From Nitrospira lenta (GTDB taxonomy: Bacteria > Nitrospirota > Nitrospiria > Nitrospirales > Nitrospiraceae): a stretch of 64,000 nt of DNA. The position numbers and the translations under genes were made by a program. Location: NCBI RefSeq assembly GCF_900403705.1, contig NZ_OUNR01000017.1, forward strand, positions 1 to 64,000, written 5' to 3'. Every line of letters begins with the position of its first letter. The first letter of the stretch is position 1. Under the pieces are notes generated by a model that saw only the letters and a program-made list of their open reading frames with translations, did no database searches and was not told the DNA's origin. Shown here piece by piece: positions 1-64,000 of the stretch.

Positions 1-139
1 ATCTTCACAACATTCAATCTGCACGCACCGAAACTTTCAGCAATATATTCAACTCGTTACGCTTTCGCGCCTCAGGTCTATTGATTGCACACTACCGCCT
101 GTAGTTGATGCGTACAAATCTTTCATCAGGAGCATAGAC

Positions 140-643
140 TTGAAACAACCCCTCTCCAACCTGTCCATTAGCAGCCTGTTGTGCACGGCTCTAGTCATTT
201 CGGGATGCCAGACCAGTACATCTCTTAAAACAACAGGCCTCGACAATCCCGGATTCATGAACCTTTGGGGAACATATACTCACTGCAAGTCCACCTCCGA
301 TCTAGATGAAACTCAACAGGCCATGGGAACACTCACCACTGCCGCCTTGGCTGGACAAGGACATGATGGCTTTGTGCTCCCGATGCCGCAACAGCTGGAA
401 CAATTCGTTACTACACCGGCAAACCGCCTTGCCGTAGACGTTCACGCGATGGCAGCGTCATGCTCGCTTCATGCCGGACAAGTTGCGTTCAGTTCTGGAA
501 GAATAGACTTGGCTAGGGAAGCACTTGCTGGCGTGATTACACTTCACAAGGAAAATCAAGAACCAACCTACTACCTCGCACAAGCCCACAAGCTACTGGC
601 TGAAATGGAAAATGGAGTTCAGATTTCTCTTCAAACCCACTAG
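140..643 (+). CDS. Putative lipoprotein of unknown function
   Basis: A 167-residue protein with a hydrophobic N-terminal segment ending in a lipobox-like LVISGC (Cys near residue 23), so it is probably exported and lipid-anchored. The start is TTG at 140, chosen because AGGAG lies 7 nt upstream at 128-132. The mature part is soluble and mostly helical, with a C-terminal segment (alternating Ala/Leu, ending in YYLAQAHKLLAEM) that looks like a TPR-type helix pair. I recognise no family. Base composition is more AT-rich than the genes that follow, suggesting an accessory gene. It converges on glgA with a 4-nt overlap of the two stop ends. No function can be assigned from sequence. Confidence 0.7.
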   Translation: MKQPLSNLSISSLLCTALVISGCQTSTSLKTTGLDNPGFMNLWGTYTHCKSTSDLDETQQAMGTLTTAALAGQGHDGFVLPMPQQLEQFVTTPANRLAVDVHAMAASCSLHAGQVAFSSGRIDLAREALAGVITLHKENQEPTYYLAQAHKLLAEMENGVQISLQTH

Positions 644-2151
644 GCTCTCTGCCCCCTTAGCGTTTCATACACTTCGATATAGCGCTTCGCTGAACATTCC
701 CAAGAATAATCTGCCCTCATACCAGCTTGCTGAATGGACGCCCATACCGCACGATCCGCATAGACCTTCAGCGCGAGCAGCATTGTCGTCAAGAGAGAAT
801 CCGCTGAAACTCCTTCAAACTGAAAACCGGTTGCGTCTCCGGTCAATACCATCGATGGTCGGTATGGAATAACCGTATCTGCCAATCCTCCGGTCTTTCT
901 CACAACAGGAACCGTACCGTACCGCAGGCTATAGAGCTGAGTCAGCCCGCAAGGCTCATACCGCGACGGCATAACCAGCATGTCCGCCCCGGCCTCAATT
1001 CGATGCGCCCGCCCTTCATCGAATTCCAGAGACACACCGATTTTCTTCGGGTACTGTTCCTTCAATGATTGAAACCGATCTTCAAGAATTCGATCTCCTG
1101 TACCCAGAATCACGATCTGAACATCTGCCGCCACCAACTCCGGGATAATCTCCGCCAGCAGATCAAACCCTTTCTGTGACGTCAGTCGCCCGATCACTCC
1201 AATGAGCGGCACATCGCGATTCGGCAAGCCCAGTTCGAGCTGAAGCGCCTTCTTGCAAACAACTTTGCCGGACAGGTCAGTCCGGGAATAGTTTGCCACA
1301 AGATAGCGATCCGTCTCGGGATCCCAGAAATCAGTATCAATACCATTGATAATTCCAGCCACGCCATCCCGACGACCTGCCAGCACGCCCTCCAAACCAA
1401 ACCCACCATCAGGGCTCATGATTTCTTTTGCGTAGGTCGGACTCACGGTCGATACCTTGTCCGCAAAGAGAATTCCTCCCTTCAGCAGATTCACCGACCC
1501 GTAGAACTCCAATCCGGCAGGCGTAAAGAGATCTGCGGACAAACCCGTCTCAGAAAACTGAGGACCTGGAAAGATGCCTTGATAGCCGACATTGTGAAGG
1601 GTCAAAAGCGTTCTGATGTCACGAAGAATCGCCCTGTCACGCTCGGTGGTTTTCAGATAGACCGCTGCGAGCGCCGTCTGCCAATCGTGCAAATGCAAAA
1701 CAGAGATCGGCTCACCGCGACGACTCCCAAGAAATGCTATGACTTCAACGATTGCACGGCTAAAAAAAGCAAATCGAGCAAGATTGTCGCTGAAATCACC
1801 CTCAGGGCCTTGATATAGCCCAGTCCGATCAAAATAGGGATCATAGCGAACCGCCACCACTCGAACCGATCGTCCGGCCGTCCCGACAGGAATCAGATCT
1901 TCCTCAAGCATCGCATCGACAAGCCCCTGGGCAGTCCTGATGCGAATCGTCCCCAGCTCTCGCAACGTTCGTCCATTCGCCTGAAAGTCGCGATAGCGTG
2001 GCACAATCAAGGTCACCGTATGCCCCAGCTTGGCAAGCTCCACCGGAAGCGCGCCGGCCACATCGGCGAGTCCGCCAGTCTTCACGTAAGGAACCGCTTC
2101 TGAAGCGGCCATGACAATGTTCAGTGGATCGATGTGGTGAGGTCTTGCCAT
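640..2151 (-). CDS. glgA: Glycogen synthase (ADP-glucose type)
   Basis: Transfers glucose from ADP-glucose to the growing alpha-1,4-glucan in glycogen synthesis (cytoplasm). The 503-residue length fits the GT5 family. The N-terminal domain begins with the substrate loop VKTGGLADV (residues 24-32), and the C-terminal GT1-type domain carries IGVIGRLTSQKGFD and the nucleotide-sugar binding segment MPSRYEPCGLTQLYSLRYG followed by TGGLADTV. The start is ATG at 2151 with no strong Shine-Dalgarno; it lies 20 nt after the stop of the upstream lipoprotein gene, so translation may depend on that operon. The 3' end overlaps the convergent lipoprotein gene by 4 nt. No other glycogen gene (glgB, glgC) is in the window. 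Confidence 0.96.
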   Translation of the reverse strand: MARPHHIDPLNIVMAASEAVPYVKTGGLADVAGALPVELAKLGHTVTLIVPRYRDFQANGRTLRELGTIRIRTAQGLVDAMLEEDLIPVGTAGRSVRVVAVRYDPYFDRTGLYQGPEGDFSDNLARFAFFSRAIVEVIAFLGSRRGEPISVLHLHDWQTALAAVYLKTTERDRAILRDIRTLLTLHNVGYQGIFPGPQFSETGLSADLFTPAGLEFYGSVNLLKGGILFADKVSTVSPTYAKEIMSPDGGFGLEGVLAGRRDGVAGIINGIDTDFWDPETDRYLVANYSRTDLSGKVVCKKALQLELGLPNRDVPLIGVIGRLTSQKGFDLLAEIIPELVAADVQIVILGTGDRILEDRFQSLKEQYPKKIGVSLEFDEGRAHRIEAGADMLVMPSRYEPCGLTQLYSLRYGTVPVVRKTGGLADTVIPYRPSMVLTGDATGFQFEGVSADSLLTTMLLALKVYADRAVWASIQQAGMRADYSWECSAKRYIEVYETLRGQRA

Positions 2152-2171
2152 GGTGTAACAATCCGATAATC

Positions 2172-2654
2172 CTAGCGGAGCGGCACACCTTCCAAGCTTG
2201 TCTTAAACCGATCTTCGAACTGCCACGTCTTCCCAAGCGCGTGTACTTTGTCGGCCTTCAACTCTTCCCGATACACAAGCCGATCATCAACAAATACCAA
2301 CAGCCAGCCTTGTTCTGGATAGCCCAGAAACACCCCTTCCCCGGACTCAAAACTCGCTTCCCATCCCTCTGGCGCTTCGCCAATGGGCACCCGCGAACGC
2401 GGAATCATCGACTTATCCGGCATAACAAAAAACTGCGTGAACTCACTATGGTGATAGATCGGCTTGCCCCAAACATTCACGAACGCTTTGGGAGAAATCT
2501 GCTGGATGGTGAGCTGCTTACTTTCCACCAGGCGTTCCTGCTCGCCCAGCGGCGGCATGCTTTGGCAACCCGCCAACACGAGCAACAGTAGCACGCTCCC
2601 AACAACAGACAGAACCCCTCGAACTCTCCCCCCGCCTCGCTCAGGCTGTTCCAT
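2172..2654 (-). CDS. Putative lipoprotein, unknown function
   Basis: About 160 residues, with a positively charged N-terminus, a hydrophobic run (VLLLLVLAGC) and a lipobox Cys, so it is probably a lipoprotein. The chosen ATG at 2654 is preceded by an AGGGGG tract 8 nt upstream. A GTG at 2681 that overlaps the stop of the upstream DUF971 gene (GTGA) is the alternative start, adding 9 residues. The mature domain contains FVNVWGKPIYHHSEFTQFF and a segment rich in aromatic residues. I do not recognise the family. The tight spacing to the DUF971 gene and recO upstream, and glgA downstream, suggests one operon. Confidence 0.75.
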   Translation of the reverse strand: MEQPERGGGRVRGVLSVVGSVLLLLVLAGCQSMPPLGEQERLVESKQLTIQQISPKAFVNVWGKPIYHHSEFTQFFVMPDKSMIPRSRVPIGEAPEGWEASFESGEGVFLGYPEQGWLLVFVDDRLVYREELKADKVHALGKTWQFEDRFKTSLEGVPLR

Positions 2655-2677
2655 TACAATGGCCCCCTTTTCACCCG

Positions 2678-3031
2678 TCACAACAGCCGCCGACTCTTCT
2701 GTTCAATCGGCTTCACCGGCACACAGACATCACATTGGCACAACTGCCGCAGAAGCCCATAGGAATAAATGCCACTGTCATGCCCATCACTCCAGGAAAA
2801 TTGCAGCGCATATCGCCCAACCGGTTGAATGTCCTGCGCCATCATAAACATCGGCACATCATCGGGCTTCAATCGGCGCACACCGGTCCACTCATCGACG
2901 CAGGCGGCGCAAGGACAATGCAGTCTCAGCACACGAACGGGATAGATCCCCTTGTGGCCGTCACTCCACTCGATGCCCAAGACGCCTTTTTCTAGCCATT
3001 GCATGTCGATAGGAACCAATGCCGCAGCCAT
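2678..3031 (-). CDS. DUF971 family protein (GBBH-like N-terminal domain)
   Basis: About 117 residues matching the DUF971 / gamma-butyrobetaine-hydroxylase-like N-terminal fold. Two IEWSDGHKG-like strands frame a cluster of Cys (LHCPCAACVDEWTG, near residues 37-50), and a second half ends in LLRQLCQCDVC. The family is often associated with Fe-S or metal-related proteins, but its biochemical role is unsettled. The Cys pairs suggest metal or Fe-S binding, which is inference. The start is ATG at 3031, supported by GGGAG 5 nt upstream; an ATG at 3058 is possible. It sits immediately downstream of recO and its stop overlaps the possible GTG start of the lipoprotein gene. Confidence 0.85.
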   Translation of the reverse strand: MAAALVPIDMQWLEKGVLGIEWSDGHKGIYPVRVLRLHCPCAACVDEWTGVRRLKPDDVPMFMMAQDIQPVGRYALQFSWSDGHDSGIYSYGLLRQLCQCDVCVPVKPIEQKSRRLL

Positions 3032-3058
3032 AGCCTCTCCCTTCTCTCCCCTATACAC

Positions 3059-3817
3059 TCAGACAGAAAACATCGACGCCAAGAAATCAACTGGCGGCAA
3101 CCGGCGACCGGCGACAACCGTCACATAGCCCTCAATTGCCTGCTCGACTTCAGCTCGCACTTGGCCGGTTGCCGTCAGCCGTGTGACCAGCTCCGGATTC
3201 ATCCGAATGGCCTGCTGCAGAAACGATAGGCTCCCGCGAGACATCACCACACACCGGACCAACTGTCGCGTCGCACAAGGAAGGCAGACAAACCCTCCGG
3301 CCAGCGGGGAAAACTGCGGATCCCCCGTCACACCGGCCTTTCCACAAGTTGCACAATAATCCGTCTGCGGACGAAATCCCGTCAGCCCCAGCAAGCGAAT
3401 CTGAAACAGCAACGCCATCAAGACCGGATCTCGGCTCCCCTTCAGTGATCTTAACCCCTGACCTAAGGTTTCGAAAAGTCTGGCATCCGGATCGCCGTCC
3501 GGCGTGACCGCTCCCACCACATTGACCATCCTGGCCGCACAAGCCATCAACACCAACTCTTCCCGTAGCGGCTGAAAAGATTCGACTAGATCAACATGCG
3601 AAATCCGATAGAGCGAATCACCCGGCTTCTCGAATAGATCCAGATGACAACGGGTAAAGGGCTCAAGCGTGGCGCCAAAGTGGCTCTTAAATCGCCGGGC
3701 GCCGCGCGCCACACCACGGATTTTCCCAAACTCCTTCGAGTAGAAAGTCACAATCCGGTCGGCTTCACCCCACCGACGGCTTTTGAGGATAATCGCAGAG
3801 GTTTTTACGAGCGGCAT
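3059..3817 (-). CDS. recO: DNA repair protein RecO
   Basis: RecO loads RecA on SSB-coated single-stranded DNA in the RecFOR recombinational repair pathway. The 252-residue length is typical. The N-terminal OB fold starts VKTSAIILKSRRWGEADRIVTF, followed by GKIRGVARGARRFKSHFG. A four-Cys zinc site is visible in the C-terminal half: CATCGKAG (about residue 158) and CLPC (about residue 180). It precedes the DUF971 gene by 1 nt or overlaps it if the longer DUF971 start is used, indicating co-transcription. The mgtE stop lies about 55 nt upstream on the same strand, so the run from mgtE to glgA may be one unit. Confidence 0.95.
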   Translation of the reverse strand: MPLVKTSAIILKSRRWGEADRIVTFYSKEFGKIRGVARGARRFKSHFGATLEPFTRCHLDLFEKPGDSLYRISHVDLVESFQPLREELVLMACAARMVNVVGAVTPDGDPDARLFETLGQGLRSLKGSRDPVLMALLFQIRLLGLTGFRPQTDYCATCGKAGVTGDPQFSPLAGGFVCLPCATRQLVRCVVMSRGSLSFLQQAIRMNPELVTRLTATGQVRAEVEQAIEGYVTVVAGRRLPPVDFLASMFSV

Positions 3818-3872
3818 CGCCCAAGCCCTTTTCGCACCGGCAATAACCCGGCTCCCCCCGCGGCGAGGCTGA

Positions 3873-5333
3873 TCACCGTAGATGGTCTAAGAATAGCGTG
3901 GCCAATGAGAGATAGATCGTGATGCCCGTAATATCGTTGGCCGTCGTCACAAAGGGACCGGCCGCCACGGCAGGATCAACACCCATACGTTTCAACACGA
4001 CCGGCATGATCGTCGCCATACTCGTCGAGACTAGGAATGCGATGACCAGCGACGTCCCGACCACCATGCCCAAAAAGGCCTGATGCCAGGCCCATCCGAC
4101 CAAGGTCAGCATCACACCGCAGGCCAGGCCCATCAACAGCCCGACCTTGACCTCACGAAAAAATACCGTGCGCACGTCCGACAATTCGACCACCCCTGTG
4201 GCCAGTCCGCGAATGATTAGTGTGGACGACTGCAATCCCACATTGCCGCCCATCGCCGCAATGACCGGGATAAAGCTGACGATCGCCACCACCTCTTGCA
4301 GCGTCATCCGGAAGTACCAGAGGATCGCACCGGACAAGAGGCTGCCGACCAAATTGGTAAACAGCCACGGCAGCCGCAACTTCGCCGCACCAAAACTGGA
4401 CGACTTTGAGACCGAGTCCTCCTCGATCGCGCCGGCCATTTTCAACATATCTTCCGTAGCCTCTTCACGGATGACGTCCACCACGTCATCGACCGTGATG
4501 ATCCCCGCGAGTTTCCCGTCTTTCTCCACCACAGGGATCGCCAATAAGTTATAGCTGGCCACCTGGCGCGCCACTTCCTCCTGGTCCATATCGACCGCGA
4601 CGCTCATCACGTCGCGCATCATGATGTTCTTCAGCGGCGTAGCCGGGGGAACCGTCAAGAGCTGGCGCAGCGAGAGGACTCCGACCAGGTGTTCATCCTT
4701 GTCGGTCACATAAATATAAAACACCATTTCGGCATCGGTGGCTTGCTGCAACCGTCGAATAGCCTCTTGCGCCGTCGCATCTTCCGGCAGCGAAAAGAAC
4801 TCCGTGGTCATGATGCCGCCGGCCGTATCCTTGGGATACTTGAGAATATCGGCGACTTCCGTCGAGTCCTCCGTCTTCATCAGGGCCAGAATGTCTTTGC
4901 CCCGCTCTTCGGGGAGGAACCCCAGAATATAGGCGACGTCGTCGGGCCCCAGATCTTTCAAGAGCCAGGCGATATCGGAGTGCAGCAGGTCGGCCAAGAC
5001 TTGCTGAATACTATCGCCGTTCAGCTCGCTCAAGACCTGCCCACGCTTGGCTTCGCCTCGAACCAGCTCAAACACCTCGCGCTTCTCTTTGGGGGAACTC
5101 AGGTGCGTGATGACTCTGGCGGCATCGGCTGGATGCATCCGGCCGAGCATCTTCGACAGATTCGTGATCGCCCCGCGTCGCAGCAGACGCTGCACGGAAA
5201 GCAAAATGATATCCGACTTCGTCTGCCCCCGCTCCGACTGATCCCGAAGCGCATCCCGCAACACGTCCCGTTCGGACGTCCGAAGGCGGGCGTCGGGCGA
5301 TTGCGGATCGACTGGTTGTTCAGTAGGCAGCAT
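3873..5333 (-). CDS. mgtE: MgtE-family magnesium channel/transporter
   Basis: Mg2+-gated Mg2+ channel of the inner membrane. The 486 residues show the full MgtE layout: an N-terminal superhelical domain (about residues 30-150, with LGRMHPADAARVI and LLKDLGPDDVAYILG), two CBS domains (about 160-285, with TAGGIMTTEF and LKNIMMRDVMSVAV), then about five transmembrane helices. The pore region has the hallmark MGGNVGLQSSTLIIRG and DPAVAAGPFVTTANDITG. The start is ATG at 5333 with AGGGA 7 nt upstream. It follows era by 10 nt on the same strand. No Mg2+-sensing riboswitch is visible, and there is little room for one. Confidence 0.96.
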   Translation of the reverse strand: MLPTEQPVDPQSPDARLRTSERDVLRDALRDQSERGQTKSDIILLSVQRLLRRGAITNLSKMLGRMHPADAARVITHLSSPKEKREVFELVRGEAKRGQVLSELNGDSIQQVLADLLHSDIAWLLKDLGPDDVAYILGFLPEERGKDILALMKTEDSTEVADILKYPKDTAGGIMTTEFFSLPEDATAQEAIRRLQQATDAEMVFYIYVTDKDEHLVGVLSLRQLLTVPPATPLKNIMMRDVMSVAVDMDQEEVARQVASYNLLAIPVVEKDGKLAGIITVDDVVDVIREEATEDMLKMAGAIEEDSVSKSSSFGAAKLRLPWLFTNLVGSLLSGAILWYFRMTLQEVVAIVSFIPVIAAMGGNVGLQSSTLIIRGLATGVVELSDVRTVFFREVKVGLLMGLACGVMLTLVGWAWHQAFLGMVVGTSLVIAFLVSTSMATIMPVVLKRMGVDPAVAAGPFVTTANDITGITIYLSLATLFLDHLR

Positions 5334-5343
5334 AGCTGGATCC

Positions 5344-6228
5344 CTAGTAGCCGAGCTCCATGAGCGTACGTTCGTCTTCGCGCCAGTCTTCCCGAACCTT
5401 GACCCACACCTCTAGAAACACTTTCATGTCGAACACGCGCTCCATATCCTGCCGCGCCTGCGTGCTGATCAGTTTCAACCGTTCGCCATGCTTGCCGATG
5501 ACGATCCCCTTCTGAGTGTTCCGCTCGACGAGAATCGTGGCCCGGATCCGCGTGATCTTACTTTCTTCGACAAACTCTTCGATTTCAACCGCCACGGAAT
5601 AGGGCACTTCCTGCTCCGTCGCCGCGAGAATTTTCTCTCGAATCAATTCGGCCGCCAGCGTACGCATGGACTGGTCTGTGAGCATATCCTCGTTATACAC
5701 CCCTTCGCCCTCGGGCAAATGGGCGACGGTCACCTCAAGCAGACGATCGATGTTGTCCCCGTCCTCCGCAGACACCGGTACAACCTCGGTCCAGGGAAAC
5801 AGTCTTCCGTAGGCCTCCAGCACCGGCAGCAACTTGATCTTGTTCACCGCATCGACCTTCGTCACCACCAGAATGACCGGCCGAGGGTGTTTCACCATCG
5901 CCGTTTTCACATGGGTGATCGCGGCCAAATCGCCGGGCCCTGGCAAATGTAGGGACTCCATCAGCACATAGAGCAGATCGGCATCATCCAGCGCTTCCAC
6001 CGTCGTCCGCACCATCCGCCGGTTCAGCAAGTGATCCGGCTTGTGCAACCCCGGCGTATCCAAAAACGCAATCTGCGCGCCCGGCACATGCGCCACACCG
6101 AGAATGCGCGTCCGAGTCGTCTGCGGCTTATTCGATACAATCGCGATTTTCTCTCCGAGCAATCGGTTCAACAATGTGGACTTCCCCACATTGGAGCGGC
6201 CGATGATCGCTACCGTCCCGAATTTCAT
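5344..6228 (-). CDS. era: GTPase Era
   Basis: Essential GTPase that binds the 3' end of 16S rRNA during 30S maturation. Its 294 residues carry G1 GRSNVGKST (residues 10-18), the switch with TTRTRILG, G3 DTPGLHKPDH, and G4 TKVD, followed by a KH RNA-binding domain (segment GIVIGKHGERLKLI). The ATG at 6228 overlaps the stop of the upstream FtsB-like gene (ATGA), indicating translational coupling. Length and domain order are normal for the family. Confidence 0.97.
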   Translation of the reverse strand: MKFGTVAIIGRSNVGKSTLLNRLLGEKIAIVSNKPQTTRTRILGVAHVPGAQIAFLDTPGLHKPDHLLNRRMVRTTVEALDDADLLYVLMESLHLPGPGDLAAITHVKTAMVKHPRPVILVVTKVDAVNKIKLLPVLEAYGRLFPWTEVVPVSAEDGDNIDRLLEVTVAHLPEGEGVYNEDMLTDQSMRTLAAELIREKILAATEQEVPYSVAVEIEEFVEESKITRIRATILVERNTQKGIVIGKHGERLKLISTQARQDMERVFDMKVFLEVWVKVREDWREDERTLMELGY

Positions 6229-6584
6229 GGGGCCTCCTGAAGCGATCGATCCTTCACCGGGTCGGGAGACAACTGATACACCGTTTCCCCCTTGCGCACA
6301 TACCCCAATCGTTCGCGAGCTAATTGTTCGATCTTGGCAGGATCATGTTGCAACCGGGTAATTTCTCCGCGCAACCCGCCGTTGTCCCGTCGCAACGCGA
6401 GCAGATCTCGGTCAAGTTGAGCGACCTGCTCACGCATCGCCAGATACCGAGGCAGCCCCATGTTGCCAAAGCAAAAGGCGATCAAGAGCCAGACGCAGGC
6501 CCCGGCACCAGCCACCTGGGCCACAGTGCCCATGCGGCGCTGCCAATCCAGCCACACCCGCCCACGATTTTGCTTAATGATCAT
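6225..6584 (-). CDS. ftsB: FtsB/DivIC-family septum formation initiator
   Basis: A 119-residue bitopic membrane protein: a short basic cytoplasmic end, one transmembrane helix (GAGACVWLLIAFCFG, about residues 26-40), then a periplasmic coiled coil rich in Arg/Gln/Leu heptads (QLDRDLLALRRDNGGLRGEI) and the family-typical EQLARERLGYVRKGETVY. Such proteins form the FtsQ/L/B-type divisome complex. Position between enolase and era is common in several phyla; eno-ftsB adjacency is widely seen. The gene symbol is by family, since FtsB and DivIC are hard to tell apart by sequence. Its stop overlaps the era start by 4 nt. Confidence 0.88.
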   Translation of the reverse strand: MIIKQNRGRVWLDWQRRMGTVAQVAGAGACVWLLIAFCFGNMGLPRYLAMREQVAQLDRDLLALRRDNGGLRGEITRLQHDPAKIEQLARERLGYVRKGETVYQLSPDPVKDRSLQEAP

Positions 6585-6601
6585 GCAATCCCAACGACTT
6601 T

Positions 6602-7894
<1,293 letters not shown>

Positions 7895-7920
7895 CTACGC
7901 TCCTCGGTTAGTCTCACGTC

Positions 7921-9351
7921 CTAACTGCTGAACTTCTTCTTCAACAATTCGTTCACCTTGCCCGGATTCGCTTTGCCTCCGCTGGCCTTCATCACCTGCC
8001 CGACCAGGAAACCCAGCACTTGCTGCTTCCCTTCCTTGAGCTGTGCCACCTGAGTCGGATTGTTCGTCAGCACTTCGTCGATGATCTTGTCGAGCGCACC
8101 CTCATCGGAGACTTGCGTCAGTCCCTTTTCTTGGACGATCTGCTCCGGCGTCTTTCCGCTGCTATAGAGTTCAGGGAAAATCTCGCGGGCCACTTTCAAA
8201 CTGATCGTGCCTTTCTCGACCAGTTGCAACAGATCGACCAACCGCTCAGGCGTCACCGGTGATGCCGTGATATCGATCCCCGAGAGGTTCAACTCCCTCG
8301 TCAACTCACCCATCACCCAATTACTGATGGTCTTGGGTTGATTGAACAGTTTCACGCAGGCTTCAAAGTAATCCGCGATGCCCTTGGAGACGGTCAGGAT
8401 GCCCGCATCATACTCAGGCAATCCATAGTCACGCACCAATCGACTGACTCGGGCGGCCGGGAGCTCGGGCACGCTGCCGCGGAATCCCTCAATCCATTCC
8501 GTATCGAGTTTCAACGGCACCAGATCCGGGTCGGGGAAATACCGATAGTCATGCGCTTCTTCTTTCGACCGCATGACCGCCGTCTCACCGCGATCAAGAT
8601 TCCAGAGGCGTGTTTCCTGATAAATCTTCCCGCCCTCGCTCAATACCTTGGTCTGCCGCTTGATCTCGTATTCGATTGCATCCTTCACAAATTTGAAGGA
8701 GTTGATGTTCTTCAGCTCGACCTTCGTCCCGAATTCCTTCTGACCCAGCGGACGAAGCGACAGATTCGGCTCGCAGCGGAAGCTGCCTTCATCCATGTTG
8801 CCGTCGCACACATCGAGATACATCAGAATGTCGCGCAAGCCCTTCAAGTAGGCGACGACTTCGTCGGCCGACCGCATATCCGGCTCCGTCACGATTTCCA
8901 GCAGCGGCGTCCCCGCACGATTCAGATCGACCCGGCTGCCGCTGGTGCCGGTCTCGTGCACGTTCTTTCCGGCGTCTTCCTCCAGGTGGGCCCGCCGGAT
9001 CTTCACGCGCTTCTTGCCGTCGCCGACCGCGATCTCGATCCAGCCATGCTCGCAAATCGGCGACTCGTACTGGGAGATTTGATAGCCCTTGGGAAGATCA
9101 GGGTAGAAATAGTTTTTCCGGTCGAATTGATTGTTCGTGCCAATCGTGCAATTCAGCGCCAGCCCAGCCCGCACGGCCATTTCCACGGCGGCGCGATTGA
9201 TGACCGGCAAGGTGCCCGGCAGGCCCAAACAGACCGGGCACGTCTGGCTGTTCGGCGAGCGCCCGAAGGTCGTTCCACACCCGCAGAACATTTTCGTCTT
9301 CGTGCGCAACTGTGCATGGACCTCGACCCCAATCACAACTTCGTAGATCAT
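7921..9351 (-). CDS. gatB: Asp-tRNA(Asn)/Glu-tRNA(Gln) amidotransferase subunit B
   Basis: Subunit B of the GatCAB complex, which converts misacylated Glu-tRNA(Gln) and Asp-tRNA(Asn) to the amide forms; GatB binds the tRNA and carries the kinase activity. The 476 residues start [22 protein letters not shown], with family signatures [19 protein letters not shown] and [17 protein letters not shown], and end in the helical YqeY-like tail domain. CxC plus CPVC cysteines near residues 23-40 form the usual zinc site. Instead of a gatCAB operon, the subunits are dispersed: gatB, then YtxH and DUF948 genes, then gatA, panD and gatC in transcription order reversed. Confidence 0.97.
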
Positions 9352-9353
9352 CC

Positions 9354-9671
9354 TCAGCCCTGTTCCTCTCCACGCAGGCGATCACGCTCATGCTTCATCG
9401 CTTCACGACCAGCTTCAAAGGCCTCTCGCAGCACCGATTTTTTCGCGTCGACGAATTCCTTCCCCTGACCGACCACTTCTTCAAACGACTCACTGGCCCG
9501 GCCGGCCAGATCCCGCAGATTGTCTTCAGCCCGCCGCGCGTAACCCCGAAGCTGCTCGCGGGACTCACGCCCCGACTGCGGCGCCAACAGTAAGGCCGCC
9601 ACGGCACCCAAGGCCGCACCACTCAGAAACGCCAAGAATACGCCCGCAGAAGATCCTCGTTCATCCGCCAT
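9354..9671 (-). CDS. YtxH-domain membrane protein
   Basis: A 105-residue protein: one N-terminal transmembrane segment with a glycine/alanine pattern ([25 protein letters not shown], split across residues 18-42) typical of YtxH/GvpP-like proteins, then a charged amphipathic helical tail suggesting a coiled coil. Families of this type are annotated as stress- or envelope-associated, with no clear biochemical activity. It lies 2 nt from gatB and overlaps the DUF948 gene by 11 nt, so the two small membrane proteins are probably co-translated and may act together; that is inference from a gene pairing common in bacteria. Confidence 0.85.
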
Positions 9672-10068
9672 TGTGATGTTCTCCTTCGTGTTTCATTCGT
9701 TCACGCACCACCTGCGTCGCCGCCTTAAACCCCGCCACCACACTCGCCACATTTGAGAGCAACGCCCCGCTCGACCCACGCACCACGTTATGGACCTGCT
9801 GCACTGATTCGCCGACTTCGCCCACGGCATGCAGCAACACCGCCGCATGCTCCACACCGCCACGGGCCTGATCGGCCAGGTCGTTCAAGCTCTGACTCAT
9901 GCTGCGCAAGTCGGCGACAAGGGGCGGCATATCCGCATTCATTTTGGCCAATAGTTGCTCAGACTCCGCCGCCGTCTTCCGAAGCTGAATCAACACCGGA
10001 ACGAGATAGCCCACCAGCACCACAAACGCCACCGCCATCAGAATGGCCGAAATCTCCACAATGGTCAT
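9661..10068 (-). CDS. DUF948-family membrane-anchored coiled-coil protein
   Basis: 135 residues: an N-terminal transmembrane helix (ILMAVAFVVLVGYLVPVLI), then a long helical region with repeated small-residue and polar heptads (QLRKTAAESEQLLAKMNADM, LRSMSQSLNDLADQ) resembling HAMP/chemoreceptor-like coiled coils, as in DUF948. Function is unknown. It overlaps the YtxH gene by 11 nt and follows gatA by 33 nt on the same strand. No catalytic motif is visible. Confidence 0.82.
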   Translation of the reverse strand: MTIVEISAILMAVAFVVLVGYLVPVLIQLRKTAAESEQLLAKMNADMPPLVADLRSMSQSLNDLADQARGGVEHAAVLLHAVGEVGESVQQVHNVVRGSSGALLSNVASVVAGFKAATQVVRERMKHEGEHHNGG

Positions 10069-10101
10069 AATCCCCTCCCGTTCCCGCTCACGCCTGGCAC
10101 T

Positions 10102-11568
10102 TCATCGAATGGCTGGCTTCTTGGCACGCCATTGCGTCGCCTGTTCATAGGCATGGGCGGCTCTCAACAGGGTGTCTTCTTGAAACGCCCGCCCAATGAG
10201 TTGCAAACCGATCGGCAGTCCAGCCTTGCTGAATCCGCAGGGCAATGCAATGGCCGGCAAACCGGCTAGATTGACGGAGATTGTGAAAATATCTGAGAGA
10301 TACATCTGCAAGGGATCTTCGCTTTTTTCGCCCAGCGTAAAGGCCGGCGTGGGCGTCACGGGCGTCACAATCAGATCGACCTCTTTGAAGGCCGCATCAA
10401 AATCTTGCCGGATCAACGTCCGTACCGCCTGCGCTTTCCCGTAGTACGCATCGTAGTAGCCGGAGCTCAGCGCATAGGTGCCCAGCATGATCCGGCGCTT
10501 GACCTCCGGGCCGAACCCCTCCTGGCGGGTCTTGGTATAGAGATCCAGCAGATCTTTCGTGTCCTTCGAACGCAGACCGAACTTCACCCCGTCGAAGCGG
10601 GCCAGATTCGAGCTCGCCTCCGCCGTGGCAATGACGTAATACACCGCCACCGCCGCATCGGTGCGCGGCAGCTGAATCTCTTTGATCTCCCCGCCGAGAC
10701 TCTTCAATTCCTCAATCGCCGCACGGACGGCCTGTTCGACTTCCGGATCGAGTCCTTCCGCAAAGAACTCCGTCGGGATCCCGACCTTCAGCTTCTTCAG
10801 GTCTTTTTTCTTGAGCGCCTTCGTATAGTCGGGCACCGGCACATCGGCCGACGTTGAGTCCATCGGATCGTGCCCGGCAATGACACCCAAAAGAAAGGCG
10901 GCATCCGCCACATCCTTCGTGATGGGCCCGATCTGATCGAGCGACGACGCAAAGGCGATCAGCCCGTAGCGCGACACCCGTCCATAGGTCGGCTTCAAAC
11001 CGACCACACCGCAGAACGCCGCCGGCTGGCGAATCGATCCGCCGGTATCCGACCCCAGCGCCGCCGCGCACTCATCCGCCGCCACCGCCGCTGCCGACCC
11101 GCCGCTCGACCCGCCCGGCACACATTGTAGATTCCAGGGGTTCCGGCTGGGGCCGAAGGCCGAATTTTCCGTGGAAGAGCCCATCGCAAACTCATCGAGA
11201 TTGGTCTTCCCCAACAGGAGATACCCCTGTGCCCGCAACTTCGCGATCACGGTGGCATCATAGGGCGGCACAAAGTTCTGGAGCATCCGCGAACTGCACG
11301 TGGTCGTAACACCCTCGGTGCAGAGGTTGTCCTTGATCGCCAGGGGCATGCCCATCATCGGCTGCGTTTTCCGCCAACCCTTCAGCGAATCATCCAGCGC
11401 GGCTGCATCCACCATCGCCTGCTCTTTCTGCGTCGTCACGTAGGCCTTCACCTTCGGCTCAACCTGCCCGATACGCAGGAAATAGGCGCGCACGATTTCC
11501 TTGGCCGTGACTTCGCCGGCCGTAAACTTCCGCTGCAATTCGCAGAGTGTCAGCTTGTGCAGACTCAT
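10102..11568 (-). CDS. gatA: Glutamyl-tRNA(Gln) amidotransferase subunit A
   Basis: Amidase subunit of GatCAB: it hydrolyses glutamine and channels ammonia to GatB. The 488 residues carry the amidase-signature catalytic triad: Lys in [12 protein letters not shown] (near residue 79) and the Ser-cis-Ser in [22 protein letters not shown] and [15 protein letters not shown]. Length is standard. The ATG at 11568 overlaps the stop of panD (ATGA), so gatA is coupled to panD, and gatC lies just upstream of panD. The interposition of panD between gatC and gatA is unusual relative to the common gatCAB order. Confidence 0.97.
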
Positions 11569-11933
11569 GGGCGTTTCGCCGCCGCCTCGACGATGCGGTT
11601 CTTGTTATCCACGCGCACAATCTTGGGCGCGTGCCGTTTGATCTCTTCTTCGCTGTAGTACTCGTAACAGAAGATGATGATTTGATCGCCCGTGGCCCCC
11701 TTCCGCGCCGTCGGCCCGTTCAAGATGATTTCTCCGCCGCCCCGCTTTCCGGTGATCGCGTAGGTCATGAACCGTTCGCCGTTATTCAGGTTCGAACAGA
11801 CGACGGCTTCATACGGAAGAATGCCGGCCGCCTCGAGCAGCTCCTCATCGACCGTCAAACTCCCTTCGTACTCCAGGTGTGCGCCGGTCACGGTCGCACG
11901 GTGAATTTTTGATCGCAGCATCTGTCGAAACAT
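11565..11933 (-). CDS. panD: Aspartate 1-decarboxylase (pyruvoyl enzyme precursor)
   Basis: Makes beta-alanine from L-aspartate for pantothenate/CoA synthesis. The 122-residue proenzyme self-cleaves between Gly24 and Ser25 (visible in [10 protein letters not shown]), turning Ser25 into the pyruvoyl group. Conserved residues [11 protein letters not shown] and [13 protein letters not shown] are present. It sits between gatC and gatA, sharing a 4-nt stop/start overlap with gatA. No other pantothenate gene is in the window. No PanM/PanZ-like activator is visible nearby, consistent with panD of the autocatalytic type. Confidence 0.97.
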
Positions 11934-11973
11934 GAGACTCCTTTATGGCTGGCCCCCTGCCAAGGCGGGGATC

Positions 11974-12261
11974 TTAATCAATAATCTTCGGCACGCAGAA
12001 TCCGTCTGCTTCACGCTCCGGAGCATTGGCGAGCGCTTGCTCGACCGACAACGACGGCCGCACCACATCATCGCGAAATACATTGACCTGGCCCAACACC
12101 GTCGCCGTCGGCTGAACCCCGTCCGTATTGTATGTCTTGAGCGTCTCGACATGCGTCAGAATCTGGCTCAACTGCTTGGTAAACACAACCACCTCACTCT
12201 CCGTCACCTGCAGCCGCGCCAGCTTCGCCACCTTCTCAACTTCCTGCTTGGTAATCTCCAC
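11974..12261 (-). CDS. gatC: Glutamyl-tRNA(Gln) amidotransferase subunit C
   Basis: Small GatCAB subunit that stabilises GatA on GatB. The start is GTG at 12261, giving 95 residues beginning EITKQEVEKVAKLARL, the normal family start. It is supported by an AGGAAGGAAAG tract ending 6 nt upstream; the longer frame from 12318 would run into the repeat element and add residues absent from the family. Helical QVTESEVVVFTKQLSQIL and the C-terminal LRPD-type region (here VFRDDVVRPSLS) and A-N-A-P-E-R motif are visible. It precedes panD by about 40 nt. Confidence 0.93.
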   Translation of the reverse strand: MEITKQEVEKVAKLARLQVTESEVVVFTKQLSQILTHVETLKTYNTDGVQPTATVLGQVNVFRDDVVRPSLSVEQALANAPEREADGFCVPKIID

Positions 12262-12293
12262 TGTTTTCTTTCCTTCCTCTTTATCTCTCAGAG

Positions 12294-12413
12294 GATGTTC
12301 AAAATGGTCTTCCAGCAAGGCCGCAGGGAGGCCGTCAACCGAGGCGTACCCTCCGGGGTACGTCGCAGGGAGACGGACAACCGAGAACGCCGCTGGAAGC
12401 CATTTTCAACATC
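12294..12413. repeat. Dispersed 120-nt inverted-repeat element, copy 1
   Basis: The ends form a long imperfect hairpin: gatgttcaaaatgg.cttccagc (12294-12316) and gctggaag.ccattttcaacatc (12392-12413). Inside are two degenerate direct repeats (ccgcagggaggccgtcaacc and tcgcagggagacggacaacc) separated by a GTACCC/GGGTAC stem. A second copy of almost the same length lies at 30274-30394. This copy starts 3 nt after the glmS stop codon and reaches nearly to the gatC ribosome-binding region. It resembles a REP/MITE-like non-autonomous repeat; a role as 3' processing or termination structure is inference. Confidence 0.75.
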
Positions 12414-12416
12414 CGA

Positions 12417-14246
12417 TCACTCCACCGTCACGCTCTTAGCGAGATTCCGTGGCTGATCCACATCCGCCCCGCGTAACACGGCAATATGGTACGCCAACAA
12501 CTGCAACGGGATCGTGAACAGGATAGGCGAGAGCAACGGATGTGTGTCCGGAATCGTAAACACCGCATCCGCGATCTTCCCAAGCTCGCGCTCGCCTTCA
12601 GCCACAAACGCGATCACCGGCGCATGCCGCGCCTTCACTTCCATCAAATTGCTCACCGTCTTTTCATACAGGCGATCGCGCGGCGCCAGCACCACCACCG
12701 GCATGTCCTTGTCGATCAGCGCAATCGGTCCGTGCTTCATTTCGCCGGCCGGGTACCCTTCGGCATGGATATAGGAAATCTCTTTCAACTTGAGAGAGCC
12801 TTCCAGCGCGATGGGATAGTTAATCCCGCGCCCCAGGAACAGAAAGTTTCGCTTCTTGTAGTAGCGTTTCGCAATGGCGACCACTTCAGCTTCCCGGACC
12901 AGCACCCGCTCAACGAGAGAAGGCAACTGCACTAACCGATCCAGCCAGGCCTTGCCGTCAGCCACATTCATCACCTTGCGCACGCGCGCCAGATGGAGCG
13001 ACAACAGATACAGCGCCGTCAGCTGTGCGGTAAAGGCCTTGGTCGAGGCCACCCCGATCTCCGGCCCGCAATGGGTATAGAGCACGCCGTCCGACTCCCG
13101 CGCCAGCGTGCTGCCGACCACGTTCACGATGGACACCACGCGCGCGCCCTTCTCCTTCGCTTCCCGCGCCGCCGCCAGCGTATCGGCCGTTTCTCCCGAT
13201 TGGGAAATCGTAATGAACAGGTCGTTCTTCCCGACCAGCGGATCGCGATAGCGGAATTCGCTCCCGATATCGACTTGCACCGGCGTCCGCACCATCTCCT
13301 CGAAAAGATACTTGCCGACCAACCCAGCATGCCAGGACGTTCCGCAGGCCACGATCCAGATCCGTTCCACCGCTGCGAACTCCTTAGGCGTGAGGCCGAT
13401 GTCCGGTAAATCGGCTTCTCCGGTTTCGTAGGAGTACCGCCCGCGCATGGTATCGAGAATGGTCTGGGGCTGCTCGTGAATCTCTTTCAGCATGAAATGC
13501 GGATACCCGCTTTTCTCCACGGCTGAGGCATCCCACGTAATTTTCGTCACCTTCCGGGAGACCGGCTGCCCATCCGCATTCGTCAAATGCATCTCGTGCT
13601 GGGTCACCACCGCAACGTCGCCCTCTTCAAGGTAGGTCACATCCCGCGTGTGCGCCAGCATGGCCATCACGTCAGACGCGACAAACGACGCCTGCTTCGT
13701 TCGACCGACCACCAACGGACAGCCGGACCGCGCGGCAACTAAGGTCCCCGGCTCCTTCTCAGAAATCACCGCCAAGGCATAGCTCCCGCGCACATCCCTC
13801 GTCGCCGACCGAACGGCATCCGCCAATCCCTGCCCTGCCTGAAGATACTTGTCGATCAAATGCGCCACGACCTCGGTATCGGTCTCCGAGTGAAACTTGT
13901 AGCCCTCTTTTTCCAACTGCTGCTTCAGCGGCTGATAATTTTCGATGATGCCGTTGTGCACGAGCACACAGCCCTTCGAACGATGCGGATGGGCATTCTG
14001 CTCGGACGGCTTGCCGTGCGTGGCCCAGCGGGTGTGCCCGATACCCACCATGCCGCTCAGCTCTTTTTCTTGCAGCGACTTTTGGAGATTCACCAGCTTA
14101 CCGACGCTACGCCGTACGGTAATTTTCTGCCCCTGCTGAATGGCCACGCCCGCGGAGTCGTATCCGCGATACTCTAACTTGGCTAACCCGCCGATCAGAA
14201 TCGGAACCGCCTCTTGATGTCCCACATATCCGACAATTCCACACAT
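12417..14246 (-). CDS. glmS: Glutamine--fructose-6-phosphate aminotransferase (isomerizing)
   Basis: First enzyme of UDP-GlcNAc synthesis: fructose-6-P plus glutamine to glucosamine-6-P. The 609 residues start MCGIVGYVG with the catalytic Cys2 of the N-terminal glutaminase domain (GHTRWATHG, HNGIIENY present). Two SIS domains follow (ACGTSWHAGLVGKYL; TISQSGETADTLAA) and the C-terminus ends DQPRNLAKSVTVE, the family hallmark. It is 7 nt downstream of glmU, so the two hexosamine genes are co-transcribed. No glmS ribozyme is visible between them; there is no room for one. Confidence 0.98.
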   Translation of the reverse strand: MCGIVGYVGHQEAVPILIGGLAKLEYRGYDSAGVAIQQGQKITVRRSVGKLVNLQKSLQEKELSGMVGIGHTRWATHGKPSEQNAHPHRSKGCVLVHNGIIENYQPLKQQLEKEGYKFHSETDTEVVAHLIDKYLQAGQGLADAVRSATRDVRGSYALAVISEKEPGTLVAARSGCPLVVGRTKQASFVASDVMAMLAHTRDVTYLEEGDVAVVTQHEMHLTNADGQPVSRKVTKITWDASAVEKSGYPHFMLKEIHEQPQTILDTMRGRYSYETGEADLPDIGLTPKEFAAVERIWIVACGTSWHAGLVGKYLFEEMVRTPVQVDIGSEFRYRDPLVGKNDLFITISQSGETADTLAAAREAKEKGARVVSIVNVVGSTLARESDGVLYTHCGPEIGVASTKAFTAQLTALYLLSLHLARVRKVMNVADGKAWLDRLVQLPSLVERVLVREAEVVAIAKRYYKKRNFLFLGRGINYPIALEGSLKLKEISYIHAEGYPAGEMKHGPIALIDKDMPVVVLAPRDRLYEKTVSNLMEVKARHAPVIAFVAEGERELGKIADAVFTIPDTHPLLSPILFTIPLQLLAYHIAVLRGADVDQPRNLAKSVTVE

Positions 14247-14253
14247 GGATCAT

Positions 14254-15780
14254 CTACCTCCGCTTCTTCTTGGTGGACACTTTGCTTGCCGCCGTTCGCT
14301 TACCGGCCGGCTTCACCGGAACCTGCTGCTCAGTCGCCAACAACGCACGCCGCCTGGCGGCCCATCCGGCCCGATTGACCTGCTCCACGCGGGCGATCGC
14401 TAACGCATCCGCCGGCACATCCTGCGTGACCGTCGTTCCAGCGGCAATGACCGCACCGGCTCCCACCGTCACCGGCGCGATCAGCTGCGTATCACTCCCC
14501 AAGAACACATGATCGCCCACAACCGTCTGATACTTATGCACTCCGTCATAGTTGCATGTAATCGTCCCAGCGCCGATATTCACACCCTTGCCGATCGTGG
14601 CATCTCCAAGATAGCTCAGATGGTTGGCCTTGGCTCCTTCGCCCAGATCCGTCTTCTTCATCTCGACAAAGTTGCCGACCTTCGCCTTCTTGCGCACCCG
14701 CACGCCGGGACGCAAATGCACGAACGGACCCAGCGTGGCCTGCTCGTCGATCTGCGAGTCGGCGAAGACGCAATGATCCAGAATCGTCACCTGGGCCCCG
14801 ACCGCACAATTCGTGAGCCGCGTGAAGGAACGGATTTCACAGCCCTCGCCGATCACCGTCTTCCCTTCCAGGGTCACGTTCGGATACAACGTCGTATCTT
14901 TCCCAATCACGGCCTCAGCGTCGATCCATGTGGAGGCCGGGTCGATCATCGTCACGCCGGCTTCCATCCACCGCCGCCGAATCTGCTGGCGAATCACCTG
15001 CTCAGCCTCCGCCAGCTGCAACCTGGTATTGACTCCCAACCCTTCATCCGGATTCGTCAACGGCAGCGCCGCGACCCGATGCCCCTGCGTTACCGCCATA
15101 TCGACAATGTCCGTCAGGTAGTACTCGCCCTGCGCATTGTGCGGCTGCACCTTATCCAGCGCCGCAAAGAGAAAGGGCCCGTCAACGACATAGGTGCCGA
15201 CATTGATTTCACGAATCGCTCGTTCCTCCGGAGACGCATCGCGATCTTCGACGATTTTCACTACGTCGGCGGAGGCATGGACAGCACCGGATGCCCCCTT
15301 CTCCGTCCGGCGGACCACCCGGCCATAGCCTCCGGGATTATCCAGAATCGCCGTCAAAAGAGTAACCGCCGCACCGGCAGTCCGATGCGTCTGCAACAAC
15401 GCACGCACGGTCGCTTCCTGCAACAACGGGGTATCGCCGTTGAGGATCAGGTAGACCGCAGGCGCTGAGCCCCTGCCGGACAAAAATACGGAGCGCGTTT
15501 GCAACACCGCATGCCCCGTCCCCAATTGCTGCACTTGCTCAACGATGTGTACCGCCGCGCCGCCCGACTCCTCCGCGAGCGCAGACTCCAGCACCGCGCG
15601 TACCTGTGCAGCCTGATGTCCCACGACGACGGCGACCGAATGCCCGGCAACCGCGCGAGCGACATCGAGCGCATATCGGATCATCGGACGTCCGACGATC
15701 TGATGCAGCACTTTGGCCTGCTCCGATCGCATACGTGTGCCACGCCCAGCCGCCATCACCACGACACCCAACCCATCCAT
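14254..15780 (-). CDS. glmU: Bifunctional UDP-GlcNAc pyrophosphorylase / GlcN-1-P acetyltransferase
   Basis: Makes UDP-GlcNAc for peptidoglycan and LPS. The N-terminal uridyltransferase has VVVMAAGRGTRMRS and ILNGDTPLL; the C-terminal left-handed beta-helix acetyltransferase has hexapeptide repeats with KVGNFVEMKKT and NIGAGTITCNYDG. The tail ends in a Lys/Arg-rich stretch. The start at 15780 is chosen because AGGAG lies 6 nt upstream (508 residues). An ATG at 15807, overlapping the DUF502 stop as ATGA, and one at 15786 are alternatives. It lies between the DUF502 gene and glmS on the same strand. Confidence 0.95.
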   Translation of the reverse strand: MDGLGVVVMAAGRGTRMRSEQAKVLHQIVGRPMIRYALDVARAVAGHSVAVVVGHQAAQVRAVLESALAEESGGAAVHIVEQVQQLGTGHAVLQTRSVFLSGRGSAPAVYLILNGDTPLLQEATVRALLQTHRTAGAAVTLLTAILDNPGGYGRVVRRTEKGASGAVHASADVVKIVEDRDASPEERAIREINVGTYVVDGPFLFAALDKVQPHNAQGEYYLTDIVDMAVTQGHRVAALPLTNPDEGLGVNTRLQLAEAEQVIRQQIRRRWMEAGVTMIDPASTWIDAEAVIGKDTTLYPNVTLEGKTVIGEGCEIRSFTRLTNCAVGAQVTILDHCVFADSQIDEQATLGPFVHLRPGVRVRKKAKVGNFVEMKKTDLGEGAKANHLSYLGDATIGKGVNIGAGTITCNYDGVHKYQTVVGDHVFLGSDTQLIAPVTVGAGAVIAAGTTVTQDVPADALAIARVEQVNRAGWAARRRALLATEQQVPVKPAGKRTAASKVSTKKKRR

Positions 15781-15803
15781 GGTCATCTCCTGCTCATGCG
15801 GTA

Positions 15804-16472
15804 TCATCCGATGGTCACCCCCGCATCCGGTTGCTTTACCCCGCTCCACTTTGTATCCGCGTTCAACACCGAAGCCATCGAGGTAGTCGGCGTATAGAGC
15901 CCGCCTGAGACGATGAGCTTCATCGCTTCCTCGACCGAAATATCCACCGACATGACTTCACGTTCCGGGACCAACAGAAAATACCCGGACGTGGGATTCG
16001 GCGAGGTCGGCACATACACATGAATCAATGGTTCCTGCGCCAACGCAGCCGTCTCGGATTTGGTGACCCCCGTGACAAAGGCAAAACAATAATGGCCGTT
16101 CTTGGGAAACTGAATGAGCACCACTCGATGATAGGAGCCTCGATCAGAAAACGAGAGAATATCCATCATCGATTTCAGTGTCGAATAAATCCCGCGAACC
16201 AGCGGCAGACGATTCAGCCAATCTTCCCAAGTCCGCACAATCTGCCGGCCGATAAAATTCGCGGCAAACAGCCCGACGGAAAAGATCAGCACAATGAGTG
16301 CCACAATCCCCAAGCCCGGCACGTAGTATTCCGGCACCCAACTGGCCACCGCTTCACCCAAGATGCCATCCACCGTGACAAAGAGGGCTTTCAAAATAAG
16401 AATCGTGCCCCAAATCGGGGTGATGACGAGCAGACCCGTCAGAAAGTATCGTTTCAATAAGGTTTTCAGCAT
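15804..16472 (-). CDS. DUF502 family membrane protein
   Basis: 222 residues with two hydrophobic segments: an N-terminal YFLTGLLVITPIWGTILIL and a second at about residues 50-75 (GIVALIVLIFSVGLFAANFIG). The domain after them carries the family-typical VRGIYSTLKSMMDILS, FVTG and YVPTSPNPTSGYFLLVP. DUF502 proteins are widespread inner-membrane proteins of unknown function, related to plant LIKE COV proteins. The 3' end overlaps a potential glmU start. The 246 nt upstream (to tmk, divergent) show no recognised gene. Confidence 0.9.
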   Translation of the reverse strand: MLKTLLKRYFLTGLLVITPIWGTILILKALFVTVDGILGEAVASWVPEYYVPGLGIVALIVLIFSVGLFAANFIGRQIVRTWEDWLNRLPLVRGIYSTLKSMMDILSFSDRGSYHRVVLIQFPKNGHYCFAFVTGVTKSETAALAQEPLIHVYVPTSPNPTSGYFLLVPEREVMSVDISVEEAMKLIVSGGLYTPTTSMASVLNADTKWSGVKQPDAGVTIG

Positions 16473-16718
16473 GCGACCAGGTCTTGAATGGGAGCCCTAT
16501 AATGTGGTGGATCATCATACAGAGATTCCCTCAGTGCCGCAATCCATTTAGGGCTATTTTCAATGGGTTACACGAAAAAGATACTGGCAATAACAAGATG
16601 AAATTGTCTCGACTCGATCCGGATCAAACCGCACGCTGGCCGACCCGGCCATTCTTGCTATTCAATGAGCGTGGCATTACGATCGCGGTGAATTCTGAAC
16701 CAGTAACAGGAGCCACTT

Positions 16719-17393
16719 TTGGCAAGACAACGCAGTCACACAGCCGGCATCTTCATCACGCTGGAAGGCACCGAGGGCAGCGGAAAGTCGACTCAAGCCG
16801 CTCGCCTGGCGCAGGCGCTTCGAGCCGAAGGCCATGCCGTACTCCTCACACGAGAGCCGGGCGGCACGCCGGCAGCCGAGCAGCTCCGCGCGGTGCTGCT
16901 CAAAAATAATTCAGAATCGCTGGCCGCAGAAACGGAAGCCTTCGTCATCCTCGCCGCGCGCCGCCAGCACGTTGACCATGTAATCGCGCCGGCCCTGCAG
17001 CAGGGAGCAATCGTGATCTGCGACAGGTTTGTCGATTCCACCCTGGCCTATCAAGGCTACGCGCGAGGGCTGAACCTGAAAACCTTGCGGACGATGAACC
17101 GCTGGGCTACCGGAGACCTCGCACCGGATCTCACCCTCCTCTTCGATCTTCCCGTGACCACAGGCCTGCGCCGGCGACAACGCGACACCGCAGGACAGAA
17201 CCGTCTGGATCGGGAAACCAAACGCTTTCACGAAAACGTGCGCGCCGGGTTTTTACAACTTGCGCGCAAAGAACCCCGGCGTATCAAGCCAGTCAACGCA
17301 GCGAGACTCCCCGACAGAATTGCGAACGACGTGCGCACGCTCGTGTTCGAATGGCTGGAGAAACGCCTACCCCAAGCGGGCCAAAGAAAGTAA
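16719..17393 (+). CDS. tmk: Thymidylate kinase
   Basis: Phosphorylates dTMP to dTDP for DNA synthesis. The 224 residues carry the P-loop LEGTEGSGKSTQAARL (residues 15-30), the TREPGGTP segment and the DRFVDSTLAYQGYARGL substrate loop. The start is TTG at 16719, with AGGAG about 6 nt upstream; no ATG is suitably placed before the P-loop. It is followed after 2 nt by holB, a gene order (tmk-holB) conserved in many bacteria. Confidence 0.96.
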   Translation: MARQRSHTAGIFITLEGTEGSGKSTQAARLAQALRAEGHAVLLTREPGGTPAAEQLRAVLLKNNSESLAAETEAFVILAARRQHVDHVIAPALQQGAIVICDRFVDSTLAYQGYARGLNLKTLRTMNRWATGDLAPDLTLLFDLPVTTGLRRRQRDTAGQNRLDRETKRFHENVRAGFLQLARKEPRRIKPVNAARLPDRIANDVRTLVFEWLEKRLPQAGQRK

Positions 17394-17395
17394 CC

Positions 17396-18424
17396 ATGCC
17401 CTTTCGAGACATCACCGGCCACGAACATCCGATCGCGGTCCTGCAAGCCGCCGTCGCGCACGGCCGGCTGGGCCACGCCTATCTCTTCCACGGCGAAAAC
17501 GCGATCGGGAAACGCCTGACGGCGATCCATCTCGTCCAGGCCCTGAACTGCGAGCAACCGCCGTCACCGGGTGTACTGGACAGCTGTGGCGCCTGCCGTG
17601 CCTGCCTGCAAATCGTCGCGCGGACACACCCGGATTTCATCTCGATCGACCCTGACCGTGAGTTGGCTAACCCCGCCATCAAGATCGAGCAGGTCAGAGA
17701 AATCGAACAGCAATTCGTCTATCGCCCGCTCATGGGCGAACGGAAGATCTGCCTGATCGACGAGGCCGACCGTATGACCATCGGCGCAGCCAATGCGCTG
17801 CTCAAAACGCTGGAGGAGCCACCGGGTCACGCGCTCTTTCTCTTGATCACCAGCAGACCCAACGCGCTCCCGATTACCATCCGCTCACGCTGCCAGCAAC
17901 TCCGCTTCTCCACACCGGCGCGCACACAAGTCGAAGCCGCCGTGATCCTCACGCGGGAACTTCCGCCGGCCGATGCGCGACTCCTCGCGCTCGTCACAGA
18001 AGGCCGCATCGGCGAAGCTCTCACACAAGACGTTGCCGCATTGCGCGAATGGCAAAAGGACTGTCTGGCCATCGTCGCTCCCACTACACTCCGGTCGATC
18101 AGCGCGATCCTGACCCTGTCAGAAAGCCTCGCAAAATCCGATCGAGGCATTGAGACACTCACGTGGCTCAGCCGCTGGGTCCGTGACCTATTGTTCGTCC
18201 ATGTCGGCGGCGACCAAGATCAGATTCTCCACCTCGAACAGATCGACCAGCTCCAGGAATATGCCCGCACCACCGATCTCACCTTGCTCCTCGAGCTGGT
18301 TAAAGAGATCGAACGCACGCAGCAGAACGCCACGCGCAATTTGAATCTCCACATGGCCCTGGAATCCTGCCTGCTCAAACTTCGTGAGGCCCTCGGCCTT
18401 GCGCCAGCAGGAACGCCCGCCTAG
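17396..18424 (+). CDS. holB: DNA polymerase III delta' subunit
   Basis: Component of the clamp loader. About 342 residues, with AAA+ fold features: GHEHPIAVLQAAVAHGRLGHAYLFHG, a degenerate Walker A (GENAIGKR instead of GKT/GKS, as in delta' proteins that do not hydrolyse ATP), a Cys cluster CGACRAC plus an upstream Cys for zinc, and the Walker B/sensor region KICLIDEADRMT followed by NALLKTLEEPPGHALFLLIT. The start ATG at 17396 was chosen over 17351 because it gives the family N-terminus and avoids overlap into tmk. metG follows after about 37 nt. Confidence 0.93.
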   Translation: MPFRDITGHEHPIAVLQAAVAHGRLGHAYLFHGENAIGKRLTAIHLVQALNCEQPPSPGVLDSCGACRACLQIVARTHPDFISIDPDRELANPAIKIEQVREIEQQFVYRPLMGERKICLIDEADRMTIGAANALLKTLEEPPGHALFLLITSRPNALPITIRSRCQQLRFSTPARTQVEAAVILTRELPPADARLLALVTEGRIGEALTQDVAALREWQKDCLAIVAPTTLRSISAILTLSESLAKSDRGIETLTWLSRWVRDLLFVHVGGDQDQILHLEQIDQLQEYARTTDLTLLLELVKEIERTQQNATRNLNLHMALESCLLKLREALGLAPAGTPA

Positions 18425-18461
18425 AAATTCCGTCGGGCAACCTGCTATCTTCCTACTCGCA

Positions 18462-20531
18462 ATGCGCGATCAAAATACCTTCTACATCACGACCCCGATT
18501 TACTACGTGAACGATGTGCCGCACATCGGCCACGCCTATACCACCGTCGCCGCCGACGTGCTCGCGCGGTACTGGCGCCTGCGAGGTCGCGACGTCATGT
18601 TCCTGACCGGCCTCGACGAACACGGACAGAAAGTCCAGCAGGCGGCAGCCAAAGCCGGGATCGATCCGCAGGCCCATTGCGACAACCTGGCGCCACAATT
18701 CCAAGACCTCTGGAAGCGGTTGAACATTTCGAATAATGCCTTCATCCGCACCACCGATGCCCCGCACCAAAAAGTCGTTCAACACTTCCTTCAAGAGCTC
18801 TACGATAAACAGCTGATTTATAAAGATTCGTACACTGGATGGTACTGCACGTTCGACGAGCGATTCTGGACTGAAAAGGACGTCGTGGGAGGCATCTGCC
18901 CCGACTGTAAACGCCCCATCGAACAGCTCAGCGAGCACAACTATTTCTTCAAGATGGGGCAGTATCAGGAACAGCTCATCCACCACATCAAACAGCACCC
19001 GCACTTCATCCGGCCCGAGTCCCGCCGTAACGAAGTCCTGGGATTCCTGACCACGCAGAAGCTCGGCGACCTGTCGATCTCCAGGCCCAAGTCGCGCCTC
19101 TCATGGGGGATCGAGTTGCCCTTCGATCACGAGTACGTCACCTACGTCTGGTTCGATGCGCTGGTGAACTACATCTCCGCATTGGAATACAAGCTGGAAA
19201 CACCCGCGGTCGATCGGTACTGGCCCGCCTCGGTCCATCTCGTCGGCAAAGACATTCTGACGACCCACGCGGTCTATTGGTCGACCATGTTGATGGCGTT
19301 GAACCTGCCGCTGCCGGAAACCATCTTCGCGCACGGCTGGTGGACGGTTGACGGCGAGAAGATGTCGAAGAGCCGCGGCAACGTCGTCGATCCCAACAAG
19401 ATGGTCGAGACCTACGGCATCGACGCGTTCCGGTACTTCCTCTTGCGCGAAGTACCCTTCGGGCAGGATGGAGACTTCTCCCAGACTGCCATGGTCACGA
19501 CCATTAACAGCGACCTGGCCAACGGCATCGGCAATCTGCTCAGCCGCACGCTCACAATGATCGAGCGCTTCACCGACGGAAAGATTCCGGCCAGCGGCCC
19601 GCCCGCACTCCCGGAACTCGAAGAGAAGATCGCTCAAGCCGCCACGCAATTGCCGGCCATATTGGAACGCGGCTTCAGCGCCCTTACCTTCCGCGACAAT
19701 CTGCATGCGATCGGCGAACTGGTCAGCCTCTGCGACGAATACATCGACAAAGCCGCACCCTGGAAACTGGCCAAAAATCCCGACGACGCGCCGAAACTCA
19801 AGACCGTCCTGAACTACGCCGCCCGCGCCTTGCGCCTGCTGGCTGTCTCGCTCCATCCGTTTATGCCGCAGACGACGGAGCAGCTAGCCCGGCAACTCGG
19901 CTATCACTTCGATTTCTCCAACGCGATTCCGGCCACCGCCTACCAGTGGGACAGTCCCGTGGCCGAGCTTGCGATCGCCAAGGGAGCCCCGCTGTTCCCG
20001 CGTATTGAAATCCCCGCAACTGCCCCGACCGCAACGCCAAAAGATGCGGCCAAGACACAGAAAGAATCCTCGAAAAAAGGAGCCAAACCAGTGAGCGACA
20101 CACCCACAACTCCGCAACCAATTACTGCCGCAGCCACGACACCCGCCACTGCAACAACAGCAGCGGCACCGGCAGCACCAGCAACTGCGCCCGCACCAGC
20201 CGCGCCGCCGCAGATCAGTATCGACGACTTCATGAAGATTCAGCTGAAGACGGCGAAAGTCATTAGCGCGGAGCGCGTACCGAAGTCGGAGAAGCTGCTG
20301 AAGCTCCAAGTCTCACTCGGCACGGAGCAACGGCAGATCGTGGCGGGAATCGGCAAGAAGTATGAGCCCGACGCGCTCGTTGGCAAGATGATCGTCATCG
20401 TCGCCAATCTGAAACCGGCGAAGCTCATGGGCATCGAGTCGCAGGGCATGGTTCTGGCCGCCGGCGACAGCGAAGTACGCGGCCTCGCCACAATTCTGGA
20501 AGAAGTGGAACCGGGCACCAAGGTGAAATGA
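18462..20531 (+). CDS. metG: Methionyl-tRNA synthetase with C-terminal tRNA-binding domain
   Basis: Charges tRNA(Met). The 689-residue protein carries the HIGH motif in DVPHIGHAYTTVAADVLARY (near residue 20), zinc-binding CPDCKRP, and KMSKS in DGEKMSKSRGN. An anticodon-binding helical domain follows to about residue 500, then a low-complexity linker rich in Ala/Pro/Thr (about residues 520-585), then a C-terminal OB-fold tRNA-binding domain (IDDFMKIQLKTAKVI, QIVAGIGKKYEPDALVGK). The start at 18462 removes an N-terminal extension from the frame opening at 18384 that overlaps holB. No clear Shine-Dalgarno precedes it. The stop overlaps the next gene by 4 nt. Confidence 0.96.
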   Translation: MRDQNTFYITTPIYYVNDVPHIGHAYTTVAADVLARYWRLRGRDVMFLTGLDEHGQKVQQAAAKAGIDPQAHCDNLAPQFQDLWKRLNISNNAFIRTTDAPHQKVVQHFLQELYDKQLIYKDSYTGWYCTFDERFWTEKDVVGGICPDCKRPIEQLSEHNYFFKMGQYQEQLIHHIKQHPHFIRPESRRNEVLGFLTTQKLGDLSISRPKSRLSWGIELPFDHEYVTYVWFDALVNYISALEYKLETPAVDRYWPASVHLVGKDILTTHAVYWSTMLMALNLPLPETIFAHGWWTVDGEKMSKSRGNVVDPNKMVETYGIDAFRYFLLREVPFGQDGDFSQTAMVTTINSDLANGIGNLLSRTLTMIERFTDGKIPASGPPALPELEEKIAQAATQLPAILERGFSALTFRDNLHAIGELVSLCDEYIDKAAPWKLAKNPDDAPKLKTVLNYAARALRLLAVSLHPFMPQTTEQLARQLGYHFDFSNAIPATAYQWDSPVAELAIAKGAPLFPRIEIPATAPTATPKDAAKTQKESSKKGAKPVSDTPTTPQPITAAATTPATATTAAAPAAPATAPAPAAPPQISIDDFMKIQLKTAKVISAERVPKSEKLLKLQVSLGTEQRQIVAGIGKKYEPDALVGKMIVIVANLKPAKLMGIESQGMVLAAGDSEVRGLATILEEVEPGTKVK

Positions 20532-21394
20532 ACCGAGCGGGTATCAGGCTCCGCCTTCTCCTCCTCTCGTTCCTCCTGATGCCCCTGCCCTGCCTCGCCC
20601 TCCCCGCACCGGAAGAGGCGCCGCCAGACCTGCACCTGAACGATCCCAAACCCACGACCGTCCTCGTGCGCGTCGTCGCCCACGGCTCGATGGTGCTGGG
20701 GAAAGAAGTCGGCGGCGCGCGCGTCACCATCACAGACGTTGCGACCGGCCAGATTCTCGCCACCGGCATTCAACAGGGCGATGCCGGCGATCAGAATCAG
20801 ATCATGCGCACCCCGCGCCTCATGGAAGAAGCCCACTACAGCAGCCGCCCCGCTGCCGTCTTCACCGCCACGCTCGACTTAGTCACGCCGACCCTCGTCG
20901 ATATTGCCGCCGAAGGACCACTGGCTTTTCCAGCAGCCACGCAACGAGTGTCCACGCGCGCCTGGCTGATCCCCGGCCATGACCTCACCAGCGACGGCAT
21001 CGTGCTCACGCTCTACGGCTACATCGTTCAGATCGAACATCCGAAATCCGTCGGCGGCGGCCTCATTGCGAAGGATGACGTCGTCCTGCGCGCCTCCGTC
21101 CTCACTCTTTCCGGCGCGCTCGTCCGCCCCCATGGCGATTGGGACTCGCGCAAAGTGCATATCTATGGCGAGTTGCTCATCGGCACAAAAGTGATGGAGC
21201 GCTTGCAGATGTTCTACAGCGGCGACAACGCCAGTTTCGAAGCGCCTTTCTTCGTACCGCTTCCCAAAGATGCACCGGACGGCATCACCCTCCGCGTCGT
21301 CGCCGCCGATCCGTCGAGCGGCAACTTCGGTGTAGCCGAAGCCAAGTTCCCGGTGCTCAGTGAACGGTTACCCCCCAAGAGGTCCTCGCCATGA
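20528..21394 (+). CDS. Exported protein of unknown function
   Basis: A 288-residue protein with a classical signal peptide (LRLLLLSFLLMPLPCLALPAP, cleavage near residue 25). The mature part is predicted beta-rich, with repeated Thr/Val strands such as TTVLVRVVAHGSMVLGKEVGG, GIVLTLYGYIVQI and ITLRVVAADPSSGNFG, perhaps two Ig-like or jelly-roll domains. I do not recognise a family. It is coupled to metG (ATGA overlap at its start) and to the downstream methyltransferase gene (ATGA overlap at its end), so the three genes probably form one operon, despite metG being a cytoplasmic housekeeping enzyme. Confidence 0.82.
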   Translation: MNRAGIRLRLLLLSFLLMPLPCLALPAPEEAPPDLHLNDPKPTTVLVRVVAHGSMVLGKEVGGARVTITDVATGQILATGIQQGDAGDQNQIMRTPRLMEEAHYSSRPAAVFTATLDLVTPTLVDIAAEGPLAFPAATQRVSTRAWLIPGHDLTSDGIVLTLYGYIVQIEHPKSVGGGLIAKDDVVLRASVLTLSGALVRPHGDWDSRKVHIYGELLIGTKVMERLQMFYSGDNASFEAPFFVPLPKDAPDGITLRVVAADPSSGNFGVAEAKFPVLSERLPPKRSSP

Positions 21395-22053
21395 AAACAA
21401 TCGTCCTGCTCGCAGCCCTGTGCATCACCCTCGCCGGCTCCGCACTCGCGGAAGAGCAGCACCAGCATCGCCGTCCTGACGACATCAAACAATATCTGGA
21501 ACATCTCGACAGTACGGAGCGGGATCGCTATCAAAAGCCTTCCGAGGTGATCGAGGCGCTCAGATTGAAACCGGGCATGGCAATCGCCGATCTCGGCTCC
21601 GGGTCAGGCTACTTCACCCGCCGCTTCATCGAAGCTGTCACCGAGACCGGAATGGTCTATGCCGTGGATGTCGAGCCGGAAATGCTCGCCTATGCCAAAG
21701 AGAGCGTCATCCACATGCACACCGCCTATACGGCCGAGTTCATCCTCGCGCAGCCGGATAATCCCAAGCTGCCGTTCGCATCCGTCGATCTCCTCTTCGT
21801 CTGCAACACCATCCATCATCTTGAGAACCGGTCAAAGTACTTCAGCGACCTCAAATCGTCCCTCAAGCCGGGAGCGCGCATCGCCATCATCGACTTCTAC
21901 CCCGACGAACGGTCCGGCGACCTCGGATTCCCGAAACACCATCTCGTTGCACGTGGCACCATCGTCCAGGAAATGACCGCAGCCGGATACCAGCTCGCAC
22001 GCGAGCACAGCTTTCTGCCGAAACAGTACTTTCTGGAATTCGTGGTGAAGTAG
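21391..22053 (+). CDS. SAM-dependent methyltransferase-like protein with signal peptide
   Basis: 220 residues with an N-terminal signal peptide (MKTIVLLAALCITLAGSALA, then EEQHQHRR) followed by a class I Rossmann methyltransferase domain: motif I ADLGSGSGYFTRRFIE (about residues 66-81), AVDVEPEM, a VDLLFVCNTIHHL segment and the post-II region ARIAIIDFYPDE. The family uses S-adenosylmethionine, which is not known to be available in the periplasm, so a signal peptide on such a protein is odd. The start overlaps the preceding exported protein gene by ATGA. Substrate is unknown. Confidence 0.85.
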   Translation: MKTIVLLAALCITLAGSALAEEQHQHRRPDDIKQYLEHLDSTERDRYQKPSEVIEALRLKPGMAIADLGSGSGYFTRRFIEAVTETGMVYAVDVEPEMLAYAKESVIHMHTAYTAEFILAQPDNPKLPFASVDLLFVCNTIHHLENRSKYFSDLKSSLKPGARIAIIDFYPDERSGDLGFPKHHLVARGTIVQEMTAAGYQLAREHSFLPKQYFLEFVVK

Positions 22054-22261
22054 ATGGGATGTGAGCCCATTCAAGGATGGCCCTTAGGCCGATCTGCATA
22101 AGAATCCAGGCAGATGGTCCCACAGTCACAACTCATTGAAACAGTAAATAGATATGGCGTATGGTTCGCAAACAGTAGCAGCGTCTTAATACGGACAGAA
22201 CTGGTGGATCCGGCTCTTATGCGGATCGCCCTAAACATAGTTAGACTGTCACGCGCACACC

Positions 22262-22885
22262 ATGCTCAATACGCTCATTTCACTGACGGAAACCGGGGAG
22301 TTCGAGGACAACGGAACCATCCGGTTTGAGTCGGCGCAGGGCACGCAAGATGGTTTCTTGCTTGATTTTGGTGTCAATCCCGGTGACGAGACTGGCGAGC
22401 AGCGGTGGCGAATCCGATGCAGTGGAGTCCGCGACTACCGACTCCACTTTGAGTTTACCGAAAGTATTCGAGTGGTCTCAGAGCATCCTATCCTATTGCC
22501 GTTCGTTGAGCAGGTCACCAGCCTCTTCTTCACCGGTCCAGCGCAGAATCCGCTGGCAACGGTTGGAGCCTTGTGGGAGTGCCACCGGCGTTTGGTTGGC
22601 AGTTGGTTTCCTTTCGAGAGGTTTCTAAACCTGTTGCCTAATGGATTGTCTGAGCTGTTGGCAACATCGGGCGGCCAGCTTGCATCTGGTCCGGTGTCTG
22701 TGATGAAAGCGTATGCGGATGTCCTAACCGCGCACGGAGTGAGATTGTCCATGCTGCCACCTCGATCACTGAAGTATTGGAACGACGGCCAGTGGGTGAT
22801 TCCAAATCACACGTTGCACACATTGATTCTCGAGAGTTCCTATGTTGTTGCTGAGACATTTGATGGCGAGAGATTGGGGGCCTAA
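22262..22885 (+). CDS. Hypothetical protein, possibly the 3' part of a frameshifted gene
   Basis: A 207-residue ORF with a protein-like composition (for example SEHPILLPFVEQVTSLFF and WFPFERFLNLL), no signal peptide and no recognised domain. GC content is visibly lower than in the surrounding genes, suggesting a transferred segment. No Shine-Dalgarno precedes the ATG. An overlapping ORF in another frame (22114-22329) begins with residues that also look natural (LIETVNRYGVWFANSSSVL), so the real gene may start near 22114 and contain a frameshift around 22240-22265. Not assignable to a function. Confidence 0.5.
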   Translation: MLNTLISLTETGEFEDNGTIRFESAQGTQDGFLLDFGVNPGDETGEQRWRIRCSGVRDYRLHFEFTESIRVVSEHPILLPFVEQVTSLFFTGPAQNPLATVGALWECHRRLVGSWFPFERFLNLLPNGLSELLATSGGQLASGPVSVMKAYADVLTAHGVRLSMLPPRSLKYWNDGQWVIPNHTLHTLILESSYVVAETFDGERLGA

Positions 22886-23127
22886 CCGTACACTGCAGCG
22901 AACCCTGCCATTCCGCTCCGGTTACAATCGAACGTCCTCATGGGGCTGGCCGCTGAGCTTGAGCCGTTAAAAGCTCAAGAATCTTATGGCGATCGCACTT
23001 GCCAGGAAAAGGAAAAGCATCCAAATTCCCTTTCAACTCGCCCTCCCTCCAATACTTATGCGCTTCCTGATGGACCTTGAAGAGAATGTTGATTCGCGTC
23101 TAATACTGACATCTCCGGTCAGCCTCG

Positions 23128-24102
23128 TTACGGATTGGTCGGGACTTTCCAGATTTGAGTGATCGGCTCGGCATCGGCGCTCGCGCCTGAGTGGGAGAGG
23201 CCGTAGAGATCTTCGATGGTGCGCAGGACGTTGTAGTGGGTGATCCGCTGGTCGTAGCGCCCCGCTTTCACCATGGGGCCGACGAAGAGCGTCACGATCC
23301 GGTTGTTCTCCTTGGCGTGATCATTATCTTCATCCCACGTCACAATCAGCAGACTGTTGTGCTGCTGAGCCCACTGAACATAAGCTTCCAGATGATCTCG
23401 AAGCCAGCGATCCCCCGTTTGAATCGCCTCTGGATCTTTGCCGTGATGCATGTCGTTCACCTGGTTCGGCACGACGATGCTGACCGTGGGGAGCGCACGA
23501 TAATCGGCCGGGAAATTCGTCAGAGGCAGATTGATCTCTGCCGGGAGGCCATTGGTCGGGCTGTTCTGCCAATTTGCCCACGGATTATGTTTGCGGGCAT
23601 AGCTTCCGTCTTTGCAGGTCAACGAGCCCGCTGCGGGCAGGTCTTCTGAATATCCGGCAAACGTCAGCCCGGCTGCCAGCAATGCATGGCCAAGATTCGG
23701 TGTCGTAAATGTATGCGGGCACGAATTGTCGGTGATGTTCTGCGTCGATCCAGAAAACAACGCGAGGTAGTTCGGCTGGCTCGGGTGGGTGATCCCAAAT
23801 GACTGCGTCAGCAGCGCTCCCTTGGCGGCCAATTCATTGAGGTAGGGCGCATGGGGCGAATCGATGATCTGGCTGTAGGAATGGTTCTCTTCGATCACCA
23901 TGACAATGTGATCGGGTTTTGACAACGTGACAGGCGTCGGGCGTTCGACTTCGGGTGAAGATGCCGCCAGCACACAGGCACCCATGGCCAACGAAATCGC
24001 CATTGCACCGAAAATCACTCTCCCATGTATGAGCATGAGATGGTGTACCACTCCGCCCGCTGATTTACCACTACGACCATTTCGCAGTTTAGAAATGGCC
24101 AC
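23128..24102 (-). CDS. Exported phosphoesterase (acid phosphatase / phospholipase C-like family)
   Basis: 324 residues from the first ATG; an internal ATG at 24036 would start directly at a signal peptide (LIHGRVIFGAMAISLAMGA). The domain begins with HIVMVIEENHSYSQI and contains FGITHPSQPNYLALFSGSTQNITD, VPNQVNDMHHG and TWDEDND, the metal-binding signatures of the PF04185 phosphoesterase family (alkaline-phosphatase fold). Such enzymes are periplasmic or secreted acid phosphatases or phospholipases; the substrate cannot be told. It is divergent from cti, with about 96 nt between the starts. Confidence 0.85.
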   Translation of the reverse strand: MAISKLRNGRSGKSAGGVVHHLMLIHGRVIFGAMAISLAMGACVLAASSPEVERPTPVTLSKPDHIVMVIEENHSYSQIIDSPHAPYLNELAAKGALLTQSFGITHPSQPNYLALFSGSTQNITDNSCPHTFTTPNLGHALLAAGLTFAGYSEDLPAAGSLTCKDGSYARKHNPWANWQNSPTNGLPAEINLPLTNFPADYRALPTVSIVVPNQVNDMHHGKDPEAIQTGDRWLRDHLEAYVQWAQQHNSLLIVTWDEDNDHAKENNRIVTLFVGPMVKAGRYDQRITHYNVLRTIEDLYGLSHSGASADAEPITQIWKVPTNP

Positions 24103-24198
24103 AGAAAGATGGGAGTCGGTCCTTAGCAGGCTCCAGCGCTTAACCGCTAGCCTTATGCTACAGTAGGCGCGGATACACCAGACGAAGGAGCGGCCGCG

Positions 24199-26562
24199 AT
24201 GATCGGATTCTATCGGAGGCTTCTGAGGAGCGGATGTAGAGCGACCCTTTTACTCAGCCTGTCGGCCGGTTGCACACAGGCGGTTGCCCCCAAACCTGCC
24301 GGGCTGCCGGAAGCGAGGCCACTGCCGCCGAGTTCAGCGGGCATTGCACCTATCGACTATTGGCGCGACATCCGCCCGGTATTGGAGCGGCGCTGCGTAG
24401 TCTGTCACGGCTGTTACGACTCCCCCTGCCAACTCAATTTGAGTGCGCCTGAAGGCCTCACCCGCGGGGCGAACAAAAATCCAGTCTACAATAGCACGCG
24501 TCTGTTGATGGCCGAACCGACGCGTCTGTTCGACGACGCGCAGACGGTGGCAGAGTGGCGCAAGAAGGATTTCTTTCCCGTCATCCAGGAACAGACCCAC
24601 GCGACGGTGCAAGAGCGGCGCGCGAGCGTCTTGGCGCGTTCGCTGATGCTCAAGCAGGCCGCGCCCCTTCCTCCGGATCCGCTGTTGCCGGATTCATTCG
24701 ATCTGAGCTTGGCTGCCCAGCAGTACTGTCCCACTGAGTCGCAGTTCAGCAAGTTTGCCCAAGCCCACCCGCTCTGGGGCATGCCCTACGGCCTGCCTGG
24801 GCTGAATGATGAAGAACACCGCCTTCTCATGCAATGGATTGAACAAGGGGCGCCGCTCCGGGAACCGGATCCGGGCGCGTCCGCGCCGCTCGACCAGATC
24901 GTGGAATGGGAGACCTTTCTCAACGGCGACTCCCCGAAGCAGCAATTGATGAGCCGGTATCTCTATGAACATCTCCACCTGGCTCATTTGTATTTCGATA
25001 TGCGCCAAGACCGGCTGTGGTTTCGCGTAGTCCGTTCTCGCTCGGCGCCGGGACAACCGATCGATCTGATCGCCACGCGCCGGCCGTATGACGATCCCGG
25101 CGTGCCGCGCGCATACTACCGTCTCCAGCCCGTCCAAGAGACCGTGCTGGCCAAAACGCACACGCCCTATGCGCTCAATTCCACGCGGATGGAACGCTAC
25201 AGACAGCTCTTTCTCGATGCCGCCTATGAAGTCCGCGCGCTGCCTTCCTATGAGACCAGCGTGGCCTCCAACCCATTCGTGGCCTTTCGTGACCTGCCCA
25301 TTCGCTCCCGCTACCGGTTTCTTCTCGACGATGCACTCGTGTTCGTCATGCAGTTCATCAAGGGACCGGTCTGTCGCGGCCAAACGGCGTTGGATGTCAT
25401 CGATGACCAATTCTGGATCTTTTTCGTGGATCCCAACAGCGGAGCACTCGATGGTAGTGAAGCGTTCTTCGCGGACAATAGCAGCCATCTCTACATGCCG
25501 ACGTCAGAGGGTTCGACCCCGCTGGGACTGTTCTCCTGGCTGAAGTACTCCCATATGCAGAATGAATTTCTCAAGGCAAAGAAGGCCCGCATCGAAAGCC
25601 TCGATCTCCAAGACGAAGCGGCCAATCTCGCCTTTATCTGGGATGGATCCGGCCAGAACCAGAACGCCGCCCTCACCGTCTTTCGTCACGCCGACAGCAG
25701 CTCGGTCGTGCAAGGCCTGGTTGGGGATGAACCCAAAACGGCTTGGTTATTGTCCTACGATCTGTTGGAGCGGATTTACTATCTGCTGGTCGCCGGGTTC
25801 GACGTCTATAGCTTTGCCGGGCATCAGCTCGACACGCGGCTGTACATGGACTTTCTGCGCATGGAAGGGGAATCCCATTTTCTCATGATGCTGCCGGAAC
25901 AGGAACGCGCGCGGCTGCGGGACTTCTGGTACCGGGATGCACCGCAGTCGATCAAGGAGCAGGTCTACGGACGGCCGATTGCCGCGCCGAAGAAAATCAA
26001 GATTCAGTACCAGACCGACGAGCCCAAACGAGAGCTGTTCGACCTGCTGCGAAACCGGCTGGGGCAGGCGGTAAATCAGGCCTACGATACGGCCAACGAA
26101 CCCGATAGCGAACTCGCCCAGGCGCTCCACGCACTGGCGCACGTAAAGGGACGAGCGCTGCAGTGGTTGCCCGAGATGGCCGTGCTGAGCGTCAGCGACG
26201 GCGCCGCGCCGGATCGCCACTTTACCCTGTTGCACAACAACGGGTTTCTCAACCTCACCGCGCTCTTCGACCCCCTCTCCAACCGTCTTCCGGATGAGGA
26301 CAGCCTGACCGTCGCGCGAGGGATCATCGGGGCTTACCCCAATGCCTTCTATCGTGTCCAGAAATCGGAACTGCCGGCGTTCATTGCAGCGGTCGCCGGT
26401 CTCGGCGGCGAGGCAGACTATCGCCAATTCGCCTCGCGCTTCGCCGTGCGCCGTACCAGTCCGCATTTCTGGCCGCACAGCGATGCCGTGCAGAACGCCT
26501 ATCAGAAGCTCGATCCGATCGGCGGGGGATTGCTGGACTACAACCGATTGGAGAATCGGTAG
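24199..26562 (+). CDS. cti: Fatty acid cis/trans isomerase (Cti)
   Basis: Converts cis-unsaturated membrane fatty acids to trans as a rapid response to membrane stress; it is a periplasmic c-type cytochrome. The 787 residues start with a lipoprotein-like signal (LLLSLSAGC, Cys about residue 25), followed by the heme-c attachment site CVVCHG (about residues 71-76) with further CYDSPC cysteines. The downstream family segments DYWRDIRPVLERRC and HLYFDMRQDRLWFRVVRSRS are typical. The start ATG at 24199 has AAGGAG 8 nt upstream. It is monocistronic, and a GC-rich hairpin lies just past the stop. Confidence 0.92.
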   Translation: MIGFYRRLLRSGCRATLLLSLSAGCTQAVAPKPAGLPEARPLPPSSAGIAPIDYWRDIRPVLERRCVVCHGCYDSPCQLNLSAPEGLTRGANKNPVYNSTRLLMAEPTRLFDDAQTVAEWRKKDFFPVIQEQTHATVQERRASVLARSLMLKQAAPLPPDPLLPDSFDLSLAAQQYCPTESQFSKFAQAHPLWGMPYGLPGLNDEEHRLLMQWIEQGAPLREPDPGASAPLDQIVEWETFLNGDSPKQQLMSRYLYEHLHLAHLYFDMRQDRLWFRVVRSRSAPGQPIDLIATRRPYDDPGVPRAYYRLQPVQETVLAKTHTPYALNSTRMERYRQLFLDAAYEVRALPSYETSVASNPFVAFRDLPIRSRYRFLLDDALVFVMQFIKGPVCRGQTALDVIDDQFWIFFVDPNSGALDGSEAFFADNSSHLYMPTSEGSTPLGLFSWLKYSHMQNEFLKAKKARIESLDLQDEAANLAFIWDGSGQNQNAALTVFRHADSSSVVQGLVGDEPKTAWLLSYDLLERIYYLLVAGFDVYSFAGHQLDTRLYMDFLRMEGESHFLMMLPEQERARLRDFWYRDAPQSIKEQVYGRPIAAPKKIKIQYQTDEPKRELFDLLRNRLGQAVNQAYDTANEPDSELAQALHALAHVKGRALQWLPEMAVLSVSDGAAPDRHFTLLHNNGFLNLTALFDPLSNRLPDEDSLTVARGIIGAYPNAFYRVQKSELPAFIAAVAGLGGEADYRQFASRFAVRRTSPHFWPHSDAVQNAYQKLDPIGGGLLDYNRLENR

Positions 26563-26566
26563 CCTG

Positions 26567-26600
26567 CGACTCTGCCCGCGATTAGGTTGCGGCGGAGTCG
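26567..26600 (+). terminator. Possible hairpin terminator after cti
   Basis: An imperfect GC-rich inverted repeat, CGACTCTGCCCGC (26567-26579) and GCGGCGGAGTCG (26589-26600), begins 5 nt after the cti stop. There is no U-tract after it, so it may be a processing or Rho-assisted structure instead of a clean intrinsic terminator. Confidence 0.3.
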
Positions 26601-26683
26601 GCCGAAACACCGGCGCGTTCACGCCCGCATCTACGATCCCGCCAACGCTTGCCGTGATCCGATGACCGTGCGACACTACGTAT

Positions 26684-27628
26684 ATGACCGGCCTCGCCTC
26701 ATTTGAGCATTTACGTTCCCGCCTCTACCTTTCGCTGGGGCTGAATGCCCTCGTCATCACCGCCGAATTCATCGGCGGCTTCCTCCTCGACAGCGTCGGC
26801 CTCATGAGCGACGCGGGGCACAATCTCGTCGATCAAGGCGCGCTCTTTCTGGCGCTCTATGCACACATCCTCACCAGGCAGCCGGCCAGCGAAACGCGCA
26901 CGTTCGGCTACCATCGCGCCGGCGTCATTGCGGCCTTTCTCAACTCGTTCATCCTGGTGCTGACGGCCGCCGGCATTACGCTCGTGGGACTCAAACGGTT
27001 GTTGCACCCCGTCCCCGTCGATGGCGGATGGATCATGGGCATCGCCGCCATGAGCTTTGTGGCCAATCTCAGCATCGCCCTGCTGCTCCAGCAGGGCGCG
27101 AAAGACGACCTGAATATCCGCAGCGCCTTTTGGCACATGCTGGGCGATGCCTGGGTCTCACTCGGCGTCGTACTGAGCGGCGGGGCGATCATGCTGACCG
27201 GCTGGACGGTACTCGATCCGCTCATCAGTCTCCTCGTCGTCATCGCGATTCTCCATGGCGCCTGGCCGCTGTTCAAAGAATCCCTCGATGTGCTGCTCGA
27301 ATCTACCCCGCCGACGATCAGCGCGTCACAAGTCGCCGCCACCATCGAGTCCATGCCCGGCGTGAAGAACGTGCACGATCTCCACATCTGGGCCGTGGAG
27401 CCCCGGCTCATCATGCTGACCGCCCATGTGCTGGTCGATGGAGATGACGCGGCCCTCACCAATACACTCCTCCGCTCGATCCATGAGCGGATTACCTCCG
27501 ACTTCGGCATCAAGCACATGACGGTTCAACTAGAGACTCATTGCAGCGATCCCGCCGACGTTCATTGCGACCTGACTAAACTCACCGCACAGCATCCCGA
27601 GCTCGAAGCCCTCACCCACCACCATTGA
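26684..27628 (+). CDS. Cation diffusion facilitator (CDF) metal exporter
   Basis: 314 residues with about six transmembrane segments and the CDF substrate site motifs: GGFLLDSVGLMSDAGHNLVDQ in TM2 (Asp and His of the HxxxD type) and SAFWHMLGDAWVSLGVVLSG in TM5 (HxxxD). The cytosolic C-terminal domain contains MPGVKNVHDLHIWAVEP. Members export Zn2+, Co2+ or Cd2+ using proton antiport (CzcD/ZitB type); which metal is inference. No obvious Shine-Dalgarno precedes the ATG. A CobW-type GTPase and a His-rich receptor cassette lie nearby, hinting at a metal-homeostasis neighbourhood. Confidence 0.93.
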   Translation: MTGLASFEHLRSRLYLSLGLNALVITAEFIGGFLLDSVGLMSDAGHNLVDQGALFLALYAHILTRQPASETRTFGYHRAGVIAAFLNSFILVLTAAGITLVGLKRLLHPVPVDGGWIMGIAAMSFVANLSIALLLQQGAKDDLNIRSAFWHMLGDAWVSLGVVLSGGAIMLTGWTVLDPLISLLVVIAILHGAWPLFKESLDVLLESTPPTISASQVAATIESMPGVKNVHDLHIWAVEPRLIMLTAHVLVDGDDAALTNTLLRSIHERITSDFGIKHMTVQLETHCSDPADVHCDLTKLTAQHPELEALTHHH

Positions 27629-27699
27629 GTGGTTACATCAGCGGGTTGAAAACTGTTTCAGAGGGGTAGGAAACGGCGGGAAACGCAAGTACCGCAAGA

Positions 27700-28005
27700 T
27701 CAGGAACTGGCTCCCTTCTCTCTTCCAAGAAGCCACCTCAGACAGCCTCCGAGTATTGCTCCATTAATGGCTACAGCAATCAACAACACTGCCTGGATGC
27801 GAAACAACGCATGCGCGTATGCAAACTTAGTTAATAGCAGATCACTCCATGGCCATCCGGCATAGTAGGTCGGGATATATCCCAGTCGCTTGTACTCATC
27901 TGTCATATCCGCTGGAATCAGAACAACGAAAAGAAAGAGATTCCACAAGAAAACGGCCAGCGCGGCAATGAGCCCCCAACTGAATGGATTCAATCTATAT
28001 TTCAT
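27700..28005 (-). CDS. Small membrane protein, unknown function
   Basis: 101 residues with two or three hydrophobic segments (GLIAALAVFLWNLFLFVVLIP near the N-terminus; RIQAVLLIAVAINGAILGG near the C-terminus) and a Tyr/Trp-rich loop (YIPTYYAGWPWSD). No recognised family. GC is lower than in neighbours. It is encoded convergently with the CDF gene and divergently from the CobW-like gene. Confidence 0.6.
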   Translation of the reverse strand: MKYRLNPFSWGLIAALAVFLWNLFLFVVLIPADMTDEYKRLGYIPTYYAGWPWSDLLLTKFAYAHALFRIQAVLLIAVAINGAILGGCLRWLLGREKGASS

Positions 28006-28223
28006 TCGCCATCACACGCAGGCCTGAACGTTCTCGACATCATTTTCATTGCACATTGTATCTCGATAAGCGCTGAGTGCAAGGCTTCCTCTTCTTCATC
28101 AAGACCATATGACACATCCATTAACCGACATCTGCCATCACACCTCTCCGCCCTTCATGTCTAGGCTCGATCCAGGTAGAATGCCTTCACGGCTTACGAA
28201 CTCTTACTATTGGAATACCGATC

Positions 28224-29177
28224 ATGCCTTCTCCCGTCCCCTTCTATCTCCTTTGTGGTTCCCTTGGTGCCGGCAAAACCACGCTCTTGATGCGCCTGCT
28301 GGAATATTGGAAGAGTCAGGGCCTTCGTGCCGGGGTCCTGATGAACGAGGCCGGCGAGGTGAGCATCGACGGTCCGCGCGCCGGCACGATCGCCGAACAG
28401 GTGATGAATCTGGCGGGCGGCTGCGTCTGCTGCGACACAAAAGAAGATCTCTCCTGGGGCATCGCGCAGCTCGTCAACGATGCCGCCTCCGATGTCGTAA
28501 TCATCGAGTGTTCCGGGCTGGCCGATCCGGCTGAAGTCATCGACGCCGTGACCGATCTCTACACCGCCCGGCTCGCCACATTGGAACGGGTGATCGCACT
28601 GCTCCACCCCATCGCCAGCGAGACCAGCCACTCCAGCCAGTATGTCACCGCTCAGGCGATTCGCTGTGCGGACGAACTCATCCTCAATAAACAGGATCTC
28701 TATGTGCCGGGCCACTGGGAGGGATTCAAAAGCGGGATCGTGAAACAGAACCCCTATGCCCGCATCTGGGAAACCACGCAGGCGCGCATCGACGCGGCGG
28801 CGCTCCTGGCGCCGATGCACCAGGCCAGGCCGGCCAAACAGACAAACGTGGTCTTCGGCGAGCCTCGGCCATCAAGCTCACACAAACGGGCGGACTATCA
28901 CCCCATCGCGACAACCGTGAAACTTCCGGCGCCACTGAATCGCACCAGCTTCGAAGCTTGGACCAAGTCGCTGCCCAAAGAACTCGAACGGGCCAAAGGC
29001 TTCTTTCGCTTCGCAGGCGAGCCGGAACTCCAGGAATTTCAGTACGCTCCGCCGGGCACACCCACCATCGCCCCCATCATGCTGCTCGATGAGCCCAACC
29101 CCGCCATCGTCCTCATCGGGCGAGGCTATGACGTGGAGACCTTGCGAGCAGCATTACTGAGTTGCATGGAGTCGTAG
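28224..29177 (+). CDS. CobW/COG0523-family G3E GTPase (putative metallochaperone)
   Basis: 317 residues. The GTPase domain has Walker A CGSLGAGKTTLL (residues 10-21), the metal-site motif GGCVCCDTKEDL (CxCC, near residues 71-82) and Walker B VIIECSGLADP, all hallmarks of the G3E/COG0523 family, whose members deliver Zn, Co or Ni to client enzymes. The C-terminal domain is short and contains KELERAKGFFRFAG and FQYAPPG. No strong Shine-Dalgarno is visible. Subfamily (zinc chaperone versus CobW-like or others) cannot be set from sequence alone; no cobalamin genes are nearby. Confidence 0.87.
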   Translation: MPSPVPFYLLCGSLGAGKTTLLMRLLEYWKSQGLRAGVLMNEAGEVSIDGPRAGTIAEQVMNLAGGCVCCDTKEDLSWGIAQLVNDAASDVVIIECSGLADPAEVIDAVTDLYTARLATLERVIALLHPIASETSHSSQYVTAQAIRCADELILNKQDLYVPGHWEGFKSGIVKQNPYARIWETTQARIDAAALLAPMHQARPAKQTNVVFGEPRPSSSHKRADYHPIATTVKLPAPLNRTSFEAWTKSLPKELERAKGFFRFAGEPELQEFQYAPPGTPTIAPIMLLDEPNPAIVLIGRGYDVETLRAALLSCMES

Positions 29178-29203
29178 AAACCGAAGAAGCAGGAGCGGCC
29201 GAC

Positions 29204-29770
29204 CTACCGAGGAGAAGAGACCGGGACCTGTTCAGCCGCCCGAAATCGCGGCCACTGCAGCAACACCCAGGCGATGCCGCCGCCGATCAGCCCACCCAAG
29301 ACCCAGCCGCCGAATACATCGGTCACGTAGTGCGCCCCGATATAGATCCGTGAGAGTCCCACCAGCGCGACAATCGGCCAGCTGATCCAACCGGTCTTGG
29401 GATAGAGCACGTGCAGAAACGCGGCTGCTGCCGCCGTGTTCATCGCATGGTTGGAGGGAAAGCTGAATAACCGCCCGCAGGCACCGCCTCCGGCCACGAT
29501 GGCTTCCTGAATCGCATGACAAGGACGAGGGCGCGCCACCACCCACTTCAGCTGACCGCCGAGAAAATCCGATAGCCCGACGGCCCCGGCCAAGAACGGA
29601 CTGCCCAGCAAGGCTTCCCACCGCCGGCGCATGATCCAATACCCGGCAGCACAGGCGACCGGCAGATAGAGCGTGCTCGTCGAACTGAGGCGGAGAAAGA
29701 GGTGGTCGAAGAATTCCGAACGGCCGGCAAGGCCGTTGATGGCAAGAAAGAGTGATTCGTCGAGGCTCAT
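29204..29770 (-). CDS. PAP2-family phosphatase, membrane-bound
   Basis: 188 residues with about five transmembrane helices and the three-part PAP2 signature: KWVVARPRP (KxxxxxxRP), FPSNHAMNT (PSGH-like with Ser-Asn-His) and SRIYIGAHYVTDVFGG (SRxxxxxHxxxD). Members dephosphorylate phosphatidic acid, undecaprenyl pyrophosphate or related lipids at the outer face of the inner membrane. The exact substrate is unknown. The start ATG is at 29770. It is convergent with the CobW-like gene. Confidence 0.9.
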   Translation of the reverse strand: MSLDESLFLAINGLAGRSEFFDHLFLRLSSTSTLYLPVACAAGYWIMRRRWEALLGSPFLAGAVGLSDFLGGQLKWVVARPRPCHAIQEAIVAGGGACGRLFSFPSNHAMNTAAAAAFLHVLYPKTGWISWPIVALVGLSRIYIGAHYVTDVFGGWVLGGLIGGGIAWVLLQWPRFRAAEQVPVSSPR

Positions 29771-29814
29771 GGAGACTGACGATAAAGCGTCATTCGTCAG
29801 GCGTCAAGCGATCT

Positions 29815-30243
29815 TCATCTGGTCCTAAAATGGATGCGGACCGTCAGCTCACCGTCAACCATCTCGTCGCCCTTCATCTGCGGATCGAAGGTCCATTTAC
29901 TAAGCGCCACAATACCAGCGGTGGTCAATTCGCGGTGCCTGGCCGGCTCCAGCACAACCACCGTCACCTTGGCATCTTTGGACACCAGCACCCTGGCCTT
30001 CATCCAGTCGTCGAGTTCCTTGCCGTCGAGTGACGCGGGAATGCCCGGCCATGGAGTCGATTTCGCCACCGGCCCCAACTGCTGGTCCTTGTTCAGCGAC
30101 AGCCCGTGAACATGCACCTCCGGCAGCTCCAGCACATCGTCATGATGGTCCGTCTCATGCGTCGCCTCATCGCCGGCGGCCGCATGAGCGGCCGCCGGGA
30201 GACACAACAAACCTATTACTGAAAGGGTCAGAATCTTTTTCAT
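29815..30243 (-). CDS. Exported His-rich protein with TonB-C-terminal-like domain
   Basis: About 142 residues from ATG 30243 (alternative GTG or ATG at 30255). A signal peptide (KKILTLSVIGLLCLPAAAHA) is followed by a His/Asp-rich segment (THETDHHDDVLELPEVHVHG). The C-terminal half, with LVSKDAKVTVVVLEPA, TTAGIVALSKWTFDPQMKG and ELTVRIHF, resembles the TonB/TolA C-terminal beta-alpha-beta fold (energy-transducer CTD), here without an inner-membrane anchor that persists after cleavage. It lies just downstream of a TonB-dependent receptor on the same strand, so it may be the partner or a metal-binding accessory of that receptor; this is inference. Confidence 0.7.
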   Translation of the reverse strand: MKKILTLSVIGLLCLPAAAHAAAGDEATHETDHHDDVLELPEVHVHGLSLNKDQQLGPVAKSTPWPGIPASLDGKELDDWMKARVLVSKDAKVTVVVLEPARHRELTTAGIVALSKWTFDPQMKGDEMVDGELTVRIHFRTR

Positions 30244-30273
30244 AGTGACTCGCATCCTACCCTATCGATAACA

Positions 30274-30394
30274 GATGCTCAAACGGGCCACACCTTCTCA
30301 CCCGCCCACCCCCGCGCGCCAAGACGCGCGTTTCTCCGAAAGGTCGCAGGGAGACGGGCGACTGAGAACGATGCTGGTGGCCTTGTTCGACATC
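30274..30394. repeat. Dispersed 121-nt inverted-repeat element, copy 2
   Basis: Left arm gatgctcaaacgggccacacc (from 30274), right arm gctggtggccttgttcgacatc (30373-30394), giving an imperfect hairpin. The right half matches copy 1 (12294-12413) closely: gtcgcagggagacggRcRacYgagaacg is shared, and both copies end ..c.acatc. The interior has a CGCGCG/CGCGCG stem where copy 1 has GTACCC/GGGTAC, suggesting covarying structure. It begins 3 nt after the stop of the TonB-dependent receptor gene (minus strand). Confidence 0.7.
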
Positions 30395-30397
30395 TGG

Positions 30398-32815
30398 CTA
30401 GAAGAACCACTGGCCGCGAAAGAAGAACGACCGCGGCATCCCCGCGTGCGAGACGCCGAGCCCGATGCTCCCCTCGCCCCGATTGATGTAGTACTTCTGA
30501 TCGAACAGGTTCACCACATCGAAGCCGATCAGGAACTTCTGTCCCTCCCACGGCAAGGGAATCACATGCGTGATCGACGTATTGAAGACCGTATAGGACT
30601 GGCTATGCGTCGAGTTCGTCTTCGCATCATCATCCGCCGCGGTTCGCAGGCCGGATCCGAACAGCATCTGTCCGCTGAACGTCGTCCGCTCCTTCAGCCG
30701 GTAGCTGACGAGCGCCGAACTGGTGATCATTTGCGTGTGATCGCAGAACACGCCGCCCGGCGAATTGATATCCCCGATCTCTTTCGCTTCCAGCAGAAAA
30801 TGGCCGGACTGAAGGCCATACCCTTTGCATTGTCCCCAGGCCGCGTTCAACCGGGCCGTGAGATTGTCCATCACCTGGAGCTTCAGCGCTCCGTCGATGC
30901 CCCGTTGCCACCCATAGTTGAAGGCAAAGTAGTTCAATAATGGCGTCGTGCCGAACTGCCCGGCATCGGACAGGTTGCGGGCCAGCTTGTAGTATCCCGT
31001 CAACTCGAACGTCGCCCAACTGGACAGCGCGTGATAGCTGCCCACTTCAAAGTAATGCGCCCGTTCGGCCCGAGGCGCGATATTCGTCGTATCCTCCGGC
31101 GCGGCCTTCGTACCGGCTGTGTTCAACTTGGCAAAGGAAATCGCTTCCAGATTCGGCGGGGTGAACATCCGTCCGTAGAATACATGGAACACGTTCGATT
31201 GATTGGCCTTATAGGTCGCGCCGAGCCGCGGACTGAGTTGGGCTTCGTCACGGGTGTACTGGATGACATCCCCTCGCAGCCCGAGATTGAACGTCCACTG
31301 GTCATTGGGCGTCCATTGATCCTGAATCCAGAATTCCTGCCGGTACCCGATCAAGCGGTTGTCGGCATTGAGGCCGATGACCCCGCCCGTCGGATTGCCC
31401 GCGCCGTCATCTAGAAATGTCGACAGCCTGGTCTTGTTGATCGCCTGCGTTCGATCGACTTGGAACCCCGCCTTGATCAAATGCTCCTTGCTCTGGACGT
31501 AGGTGTAGTCCAGGCGAAGGCCGCCCGAATAGGCCGTGCGATCCTGACTCCCGGCGGAAAACGGTTCCGCTTCATCCGGCACATAGGCCAGCACATTCAG
31601 CGGATCGGTCTTGAACGTCGCGCGGGTGTGCCGGAAGTACCCCGCCAGACTGAAGAACTGGTTCGCCGTTACATCATGCCGCCACACCAGGTGCGCGTAC
31701 TGGTTCTGCTCCTTCTGATTTTCATCCACCCGCTCCGATGGCGCCGCCGAGAATCCCGCCGGCAGCAAGCCGGTGATCGTCGCGTTCTGCGTTTGGCCCG
31801 GCAGCGTGGGAATCTGGTACTTCGCCACCGAGTTCAAAAACAACAGCGTGAAGTTGTTCGTATTATCGTGCTGATAGTCGCCGCGAAACATCGTCTGATT
31901 GCGCTCGCTCTGGCCATGAAAAATGGAGTGGCCGAGCGTCGGCGGTTCGATGCCGCGATTCGTCGAGACATAACTATTGAGGATGTAGTACCGAAACTTC
32001 TCGCCGACCGTCCCGCCGTATTCGAACGATGGGTTCACCGTCCGATTCGATCCGCCGAACATCTGCAGCGAGCCGAACCCCGGCTTCGTGCCGCTCTTGG
32101 TCGTCACATCGATCAACGCCGCCGTCTTGTTGCCGACGTTCGCCTCCATACCGCCAAGGACGATATCGGCCCGTTCCCACGCCCGCGGCGAGATGACATC
32201 GGAGAAGGTCGACGAGACGGTTTCCGGAATCGGCACGCCGTCGATGCGCAATTGCAGGTTCGCGTGGTCCTGCCGGATGTGCACCTGCTTGAGCGATCCG
32301 TAGGTGGCGCCAGGGATCGTCAGCAGCACATCGTGCAGCTCGTTGTTATTGCCGCGCGGCAGCGCTTCGATATCCTTGCGGCTCACCGAGTAGGTTTCAC
32401 TCGACGCCTTGTATTGGATCGGCGCCAGCGGGGACACCACTTCCAACGCGACATCTCTGGTGTTCGTCAACGTCAGCGCCACCGGTCGCGGCGCCTCGGC
32501 CCCGATCTGCAGCACCACATACTCGCTGCGATACGTATCCTGCACGGCGCTGACCGAATAGGTCCCGGCCGCAGGCACGGCGGCGGTGAACTCGCCGGCC
32601 GCATCGGACACCGCCGTCGTGACGGTGTTCCCCTCCTGATCCTTGACCTCGATAACCACTTGCCCGACCCGGCGTAGGTCCTGGTTCTGAACCGTCCCGC
32701 GAATCGTATTGCGTGCGTCCTCCTCTGCCGCCCGAGCGACAGGCGGCATCCCACCATTCTCGACCAGGCTCCCGATAATCAGACCGGCACAAAGATGAAA
32801 CCATGCGCGTCGCAT
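30398..32815 (-). CDS. TonB-dependent outer-membrane receptor with carboxypeptidase-regulatory-like N-domain
   Basis: About 805 residues from ATG 32815, which has GGAGG about 7 nt upstream; the longer reading frame upstream to 33145 is not plausible. A signal peptide is followed by a CarboxypepD_reg-like beta-sandwich (NTIRGTVQNQDLRRVGQVV, AAGTYSVSAVQDTY), then a plug domain (VSRKDIEALPRGNNNELHDVLL, IRQDHANLQLRIDGVPIPET, IDVTTKSGTKPG) and a 22-strand barrel ending in FFFRGQWFF with terminal Phe. No STN domain, unlike the two receptors further on. Neighbours are two His-rich exported proteins, suggesting transition-metal uptake; the ligand is unknown. Confidence 0.9.
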   Translation of the reverse strand: MRRAWFHLCAGLIIGSLVENGGMPPVARAAEEDARNTIRGTVQNQDLRRVGQVVIEVKDQEGNTVTTAVSDAAGEFTAAVPAAGTYSVSAVQDTYRSEYVVLQIGAEAPRPVALTLTNTRDVALEVVSPLAPIQYKASSETYSVSRKDIEALPRGNNNELHDVLLTIPGATYGSLKQVHIRQDHANLQLRIDGVPIPETVSSTFSDVISPRAWERADIVLGGMEANVGNKTAALIDVTTKSGTKPGFGSLQMFGGSNRTVNPSFEYGGTVGEKFRYYILNSYVSTNRGIEPPTLGHSIFHGQSERNQTMFRGDYQHDNTNNFTLLFLNSVAKYQIPTLPGQTQNATITGLLPAGFSAAPSERVDENQKEQNQYAHLVWRHDVTANQFFSLAGYFRHTRATFKTDPLNVLAYVPDEAEPFSAGSQDRTAYSGGLRLDYTYVQSKEHLIKAGFQVDRTQAINKTRLSTFLDDGAGNPTGGVIGLNADNRLIGYRQEFWIQDQWTPNDQWTFNLGLRGDVIQYTRDEAQLSPRLGATYKANQSNVFHVFYGRMFTPPNLEAISFAKLNTAGTKAAPEDTTNIAPRAERAHYFEVGSYHALSSWATFELTGYYKLARNLSDAGQFGTTPLLNYFAFNYGWQRGIDGALKLQVMDNLTARLNAAWGQCKGYGLQSGHFLLEAKEIGDINSPGGVFCDHTQMITSSALVSYRLKERTTFSGQMLFGSGLRTAADDDAKTNSTHSQSYTVFNTSITHVIPLPWEGQKFLIGFDVVNLFDQKYYINRGEGSIGLGVSHAGMPRSFFFRGQWFF

Positions 32816-32906
32816 ACAAGATCCTCCACATTCAACATCGAACATAGATAGCCGACAGCGCCCGGCGCAGACTGCGCCGAACCCTGCACGATTCGTTGAA
32901 GGGACC

Positions 32907-33233
32907 TTAGCGACGCGGAGGAGCGCGGGAGGGATCGAACGAGGACGGCTCAACGGATAACAGAATCGATTCGGCAGGAAGCTCGACGAGGCGCACCAAC
33001 TCACCGGCGACCAAAATCGGCGCACCGTCATCCAACGATCCGGCCGTATGGTGCTGGACCCACTGGCAGAGGTCGGTATCGGAGTGCTCGTGGCCGTCGT
33101 GATCAGCCGCCGCCAGCTCATGGTGGACATCCTGCGCAACGGCAAACGGAGCCAGTCCGAGCAGAATAGCGAGCAGCGCCAGTGACAGACACCGGCGGAG
33201 CAGCGCGTGCGAATGGAGCGAACGGAACATCAT
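32907..33233 (-). CDS. Exported His-rich small protein (DUF2946-like)
   Basis: About 108 residues with a signal peptide (LLRRCLSLALLAILLGLAPFAVA) and a His/Asp cluster DVHHELAAADHDGHEHSDTDLC followed by QWVQHH, a probable metal-binding segment. Layout (small exported His/Cys protein directly upstream of a TonB-dependent receptor) resembles DUF2946-type genes near copper or other metal receptors; assignment to that family is tentative. The start at 33233 is chosen because it gives the basic end of the signal peptide; the frame extends to 33290. It lies about 90 nt upstream of the receptor gene, so co-transcription is likely. Confidence 0.65.
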   Translation of the reverse strand: MMFRSLHSHALLRRCLSLALLAILLGLAPFAVAQDVHHELAAADHDGHEHSDTDLCQWVQHHTAGSLDDGAPILVAGELVRLVELPAESILLSVEPSSFDPSRAPPRR

Positions 33234-33426
33234 CAGTACACCCAGCGACCCGAGAGGCTGCTCACGAAGAACACGGAAAATCCGCGCCAAACTATCGAGC
33301 GGTCCCCGCTCTTGTCAAGCCATATGGACTTTTGCTGGTATTTTCGCATATCCTAACGCATCCCAAATTGAGCCCAGACAACTAACCTGAGTGGAAGAGG
33401 CCGCGATCCGCTCGCGGACAAGCACC

Positions 33427-34485
33427 ATGAATAGACCCATCGACAATCAGCATGTCTTAGATATCAACGCGCTCCCCTCGCCCCGCGCCATCAAGACGAA
33501 GCTCCCTATTACGGATGAAGCCGCGGCGCTCGTCGTTGAAACGCGTGAGGCCATCCGCCGAATTCTCCATGGCCAGGATCGCGATCGACTGCTCGTCATC
33601 GTCGGTCCCTGCTCCATTCATGATCCCGAAGCCGCCTACGAATATGCGGCCAAGCTCAAGCCGGTAGCCGAAACCCTGCGCGACCGCCTGCTGATCGTCA
33701 TGCGCACCTACTTTGAAAAGCCCCGCACGACCGTCGGCTGGAAGGGCCTCATCAACGATCCCCATCTGGACGGCACCTACGATATCGCCGCCGGCATGGA
33801 ACTGGCTCGTACCATCCTCTTGAAGATCAATCAATCCGGCATGCCCTGCGCAACCGAACTGCTCGACCCGATCAGCCCGCAATATATCGCCGACCTGATC
33901 AGCTGGAGCGCCATCGGAGCCCGCACCACCGAGAGCCAGACCCATCGCGAACTGGCCAGCGGCGTGTCGATGCCGGTCGGGTTCAAGAACGGCACCGAAG
34001 GCAGCTTGCAAGTCGCCGTGAATGCCATGACCTCGGCGCGCGCCCCGCATCATTTTGTCGGCATCAACGCCGAGGGACAGAGCTCGATCATCCGAACCGC
34101 CGGCAACCCGGACCGGCACATCGTCCTCCGCGGCGGCGGCGGCAAAACCAATTATGAAGCGGAGCATGTCGCCAAAGCCGAAGCGGCGGTCGCCGGCGAA
34201 GGGATCGCCCGCTCGATCATGATCGATTGCTCCCACGACAACTCCAGCAAAGACCATAAGCGCCAGAGTCTCGTCGCTCGCGACGTGCTCCGCCAGTTCC
34301 GCGAAGGCCGTCACTCCATCATGGGCCTGATGCTCGAAAGCAATCTCAACCCCGGCAAACAGTCCTGGAAACAAGGCGTCACGCTCGCTCACGGCGTCTC
34401 GATCACCGACGCCTGTCTCGGCTGGGACGAAACCGCCGCGCTCCTGAACGAGCTGGCTGACTCGATCGCGGCCAAACCAGCCTAA
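33427..34485 (+). CDS. aroG: 3-deoxy-7-phosphoheptulonate synthase, class I
   Basis: First step of the shikimate pathway (PEP plus erythrose-4-P). About 352 residues with family signatures LLVIVGPCSIHDPEAAYEYA, MRTYFEKPRTTVGWKGL (PEP/metal region), PHLDGTYDI, GARTTESQTHRE and IMIDCSHDNSSKDHKRQ. It corresponds to the type I-alpha (AroF/G/H-like) group; which feedback-regulated isozyme it is cannot be told. The start ATG at 33427 is preferred over GTG 33391. It is flanked by unrelated genes on the opposite strand, so it is probably monocistronic. Confidence 0.95.
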   Translation: MNRPIDNQHVLDINALPSPRAIKTKLPITDEAAALVVETREAIRRILHGQDRDRLLVIVGPCSIHDPEAAYEYAAKLKPVAETLRDRLLIVMRTYFEKPRTTVGWKGLINDPHLDGTYDIAAGMELARTILLKINQSGMPCATELLDPISPQYIADLISWSAIGARTTESQTHRELASGVSMPVGFKNGTEGSLQVAVNAMTSARAPHHFVGINAEGQSSIIRTAGNPDRHIVLRGGGGKTNYEAEHVAKAEAAVAGEGIARSIMIDCSHDNSSKDHKRQSLVARDVLRQFREGRHSIMGLMLESNLNPGKQSWKQGVTLAHGVSITDACLGWDETAALLNELADSIAAKPA

Positions 34486-34509
34486 GGGATCTTCGCCCGT
34501 TCGTCCCCA

Positions 34510-37500
34510 TCACGCATCCAAGAGGTCTTGCGCCGCCTTAGGCGCCGGACCGCGCCCCGCTAGAATCGTATAGGCGGCGGGAACAAGAAATAACGTCACA
34601 ATCGTCGAAACCAGCAGCCCGCCGATCAGCACGGCGCCGATTTGCCGGCGGCCGGCGGCGCCCGCTCCGGTCGCTAATACAAGCGGCAGCGCGCCCAAAA
34701 TCGTGGCCATGGTCGTCATCATAATCGGGCGAAGTCGCCTCGCCGCCGCCTCGATGACCGCCTCGGTCGATTCCAAGCCCCGCTCTCGAAGCTGATTGGC
34801 AAACTCCACGATCAGAATCGCGTTCTTCGTCACCAGGCCGATTAAAATGATCACGCCGATCTGGCTGTAAATCGTGAGCGTGCCCTTGCTCACGGCCAGC
34901 GCGAGCAATGCGCCGGAGACCGCCGGCGGGACCGCCAGGAGAATCGTAAAGGGATGCCGAAAACTCTCGAACTGCGCCGAGAGCACCAAAAAGATGACCA
35001 CCAGCGCCAAGGCAAACGTCATATAGAGATTGGTATTGCTCTCGATAAACGTTTTGGATTCCCCGGCATACGTCGTGCGCATAGTCGGCAGCAGGACGTC
35101 TTTCGCGGCGCCGTCGAGATAGGCCAGCGCCTGTCCCAGCGTGAAGCCTTCCGCCAACCCGGCGCTGATCGTGACGGCGCGCATGCGGTCGACATGATTC
35201 AACGATTCCGGCGCAGGCTCCTCTCTGACCGTGACGACATTGCTGAGCTGCGCCAATTCCCCTTCGTTGCCCCGGACATACAATCCGCTGATATCCGACG
35301 GCTTCTCACGGCGCCGATCGTCGATCTTCACGATCACTTTGTACTGCCGCCCGTTCTGGGTAAACGTCGTCACCGGCCGGCCGCTGAGCAGCGTTTCCAG
35401 CGTCCGCCCCACCGCCGCCACCGACACGCCGAGGTCGGCCGCTTTGTCCCGATGCGCCTCGACCGCGATATGCGGCGTATTGAGGGCCAGATTCATATCC
35501 GGCGCGAGGAATCCTGGATGGCCGGCCAATTTTCCCATCAGCCGTTCGGCGGCCTGCTGCAACTCCTGATACTCCAGGCCCCCGATGACGAACTGGACCG
35601 GGGGATACTCCGACCATTCCGCGATGGACGGCGGATTGATCAGATAAGCCTTTACGCCGGTCAACTGACCCAGCTTCCGATTTAGCGCCGCAATGATCTC
35701 CTGCTGGCTTCTCGTCCGCTCATTCCAATCGCGCAACGTCACCCAACTGGCGGCTCGGTTCACAATGGTGGGGCTCTGCCCGCGCGCCACGACCGTATAG
35801 TTCGACAGCACCTCAGGCACCGTATCGATCAACGCTTCCAACTCCCGGGCATACGTGTCGGAATAGCGAATCGTGGCGCCCTGAGGCGCGATCAGAAATG
35901 CGGAAAACCACCCGGCATCTTCGAGCGGCGCCAATTCTGACGGCAGCCGTTCCAACAGCACCAGACTGCCCACGCTTGCGCTCAAGCCGAGAATCACCAC
36001 CACAGTCTTTGCCGCCACAACCCGTGTCAGCACGCGGCGATACCACCCGAGGACACGGTCGGACGCCCGCGCCGTGAACCGGTCCCAGCTCGACTGCTCG
36101 GAATCCCGGCGCAACAGCCGCCCGCACATCATCGGCGTCAGCGTCAACGCCACGAAGCCGGAAATCAACACGGCAGAGGCCACGGCGATGGCCAGCTCGG
36201 CGAAGAGCTGCCCGACGAGGCCGGAAAGAAACGCGATGGGGATAAACACCGTCACCAGCGAAATCGTTGTCGCCAGCACGGCAAATGCGATTTCGTTCGT
36301 CCCCTCAGCCGCCGCGCGAAGCGGCGGCATGCCGTCGATAATCCGCCGGTGAATGTTTTCGAGCACAATGATCGCGTCGTCGACCACGAGGCCCACCGCC
36401 AGGACCAGGCCAAGCAGCGTGAGCACATTCAACGAGCAACCGGTGACCAGCATCACAATGAACGTGCCGATGATCGAGACCGGAATCGCGACGGCCGGCA
36501 CCAGCGTCGCCCGGGCGCTGCCCAGAAAGGCAAAAATGACCAGCACCACAAGGACCAGCGAGAGGCCCAACGCCACATACACTTCGTGCAGCGACGCTTC
36601 GATGGGCGCCGAACTGTCGAAGGCGATCGTCAGCGTCATGCCTTCCGGCAAACTGGCGCTGATGGCGGGCAGCTGCGCCTTGAGCGCCCGCGCGACGGCG
36701 AGCGTGTTCGCTTTGGACTGCCGCGACACGGCAATGCCTAACGAAGGCGTGCCGTTGAACCGCCCAAGCTTGCGGGTATCCTCAGCGCCGAGTTCGACGC
36801 GCGCGACATCCTTCAAGCGAACCGGATAGCCTTCGCGATAGGCCACGATCAGCCCTTCGAACTCTTCCGGCGTATGCAGCGTGCCCCTGAGCGACACGCC
36901 GAACTCCATCAACTCGCTTTCGATCCGTCCCGATGGGATCGAGGCGTTCTGGTTGCGGATCGCTTCCTCGACATCCTGAACGGTGAGCCGCCGCGCGGCG
37001 AGCTGATCGGGATCCAGCCAGATTCGCATCGCATATCGCCGCTCTCCGTCGAGATACGCCGTCGACACGCCTGACACCATGACCAATCGCGGCTTAATAA
37101 ACCGTTCGGCGGTATCCGACAGTTCCAGCGCGGAATGCCGGTCGCTGGACAGCGCCACCCATAGCACTTCCGAATTGTCCGCCGCCGCTTTGGACACGAT
37201 CGGCTCCTGGATGCTCAGCGGCAGCAACGAACGGATCATCGCGATCCGATCTCGCACGTCGTTCGTGGCGCCGTCCAAATCGCGCCCCAGCTCAAACTCA
37301 ATGGTCACCGCCGAGACTTCCTCACGGCTGGACGACGTGATCGTTCGCAGTCCTTGAATTCCGCTGAGCGAGTCTTCGAGCGGCGTCGTGACATCCGTCT
37401 CGATGACCGAGGCGCTGGCGCCCGGATACACCGTCTGCACCGACACAATGGGCGGCTTGATATCCGGATACTCGCGGACGGACAGACGCAAGAAGCTCAG

Positions 37501-37578
37501 CGCACCGAACAACACCAACAGCAGCGTCATCACGAGCGCGAAAACCGGCCGGCGAATCGAGATATCCGACAGCGTCAT
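34510..37578 (-). CDS. RND-family efflux transporter, inner-membrane permease
   Basis: 1022 residues, full length for the AcrB/MexF-type HAE1 family: a start like SDISIRRPVFALVMTLLLVLFG, the TM4 proton-relay LAVGLVVDDAIIVLENIHRR, two large periplasmic loops and twelve transmembrane helices, with TM10-12 ending in LFLVPAAYTIL. The second half shows GVIILIGLVTKNAILIVEFANQL. It pumps substrates (drugs, siderophores or organic molecules) with the adaptor encoded 72 nt upstream. No TolC-type outer-membrane partner is encoded in the window. It lies at the edge of the iron-uptake block, and might belong to the same regulon, but this is not proven. Confidence 0.94.
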   Translation of the reverse strand: MTLSDISIRRPVFALVMTLLLVLFGALSFLRLSVREYPDIKPPIVSVQTVYPGASASVIETDVTTPLEDSLSGIQGLRTITSSSREEVSAVTIEFELGRDLDGATNDVRDRIAMIRSLLPLSIQEPIVSKAAADNSEVLWVALSSDRHSALELSDTAERFIKPRLVMVSGVSTAYLDGERRYAMRIWLDPDQLAARRLTVQDVEEAIRNQNASIPSGRIESELMEFGVSLRGTLHTPEEFEGLIVAYREGYPVRLKDVARVELGAEDTRKLGRFNGTPSLGIAVSRQSKANTLAVARALKAQLPAISASLPEGMTLTIAFDSSAPIEASLHEVYVALGLSLVLVVLVIFAFLGSARATLVPAVAIPVSIIGTFIVMLVTGCSLNVLTLLGLVLAVGLVVDDAIIVLENIHRRIIDGMPPLRAAAEGTNEIAFAVLATTISLVTVFIPIAFLSGLVGQLFAELAIAVASAVLISGFVALTLTPMMCGRLLRRDSEQSSWDRFTARASDRVLGWYRRVLTRVVAAKTVVVILGLSASVGSLVLLERLPSELAPLEDAGWFSAFLIAPQGATIRYSDTYARELEALIDTVPEVLSNYTVVARGQSPTIVNRAASWVTLRDWNERTRSQQEIIAALNRKLGQLTGVKAYLINPPSIAEWSEYPPVQFVIGGLEYQELQQAAERLMGKLAGHPGFLAPDMNLALNTPHIAVEAHRDKAADLGVSVAAVGRTLETLLSGRPVTTFTQNGRQYKVIVKIDDRRREKPSDISGLYVRGNEGELAQLSNVVTVREEPAPESLNHVDRMRAVTISAGLAEGFTLGQALAYLDGAAKDVLLPTMRTTYAGESKTFIESNTNLYMTFALALVVIFLVLSAQFESFRHPFTILLAVPPAVSGALLALAVSKGTLTIYSQIGVIILIGLVTKNAILIVEFANQLRERGLESTEAVIEAAARRLRPIMMTTMATILGALPLVLATGAGAAGRRQIGAVLIGGLLVSTIVTLFLVPAAYTILAGRGPAPKAAQDLLDA

Positions 37579-37650
37579 GCCGGTCTCCGGTGCAATGGAG
37601 GGGTGTGCATCTGATTCAGCATGGAAGGAGTTCGACCGCTCTGGATCGGG

Positions 37651-38721
37651 TTACTTGAGTACAACGTGCAAGCCGTCATGAAGTTTGTGAGTCCCCGTCC
37701 GCACCACCCGATCGCCTTCATTCAACCCAGCGCGGACTTGGACCAGGCCCCGCTCGCGCGCGCCCGCGGAGATCTCCGTCAATCGGGCGACCTGATTCTC
37801 CACGCGAAACACCATCGTCTTCTCGCGCTGCAGAAACAGCGCTTCTTCTGGGATCAGCAGGGCCCGAGTCTCTAGGCCCAACGTCAGCCGCACCGTGGCA
37901 AACAAACCGGGACGGAGCGCGCCATCAGGATTCGGGACCGCCGCCCGGACGGCGACCGTCCGATTGACGGCTTCGACGCGCGGATCGATCGCGGAGACCT
38001 GCCCTTCGAACGGCACATCGGGAAACGCATCCGTCGTCACGACCAGCTTCTGACCCGCCACAAGCCGGCCGAGCCATACTTCCGGAACCTTGAAATCCAC
38101 ATGGAGCATGCGCAGATCTTCAAGATTGACGATATCCTGTCCGGGCTGGACATAATCCCCGACCGACACGCGGCGCAGGCCCAGCGTCCCGGCGAACGGC
38201 GCGCGGATGACGGATTTTTTCAGACGGACGGCATAGAGCACGTTGTTGGCGGCGGCGGCTTGCAGAGCCAGCCTCGCTTCGTCCACTTGCTGCGCCGGAA
38301 CAATCGTCGTCTGTTGGCCGGACAGCCGCTTCAGCCGTTCATAGGTGACCTGGGCGATTTTTTCCTGGGCGGCAGCTTGATTGGCTTGCGCTTGCAGCTC
38401 TTCTTGATCCAGCTCGATAAGGGGCGCCGCGCGCTCGACGGACTGCCCGTCCGAAAAATCGATCCGGCGAATGACCCCGGATATTTCCGGCCTCACCGTG
38501 ATGGACGCGACCGCCTGTAGCGTCCCGACCGCCTGAATCGATTCCGTGATCGATCCGACGGTCACCGCTGCGGCATCCACCAGTATCGAACTGTCGCTGT
38601 CCTCTTTCGGCACCGCCGACTCGATCGTGGAACGATCCCATAGCCTGAGCGCCACGATGGCGACGACTCCGCACAACAGGAGAACGGCTGCAATTGTTTT
38701 ATGGTTCACAGTACAGAACAT
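37651..38721 (-). CDS. RND efflux periplasmic adaptor (membrane fusion protein)
   Basis: 356 residues with one N-terminal membrane anchor (TIAAVLLLCGVVAIVALRLW) and HlyD/AcrA-type architecture: lipoyl half-motif SITVRPEISGVIRRIDFSDGQ, a short alpha-hairpin (AQEKIAQVTYERLKRL), and the second half-lipoyl IRAPFAGTLGLRRVSVGDYVQPGQDI, then beta-barrel and membrane-proximal domains (LRPGLFATVRLTLG). It links the RND pump to an outer-membrane channel. No nearby regulator is seen. The PepSY protein gene is about 150 nt upstream on the same strand, so read-through from the iron operon is possible. Confidence 0.93.
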   Translation of the reverse strand: MFCTVNHKTIAAVLLLCGVVAIVALRLWDRSTIESAVPKEDSDSSILVDAAAVTVGSITESIQAVGTLQAVASITVRPEISGVIRRIDFSDGQSVERAAPLIELDQEELQAQANQAAAQEKIAQVTYERLKRLSGQQTTIVPAQQVDEARLALQAAAANNVLYAVRLKKSVIRAPFAGTLGLRRVSVGDYVQPGQDIVNLEDLRMLHVDFKVPEVWLGRLVAGQKLVVTTDAFPDVPFEGQVSAIDPRVEAVNRTVAVRAAVPNPDGALRPGLFATVRLTLGLETRALLIPEEALFLQREKTMVFRVENQVARLTEISAGARERGLVQVRAGLNEGDRVVRTGTHKLHDGLHVVLK

Positions 38722-38874
38722 CCGTTTATATCAGCGATCCCGACGCTAGGGAGAAGTCCTCGCCGGACAAACCTCGCCCCCTGGATCTTTATAAGACGTA
38801 TGAACCAGGCAAAACCGCACCCGCAGATCAGGCCTGCCTAAAAATCATGACCGAGCGACGAGATGGAGACGACG

Positions 38875-40041
38875 TTACCGGGCTGGAAGCTGGACTGACG
38901 CAGGAGGATCCGCCGTGATTTTCTGCCGCCGCTGGGCCTTTCGTTTAAGCCGCCACATACGCAGCGCCGTGACATACAGGATAAAGGGCAGGAATCCGGC
39001 CACGAAGACAATCCATCGGCCGGTGAGACCGAAGGCTTCACCAGTGTGAAGGGGAAAGAGCCAGGCAAGAACGGTCTCGCCGGCAGTGAACTGCCGCCAA
39101 TCACGAACATGCAAGACCGCTCCGCTGTACTGATCAAGCCAGACGACGCTGTCGCTGCTGGTGCGCCGCACCTCTTCAGGCCGGCGCAGGCCGATCTGAA
39201 ATGCGTCGCCTGCTTGCTGCGGCAAGCCGATCCACTTCAGCTCACCATCCGGAAGACGTTGCATGGCAATGGCCACGGCTTGATCGACAGGAATAGGCCG
39301 GGCGTCCGGAATCACGGTCGAATACCACTCCGTTTCCACGGGAACCGGCAACAGGACTTTCACAAGAGGAACGACGTAGTGAGGGAATTCGAGATAGAGG
39401 CCGGTGAACGCGAGCACGAGCAGCACGAGCGACCCGGCAATGCCGCTCAGCTTATGCAGGTCATACAACCGGCGGATGCGGCTTCCAGCAGGATTGAACG
39501 TGACCGCTTGCCGATACCTCCCTGCCTTCGGCCACCACAGATACACACCACTGCCGATCGACAGCACCAGCAGCAGCCCCGCGCAACCGACAACGGCCTC
39601 GCCGACCTCATCCAGCAGCCAGGCTTTGTGCAGCTCATAGATGAAGGACACGACGGTCTGTCCCCAGATGCGCCCCCGACTCAACACAGCCGCGCGATAC
39701 GGATCGATGGGGACTTCGATGTCCTGAACATGGCCTGCCGCGCCGGCCGGCACCTTGAACCAGGCCTCCACCACGCCGGGACGCGCCTGCGGTAGAAACA
39801 ACCCGTACGGCCCTGGAAGATCGGGCCGGGCCGCTCGCGCGGCGGCCAGCATCTCCGTGTACGGCCGGTACGGACCGCTGTCTACCACCGTGCGCTGCTC
39901 GGGATTCAGCCACTCATCGATAGTTTGGTAGAACACCAGCGCGCTGCCGGTCAGTCCGCTCAGCGCAAAGACACACCCGACCCACAGACCGAGCCACCCA
40001 TGAACCGCCCACCACAGCTTCTGCCGGGCCTTGCGGCTCAC
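38875..40041 (-). CDS. PepSY-associated transmembrane protein (iron-uptake type)
   Basis: 388 residues with four probable transmembrane helices: an N-terminal WAVHGWLGLWVGCVFALSGLTGSALVF (PepSY_TM signature HxxxG), two in the middle (GEAVVGCAGLLLVLSIGSGVYLW; LSGIAGSLVLLVLAFTGLYLEFP) and a C-terminal pair ending YVTALRMWRLKRKAQRRQ. This family (FpvG/PiuB-like) accompanies ferric-siderophore receptors and is linked to ferrisiderophore reduction in the periplasm; that role is by family. The start at 40041 lies 43 nt after the upstream receptor's stop, in one operon with it. A homologue sits at 47542-48729. Confidence 0.9.
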   Translation of the reverse strand: MSRKARQKLWWAVHGWLGLWVGCVFALSGLTGSALVFYQTIDEWLNPEQRTVVDSGPYRPYTEMLAAARAARPDLPGPYGLFLPQARPGVVEAWFKVPAGAAGHVQDIEVPIDPYRAAVLSRGRIWGQTVVSFIYELHKAWLLDEVGEAVVGCAGLLLVLSIGSGVYLWWPKAGRYRQAVTFNPAGSRIRRLYDLHKLSGIAGSLVLLVLAFTGLYLEFPHYVVPLVKVLLPVPVETEWYSTVIPDARPIPVDQAVAIAMQRLPDGELKWIGLPQQAGDAFQIGLRRPEEVRRTSSDSVVWLDQYSGAVLHVRDWRQFTAGETVLAWLFPLHTGEAFGLTGRWIVFVAGFLPFILYVTALRMWRLKRKAQRRQKITADPPASVQLPAR

Positions 40042-40086
40042 AGCCTAGTCCGACCACGGCCGCGCGGCGCCCCTGCCGCAACACAT

Positions 40087-42684
40087 TTAGTTGAACTCCA
40101 GCTTGACGGAGCCGATCACCGTGAACGGGGCTCCGGTGTACACGATCTCTCTGAAGTTCTGCGCTCCGGTGAAATACCGCTGATCGAGGAGATTGGTAAA
40201 ATTGATCGCCGCGATGAGATTCGTTTTCGCAAAGAACTCCGGCTTCCGGTAATACAGCGCCGCATCCATTCTGGCGAATCCCGGCATATCAAACCCGTTT
40301 TGACAGGATGACCCCACAGGATCCTGACACTGGAGCAGTCCCTGCCGTTTCCCTTGTGCGTACATACCGACTCCCGCTCCAAATCCTTTGACCACGCCTT
40401 CCTGGAAGAAATACGTCGTCCACAGACTGCCCTGATGCAGCGGTACGTTGGGGAGCCGGCTATCCACGACAAACTTATTGTCTTCACTGACCCGGGCATC
40501 GACATACGCGTAGTTGGCGATAATGTCCCAGCCTGGCATCACCTGACCCGCGACATCGACCTCGAATCCCCGGCTATGTTGCTCTCCCGTGGCCACAGAG
40601 AAGAACACTCCGTTCGCAGGATCGGAGGTCAACACGTTTTTCTTTCTGATGTCAAATACGGCCACTGTCGAACGCACCCTTCCTTCCATCGCCTGGAATT
40701 TGAGCCCTCCTTCGTACGATTTCCCTCGCTCCGGACTGAACACACTCCCGTCGAAACTCCGAGAGCCGGTCGTTTGCGGGGCAAACGATTCTGTGTAGTT
40801 GGCAAAGACAGCCACCCATTTCCACGGCTGATAGGTCACTCCGATGGACGGACTGAACGCGGTATCGGTTTCGTGGGTCTTCGTCGTCGTTGGGTTGAAA
40901 TCGTGTGGACGGGTGGTGAGTTTTTGCTCCAAGACATCGAACCGGCCTCCGGCATGCACATGCAGGTTCTCCAGCAGATCGATCTGATCACCGAAATAGG
41001 CGCCCATAATATTATTCGTCTGCGCAGAATTTCCGAACAAGGACAGCGGCCCGTCAGCGAACAACCGATTGCCCGGATTATAAATATCGATAAAGCTGCC
41101 CAACCCGCCGAAATCTCCGGAAAGCGTTGACGATTGATGCTCACGGCCCAGCTCGATACCCAACAACGCCTTATGCTTTACCGACCCGGTCGAGAACAGC
41201 CCGTGCAATTCATTTTGCCAGTAATGGCTCTGCACCGTTTGCGGAGTCTCGTACCGCGCCAGAGTGAGAATGCCGGTCACATCGTCCATCACGTTGGACT
41301 CAAGGCTGGTGTACCGCTCGCGTGACGCCGCTGATCGAAATGCGCTACGCCACTTCCACGCATCGCTGATCTCGTGAATCAGTGTCAGCGTCGCCTTGCC
41401 GGAATTGATTTCTCCACGCCGGCTGGGATCGCCGAGAAAGCGGCCGATCGGAATCGACGCAGGCCGATTGCCGACCGCGACGGTGCCGCGATCGATAGGC
41501 GACCGGTCGTAGAGATATTCCCCCTCAAAACGGAACGTCGTCCGCGGTCCGATCTCCCACCCGAATGTCGGAGTGAGGAAAAGCCGGTCCGTCTTGACTC
41601 CCTCACGGTAACTTTCCGCCGATTCATACATTCCGTTGAACCGGTAGGTCAGGGTCTTGCTTTCATTCAGCGGTCCGCCGATATCCACCGTCGGCCGATA
41701 GAGATTGTAACTGCCGACGATCATCTCAGCCGAATAATACGGGTCTTTCAAAGGGGCCTTGGTAATCTGATTGATCACACCCCCGGGATCGGTCCGTCCG
41801 TAGAGAAACGACGCGGGACTCTTGACGACCTCGATACTTTCGATATTAATAATATCGCGAGCCGCCCGTGAGCCGTAGGTGCTGTCATCCCTGAACCCGT
41901 TCTTGAAGACATTCAAGTCCGAACGAAAACCGCGAATCATAAAATCGCCGGCTCTGCCGCCTTGCGTATTCGGCATAGACGTGCCGCTCACGTTGCGCAG
42001 CGCATCGCTCATACGGATCACTTTTTGATCTTCCATGACCTGGCGCGTGACAACTTGAATCGAACGCGGAATATCCTGAATCGGCGCAGGAATCCTGGTA
42101 GCGCTCGACGACTCATCCGCTGTGTAACTGCGTTCATCCCGCTCCTTCACGTCTTTCACAACAATCTCCGGAACTTTCACCGGTTTGCTCTTCGGAACCA
42201 TGGCCGGCTCGCTGGGCAGCTCAGACGCCGCGGGCTGAGCGAGGAGCGGAACTGAAGATACCGAGGGGACTGCGGACAGGCCAGGAACCAGCGTCACGGC
42301 ATTGGCGCTCGTGCTCCGGTAGGTCAATCCCGTCCCCTCTAACAACGCCTGCAAGGCCGCTTCCGGCGTATGGCTGCCGCTGACACCGGAGGATTTCGCA
42401 TCGGCGGCGAGTTCCGTCGGAAAGCTGACCTGCCACCCAGTCGCCTCAGCGAAGGCGTTCAGCGCCGCCCCCAGCGGTTGAGCACCGATATTGAAAGTGA
42501 TCGCGGGCGCCTGCTGTACCGGCGCGGCTCCCTCCTGCGCCTGAACGGGAGAAACCATTTGTCCGAAACAAGCCATGACCAGAAGGACTCCAGCCGTCCT
42601 CCCGATTCCCTTACATCCATTCCGCCGTACAGTGCCATTCCCGCACCGTACCATCCGTATTGCCGCCTGATCGTCTGCTTGCAT
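40087..42684 (-). CDS. TonB-dependent siderophore receptor with STN domain
   Basis: 865 residues; start ATG 42684 with AAGGAGG 6 nt upstream. Order: signal peptide (residues about 28-50), STN domain (FNIGAQPLGAALNAFAEATGW to about residue 130) that senses for the ECF/FecR pair, a linker with KPVKVPEIVVK (likely TonB box), a plug (SIQVVTRQVMEDQKVIRMSDALRNVSG; SPASFLYGRTDPGGVINQI) and a 22-strand barrel ending TVIGSVKLEF with terminal Asn. This is the FpvA/FoxA/PupB class, in which ligand binding signals gene expression through FecR and a sigma factor, which here lie directly upstream. Confidence 0.94.
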   Translation of the reverse strand: MQADDQAAIRMVRCGNGTVRRNGCKGIGRTAGVLLVMACFGQMVSPVQAQEGAAPVQQAPAITFNIGAQPLGAALNAFAEATGWQVSFPTELAADAKSSGVSGSHTPEAALQALLEGTGLTYRSTSANAVTLVPGLSAVPSVSSVPLLAQPAASELPSEPAMVPKSKPVKVPEIVVKDVKERDERSYTADESSSATRIPAPIQDIPRSIQVVTRQVMEDQKVIRMSDALRNVSGTSMPNTQGGRAGDFMIRGFRSDLNVFKNGFRDDSTYGSRAARDIINIESIEVVKSPASFLYGRTDPGGVINQITKAPLKDPYYSAEMIVGSYNLYRPTVDIGGPLNESKTLTYRFNGMYESAESYREGVKTDRLFLTPTFGWEIGPRTTFRFEGEYLYDRSPIDRGTVAVGNRPASIPIGRFLGDPSRRGEINSGKATLTLIHEISDAWKWRSAFRSAASRERYTSLESNVMDDVTGILTLARYETPQTVQSHYWQNELHGLFSTGSVKHKALLGIELGREHQSSTLSGDFGGLGSFIDIYNPGNRLFADGPLSLFGNSAQTNNIMGAYFGDQIDLLENLHVHAGGRFDVLEQKLTTRPHDFNPTTTKTHETDTAFSPSIGVTYQPWKWVAVFANYTESFAPQTTGSRSFDGSVFSPERGKSYEGGLKFQAMEGRVRSTVAVFDIRKKNVLTSDPANGVFFSVATGEQHSRGFEVDVAGQVMPGWDIIANYAYVDARVSEDNKFVVDSRLPNVPLHQGSLWTTYFFQEGVVKGFGAGVGMYAQGKRQGLLQCQDPVGSSCQNGFDMPGFARMDAALYYRKPEFFAKTNLIAAINFTNLLDQRYFTGAQNFREIVYTGAPFTVIGSVKLEFN

Positions 42685-42772
42685 GCGATGCCTCCTTCAC
42701 AATTCCATGCTTGCGTAGACGGACGGCGGGCGATATTTCCTCACCCATACGAAAACACCATGTAGAGAAGAT

Positions 42773-43846
42773 TTAGAAAAGAATCGCGAGACGATCGGAA
42801 ACACTGAGCATGTGGACCGGAACTGTCTTGACGAGAAGCGCCAGCACGCTCGAAGGATTGTCCATATCGTACGTGCCGGTCACATGGATTTCCCCGGCGC
42901 GTGGATTCCACAGCGTGATCGTGCCGGGATAGTACCGCCGGACTTCGTTGAGGACCTGCGCCAGCGGCACGTCATCAACGACCAGTCGTCCACGAACCCA
43001 CGCCGATGCCGTCGAGACATCGACAGCGTAGGGACGGCCCACCCGGCCGGCCTCCGTTTCAATCTGCAACCCGGCGCTCACCCGCGCGTGCGGACCCGCA
43101 CCGGCGCCGACTTCGACAATGCCTTCCAACACCGTCACCTGGTCACGCCCGGCCTCTGCACGGACCACAAACGCCGTGCCGACGGCGCGGGTGGCGGATT
43201 GAGCCGTCGCAACGACGAACGGCCGATCGGCATCGTGCTGAACGTGAAACAGCGCCTCTCCTTTCAGCAAACGAATATGCCGCGCCGTTCCATCGAAGGC
43301 TACCGCCACCGCCGATTGCGTGTTGAGCGTCATGAGCGAATGATCGGGCAGCTCAATCGTCCGGCGCTCTCCGACCGCCGTCCGATAGTCGGCTTGCCAC
43401 CGAGTCGCCACATCAAAATACAGCGCCGCCATGATGAGGAGGATCACGGACGCCGCGAGCGCCGTGGCGGAGAACACCGCTCGACGAATAGCGAAGAGTC
43501 GGAAACCGGACAGCTTTGACGAAGCTGTCTCCGCGGTATGCACTGCCGCTGCGCGCAAGTCCGGATCGTCCCACAGGGCGGAAACCCGGTGAAACATCTG
43601 CGCATGCGCGGGACTTTGGGCATGCCAGTCATCGAACGCCCGGCGCTCGTCCGGCAAGAGGCCTTGGCCCTGCAAGCGGATGACCCAGGCCACGGCTTCC
43701 TGACGCAACCGGGCTTCTTCAGCGGATGAAATCATGGCTCGTGCTTCGTCGGTAAGAGGCCTCGCCCCGTCTGCGGTCCGGATATCGACCGGGGCCAATG
43801 AGACGCTAGTATAACTGGTGACGAAATGACGAACCAATTCCCTCAC
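42773..43846 (-). CDS. FecR-family anti-sigma/regulator
   Basis: 357 residues. The N-terminal cytoplasmic DUF4880 part (EAVAWVIRLQGQGLLPDERRAFDDWHAQSPAHAQMF, broken into about residues 49-85) binds the sigma factor. One transmembrane helix follows (VFSATALAASVILLIMAALYF), then the periplasmic FecR domain (TAVGERRTIELPDHSLMTLNT; GEALFHVQHDADRPFVVATA) and an STN-like C-terminal domain (VDDVPLAQVLNEVRRYYPG) that contacts the receptor. The frame opens with GTG at 43846, overlapping the stop of the sigma gene (GTGA), consistent with coupling; an internal ATG at 43735 is the alternative. Confidence 0.92.
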   Translation of the reverse strand: MRELVRHFVTSYTSVSLAPVDIRTADGARPLTDEARAMISSAEEARLRQEAVAWVIRLQGQGLLPDERRAFDDWHAQSPAHAQMFHRVSALWDDPDLRAAAVHTAETASSKLSGFRLFAIRRAVFSATALAASVILLIMAALYFDVATRWQADYRTAVGERRTIELPDHSLMTLNTQSAVAVAFDGTARHIRLLKGEALFHVQHDADRPFVVATAQSATRAVGTAFVVRAEAGRDQVTVLEGIVEVGAGAGPHARVSAGLQIETEAGRVGRPYAVDVSTASAWVRGRLVVDDVPLAQVLNEVRRYYPGTITLWNPRAGEIHVTGTYDMDNPSSVLALLVKTVPVHMLSVSDRLAILF

Positions 43847-44361
43847 TCATCTGCGTCGAGAGGACCGAGCACCTCACAACAGTGATCGAGCGCGCGCATC
43901 AGCAGCTTCTCAACCCCGCTCTCAGAAATGTCCATGCGCGAGGCAATTTCGCGATACGAATATCCGTATACACGGCACAGCAGAAAGGCTTCACGGGTTC
44001 GAGGCGGCAGGGATTCGATCGACTGCAGGAAGGTGCGGAACCGCCGTTTCCCGACCAGGACACGTTCCGGCGAGGGAGCATGAGACGGCACCTCCAGCGC
44101 CTCTTCCAACGACTCATAACTGTTGGGCCTGATCTTTTCCTTGCGCAAATGATCGATGGCCAGGTTGCTGGCAATCCGATGCAACAGCGCGCGTGGCTGC
44201 TCGACCCCCCGACCGTCGTCCAGCCGAAGCAGTCGTAGATAGGTTTCTTGCACAAGATCGGCGGCGGTGTCCCGGCAGCGTACCATGCTCACCAGACGGC
44301 GCATGAGCTCGTCGCGATACTGATGGAAGAACTCTGCGATCTGTGAATAGGTCAGCGTCAT
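43843..44361 (-). CDS. ECF sigma factor, FecI-type
   Basis: 172 residues with sigma region 2 (EFFHQYRDELMRRLVSMVRC, DLVQETYLRLLRLDD) and region 4 helix-turn-helix (LPPRTREAFLLCRVYGYSYREIASRMDISESGVEKLLMRAL). FecI-type sigmas drive siderophore receptor operons after FecR-mediated signalling. The ATG at 44361 is shared with the stop of a 25-codon upstream ORF (ATGA), and the gene sits downstream of leader element D and a Fur-like site. The order sigma-fecR-receptor-PepSY is the classical cell-surface-signalling operon. Confidence 0.94.
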   Translation of the reverse strand: MTLTYSQIAEFFHQYRDELMRRLVSMVRCRDTAADLVQETYLRLLRLDDGRGVEQPRALLHRIASNLAIDHLRKEKIRPNSYESLEEALEVPSHAPSPERVLVGKRRFRTFLQSIESLPPRTREAFLLCRVYGYSYREIASRMDISESGVEKLLMRALDHCCEVLGPLDADE

Positions 44362-44435
44362 ACGTAGACCATCTGTTCGAGGAAAAGGGAACCGGGCTTG
44401 CTTCGATGGACGGCCCGGCGTGCCTTCTCCTTCAT
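44358..44435 (-). CDS. Possible 25-residue leader ORF before the ECF sigma gene
   Basis: An ATG lies in the U-tract/tail of the leader-D hairpin (44433-44435) and opens a 25-codon frame (starts MKEKARRAV, ends LEQMVYV) whose TGA overlaps the sigma-factor ATG. No Shine-Dalgarno precedes it. Because its stop is fused to the next start, it could couple translation to readthrough of the terminator. It may also be chance; no homology can be tested here. Confidence 0.35.
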   Translation of the reverse strand: MKEKARRAVHRSKPGSLFLEQMVYV

Positions 44436-44494
44436 GAAAAAGCCCACGCGCATCGTGAGATGCGGTGGGCTCTGTTCTCGAAGACTCTGGCCTC
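44436..44494 (-). promoter_or_regulatory. Leader element D: GAGGCCAGAG box plus intrinsic terminator
   Basis: Read on the minus strand: GAGGCCAGAG (44494-44485), spacer UCUUCGAGAA, CAGAGCCCAC, then a hairpin 44471-44441 (AGCCCAC-GCGCATC against GATGCG-GTGGGCT) followed by a U-tract. Three similar copies occur at 46323-46381, 51681-51735 and 57804-57864. The hairpin plus U-run is an intrinsic terminator placed before the ECF sigma gene, so expression requires antitermination or escape. The ligand or factor is unknown. Confidence 0.75.
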
Positions 44495-44509
44495 AGTACA
44501 CGCGGACTA

Positions 44510-44563
44510 CATGATATTGAGAAATGGTCTCAGATAATGAAGGCGGAGCGGTGGTAAAGTCAA
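44510..44563 (-). promoter_or_regulatory. Probable promoter D with Fur-box-like operator
   Basis: On the minus strand TTGACT (44563-44558) lies 17-18 nt before a weak -10 (TCATTA/CATTAT, 44540-44534). An imperfect palindrome TGATATTGAGA/TCTCAGATAAT (44512-44522 and 44528-44538) overlaps the -10 and resembles a Fur box; its half-site ATTTCTCAATATCA nearly equals that in promoter B. It precedes leader D and the ECF sigma operon. Confidence 0.55.
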
Positions 44564-44582
44564 TGTCCATCTCAATCCCCTA

Positions 44583-44600
44583 TTACGGTCGGCACCGTAA
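44583..44600. other. Perfect 7-bp palindrome with CGGC loop
   Basis: TTACGGT-CGGC-ACCGTAA (44583-44600), upstream of promoter D and downstream of the small 48-residue gene. No U-tract follows in either direction. It may be the 3' hairpin of the bfd-type operon or an operator. The rest of 44601-44699 holds no gene that I can see. Confidence 0.35.
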
Positions 44601-44699
44601 GGATGAGGCGATTCATGATCCCGCCCCCACATCCACCGCAGATCGATCAACGAGCTGAGCCAGATCCAGACTCATACGTTCCGCAATCGGCACGCCTCC

Positions 44700-44846
44700 T
44701 TATGGAGACCACCAGGCCACCATCTCCGCTCCGCCGCCAGCAATCCAGAGGGCGGCCAGCGCGCCGACGATCATGCCGAACGCCACAGCCAGACTGACGA
44801 TCACGCCACGATCGTCATCCCCAGGCCCACTCGATCGCGGCGGCAT
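44700..44846 (-). CDS. 48-residue single-pass membrane protein
   Basis: A small ORF with one transmembrane helix (VIVSLAVAFGMIVGALAALWIAGG, about residues 15-38), preceded by a polar N-terminus (PPRSSGPGDDDRG) and followed by a short tail ending VAWWSP. A GGGAGAGAGG tract lies 8 nt upstream of its ATG, and the gene is only 23 nt past the stop of the zinc-ribbon ORF, so it looks like the last gene of the Bfd operon. Codon use and composition look coding. Function unknown. Confidence 0.6.
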   Translation of the reverse strand: MPPRSSGPGDDDRGVIVSLAVAFGMIVGALAALWIAGGGAEMVAWWSP

Positions 44847-44869
44847 ACGCAACAGCCTCTCTCCCTTCC

Positions 44870-45034
44870 TTAATCGGACGCGCCGCCTGACGCGGCCGCA
44901 CGGCTTCTTCCCCGGCCTTCATCGATCGACAACGCGCTTTCCGTAATGGCATACCCGCACTCGACACAGACCCAGAACGCCCCGTTCGAGTACAGACTCG
45001 CGCGATGGCAGCGTGGACATGACCGGCATTTCAT
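44870..45034 (-). CDS. Small zinc-ribbon protein
   Basis: About 54 residues with two CxxC knuckles: KCRSCPRCHR near the N-terminus and VCVECGYAI about 20 residues later, a rubredoxin/zinc-ribbon pattern. Start ATG 45034 is chosen to begin at the knuckle; the frame extends to 45052, where it would overlap the upstream gene by 4 nt. It has a basic, Ala/Gly-rich tail. Function unknown; probably DNA- or protein-binding. Part of the small-gene string behind bfd. Confidence 0.6.
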   Translation of the reverse strand: MKCRSCPRCHRASLYSNGAFWVCVECGYAITESALSIDEGRGRSRAAASGGASD

Positions 45035-45048
45035 GAATCGACTCCCAC

Positions 45049-45300
45049 TCAATGACAGACCTCCGTATGCGCACCCTGCCTGGCGGACGAGGCCAGTCCC
45101 GCCGGTTGCTGTGTTACGAGCCCCGCCAAGCGGCCGACCGTATCGGCAAAGGCGAGAAACTCTTCACGATTGAAATGCAGCGTGATCGGCCCGCAGGTCA
45201 CGTGCAGCCGTCCACATCCACACAGCACCAATTTCATCGGCCCATCAGCACGTAAGGTCTTTTCCATGTCAGCAATCTCCTTGTCGGTGAAAATACACAT
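45049..45300 (-). CDS. Conserved-looking small protein in the iron block, unknown function
   Basis: About 83 residues from ATG 45300 (TTG 45309 also possible). Core KLVLCGCGRLHVTCGPITLHFNREEFLAF has an alternating strand pattern with a CxC and HVTC, and a C-terminal helix (TVGRLAGLV). No recognised family. Located between the peroxiredoxin-like gene and the zinc-ribbon gene, and its end overlaps the latter's longest frame by 4 nt. Confidence 0.55.
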   Translation of the reverse strand: MCIFTDKEIADMEKTLRADGPMKLVLCGCGRLHVTCGPITLHFNREEFLAFADTVGRLAGLVTQQPAGLASSARQGAHTEVCH

Positions 45301-45327
45301 CCGCTTCAAGTCTCCGAGCCCTTCTCT

Positions 45328-45840
45328 CTACGCCAGGAGGCACGAGGCCCTGGCAGCCCATCCATCGACATCCTCGGCGCTGTCGGGGGTCGCCACCCGT
45401 TGCGATACCCCGATGAGCTCCTGCAGAACCGTCAGGTCATGCGCGATAAAGTCATGACTGACCCGCAGGCGCAGGACACCGGTGCGATCGATGACAAAGG
45501 TGTGGCACCGCTGAGCCGGCGCCGTCACGGCGACGCCGAAGAATCGATGCAGCCGTCCGCAGGGGTCCGCCAAGACCGGCGTGAGCGGTCGGTCCCCTGG
45601 CTCAATCCACAAGCGATGCAGCGGCCGGGCGCCGGACGCGACAATGAGGAGGGATGCGCCAAGGTCAGCAAATCGTCGGGCCTGGTCGTCGATTAACCCG
45701 GACGCCACATGTCCGGGATAAGGAAGGAAACACAACGCGACGACCTTGTTTGCGTAGCACGCGCCATGCAAATAGGTGAGGTGTCCGCCAACCAGCGCCG
45801 GTCCTTGAAAACCCAATGCCTGCATCCCATTTCGTTTCAT
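45328..45840 (-). CDS. Peroxiredoxin/thioredoxin-fold protein lacking the peroxidatic Cys
   Basis: 170 residues with an AhpC/TSA-like layout: NKVVALCFLPYPGHVASGLIDDQARRFADLGASLLIVASG aligned to the usual NKWVVLFFYPxDFTxxCPTE segment shows no Cys at the catalytic place (PGHVASG). The C-terminal half, with LADPCGRLHRFFGV and HTFVIDRTGVLRLR, matches the fold. AAGGAG lies 7 nt before the ATG. A non-catalytic redox-fold protein in an iron-uptake operon may be a binding or sensing protein; this is inference. An alternative is simple divergence from the AhpC family. Confidence 0.7.
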   Translation of the reverse strand: MKRNGMQALGFQGPALVGGHLTYLHGACYANKVVALCFLPYPGHVASGLIDDQARRFADLGASLLIVASGARPLHRLWIEPGDRPLTPVLADPCGRLHRFFGVAVTAPAQRCHTFVIDRTGVLRLRVSHDFIAHDLTVLQELIGVSQRVATPDSAEDVDGWAARASCLLA

Positions 45841-45865
45841 CGCCTGTCTCCTTTACGTGAATGAG

Positions 45866-46039
45866 TCACTTGTGCGCGACCTGGCGAGCCGAACCGCCGG
45901 GCGCCCCGAATAACGGCAGCGGATCACGGCAAGACCACCCACAATTGACACATTTCACTCCGGCCAGCGGCCCGTAGTAATCCAGTACCCGCTCAATGAC
46001 CAACAGCCCTCCGCACTTTTGACAAGGTCCTTTCATCAT
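45866..46039 (-). CDS. Small zinc-ribbon protein
   Basis: About 57 residues from ATG 46039 or 46036 (AAAGGA just upstream). CQKCGG near the N-terminus and CVNCGW about 25 residues later form two CxxC knuckles, with a bulky aromatic segment VLDYYGPLAG between them. A zinc-ribbon of unknown role. It lies between bfd and the peroxiredoxin-like gene on the same strand. Confidence 0.65.
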   Translation of the reverse strand: MMKGPCQKCGGLLVIERVLDYYGPLAGVKCVNCGWSCRDPLPLFGAPGGSARQVAHK

Positions 46040-46059
46040 TCGTCCTTTCGCTTCATCCG

Positions 46060-46260
46060 TTATGATTGCGTTCCCGCCGAAGACACCGCCGAACATCCCG
46101 CGATGCTCTGAATCAGGGTCTCCAAGTTTGCTTCACACCGACCGCAACACGCGTCATCCAGCCCCATCGCTTGCTTCATCGATTTCGGACAGGTTCCATG
46201 GCATGACGCCAGGGCACAAAACTCCGCTTCCCTGATTCCCTTACACAGACAAACATACAT
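46060..46260 (-). CDS. bfd: Bacterioferritin-associated ferredoxin-like (BFD) [2Fe-2S] protein
   Basis: 66 residues with the BFD-type cysteine pattern: YVCLCKGIREAEF at the N-terminus (CxC) and CCGRCEANL at about residues 38-46 (CxxC-like). BFD proteins transfer electrons to mobilise iron from bacterioferritin and are typically iron-starvation induced. The start ATG 46260 is preferred since GAGGAG lies 5 nt upstream; a GTG at 46266 is in frame. It is the first gene after leader B, so probably controlled by a Fur-like repressor and the attenuator. Confidence 0.85.
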   Translation of the reverse strand: MYVCLCKGIREAEFCALASCHGTCPKSMKQAMGLDDACCGRCEANLETLIQSIAGCSAVSSAGTQS

Positions 46261-46322
46261 AGACACTCCTCTCTGCCGAGCGGTCTCGGCCCTGAGCCCA
46301 GTTCCAACAACTGCGGCTCAAT

Positions 46323-46381
46323 AAAAAAGCCCAAAGCATCGTTCGATACTTTGGGCTCCGGTCTGCTCGACCTCTGGCCTC
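46323..46381 (-). promoter_or_regulatory. Leader element B: GAGGCCAGAG box plus intrinsic terminator
   Basis: Minus strand: GAGGCCAGAG (46381-46372), spacer GUCGAGCAGAC, CGGAGCCC, hairpin 46357-46328 (AGCCCAAAG-CAUCG... pairing through GUAUC/GAUGC arms) and a six-U run. Located between promoter B and bfd. Same architecture and spacing as the other three copies. Confidence 0.75.
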
Positions 46382-46408
46382 ACGCGCACTCATTTTTCTG
46401 CTACTTCA

Positions 46409-46453
46409 TATTTGATATGTATTCTCAATATCATTTAGATGGCGCACTGTCAA
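46409..46453 (-). promoter_or_regulatory. Promoter B with Fur-box-like operator
   Basis: Minus strand TTGACA (46453-46448), spacer 17 nt, -10 TATTGA (46430-46425). The 21-nt palindromic TGATATGTATTCTCAATATCA (46413-46433) overlaps the -10; its ends TGATAT and ATATCA are exact inverted repeats and it resembles Fur boxes. It precedes leader B by about 30 nt and would drive bfd and the small genes after it. Confidence 0.65.
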
Positions 46454-46487
46454 CCTCTTCGGTTACCTTTTAAGAACTATTTTTTAG

Positions 46488-47240
46488 TTAGGTTCGAATC
46501 CCGCTGACCAAGGTCAACACCATGGCCGTCAGGTACATGAGAGCGATGCCGCAGAAAATACCTGACGCCATCTGCATGCGGCGCGTGGCGGTATAGGCCA
46601 TGGCGGTGAGAGAAAGCACCACGTACAGCAGAGAGCCTGCCGCGAGGCTGTAGAAGCCGATTGAAAAATAAGAAGAGAGCCCTTGTCCGCTCAGCACGGT
46701 TCCCAGGCAGGTCGGCGCGCCGGCCAGAAACCCGAGCCACAGCACGTCTTTCCCACGCACAGGCGTCTTTCCCGCCGCACTGATAATGCCGAACCCTTCG
46801 GTGCCGTTGTGCAGCCCGAACCCGGCCACCAGCAACGCGCTGAGCACCCACGCCCCGCTTGCGTAGCTGGCGCCGATCGCCAGCCCTTCACCGAGATTGT
46901 GGAATCCCATTCCGATAGCAATCATATACGGCAGCGGCAACACCCGGCTTCCAGGCCCGTTCCCGAACAGCTGGCTCGACTCCAACGCCACTAGGCCGAT
47001 CAAGCTGATGCCGAGACTGCCCAGAAACACGACCCACGACAGCCCGTCACGCGCGCCCGTCAATTCAACGGCTTCATGCATCAGATCAAAAAAGAGATAC
47101 GTCAGCACTCCCGTCGCGATCCCGATCAGAAAGCTCTCCCAAGAGCGCGGCAGCACTTTTCCCAGTAACAGCGCCGCACCGATCCCGAGATACACCGGAA
47201 TGACGCCGGCCACGAGTCCTAATGCAATGAGATTTAGCAT
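46488..47240 (-). CDS. ZIP-family divalent metal transporter
   Basis: 250 residues with about eight transmembrane helices. TM4 contains the ZIP signature MGFHNLGEGLAIGASYASG (HNxxEGxAxG-like) and TM5 GFGLHNGTEGFGII with a second HN. These residues form the binuclear metal site. ZIP proteins import Zn2+, Fe2+ or Mn2+; position at the end of an iron-related run favours Fe2+, which is inference. The gene follows the 64-residue gene by about 110 nt on the same strand. Confidence 0.88.
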   Translation of the reverse strand: MLNLIALGLVAGVIPVYLGIGAALLLGKVLPRSWESFLIGIATGVLTYLFFDLMHEAVELTGARDGLSWVVFLGSLGISLIGLVALESSQLFGNGPGSRVLPLPYMIAIGMGFHNLGEGLAIGASYASGAWVLSALLVAGFGLHNGTEGFGIISAAGKTPVRGKDVLWLGFLAGAPTCLGTVLSGQGLSSYFSIGFYSLAAGSLLYVVLSLTAMAYTATRRMQMASGIFCGIALMYLTAMVLTLVSGIRT

Positions 47241-47350
47241 GATGGCGTTATACCAGAACTGCCGACGATGGCAACCCCTTCGCCTTCAATCGCTCACTGA
47301 ATCGCCTCTGTTCATGATGACCGATACCCACGAGTCCCCCTCCTGCCACA

Positions 47351-47545
47351 TCAACGAAGTGTTTTGTTCCAGCCAGAACGTATCACATACCACGCGATGA
47401 TTCCGCAAGGAAGGCCCAGCGCGAGCCAGGAAACCCCATCCCACACTCCATCGCCAAGGAGGGCCGAAAAAAGACCAATGCCACTGATCACCCCCAGCAA
47501 GGCCGGCATGCCCCACACTTGGCGGGCGGTCAGAGGGACATTCAT
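47351..47545 (-). CDS. 64-residue membrane protein downstream of PepSY gene
   Basis: Start ATG 47545 overlaps the stop of the PepSY gene (ATGA), indicating coupling. The product has two hydrophobic helices (WGMPALLGVISGIGLFSALLG; VSWLALGLPCGIIAWYVI). This arrangement (PepSY protein plus a tiny two-helix protein) recurs in siderophore operons, where such proteins are thought to assist ferrisiderophore reduction; that is a family-based suggestion and I cannot name the family with certainty. Confidence 0.7.
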   Translation of the reverse strand: MNVPLTARQVWGMPALLGVISGIGLFSALLGDGVWDGVSWLALGLPCGIIAWYVIRSGWNKTLR

Positions 47546-48729
47546 CTCACACCCGCCACAATCGACGGAACTCCCGACGAAGAGATCTGCCCCTCCGTCG
47601 TGACGGCGAATTGATCGGCCGACATGTTCCGCTTTTTCCACCAAAGATAGAGCCCGCTGCACAGCACCACAATCGTGATGACATCCAACACTGCCCATAC
47701 GGATTTTAGCGGCAGCCCCCCGTAGTCGCCGAAATGCAGAGGCTGAGAGACCGACAACGCCGTGATGTACCAGGGCATGGCCCGCACCGCGGCAACCTCT
47801 CCGGTTTCAGCATCGATCAGAACCGGCTCGATCAACCGCGCCGTCAATGGCGTCTTGCCGCGCATAAATATCGCATAGTGATGGGGACCGGCAAACGGGG
47901 TACCGGGAAAAGCCACAAAGGCGATCTCTTTCCCTGCATCCGTCGATTCCGCCGCCGCCACAGCCCGATTGAGAGAGCTAAAGGCCGTCATCCGCGGTTT
48001 GCCCTGCCAAGGCGCCGTCATCTCCGCCAATTCCGTCTGTTGCCAATAGGCGAACAGCGGCCGGGCCAGCGTATTGATCACGCCAGTTCCGCCGACGACG
48101 AGCGCCCAGACCACTGTGGCGATACCCAGGAGATTATGGAGATCGAGCCAGGTCAGACGACGGCTGCCCTCATGGCGGACGGTGCCGAACGGCAATTTTC
48201 GCATGAAGGGTCCATAGACGACGACGCCGGACAGCACGGAAAGGACGAACAGACAGCCCATACCGCCGAGAAACAACGTGCCCGGCAAGCCGGCAAACAG
48301 CTCGACGTGCAGCGCAAACATCACATGCATGAACCCTTGGCGCAACGGAGGCTCCAGCAGTAAGGCGCCGGTCCGGCCGTCATAGACGTAGACGGCAGAA
48401 TCCTCGTCGGCATCCGGGGTGTGCCCCATCGACAGAAACCAGACTGGCGCATCGTCATCCTGAGATAAAAACAGCACGGCGTCCTGAGGCCGGCGCATCC
48501 GGGCATCCGCCACCAGCCTATCGAGGTCGACACGTGGAAGGTCACCCGCCAGCGCCGGCGGCTCGACACTCGCCCCGCTCCACAGTCCGATCTCCTCTCC
48601 AAAGATCAACGGCAGACCGGTTACGCAGAGCAGCAGCAGAAATAGCGTGCAGACAAGGCTAGTCCACTTGTGGACGGCATACCACCGCTTCAGAGTCACG
48701 CCCGCCGGCATGTGCGGCGCGATCGTCAC
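47542..48729 (-). CDS. PepSY-associated transmembrane protein (iron-uptake type)
   Basis: 395 residues, with the same family features as the gene at 38875-40041: N-terminal KRWYAVHKWTSLVCTLFLLLLCVTGLPLIF, middle LFLGGMGCLFVLSVLSGVVVYGP, LDLHNLLGIATVVWALVVGGTG, C-terminal VLDVITIVVLCSGLYLWWKKR. A PepSY-like periplasmic part (VYVYDGRTGALLLEPPLRQG) lies between. Probably accessory to the upstream receptor: inner-membrane protein involved in iron release from siderophores. It follows a small lipoprotein gene (34 nt) in the same operon and overlaps the 64-residue gene. Confidence 0.88.
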   Translation of the reverse strand: MTIAPHMPAGVTLKRWYAVHKWTSLVCTLFLLLLCVTGLPLIFGEEIGLWSGASVEPPALAGDLPRVDLDRLVADARMRRPQDAVLFLSQDDDAPVWFLSMGHTPDADEDSAVYVYDGRTGALLLEPPLRQGFMHVMFALHVELFAGLPGTLFLGGMGCLFVLSVLSGVVVYGPFMRKLPFGTVRHEGSRRLTWLDLHNLLGIATVVWALVVGGTGVINTLARPLFAYWQQTELAEMTAPWQGKPRMTAFSSLNRAVAAAESTDAGKEIAFVAFPGTPFAGPHHYAIFMRGKTPLTARLIEPVLIDAETGEVAAVRAMPWYITALSVSQPLHFGDYGGLPLKSVWAVLDVITIVVLCSGLYLWWKKRNMSADQFAVTTEGQISSSGVPSIVAGVR

Positions 48730-48762
48730 TCCGGCCCTCTTGCCTGGACAAGCAGGAGCAGG

Positions 48763-49023
48763 CTACTGAGGAGCACGGGTATCTGCATGAGGATTCTGCG
48801 ATGGCGGCTGTTCAGCGTAGCGATATCCCTTCGACTGCATGCACCCGCTCAAGTTGATGCCTCCGGCCGGCGAGACTTTCGCATGCTCCTGCCCCAACAA
48901 TACTTCGCTCTTGCAGACCTCCCAATCCTCTCGGGATTGCGCGTCGGTTTTGGTGGCATGCACCCACCGGCCTTCGGCGCAAGCAGCCAGCACCAGGGGT
49001 ATCAGGAGAAGAAAGACCTTCAC
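48763..49023 (-). CDS. Small putative lipoprotein
   Basis: About 86 residues. Start GTG at 49023 gives a typical signal (KVFLLLIPLVLAACAEG) with lipobox Cys; a GAGG tract lies 7 nt upstream. A GTG at 49038 is an alternative start. The mature part has two Cys (VCKSEVLLG; NLSGCMQSKGYRY) that could form a disulfide. No family recognised. It lies between the receptor and the PepSY gene in the same operon. Confidence 0.6.
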   Translation of the reverse strand: MKVFLLLIPLVLAACAEGRWVHATKTDAQSREDWEVCKSEVLLGQEHAKVSPAGGINLSGCMQSKGYRYAEQPPSQNPHADTRAPQ

Positions 49024-49134
49024 GTCTGGGCCTCGCACATAATCACACCCCCTCTCTCTATAAAGGCGAATGAGACAGAGGCCTCCATCCCTGAAACAAC
49101 AAATCGCCTCTGCCTCGCCGTGAACGCCCGAACG

Positions 49135-51630
49135 TTAGAACCGCAGCCCCACCGTACCCAACACGGTTAACGGCTCTCCGTAGAAGAAGAACTGCGAACC
49201 GTTGTAGGAGGTGGCCACGTACCGCTGATCCAGCAGATTTTTGATATTCAGCGCCACATTAAAGCCTTTGGCTCCCAGCCAATTGCCCTGTTCGAGCGCA
49301 TGATTGTAATACAGCGCCGCATCAGCTCTGACATAGGCGGGCATATCAATCGGATTTCCGGATAGCGACGCCGTCCGGCTGCTGTACGCAAACAGTCCTC
49401 CGCCGACCCCGAATCCCTTCAGAGGGCCCTCTTGAAAATGATAGGTGGACCAGATCGTGAATTTATTGTACGGCACGTTGGGCAGGCGCCTATTGAGCAA
49501 TGCCGTATCGGTATCCTTCGTCACTTCGGCATCGGTGTAGGCATAGCCGGCGATGACGTTCCAGCCTGGCGTCATCTGTGCCGTCACATCCAATTCAATG
49601 CCCTGGCTGCGCTGCTCCCCTGTCTGCACCGAGAATCCCAATGCGCTGAGCGCGGGGTCCGGATTGGGCGTGACCAGATTCTCCCTGGTCAGGTGAAACC
49701 AGGCGAGTGTGGCCGAGAGACGATTATCCATGAGAAACGTCTTCATGCCGATTTCATATTGGGTCGATCGCTCCGGCTTGAATAAATCGCCGGTACCGTT
49801 GCCGTTACGGGTCGCCGGAGAACTTGGCTGAAACCCCTTCGTCCACGACGTATAGAGAGAGAGCGGCTCGATCGGCTGATAGACGAGCCCCAACCGGGGA
49901 CTGACCGCATGGTTGTCCGATGAATGACTTTCGAAGGCGGATTGTGTGGACTGGTGCACATAGTCAAACCGCAAACCGCCCATGAATTTAAGGCTCGGCA
50001 GGATCGTGATCTGGTCCTGCAGATAGAACGCCGCCGTCTTGTTGTCACCCTGAAACTGGCCTTGAAATACTCCACCGACAGCCGGCACAGGCAGCAGGGA
50101 ATAATTCGGCGCAAACAGGTCGAGCGTCGGCGCCAGATCTCCGGTGAACACGAACTGATCGGTTTTTTCCTGCCGAAACTCAACACCCGTCAGCAGGGTA
50201 TGGTCCATGTCAAACATGCGCAGATGCCCCACCACATTCGTCACCATCGAGTGGGCATGCCGGCGCGCCACCGCCGGCTGCAGCAACTGGGTTCGATTCA
50301 ACGTTCGTTGATCGGCATCCAGCGAGTCGGGAGTTACAAACAGAGTGTTGCGGTCGTCTTCCACAATCGAATGCCTGTAGACATTGCGGATTGACCATTG
50401 GTCGTTGAATTGATGCGTCAGATCGTACCCGATACGGTACGACGTACGATTGAGCGACCCATGATCGCCCAGCGTGACGGATCGATTGCGCGGAATGTTG
50501 CCGTTGATATTCCCCCACACGGTGCCTTGCGCCGGGAGCCCGTACGGATCGTTGCTCCATCGCCGCATGTAATCGGCGTCGACCGTCAGCGTCGTCCGTG
50601 TCCCCAACAACCACGTGACGCTCGGCGCGATCGCCGCCAAATCGCGGTTGGCAAAATCGATGAAACTGTTGGCTCGTTGACCGGCCACATTGAGGCGATA
50701 GAGCACGGTCTTGCTGGCATTGAGCGGACCGGTGGCGTCAAGTTCTGACCGGTAGAAATTGAAATTGCCGATCGTGGTATTGGCGGAATAGGCCGCGTCC
50801 GCCAACGGCTTGGTGGTCACCAGATTGATGACGCCGCCAGGATCGCCCTGTCCGTACAGCACCGCGGCAGGCCCCTTCAGCACTTCAATCCGCCGGATAT
50901 TGTAGGTGTCCGACGCGGTGAATTGCGCAAACGGATCGATCAATCCGTTGCGGAAATAGCTGCGGTCGGTGGCGGCGAATCCCCGGATGATAAGGTTCTC
51001 GTACAGTGACGCACTGGAGTCTGCGGCATTGATCCCGGATACGCTCTCCAGCGAATTTTGCAACCGGAACGTGCGTTGCTCTTCAATGACCTTGCGGGTG
51101 ATGACCTGAATCGACTGCGGCACGTCCTTGATCGGCGTGTCGGTTCGCGTCGCGACACTGGACTCTTCCGCCACATACGTCTTGGCGTCATCACGCTCAC
51201 GAACTTCTTTGACCACAATCTCCGGCACTTTCACCGGCTTCTGTTTCACGGGAGATATCGATACCCCGGGAGCCTCCGCTTGGGCCGCAAGCGCCGCCGG
51301 GGCCGGCGCCTTCTGAAGCGTGACGGTCCTAGTATCCGTAAAGACGTACTCCAGCCCCGTCCCCTCCAGCACTTGCCGCACGCCTTCCTCCGGCGACATC
51401 GTACCGACCACTCCTTTTGTCAGACGGCTTCCCGCAAGCTCCGAAGCGTAGAGCACTTGCACATTCGCCTGTTCAGCCAATGCCGCCAATGCGCTCGCAA
51501 GCTCCTGCGGAGGAATATTCAGCGACACCTGGTCGCTTTGCGCAACGGCCGGCAACGCCAATCCCATCGCGATCAGGGCCACCCCCACGATCAATCTCAC
51601 ACGGACTCCGATTTCCCGCCAGCTCATCAT
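49135..51630 (-). CDS. TonB-dependent siderophore receptor with STN domain
   Basis: 831 residues; ATG 51630 with AAAGGA 6 nt upstream. Signal peptide (LIVGVALIAMGLALPAVAQ), STN domain (LNIPPQELASALAALAEQANV to about residue 115), linker with KPVKVPEIVVKEV (putative TonB box, same as in the other STN receptor), plug (SIQVITRKVIEEQRTFRLQNSLESVSG; GPAAVLYGQGDPGGVINLV) and barrel ending TVLGTVGLRF with terminal Phe. Ligand unknown; the class transports ferric siderophores. No sigma/FecR pair is adjacent to it, so its STN domain may signal to one of the two pairs in trans. Confidence 0.94.
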   Translation of the reverse strand: MMSWREIGVRVRLIVGVALIAMGLALPAVAQSDQVSLNIPPQELASALAALAEQANVQVLYASELAGSRLTKGVVGTMSPEEGVRQVLEGTGLEYVFTDTRTVTLQKAPAPAALAAQAEAPGVSISPVKQKPVKVPEIVVKEVRERDDAKTYVAEESSVATRTDTPIKDVPQSIQVITRKVIEEQRTFRLQNSLESVSGINAADSSASLYENLIIRGFAATDRSYFRNGLIDPFAQFTASDTYNIRRIEVLKGPAAVLYGQGDPGGVINLVTTKPLADAAYSANTTIGNFNFYRSELDATGPLNASKTVLYRLNVAGQRANSFIDFANRDLAAIAPSVTWLLGTRTTLTVDADYMRRWSNDPYGLPAQGTVWGNINGNIPRNRSVTLGDHGSLNRTSYRIGYDLTHQFNDQWSIRNVYRHSIVEDDRNTLFVTPDSLDADQRTLNRTQLLQPAVARRHAHSMVTNVVGHLRMFDMDHTLLTGVEFRQEKTDQFVFTGDLAPTLDLFAPNYSLLPVPAVGGVFQGQFQGDNKTAAFYLQDQITILPSLKFMGGLRFDYVHQSTQSAFESHSSDNHAVSPRLGLVYQPIEPLSLYTSWTKGFQPSSPATRNGNGTGDLFKPERSTQYEIGMKTFLMDNRLSATLAWFHLTRENLVTPNPDPALSALGFSVQTGEQRSQGIELDVTAQMTPGWNVIAGYAYTDAEVTKDTDTALLNRRLPNVPYNKFTIWSTYHFQEGPLKGFGVGGGLFAYSSRTASLSGNPIDMPAYVRADAALYYNHALEQGNWLGAKGFNVALNIKNLLDQRYVATSYNGSQFFFYGEPLTVLGTVGLRF

Positions 51631-51680
51631 GACGCGTCCTTTCTTACTCAGTGGGTCGTCTCTCTCTCCAATAAACGGCA

Positions 51681-51735
51681 GAGCCCATGACTGCCTGTGC
51701 AGTCATGGGCTCTGGACTCACGTTCCGTTGGCCTC
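51681..51735 (-). promoter_or_regulatory. Leader element C: GAGGCCA box plus hairpin without clear U-tract
   Basis: Minus strand: GAGGCCAACG (51735-51726), spacer, GUGAGUCCAGAGCCC, then a perfect 14-bp stem (51712-51681: GAGCCCATGACTGC and GCAGTCATGGGCTC) with a 4-nt loop. After the stem comes UGCCGUUUAUU in place of a U-run, so termination may be weak. No good promoter or Fur palindrome is evident for this copy. It lies about 50 nt before the receptor start. Confidence 0.65.
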
Positions 51736-51749
51736 GTTATAATTGACGA

Positions 51750-51940
51750 TTACTGTGGAGGAAGAAATTGTCCGGTCATACCTCTAGTTCGGGGCGTCAT
51801 GCGGAAAGCCACACCTGGCCGAATGGTGGCGAAGCCTCCGCACCGCGCGCACTCGATGACGAGACTGCCGCTGCTTCCGACGGGCAATCACTCTCCCGCA
51901 ATGACAACACACATCCGCCAACGATGCCGACAGAACCTGC
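51750..51940 (-). pseudogene. Frameshifted copy of the Com-like zinc-finger gene
   Basis: On the minus strand, frame 1 reads DVCCHCGRVIARRKQ and, after about position 51870, the +1-shifted frame reads GSLVIECARCGGFATIRPG; joined, these match the intact protein at 52446-52634 (CHCGKLIARWQGTNLVIKCARCARFMTIQ). One extra base near 51868-51872 breaks the frame. No start codon is clear. Its 3' end reaches 51750, close to leader C. It could instead be decoded by frameshifting, but decay is simpler. The nearby 51941-52445 shows nothing I can support as a gene. Confidence 0.55.
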
Positions 51941-52445
51941 AGCGCGCCTTCCCCGGACTCCGTCGAACTCTTTCCGTCCACAGGCCATGAGACGCATGGG
52001 CAAATAGAAACCTGACGTGCGGTTGTAGAAAAACCGAGTGGCTTGCGTGGCCAACGGTTTCCGATTTCCCTTACTCCGCCGCTCACAGTCGATGACAGGA
52101 TCTGCCCATCGTGCATCCGCTCCATTCCAGTCCAGCCACATTCGTGCGAGCGACGTTTCAATTCTACTCGCGCCGCCTCAGCACGATTCCACGGCATGCA
52201 CTACCCGGTACTGCAGCTGCGGGACCTCCGGCCCTTCGAGCGCGAGATGCCGCGCGTCTGGTCGGCGAGGCAAGTTTGGTTAGACGGATTTTTTTCGATG
52301 AGGATGAACGTCGGCTGGATCAGCTTCGCAGACTAGATGGATTCACACTGTAGAGCGCGAGCACTCCTTGCCGACCATGGAAATGTCGGCTCCTGCTCGT
52401 ACGCTGCCGGGCAATCCGTACGGGCGCTTGCCCAGCCGATAGAAC

Positions 52446-52634
52446 TTACTCCCGCCGGCCTAATGCCAGATCAGGCGGCGGGGTGCCACGGATGGCCGAA
52501 TACTGGATCGTCATGAAGCGGGCACAGCGGGCGCACTTGATGACGAGGTTGGTGCCTTGCCAGCGGGCAATCAATTTCCCACAATGACACCGAACATCCG
52601 ACGAAGACGGTACCGGCGTATGCAACTCACTCAT
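52446..52634 (-). CDS. Com-like (Mu Com family) small zinc-finger protein
   Basis: About 62 residues from ATG 52634 (52640 in frame, 52715 longest). DVRCHCGKLIARW and CARCARF form two CxC/CxxC knuckles, with the LVIKCARC pattern typical of Mu Com-type zinc-finger proteins, which bind mRNA or DNA to regulate translation. The assignment is by pattern. AGGGG lies 7 nt before the chosen ATG. It stands between the receptor operon and the TonB operon, both on the minus strand, and a decayed copy lies at 51750-51940. Confidence 0.6.
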   Translation of the reverse strand: MSELHTPVPSSSDVRCHCGKLIARWQGTNLVIKCARCARFMTIQYSAIRGTPPPDLALGRRE

Positions 52635-52766
52635 TCCCATGCCCCTGTACTCCCAGGTGTCTTGCTGAACTGATGTCCGCATGTCTGTTGATGCATATCC
52701 GTCCCATAGGCGCACACGCGCGCCTCATTCTGAGGCCAACTCGCAGAGCACTCGATACCGAGCAGG

Positions 52767-53225
52767 CTATTTGAAGGTCAACTTTTTGATTTCACCCGCC
52801 GGCAATTCAACTTCGCCGAAATCGGACTGCCCCTTGAAGCTGCCGGCGATAGCCAGCACGAACTCCCCCGTCTTGCCATCGTTGAGCGTGATCGTGACGC
52901 TCGGAGGCGCACTGCTTCCCGAGGGCTTGAGGTCGATCTGTTTGATTCCTTCGAACTTGATCTTGACGGTTGCCGTCCCGCGCTTGACCGGCACCTCTTT
53001 CAATTCATGCGGAACAAAGGCCGTTTCACTAATTTTTTCTTCCCAATAGAAAATGACGTTCTTGACGTCCGTCTCTACGCCCTTGATATCGGTGGCGACG
53101 GCGTGAAAGCCCTTCTCAGCCTTGCTCTCCGCCCACGCCGGGCTGCCCATCAGACAGAGCAGCATCAGGCCGCACACCAAGTGGAACCGTTGACTGGTCA
53201 CTCGCACGATCGTCTGGCGATTCAT
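52767..53225 (-). CDS. Exported protein of unknown function, TonB-operon end
   Basis: About 152 residues; start ATG 53225 with AAGGAG 7 nt upstream. A signal peptide (LVCGLMLLCLMGSPAWAES) precedes a beta-rich domain with ATVKIKFEGIKQIDL, SVTITLNDGKTGEFVLAIAG and GEVELPAGEIKKLTF. No recognised family; composition suggests a single beta-sandwich. It follows the tonB gene by 23 nt, so it is the last member of the exbB-exbD-tonB operon. A periplasmic accessory role for iron uptake is conceivable but unsupported by motif. Confidence 0.7.
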   Translation of the reverse strand: MNRQTIVRVTSQRFHLVCGLMLLCLMGSPAWAESKAEKGFHAVATDIKGVETDVKNVIFYWEEKISETAFVPHELKEVPVKRGTATVKIKFEGIKQIDLKPSGSSAPPSVTITLNDGKTGEFVLAIAGSFKGQSDFGEVELPAGEIKKLTFK

Positions 53226-53248
53226 ACGCATTCTCCTTCTTATTGTCA

Positions 53249-54175
53249 TTACCCATCTAATCGATAACTGATCGGGACAAGAATCGTGAGCTGAGACTTG
53301 CCCAATGGATGCTTGAGCGTCAACGGCGACGCCTTTTTCATCACCGCCATCGCTTCTTGATCCAAAACCGCGCGACCCGAGCTCTCTGCAATGCTGACTC
53401 CGATCACCTCGCCGTCATCGCGAATGACGGCTTCCACCACCACCTTGCCTTCCCAATGATTCATTTTCGCCTGCGCCGGATACCGCTTCAGCTCTTCCAT
53501 CCGGCGCTGCACCGATTCGCTGAGCCAGCCATAGTCGGCGTGAACCTCCCGATGCCGAACCAGGCGCTGTTGCACCACTCGGTGCTCAATCGCCGACGCC
53601 GTCGTTTCGACGGTCGGTGATTCTCGCTCCACGGTTTGAGGCGCAGCCTCGATCGGCGTCAGCGTTTCCGCCGGCTGCGCGCGCGCGACCCTCGCAGCGA
53701 CCGCGACCTGTGAGGTCCGCTGCTCGACAACCGGCTCCTGACTCGTAGCGACGGCCTGCGATTCGATGCGCTGCGCCATCGGGCGCTCGATCGACGCCTC
53801 AGCCTGCGTTACCATCTCAGGAGTCTCCTGCTGGACAGACTCCACGGCTTCAACCGTCCGAGTGACTTCACGAACCGTCTGCTGAACCGGCACGGGAGGC
53901 GTCACGAGCGGCTGAGGCTCCACCACCCGCTTGACCGGTTGAGGATCCGGAGGAACCCTGGCCGGTTCTAACGGTGCCGGAGAAGCGGGAGGGGGAGCCT
54001 CGACCACGGCCACCTCCCATTGAAACGGCGTCGGTAAAACCGGCTTGTCGATTTCAGCCATCACGAGTACCGCGCACCCAACGCCCAGCGCGTGACACAC
54101 CAGCGACACCATCCAGCCATGCGCGCGCGCAGGTCCTGGGCCATCGACTAACCGATTGAGCTCGACCGCTGTCAT
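53249..54175 (-). CDS. tonB: TonB energy-transducer protein
   Basis: 308 residues. N-terminal signal-anchor (WMVSLVCHALGVGCAVLVMAE) with the SxxxH-like pattern, a long Pro/Glu/Val-rich linker (about residues 55-220) that spans the periplasm, and a C-terminal domain with YGWLSESVQRRMEELKRYPAQAKMNHWEGKVVVEAVIRDDGEV and the ending SQLTILVPISYRL. Transduces the proton-motive force through ExbB/ExbD to TonB-dependent receptors. ATG 54175 overlaps the exbD stop (ATGA). A second tonB occurs at 56738-57787. Confidence 0.93.
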   Translation of the reverse strand: MTAVELNRLVDGPGPARAHGWMVSLVCHALGVGCAVLVMAEIDKPVLPTPFQWEVAVVEAPPPASPAPLEPARVPPDPQPVKRVVEPQPLVTPPVPVQQTVREVTRTVEAVESVQQETPEMVTQAEASIERPMAQRIESQAVATSQEPVVEQRTSQVAVAARVARAQPAETLTPIEAAPQTVERESPTVETTASAIEHRVVQQRLVRHREVHADYGWLSESVQRRMEELKRYPAQAKMNHWEGKVVVEAVIRDDGEVIGVSIAESSGRAVLDQEAMAVMKKASPLTLKHPLGKSQLTILVPISYRLDG

Positions 54176-54546
54176 GACCGCACCACCTCAAGACTCACCT
54201 GCTTGAACCCGAGCCCTCGGACTTCGTCCACCACACCGACGAACCGCTCTAAAATAGTGACCCGGTCGGCCCGCACCACTACAAGCGACTCCCGCGGATG
54301 AGACGTGAGACTTGCGGTCAACCCATCCGCGACAACCGGTTGATCGTTCAAAAACAGCTGCCCCTCGGCCGTCAGCGTAATGACCAAGGGAACGTCCTTA
54401 TGCTCGCTCGCCGCCTTCGCTTTCGCCAATTCCACGGGAACCTGGCCGGTGGAGATGAACGTCGCCGTGGTCAACACAATCACCAGCAACACTAGCATCA
54501 CATCCACAAGCGGAATGACGTTGATTTGATTGAGCTCACGATCCAT
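54172..54546 (-). CDS. exbD: ExbD-type biopolymer transport protein
   Basis: 124 residues: short cytoplasmic start ELNQINVIPLVDVMLVLLVIVLTTATF with the essential membrane Asp (VDVMLVLLVI), then a periplasmic domain with GQLFLNDQPV and VVRADRVTILERFVGVVDEV. Partner of ExbB in energising TonB. It overlaps exbB by 11 nt upstream and tonB by 4 nt downstream, so the three are co-translated. The TolR/ExbD distinction is by context. Confidence 0.92.
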   Translation of the reverse strand: MDRELNQINVIPLVDVMLVLLVIVLTTATFISTGQVPVELAKAKAASEHKDVPLVITLTAEGQLFLNDQPVVADGLTASLTSHPRESLVVVRADRVTILERFVGVVDEVRGLGFKQVSLEVVRS

Positions 54547-54961
54547 GCTGCACCTTATACAGTGTCAGCAACTCCGACACCCGACGCCGCAACACGTTAT
54601 TCAGAACGACGCAGGGAATCGCCACGAGCAATCCAACCGCGGTCGCTTTGAGCGCCAGACTGAGACCGACCATGATGGCGCCGACCGCCATGGTGCCGGA
54701 CGTGCCCATCGTATGAAACGTGAGCATGATGCCCATCACAGTCCCCAGCAATCCGATATAGGGCGCGTTGGCCGCCACTGTCCCGATAACGACGAGTCGC
54801 TTCGTCAGCGCCATTTCCATCGTTTGAATGTCGTCGAATTGAGTCGGCGACACGCGACGATAGTACAGCCATCGCTCGACGGCGACGGCCAGGGCCCACA
54901 GACTAAGAGCTATAAGCAATCCGATAATTCCAAAATCCACCAAGTGCTTGAGCGCATCCAC
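54536..54961 (-). CDS. exbB: ExbB/TolQ-family proton-channel subunit
   Basis: About 141 residues. Start GTG at 54961 with GAGGAG 7 nt upstream; the frame opens with TTG at 54976. Three transmembrane helices: N-terminal FGIIGLLIALSLWALAVAVERW, and two in NAPYIGLLGTVMGIMLTFHTMG and GLSLALKATAVGLLVAIPCVVLNNVL, the family signature. Shorter than E. coli ExbB (about 244), but within the small MotA/TolQ/ExbB class. Forms the motor with ExbD for TonB. Confidence 0.9.
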   Translation of the reverse strand: MDALKHLVDFGIIGLLIALSLWALAVAVERWLYYRRVSPTQFDDIQTMEMALTKRLVVIGTVAANAPYIGLLGTVMGIMLTFHTMGTSGTMAVGAIMVGLSLALKATAVGLLVAIPCVVLNNVLRRRVSELLTLYKVQHGS

Positions 54962-55045
54962 GTCCGGTCTCCTCAAGTGAAGATAAACAACGACCCTGCC
55001 GCCTCAGCCGCCTCACAATAGAAGACGAATGAATCCGACGAAACC

Positions 55046-56092
55046 TCACTGCTTTTCTGAAATGCCACGCTTTTCTTCCAGGACAACGACCTCTCCATTG
55101 ACATGGGAGACGACAATCGGGGCCGCCCGTTCCAGCGCATTGAGCAATCCCGCCCGGTCATCGGCCCCAAAGACCCCACTGACCCTCAGTGCACCGATTC
55201 GCGGATCAAGAATCCTGATCTCTCCCCGTTGATAGCGGCCCACCTCCTGAATCACTTCAGACAATGGACGATCCTCGAACATAACCTTTCCTTCAAGCCA
55301 CGCCGTCGCTTCGGCTAGCGATACCGTTTTCACCGGCGATATCGCACCCGACGGCTCATAGGCAATTTGCTCGCCGGCCGTGAGTCGCTGCCACAATGGC
55401 TCTGACGCCGCCGGTTCGGATTGCTGCACCTCGACGGCCCCCTCTACCACGGTCACCATGACACGCTGCTCCAACCGTCGGACCACAAACTGCGTACCGA
55501 TATCCCGAACAACTCTGTTCCCTGCCACCACCTCAAACGGTCCCCCGCCCGAGTGCGATACGGCAAATAAGGCTTCCCCCTCCTGCAGCACGACAGTCCG
55601 CTTGGAACGGGAGAACGCCGTGGCAATCACCGTGCTCGTATTTAACGTGACGGCGGATCCGTCAGGAAGCACCACGATCCGCCGCTCACCCTTGGCGGTG
55701 CGATACTCCGCTGTTGCCACGCCGGACGTGAACCACCATCCACCCGCGATGACAACCGCCAACAACAGCGCACACACGGCCGAGAGCCTGGCTGGACGGT
55801 ACGACCACATTGAAACGGTGCGAGGGCGTTGCGCGGCACACTCCCATTCGCGCGCCGCGCGTACGAGCTCTTCGCGTAACAGCGGCCGGGTCGAGTCCAG
55901 TTCGCCCCACAAGCGACAACACCGGTCGAACTCCCGTCGATGCATCGGATCGGCATCAACCCACGCGTGCCACGCCCGCCGATCAGCATACGTGGCGCCC
56001 CCGGACTGAAGCCGCACAAACCATTCAAGCGCCTGCTCGGCAATCGATGCAGCATCGTGAGGTTCCGCCTGCTCTCCGACTATCTGACTCAT
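55046..56092 (-). CDS. FecR-family anti-sigma/regulator
   Basis: 348 residues. N-terminal DUF4880-like segment (QALEWFVRLQSGGATYADRRAWHAW; ADPMHRREFDRCCRLWGELD), one transmembrane helix (LSAVCALLLAVVIAGGWWF), the FecR domain (RTAKGERRIVVLPDGSAVTLNT; GEALFAVSHSGGGPFEV) and a C-terminal domain with VMFEDRPLSEVIQEVGRYQRGEI. It partners the ECF sigma encoded about 104 nt upstream. Paralogue of the FecR at 42773-43846. Normally it relays receptor occupancy to the sigma factor. Confidence 0.91.
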   Translation of the reverse strand: MSQIVGEQAEPHDAASIAEQALEWFVRLQSGGATYADRRAWHAWVDADPMHRREFDRCCRLWGELDSTRPLLREELVRAAREWECAAQRPRTVSMWSYRPARLSAVCALLLAVVIAGGWWFTSGVATAEYRTAKGERRIVVLPDGSAVTLNTSTVIATAFSRSKRTVVLQEGEALFAVSHSGGGPFEVVAGNRVVRDIGTQFVVRRLEQRVMVTVVEGAVEVQQSEPAASEPLWQRLTAGEQIAYEPSGAISPVKTVSLAEATAWLEGKVMFEDRPLSEVIQEVGRYQRGEIRILDPRIGALRVSGVFGADDRAGLLNALERAAPIVVSHVNGEVVVLEEKRGISEKQ

Positions 56093-56196
56093 GCAACAAC
56101 CTGCGATCCAGACCGATTCACCTCACTACCCATGCCCCATAAGACGCAACACCTTGCGCCAACCTGACTCAGCTCCTCGATTTTTCAATCAGGCCC

Positions 56197-56745
56197 CTAC
56201 GAACGATCCGCCCGTGAAACTCCTCCATCGAGTTCAACCCGGCGGCGACAATGCGCCATCGCCTTCATCACATGTTTTTCCACCATGTTTTTGGAGATAC
56301 CGAGACGACCGGCGATATCCGCATGGGAAAGCTCCAAGAACTTGTGCAACAGAAACACTTGCCGGCACTTTGGCGGAAGCTCCGCGATGGCCGCATGCAG
56401 GAGCTGCACGCGCTCCTTAGCCTCGACCGCATCGTCCGGACGGGTCGCCAGGGATGGAAGTTCCTCGGCTGTCTCTAGTTGCGTGATCCGTTCCGCTCGA
56501 ATCCGTTGCCGCCGAAACAGATCGATGGAGAGATTCACCGCCGTCTTGTAGAGAAAGGCCCTTGGCTGTGCAACCTCGGCCAGATCTTTCAACCCGCGCA
56601 CCCGGAGAAAGGTATCCTGCACCACATCTGCGGCCTGTTCGCGGCATCCCAGCTTGGCCGTGAGGAAACGCAGCAATTCACCGTAGTACTGCTGAAAGAG
56701 CGACGCTTCGAGTGTCACGCGTTGATCGTGCATGGTGCTATTCAA
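56197..56745 (-). CDS. ECF sigma factor, FecI-type
   Basis: 182 residues: region 2 (LFQQYYGELLRFLTAKLGC; ADVVQDTFLRVRGLKDL) and region 4 (LPPKCRQVFLLHKFLELSHADIAGRLGISKNMVEKHVMKAM) as in FecI/PvdS-like sigmas. Its start overlaps the end of the upstream tonB gene by 8 nt, which is an unusual coupling: tonB first, then sigma, FecR, ExbB, ExbD, TonB. The target promoters are unknown; one of the STN receptors is the likely sensor. Confidence 0.93.
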   Translation of the reverse strand: MNSTMHDQRVTLEASLFQQYYGELLRFLTAKLGCREQAADVVQDTFLRVRGLKDLAEVAQPRAFLYKTAVNLSIDLFRRQRIRAERITQLETAEELPSLATRPDDAVEAKERVQLLHAAIAELPPKCRQVFLLHKFLELSHADIAGRLGISKNMVEKHVMKAMAHCRRRVELDGGVSRADRS

Positions 56746-57787
56746 GTTGATAGTTCAAGGGCACCAACATGACGACGGAGGTTTCCCCCAACACATGGTC
56801 AAGTCTCAGCGGAGAAGCCGCCGCCAACGCCGCTAACGCCGCTTGATCGAGGATGGGATAGCCGGAGCTTTCTTCGATCACGGGATCGAGCAGCCGACCG
56901 TCACCCTGTACATGAATCTGTACGACGACTCGACCTTGGGCGTGAGCGGCCTTGGCCGATGCGGGATAGACCTTCACCCTCTCCAGCCTTGTTCGCAGTT
57001 CCTCCATGAGCCACCCATAGTCCGGAAAAGCCGTTCGGGTGACCGTGGATCTCGTCACAGCCTGCGGGCGCTGCAGCACATTCGGCCGCTCCAGCTGCGT
57101 CTCCACTTCAAGACTGCTCGATTCACGCTGGCTCTCGACCTGAGGGGGCGGAAGCAGAGCGGTAGCCGGATTCGCCACCGCCATGGCCGCCGCCGGCACG
57201 GTATCTTCCGCAGACAAGGCGGAGCGACCCGACACGGCCGGCCGGCGAGGCGGACGCGGGCTGGGAGCAACTTCAGATGAGAGTGACTCTGGAACCCGCG
57301 AGTCCTCCGAGTGATCGGATGACTCTGAAACATCCGGCGACGGCCGCGCATCGGCAGCAGGCTGAAGATCAGGCGCTGCCAGCGCCGACACCTCTTGGGG
57401 CTGGAGACTCTGAGCCGCCATCAATTCATTCGTGGGGGCGGCCATCAACGAAACGTCCCACCGAAACGGAGCCTTCTGTGGTATCGCGGAGATCTGCGCG
57501 GTGTGAAGATTGACGACAGCGGCTACGGCCAATAGGCAGCCATGGACGAGCGCTGAAATGCTCCATCCCAAAAGCGCCGTCTGCTCGGAGTCATCCCCAT
57601 CGCCCCGCAGCATCGGTGGCAAAATCAATCTGCCTGCGGCAGATCCGACCGAGGTCTGCCCGCAAGGATCAGCGAGTGGAGCAGATCGATACGGCTGATG
57701 CTGGGGGAGCCGTATCCCCACGCTACGCCGCTCCCAGCCCTGCTTCGCCGGAATCGAGAGCTGAGCATTTCTGAAAAAACTATTCAC
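56738..57787 (-). CDS. tonB: TonB energy-transducer protein (second copy)
   Basis: About 349 residues starting with GTG at 57787, where GGAG lies 5 nt upstream; the frame opens further up (57835) inside the terminator hairpin, so that longer start is unlikely. An ATG at 57613 would be an alternative. A long N-terminal cytoplasmic part precedes the membrane anchor (LLGWSISALVHGCLLAVAAVVNL), followed by a Ser/Pro-rich linker and C-terminal domain with YPASAKAAHAQGRVVVQIHVQGDG and the ending VVMLVPLNYQL. First gene after leader A. The first tonB lies five genes downstream. Confidence 0.88.
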   Translation of the reverse strand: MNSFFRNAQLSIPAKQGWERRSVGIRLPQHQPYRSAPLADPCGQTSVGSAAGRLILPPMLRGDGDDSEQTALLGWSISALVHGCLLAVAAVVNLHTAQISAIPQKAPFRWDVSLMAAPTNELMAAQSLQPQEVSALAAPDLQPAADARPSPDVSESSDHSEDSRVPESLSSEVAPSPRPPRRPAVSGRSALSAEDTVPAAAMAVANPATALLPPPQVESQRESSSLEVETQLERPNVLQRPQAVTRSTVTRTAFPDYGWLMEELRTRLERVKVYPASAKAAHAQGRVVVQIHVQGDGRLLDPVIEESSGYPILDQAALAALAAASPLRLDHVLGETSVVMLVPLNYQLE

Positions 57788-57803
57788 GTCGGCTCCGCAG
57801 AAA

Positions 57804-57864
57804 TAAAAAGCCCATGGCCGCCTGCTGGCGACCATGGGCTCTGGACTCGAAGTACTCTGGCCTC
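57804..57864 (-). promoter_or_regulatory. Leader element A: GAGGCCAGAG box plus intrinsic terminator
   Basis: Minus strand: GAGGCCAGAG (57864-57855), spacer UACUUCGAGUC, CAGAGCCC, then hairpin 57840-57809 (AGCCCATGG-CGCC against GGCG-CCATGGGCT) and a U-run. The boxes GAGGCCAGAG and GAGUCCAGAG are near-direct repeats here. It lies before tonB/ECF/FecR. The best copy of the four. Confidence 0.78.
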
Positions 57865-57906
57865 TTGCCGATTGCCTATGTTACGAGTGGCACCGGCTAA
57901 TTATCT

Positions 57907-57953
57907 GAATTTGATAATTAATATCAATACACGCCCGCTCGCCCCCCTGTCAA
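57907..57953 (-). promoter_or_regulatory. Promoter A with Fur-box-like operator
   Basis: Minus strand TTGACA (57953-57948), 18-nt spacer, TATTGA (57929-57924). The palindrome TTGATAATTAATATCAA (57911-57927) overlaps the -10, with TTGATA and TATCAA as exact inverted repeats. A Fur-like repressor bound here would block the -10. The gap to leader A (57865-57906) is AT-rich. Confidence 0.68.
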
Positions 57954-58109
57954 CTCCCCATCAACCAGCCCGACCACCAGCCTACTGGCACAGCGCTCCC
58001 CTTTGCGATCTTGCGAAATAACTATCGAACGCACGCCCATGAGCCCACTACTCCCACATCACCGTAGCATCTTCTTAATAGGGAAGGACCGTGCTAGGAT
58101 TGGCGCACC

Positions 58110-58889
58110 ATGCTCATCGATACACACACCCATCTCGACGATGCCCGGTACAACGATGACCGCGACGCAATGATCACGCGAGCGCGTGAGGCTGGCGTGG
58201 ACAACTTCATCACGATCGGCTGCGACCTTGCCACAAGCCAATCCGCGGTCGCTCTTGCCGATCAGCACGATTTCATCTATGCCTCGATCGGTGTGCATCC
58301 GCACGAGGTCAAGCATATCCAGGACACCTGGTACGCCGAATTCCGCCAGCTCGCTAGGAGCAAAAAGGTCGTAGCTTATGGCGAGATCGGCCTGGACTAT
58401 CACTACAACCACTCATCGCCGAAAGAACAGCGCGACCGGTTTCGCGAACAGATTCAGCTCGCGCGCGAACTCCGGCTGCCCGTGATCATTCACACCAGAG
58501 AGGCCGACACGGACACCGTCGCGATCTTACAGGAAGAACACGCATCGGAAATCGGCGGGGTGTTTCACTGCTTTTCCGGCGATGCGGCACTGGCGAAGCA
58601 TGCGCTCGACCTGGGATTCTACCTGTCGTTTTCAGGCATTCTCACGTTCCCCAAGGCCACGGCACTGCGGGACATTGCGAAGACCGTTCCGCTGGATCGA
58701 CTCTTGATCGAAACCGACTGTCCCTATCTCACACCAGTCCCTTATCGCGGGAAACGCAATGAACCGGCCTATGTCACGCATGTCGCGCAACAGTTGGCGA
58801 CCGTTCGCGCCGATGAGCTCGGCATGTCACCCGAGAAGATCGCCCTCGCCACGACCCGCAACGCCAAGCGCCTGTTCAAACTTGCGTGA
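58110..58889 (+). CDS. tatD: TatD-family deoxyribonuclease
   Basis: 259 residues with the TIM-barrel metal-dependent hydrolase fold: IDTHTHLDDARYN (HxH), AYGEIGLDYHYNHS (Glu), VIIHTREADTD (His), GVFHCFSGDAALA and LIETDCPYLTPVPYRGKRNEP (catalytic Asp). Exonuclease/quality-control type hydrolase, cytoplasmic. The start ATG at 58110 matches the family N-terminus. Monocistronic and divergent from the iron block. Confidence 0.95.
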   Translation: MLIDTHTHLDDARYNDDRDAMITRAREAGVDNFITIGCDLATSQSAVALADQHDFIYASIGVHPHEVKHIQDTWYAEFRQLARSKKVVAYGEIGLDYHYNHSSPKEQRDRFREQIQLARELRLPVIIHTREADTDTVAILQEEHASEIGGVFHCFSGDAALAKHALDLGFYLSFSGILTFPKATALRDIAKTVPLDRLLIETDCPYLTPVPYRGKRNEPAYVTHVAQQLATVRADELGMSPEKIALATTRNAKRLFKLA

Positions 58890-59078
58890 CCCGTGCCTGA
58901 TCTCAGAATGTGGGTGCTCGATGGCCGTCTCCGACCTGCTTCGCAATCTTCCGTCAGGCACCATCGAGATCGAAGGATAGAGAGGCCGCTGCGAAGCTCC
59001 TGCGCGTAGTGGAACCCCTTCGACAAAGAAGCCGACCGGAATTCTATTCATAGCAACTGGCTAGCGCCGCCCATCCCC

Positions 59079-59708
59079 CTACCGATTCGTAAGATCCTTC
59101 GGGTGCGACCACAGAGGATAGTCAATTCCTGCGAATCGGTTGATAACTACTGCCTGTGCCAGCAGCAGAACCACTCCGAACATGATCGCGACGAGACCGG
59201 TCATGCTCGTAATCATGCCAAGACTGACGATCATCGTGGTCGCCCCGGCAGGCGGATGCGGAACGCGCAACCAGATCATCAGCGCCGACGTGAAACCAAG
59301 CGAAAACGCCGCAGCCCCGATCCTCGGGACAGAGACGCCTTCACTGATCGTGGGTCCCGCGTTGAGAAGGCCGAAGACGAACAACGCCAAAACCCCCATC
59401 ACAATACCGATCAGATGCCCATAGACTGCATTGCGGGGCGATGAGCTTGCGGCAAGCGGGGTAAAAAAAATCAGGAACGCGGTCGGCCCGAGTGAGGGGA
59501 ATACGAGAGGTTCATGCGTCAAATAAGCGACACAGGCCATCAGGCCTATGGAGAGGCCGCCGTTGACCAGTGCAAATAGACCGGCAAACCCACGCGAGCG
59601 GCGCAACGCCTCCCCACCCGGCAAATGCAACGCACGGGCAAGGCCGGCAGCAACCTCCTCCAGCCGAACCTCGACCTCGGCGAGGAGAGGAGGACGGGCG
59701 GGGCTCAT
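59079..59708 (-). CDS. HPP-family membrane protein, possible nitrite/anion permease
   Basis: About 209 residues from ATG 59708, which overlaps the upstream gene's stop (ATGA). Four to five transmembrane helices carry the HPP signature PHPPAGATTMIVSLG (here WLRVPHPPAGATT) and FPSLGPTAFLIFF. HPP members in cyanobacteria and plastids are reported as nitrite transporters; context with a nitrate reductase here supports a nitrogen-oxyanion role, but substrate is inferred. The gene ends a three-gene run starting with the nitrate reductase. Confidence 0.85.
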   Translation of the reverse strand: MSPARPPLLAEVEVRLEEVAAGLARALHLPGGEALRRSRGFAGLFALVNGGLSIGLMACVAYLTHEPLVFPSLGPTAFLIFFTPLAASSSPRNAVYGHLIGIVMGVLALFVFGLLNAGPTISEGVSVPRIGAAAFSLGFTSALMIWLRVPHPPAGATTMIVSLGMITSMTGLVAIMFGVVLLLAQAVVINRFAGIDYPLWSHPKDLTNR

Positions 59709-60178
59709 GTCTGCACGTCCGGCGCAGTGCCCACCAGCAAGACCTGCGGCGCTTCGGCCTTCATCCGCATCACCAGCCACGCGGCCTGTTGCGAAATTGC
59801 CGAGGAGGCTTCAGCAACCGCCGACTGCAAGGGCTTGTTACGGGCCCCGGCGGCGGCCTGCCCAACCATCGCCCAGGTTGTCTGTGCAAGAGTCGCGATT
59901 TGATGCAGCTCCTGAAGGTCGCGCAAAAGCCCGCATGGACCCTTCCGGATCGCGACGAGCGGCTGAAGCGCCATGCGCTCGGTCGGCGCTTGCGGTGCCG
60001 CCTGAGATACGCGCAAACTACCGAGCCCTATGGCGCGGCCCTCGCAATCAGCCGCGAAGCCGCGGCAGGTGTAGTGGACATCTCCGTCCATTCGGTGTCC
60101 ATCCGAAACTGTTCGGAAGGATTCGGCCAACGCCAGCTCGATGTCGTGTAGAAAATCAATATAGGCTCGAAGCGTCAT
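59705..60178 (-). CDS. Unknown protein between nitrate reductase and HPP genes
   Basis: About 157 residues from ATG 60178, with GGAG 8 nt upstream. An N-terminal helical part (TLRAYIDFLHDIELALAESF) and a central, Cys-containing strand segment (DVHYTCRGFAADCEGRAIGLG), followed by a long helical C-terminus (LQELHQIATLAQTTWAMVGQAA; SSAISQQAAWLVMRMKAEA). No recognised family. The stop overlaps the HPP start by 4 nt and the start follows the nitrate reductase stop by 5 nt, so all three are one operon. A role as a chaperone or electron-transfer partner is possible but unsupported. Confidence 0.6.
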   Translation of the reverse strand: MTLRAYIDFLHDIELALAESFRTVSDGHRMDGDVHYTCRGFAADCEGRAIGLGSLRVSQAAPQAPTERMALQPLVAIRKGPCGLLRDLQELHQIATLAQTTWAMVGQAAAGARNKPLQSAVAEASSAISQQAAWLVMRMKAEAPQVLLVGTAPDVQT

Positions 60179-60182
60179 CGTT

Positions 60183-62537
60183 CTACTCCGCAATCAATGG
60201 GGTCGCAGGGGCAGACGCCGTGTTCACCGGAGCGGGCGACGGCCCATTCCCCGCCCGCAACCGTTCTACCGATACCGCGCTGACCTTGAACTCTGGTTGT
60301 TTCGATACCGGGTCCCAGGCCGAGATCGTGAGCGCGTTGGCCGGCGTCTCACCATAATGCCACGGCGCGAACAGGACACCGGTACGAATGTTCGAAACGC
60401 GAGCCGGCGCATCGAGGAAACCGCGACGGGATCGGACGCGCAGGATATCGCCTTCGGTCACGCCCAGCCGTTCGGCATCGCTCACCGAGACTTCTACCCA
60501 GACCGCCGGAGCGGCATCCTGCAGTGCCTGCACACGACGAGTTTTGGTGCGAGTGTGCCAATGATAGACGGTGCGTCCGGTGGTGAATCGGAACGGGTAT
60601 TCGCTGTCTGGCTCCTCGTAGGCCGGTTGATAGGGAATTGCCTTGAGGACTGCCCGACGATCAATCCTTCTCGCGCTGAACTCGACCGGACCTACTGGTG
60701 TTCCCGTTTGCAGATCCGACCCGAAGTTCTCACATATCGCTGGATCGGTCGCAAAAACGCCATCACCGTACAGCCGCTCGGTTCCGTTCGGATTTTCGGC
60801 ATTGCAGGGCCACTGGATGCCTCCGACATCGTGGAGGAGTTGATAGCTCAACCCTGTGTAGTCGCAAGGCCGGCCGCGGGTTACGCACTTCCATGCCTCG
60901 AACGCCTGCTCAGGCTTGTTCCATGCCGGCAGGGGATTGCCGTCTTTGTCTTTCAGGCCCAAACGGCGGGCGTAATCGATCCAGATATCCAGATCGCTTC
61001 TCGCTTCTCCTGGTGGTTTCACCGCCTGTTCGAACAGATGCACGGTGCGGTCGACGTTGGTCGCCGTTCCCGTCTTTTCGCCCCAGAGGGCGCAGGGAAG
61101 AACGACATCGGCCAGCTCCGCCGTCTCGCTCAGATAGCCGTCGGAGACGACGATGAAACAGCGCCCGCTTTCGAGCATCTTGCGGATACGGCCGGTTTCA
61201 GGCGCCGATACCATCGGATTCGTCCCCGCAATCCAGAGAAAGCCGATTGTGCCTTCTTCGGCATACCGGAACATCTGCATCGCATGAGTCGGCGGCGACC
61301 AATGCGGAATGATGTCCGGATCGACATTCCACAGCGCAGCCAGTTCGCGCACATGTTCGGCGTTGGCCCAGTTGCGGAAGCCCGGCAACGCCGGGCCGCA
61401 GCCCGCTTCTCGATTATTCTGGGCAGACGGCTGGCCGTTCATCTGAAGGATGCCGGCGCCCGGCTTGCCCAACATGCCGCGAATCAGATGCAGGTTGTTG
61501 ACCTGACAGGCGGCGGCGGTTGCCTGGTGCGACTGGTAGAAGCCCATTGAAGCCGTCGACACGACGCGCCGGCTGGTGCCGAAGATTTCCGCCGCGCGGG
61601 CAATGTCGGCAGCGGATACGCCACAGATCCCAGCCGCCCACTCCGGCGTCGTCTTAGCCGTTATGCGCTGCAGTTCCTCGAACCCGACGGTATGCGCGGC
61701 GACATACTCCTTATCAAGATACCCCTTCGCGATCACTTCATGTACGAGAGCGTGCATGAGCGCGAGATTGGTCCCGTTCCGAACCGCTAGATGCACCGTA
61801 GCGCGCTCAGCCACCAGCGTGCGCCGAGGGTCGACGCAGACCAAGCGCGGCGGCTCAGGCCCCTCAAGCCGGTCGAGCATCCGCGCCCACAGCACGGTCT
61901 GCGTCTCGGCTACGTTATGCCCGAATAGAAAGAGTGCGTCACAGTGATCGAGATCCGTGTACGACCCAGGCTGCCCATCGACGCCGAAACTTTCCTGAAA
62001 TGCTGCGGCGGCGGTTGCCGTGCATAGTCGCGTATTACCGTCCATATGCGGCGTGCCGATCCCAGCCTTTCCGATGGTGGCGAGGGTAAAGTATTCTTCG
62101 ATCGTCAACTGGCCCGAGGTATAGAATCCATGAGTCAGCGGCCCTCCGGCCTCCAACAAGGCCTTCGAGCAAGTGGCGATCCGCGTCATCGCCGTCTCCC
62201 AGTCGGTCTCAATCAGCTTCCCGCCCTCACGGATCAGTGGCCGCGTCAGCCGGTCGCGGACCTCTCCTTGCCAGGCATGGAGTCCTTTCGGCCCCAGCCG
62301 CCCATGGTTGATTCGGTCCTCAGCACGGCCGCGAATACCAACCATTTCGCCGCCGCTCACGGCAAACTCCACTCCGCAGCCATTCGAGCACATCAGACAC
62401 GCGCTGCGCACCCATTTCTCCACGTCGCCAACGGCTATGCCCGGCTTCAGAAAACTATCCGATCGTTTCGGCCAAGACATGCCCGCTCCGTAAGGTGTCC
62501 GCTCTCCCCAAATTTCTGTGATCCGAGATCCTGTCAT
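60183..62537 (-). CDS. nasA: Molybdopterin oxidoreductase, assimilatory nitrate reductase-like (NasA)
   Basis: 784 residues; ATG 62537 with AAGGA 7 nt upstream. The N-terminal Fe-S motif is CLMCSNGC (Cys47, 50, 54), but the expected fourth Cys, in the GxLCxKG position, is replaced: GRLGPKG (Gly82). The candidate Mo ligand Cys172 is present in NTRLCTATA. Mo-bis-MGD family segments (SMGFYQSHQATAAACQVNNLHLIRGMLGKPGAG; GTATNVDRTVHLFEQAVKPPGEARSD) and the C-terminal ASP domain (FRFTTGRTVYHWHT) are present. The assimilatory nitrate reductase role is the best match; other substrates are possible. It is 5 nt from the next gene, in one operon with the HPP gene. Confidence 0.85.
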   Translation of the reverse strand: MTGSRITEIWGERTPYGAGMSWPKRSDSFLKPGIAVGDVEKWVRSACLMCSNGCGVEFAVSGGEMVGIRGRAEDRINHGRLGPKGLHAWQGEVRDRLTRPLIREGGKLIETDWETAMTRIATCSKALLEAGGPLTHGFYTSGQLTIEEYFTLATIGKAGIGTPHMDGNTRLCTATAAAAFQESFGVDGQPGSYTDLDHCDALFLFGHNVAETQTVLWARMLDRLEGPEPPRLVCVDPRRTLVAERATVHLAVRNGTNLALMHALVHEVIAKGYLDKEYVAAHTVGFEELQRITAKTTPEWAAGICGVSAADIARAAEIFGTSRRVVSTASMGFYQSHQATAAACQVNNLHLIRGMLGKPGAGILQMNGQPSAQNNREAGCGPALPGFRNWANAEHVRELAALWNVDPDIIPHWSPPTHAMQMFRYAEEGTIGFLWIAGTNPMVSAPETGRIRKMLESGRCFIVVSDGYLSETAELADVVLPCALWGEKTGTATNVDRTVHLFEQAVKPPGEARSDLDIWIDYARRLGLKDKDGNPLPAWNKPEQAFEAWKCVTRGRPCDYTGLSYQLLHDVGGIQWPCNAENPNGTERLYGDGVFATDPAICENFGSDLQTGTPVGPVEFSARRIDRRAVLKAIPYQPAYEEPDSEYPFRFTTGRTVYHWHTRTKTRRVQALQDAAPAVWVEVSVSDAERLGVTEGDILRVRSRRGFLDAPARVSNIRTGVLFAPWHYGETPANALTISAWDPVSKQPEFKVSAVSVERLRAGNGPSPAPVNTASAPATPLIAE

Positions 62538-62881
62538 AGTAGCGTCCTTGTTACCTACCCCGGCATTCGAGTTAAAAGATCAGATCAGTCCGGATCGCGG
62601 GGTTTGTTATTAGTCTTCGCGCGGTGTCCCGCGGCAGACCTCTTCTCAACAACACGCCAATGGTACCCGAGGTTTTCGCCCTTATACCAGTCACTATTTG
62701 AAGTGGATTACCACAGCACGCAACCGCAGACCTGTGTGCAGTGGGTGGGCAGCTCGATCCCCTCGCGCCGCCAGGTCCGCTCCACGCGCGCGTCATTCAC
62801 TTGGCTGATGAATGGGCCTGTACCTGCCTTGGGGATTTACGCCTGGAAAGGAATTGGGCGCGCGGTGATGGCTGGAGAGGA
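62538..62881. other. Intergenic stretch without recognised gene
   Basis: 344 nt between the nasA start and the YacP-like gene end. I see no ORF with protein-like composition on either strand and no tRNA-like cloverleaf. It probably contains the promoter of the nasA operon, but no clear motif is evident. A possible NtcA- or NsrR-type site could not be recognised. Confidence 0.5.
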
Positions 62882-63397
62882 TCAAAACCTTTTGAGCTGA
62901 CGATTCCGTTCACGGACCGCTTTCGGCAACTTCCGCGGATTGCCCTTCTTGTCCGGTCCCCGGCGGGGCCGTTCGTCTTCACCTGAATCTAATTCTTTGC
63001 CCTGGATCAGACCTGATGACAGTCCGCTCGCTGCCAATTTGCTCAGGAATAACTGCGCAGTCATCACCGTCGCGCCATGCGCCCGAGCCGTGGCCATGAT
63101 CTCGTGATCCGAGCTCACCACGGCGCAAGCCGATCCATACTCGCGTGCAAGCCGCTGAATAACCTGATCGGCCTTCTCGCCGCGCCGTGAGAAGACCACC
63201 TGAACACCGGCCCGATGCTCGCGATGTTCGACGGGATACCCCTGTTGCCACCCGTCGAATACGACAGTCAGCGGATGCCCCTTACGATGCCGGTAGGCGG
63301 CCAGATCGTGCAATAACGACTCCCGAGCCATCTCCGACTTCGCTGCGGACTGAGCCCCAAGCAGGTTATAGCCATCGATGATAAGATGGGTCGCCAT
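62882..63397 (-). CDS. YacP-like NYN-domain protein (putative RNase)
   Basis: About 171 residues from ATG 63397 (GTG 63406 in frame). NYN/YacP features: THLIIDGYNLLG (catalytic Asp in first strand), TVVFDGWQQGYPVEHREHRAGVQVVFSRRGEKADQVIQRLA and AVVSSDHEIMATARAHGA with conserved Asp/Ser. A PIN-like nuclease fold, related to B. subtilis Rae1. The C-terminal tail is Lys/Arg-rich (RRGPDKKGNPRKLPKAVRERN). Function by family is ribosome-associated RNA cleavage; that is not proven for this subgroup. Confidence 0.85.
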   Translation of the reverse strand: MATHLIIDGYNLLGAQSAAKSEMARESLLHDLAAYRHRKGHPLTVVFDGWQQGYPVEHREHRAGVQVVFSRRGEKADQVIQRLAREYGSACAVVSSDHEIMATARAHGATVMTAQLFLSKLAASGLSSGLIQGKELDSGEDERPRRGPDKKGNPRKLPKAVRERNRQLKRF

Positions 63398-63518
63398 AGC
63401 GATCACGCTACCGGTCGGCTTTCCTCGCTGTCAATGCCGCGGTGGAACGGGCGCAAGTGCTTGACAACTGATAGAACATCTGAGAAAAGTTTTTATCCCC
63501 TACAATTCATATAGGCAC

Positions 63519-64000
63519 ATGCGATTACGATCTTGGCAGGCACTCTCTTTCCCTTTCTCCATCGTATCCCTGTGCCTGCTCGGACTCACCGTCGTCCTTT
63601 TGACCGCAGGAGTCGACCGGGCGCTGGCCGCCGCTTCTGACTCCCGCTCTCATCGTCCTCACAAAAATAAGGCCAAAGGCACTCCCGCCTCGATGATGCC
63701 GGCCACGGTGCAGAATTTTCGCGTCTTCTCCACCCCTGAGCGAACCAGGCTCGTGCTCGATCTGGATCGACACACGAAGGTGACCGAGCTCAGATCGGCG
63801 GACTCGGAGGATGTGATCATTGGCCTGCCCCATGCGAGTATGAGCCGGTCGGCCAAAGACAGACTTGATCGCGGAATCATTCCGGCTCCGTTTCAGATTT
63901 CACAAACCACCTCGGGCACCGTCACCGTGACCTTGCCAGCGCACGCCATCCGCCGCTACAAACAGTTCTCGCTCGACAATCCTGCGCGGCTGGTCGTGGA
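63519..64000 (+). CDS. AMIN-domain protein, likely N-acetylmuramoyl-L-alanine amidase (5' part only)
   Basis: The frame starts ATG at 63519 and runs off the window. It has a long signal peptide or anchor (FSIVSLCLLGLTVVLLTAG, then ALAAASD), then a linker rich in basic residues, then an AMIN domain (VQNFRVFSTPERTRLVLDLDR; ISQTTSGTVTVTLPAHAIR; FSLDNPARLVVD). AMIN domains target periplasmic proteins to septal peptidoglycan, most often in AmiC-like amidases. The catalytic domain lies beyond the window, so the amidase call is inference; a secretin or other AMIN protein cannot be excluded. Confidence 0.75.
   Translation, partial: MRLRSWQALSFPFSIVSLCLLGLTVVLLTAGVDRALAAASDSRSHRPHKNKAKGTPASMMPATVQNFRVFSTPERTRLVLDLDRHTKVTELRSADSEDVIIGLPHASMSRSAKDRLDRGIIPAPFQISQTTSGTVTVTLPAHAIRRYKQFSLDNPARLVV

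Follow-up and report, generated by a model that had tools for sequence, protein, structure and literature searches.

The 64,000-nucleotide stretch of Nitrospira lenta DNA analyzed here (hereafter, the window) carries four minus-strand leaders that precede iron-uptake genes and share two short boxes, raising the question of whether they are copies of one regulatory RNA and, if so, what reads it. The initial annotation had pointed out these leaders, and we recovered all of them where it had placed them. Element A (57802..57864; sensor 57837-57864, terminator hairpin 57807-57842) lies before a TonB-like gene (56738..57787), and the genes further downstream (53249..56745) encode ECF sigma (56197-56745), FecR (55046-56092), ExbB, ExbD and TonB. 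Element B (51675..51735; sensor 51708-51735, hairpin 51679-51714) precedes a TonB-dependent receptor gene (49135..51630), element C (46321..46381; sensor 46354-46381, terminator hairpin 46326-46359) precedes a gene for a Bfd-like [2Fe-2S] protein (46060..46260), and element D (44434..44494; sensor 44468-44494, then a terminator hairpin) precedes genes (40087..44361) for ECF sigma (43843-44361), FecR (42773-43846) and a TonB-dependent receptor (40087-42684), all of these features being on the minus strand. The gene names given earlier (TonB, Bfd-like, TonB-dependent receptor and ECF sigma) were correct; for the Bfd-like product, phmmer comparison with Bfd 4E6K gave E = 0.01, and a Pfam search gave no match.

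The four leaders share the layout GAGGCC(A)-stem-(R)GAGCCC, with a terminator-type hairpin after it. Measured between the first G of box 1 and the last C of box 2, each copy spans 28-29 nt, in agreement with the fixed size that had been claimed. The exact two-box pattern matched three times in the window and never in 100 shuffles, while a looser pattern recovered all four copies. A covariance model built from 36 sequences, the four window copies among them, scored these copies at E = 4.7e-15 to 1.4e-10 on the whole genome. The initial annotation had missed three more copies in the genome (C1:418612, C1:422998 and C1:423319, of which the last lacks a terminator), as well as the fact that the region between the boxes is a covarying stem.

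It had also proposed a covariance-model search and a comparison with Rfam. In covariance searches, 137 of 396 Nitrospirota genomes and a few deltaproteobacterial lineages proved to carry the element; iron-acquisition genes are its usual downstream neighbors, and it precedes related iron genes in many genomes. The element matches no Rfam family; searches at curated and lax thresholds found nothing at the element itself, neither in the window nor at the loci of 13 relatives. Model R1 gave weak matches in deltaproteobacterial genomes that were discarded (most of loci L188-L201 and L204-L209), as they turned out to be ordinary GC-rich terminators without the boxes. Nitrospira moscoviensis is a cultured carrier of the element.

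The sensor spans ~28 nt, in which two GAG/CC-rich boxes flank a short stem, P2. The sequence of P2 changes among copies while its pairing is kept; the 96 distinct stems averaged 3.34 of 4 pairs, compared with 2.36 ± 0.08 for shuffled stems (12 SD above). CCNGAG was present in both boxes of 71 of 118 copies, and the GAG of box 1 has C in place of A in 22 of the 118. Because the outer pairing, GGC:GCC, showed no covariation when tested, we treat the outer stem as putative; its outermost pair is disrupted in some copies. Judged from its sequence, the internal loop could hold a tandem G.A. A kink-turn reading of this loop was not adopted, given that the bulged side has only two loop nucleotides and the other side an extra purine.

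We read box 2 as the switch strand of the element, for which two kinds of partner were found. In most copies box 2 feeds a terminator, pairing with its 3' arm, and in terminator copies this downstream pairing was favored over the sensor by a mean of 8.8 kcal/mol. A G+C-rich hairpin with a U-run is present in three of the four window copies and in most relatives; element B lacks an immediate U-tract and carries GGGCUCUGCCGUUUAUU in its place, so that the earlier count of three U-tracts was right. Orthologs of an outer-membrane gene, on the other hand, lack the terminator; there the partner of box 2 is codons 2-5, and the Shine-Dalgarno sequence lies enclosed by this pairing. This start-codon architecture was seen in six orthologs collected by protein search, and a further, diverged copy showed a compensatory change (box 2 GAGUC with GACUC). 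A second gene family is of the same type, with GAGUCCCGAG against CUCGGG(A/G)CUC. Folding of the copies in AraC leaders (L219-L221) did not reveal a clear inhibitory partner of box 2. A single sensor that feeds two outputs indicates a cis-regulatory RNA and not a shared terminator, as the initial annotation had argued, and the covariation of P2 and the occurrence of the sensor without a terminator agree with this. That the element is an RNA switch able to block transcription or translation is well supported by sequence comparison. As translation at other genes appears to be under the control of the same sensor, the element goes beyond attenuation by a terminator. We discarded a leader-peptide attenuator, the aligned leaders showing no conserved start codon or ORF.

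As to what reads the sensor, the window offers a candidate. An intact gene for a small Com-like zinc-ribbon protein, the proposed trans-acting partner, lies at 52446..52640 on the minus strand (64 aa from the ATG at 52640; longest reading 52446-52715), and a second, frame-broken com-like sequence (51784..51925, minus strand) is located directly upstream of element B. In several lineages com-like genes directly adjoin the element. A sensor-like site lay at most 260 nt downstream of 30 of 54 distinct com-like genes, at a median of 41 nt, compared with 13.7% in the control. Com-like was detected in 23 of 24 carrier genomes, the exception being G413, and in 8 of the 36 other genomes (Fisher p = 7e-9), a p-value that is optimistic because related genomes were counted and proteins close to elements had served to build the protein profile. 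In most of these 8 non-carriers, variant sites adjoin the gene. Of the 16 Nitrospirota genomes in which the model had no match, 7 had Com-like, and their variant sites were recognized only afterwards.

The Com-like family was related by profile comparison to phage Com, with an hhalign probability of 96% over 37 columns. A phage-Com profile matched 15 of 15 members (2.8e-9 to 1.7e-4, as E-values for a tiny database), and PHROG 6417, 'translational regulator', matched at 3.5e-6. The Pfam family Com (PF10122) matched 4 of 15 members, weakly, the best score of 15.2 bits being below the 22.9 cut-off. RNA selected by Com in SELEX has a variable stem of 3-4 bp flanked by two GAG(N)2CC motifs, and Com melts an adjacent inhibitory hairpin (PMC6483171). 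In the element, CC and GAG likewise flank a variable stem, but one nucleotide separates them, not two or three. These comparisons strongly suggest that the Com-like protein is the probable reader of the element.

Sites resembling Fur boxes accompany both partners. Fur-like boxes (at least 13/19) were found upstream of 46% of element copies, compared with 1.8% of control stretches, and boxes of 15-17/19 precede many com-like genes. In the window, such sites lie upstream of element A (57913..57931, minus strand) and element C (46414..46432, minus strand), each with 14 of 19 matches; no clear Fur box was found upstream of elements B and D.

If, alternatively, the sensor bound Fe2+, heme, citrate or a siderophore directly, com-like genes would be simply frequent members of the regulon. 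The element shows traits typical of riboswitches, namely a conserved internal-loop sequence, a stem that covaries, two expression platforms and an iron regulon, and cobalamin and fluoride riboswitches, with their alternative terminator and translational platforms, similarly connect one conserved sensor to two kinds of output in a coherent regulon. However, the element differs from them in its very small core (only ~14 conserved nt in a 28-nt hairpin), the lack of an Rfam match, and the adjacent protein gene. A metabolite sensor would not need the com-like gene that adjoins the element in several lineages and occurs in almost every carrier, and the motif resembles selected Com targets. We regard a metabolite or metal riboswitch as unlikely; of the 'attenuator or riboswitch-type' element first suggested, the structured RNA attenuator was borne out, whereas a ligand-binding riboswitch is less supported than a Com-like protein partner encoded beside the element.

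It is quite improbable that another RNA-binding protein, of the BglG/LicT type, the ANTAR type or another, reads the leader with Com-like as a passenger. LicT-type antiterminator hairpins are short and overlap the 5' arm of the terminator. The element resembles these RAT hairpins in size, internal loop and overlap with the terminator 5' arm, as well as in the protein-stabilized antiterminator logic proposed here, but it accompanies different genes, and a CAT_RBD protein was found in 0 of 16 carriers while controls were positive. The BglG/LicT partner was dropped on this ground, and the ANTAR partner because the domain was missing from 6 of 16 carriers; moreover, P2 loops are not conserved, unlike ANTAR hairpin loops. 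Finally, although the hairpins resemble ordinary intrinsic terminators, a conserved terminator or promoter-proximal short RNA copied around iron operons without regulation is very improbable, given that boxes and P2 pairing stay constant while terminator arms diverge and that the sensor also occurs without a terminator, paired to the start codon.

We return to the Com-like protein, and estimate at roughly 0.7 the probability that the element acts in iron-acquisition leaders as a protein-dependent RNA switch, which this protein turns ON. Box 2 would have two alternatives, to remain in the sensor or to pair with its downstream complement (the terminator 3' arm or early codons); left to itself, the RNA would favor the downstream pairing, leaving expression OFF. 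In the circuit we infer, low iron would relieve Fur and allow Com-like protein to accumulate, which would bind the sensor, hold it folded and keep box 2 out of the inhibitory hairpin, so that antitermination or translation would be ON and the iron genes expressed. With Fur acting on promoters and Com-like on leaders, low iron would thus act twice. It also seems rather likely, as judged from the sequences, that across Nitrospirota and some deltaproteobacterial lineages Fur-controlled cellular Com-like proteins form a chromosomal Com regulon, activating iron-acquisition genes through the shared leader RNA by preventing termination or start-codon sequestration, with the metal site possibly serving as a sensor.

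This arrangement parallels com-mom of phage Mu, in which a small, homologous four-cysteine zinc-finger protein (PF10122) is encoded directly upstream of its RNA target, and a CC/GAG-motif RNA lies beside an inhibitory hairpin, activation being proposed in both. Unlike Mu com-mom, Com-like is chromosomal, is linked to Fur boxes and iron uptake, and has several targets per genome, most of which carry a transcription terminator and not a translation-blocking hairpin; its cysteine motif is CxC instead of CxxC. In our searches of open-licence papers, neither the element nor a cellular Com regulon turned out to have been described before. If true, the proposal would, as far as we know, mark the first time that com-mom logic is used by a cell and that a Com-type protein serves as a transcription antiterminator, extending a phage mechanism to chromosomal regulons through a compact activator-RNA pair that may act on both termination and translation. 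The proposal ties an orphan RNA element to one specific, small and testable protein family. Nitrospira are major nitrite oxidizers and include comammox bacteria, and their iron regulation has been little studied; the switch would name a post-initiation layer of iron control in these organisms.

The four minus-strand leaders that the initial annotation had placed before iron-uptake genes are all present as it described them, starting at 57864 (element A), 51735 (element B), 46381 (element C) and 44494 (element D). Searched exactly, GAGGCCARAG-N8-18-SNGAGCCC has three matches in the window versus none in 100 shuffles, and a looser two-box pattern recovers all four leaders. Three copies end in a U-tract, as had been claimed, the one without it being element B. 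Downstream genes encode TonB-like, ECF sigma, FecR and ExbBD-TonB proteins for element A, a TonB-dependent receptor for B, a Bfd-like protein for C, and ECF sigma, FecR and a receptor for D. Besides these four, the genome has three copies on another contig. In tonB-type leaders, box 1 is directly preceded by an additional hairpin whose loop varies (e.g., 57866-57900, and three other loci); ECF-type leaders have a different upstream palindrome in common, TGAGA...TCTCAATATCA (44495-44570, upstream of element D, and five other loci), which may be a further operator or a variant Fur box. Small cysteine-rich proteins of two other families, with the motifs C.KCGG...CVNCGW and VLCDCG.L....G..T.HF.RDEF, adjoin elements (45866-46039 on the minus strand, and four other loci), and neither gave a Pfam match above the cut-off.

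A pattern search of relatives yielded dozens of true copies, and a covariance model was built on 36 of them. At E <= 0.01, the model had matches in 137 of 396 Nitrospirota genomes, with as many as eight in a single genome and the strongest in the same family, and the initially proposed comparison with Rfam gave no matching family. When 84,980 species were scanned with a specific DNA pattern, matches were found in Nitrospira and its relatives (the complete N. moscoviensis genome among them) and in three deltaproteobacterial MAGs. The element is also present on two public contigs, from isolates CMX and NOB2, whose label is 'uncultured Nitrosospira'; both resemble Nitrospira and may be mislabelled.

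The sensor consists of about 28 nt, in which box 1, GAGGCC(A), and box 2, (R)GAGCCC, flank a variable stem, P2. The sequence of P2 is free to differ while pairing is kept (GGUC/GACC, GGAC/GUCC, GUUC/GAAC, GCAC/GUGC, GAGC/GCUC and more). Specifically, 96 distinct stems form 3.34 of 4 consecutive pairs versus 2.36 +/- 0.08 with shuffled 3' ends, a comparison that serves as a guide and not as a strict probability since the stems come from related sequences. A candidate outer stem, GGC:GCC, is almost invariant and is therefore neither shown nor refuted. Because box 2 doubles as the 5' arm of the terminator, sensor and terminator would be mutually exclusive if the outer stem forms. Leader folds with the sensor forced were on average 8.8 kcal/mol less stable, so the default state is predicted to be OFF.

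Small proteins encoded near elements share the pattern RC.CG.L(V/I)A(R/K)....G(I/V)E(I/L)KC(K/R)RC(K/R)R and weakly match the phage Mu Com family. When their profile was compared with that of Mu Com and five phage relatives, the alignment covered the entire zinc finger (96% probability), and the phage-Com profile matched 15/15 cellular members. Sensor-like sites lie downstream of 30 of the 54 distinct com-like genes at the loci examined, at distances of up to 260 nt (median 41 nt), versus 13.7% for control stretches, and the order com-like gene, element, target is found in Nitrospirota and in deltaproteobacterial MAGs. Com-like genes are present in 23 of 24 element-bearing genomes versus 8 of 36 without a model match, and in most of these eight, variant sites adjoin the com-like gene. 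In the window, a sequence directly upstream of element B (51784-51925, minus strand) reads as com in two different frames and is a decayed copy or a sequence error; an intact com-like gene (52446-52640) lies ~520 nt further upstream, and in one relative (G022) the com-like gene is open, 57 nt before an element matching B. In other families of the order, tandem sites GAGGNCC...GAGUCCC follow a com-like gene (nine loci), and these are probably a divergent version of the element mostly missed by the covariance models R1 and R2.

Com binds mom mRNA and activates its translation by opening an adjacent inhibitory structure, and in SELEX with a Com zinc finger the selected RNA had two GAG(N)2CC motifs, in loops on either side of a variable 3-4 bp stem, the recognised form being CC(N)2-3GAG (PMC6483171). 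The element, GAG-G-CC-A-GAG, variable stem, CC-R-GAG-CC, follows nearly the same plan, but its spacing is one nucleotide whereas that of Com is two or three, so the likeness falls short of proof. The inhibitory hairpin of mom (PMC6483171), like that of the element, has a GAG immediately ahead of its 5' strand. A small-molecule riboswitch instead of a Com-like partner is possible but less likely. For at least some of the genomes that carry the element, partners of the BglG/LicT and ANTAR types can be excluded.

In one Nitrospira copy without a terminator, box 2 pairs with the gene start (fold z = -3.8). A protein search recovered orthologs of this outer-membrane gene; six of them have the same element, again terminator-less, whose box 2, AGUCCAGAGCC, complements GGCUCUGGAY within codons 2-5, and the Shine-Dalgarno falls inside the stretch that this pairing encloses. 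In a diverged seventh copy the change is compensatory, GAGUC in box 2 being matched by GACUC downstream of the AUG. Most copies of this family do not conserve the final C of GAGCCC, which is expected if the terminator, rather than the sensor, needs that C. The same arrangement recurs in a second family, porins behind com-like genes, where GAGUCCCGAG pairs with CUCGGG(A/G)CUC. Together, terminator copies and start-codon-pairing copies argue, at the sequence level, that the element is a regulatory sensor with two expression platforms. One outer-membrane-gene leader (L215 1060-1165, genome G016) contains CCAGAG repeated in tandem several times, and its start-codon pairing shows a compensatory change; a fluoride riboswitch (Rfam RF01734; L214 730-800, plus strand) lies ~700 nt upstream of the outer-membrane gene leader. 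At 1501-1527 of L219, L220 and L221 (C1:423319 of the N. lenta genome, and relatives G022 and G025), a sensor lies between com-like and AraC-type genes, and its P2 loop contains AUG or GUG; in two genomes this AUG shares the reading frame of the AraC gene, whose start codon the sensor may therefore overlap.

As in the window, genes downstream in relatives are mostly iron-linked: ExbB/ExbD/TonB, Bfd-like, ECF/FecR/receptor, AraC regulators accompanied by export genes, an NRPS, a FecA-like receptor with DUF4198 and PepSY, cupredoxin and heme-binding proteins, porins and a CbiX-like protein, besides HD-domain and cytochrome genes. Within 150 nt upstream, 46% of element copies have Fur-box-like sites (13 or more matches of 19), versus 1.8% of random stretches taken from those loci, and many com-like genes have Fur-like boxes of 15-17 of 19 matches just upstream. 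Sequence comparison shows the RNA element, P2, both output architectures, the regulon, and the linkage and co-occurrence with com-like genes; from these we infer binding by the Com-like protein, the signal and the ON polarity as follows. Under iron-replete conditions, promoters and com-like genes would be repressed by Fur, and any transcripts initiated would stop at the terminator or have their start codon hidden. Under iron-poor conditions, relief of Fur would let Com-like protein accumulate and bind the sensor with its putative outer stem, which would keep box 2 from inhibitory pairing, and the TonB, receptor, Bfd and sigma genes would be expressed. The element is a real regulatory RNA, apparently undescribed before, and is best filed as probable com-mom type control, here of chromosomal iron regulons and with transcription termination as an additional output.
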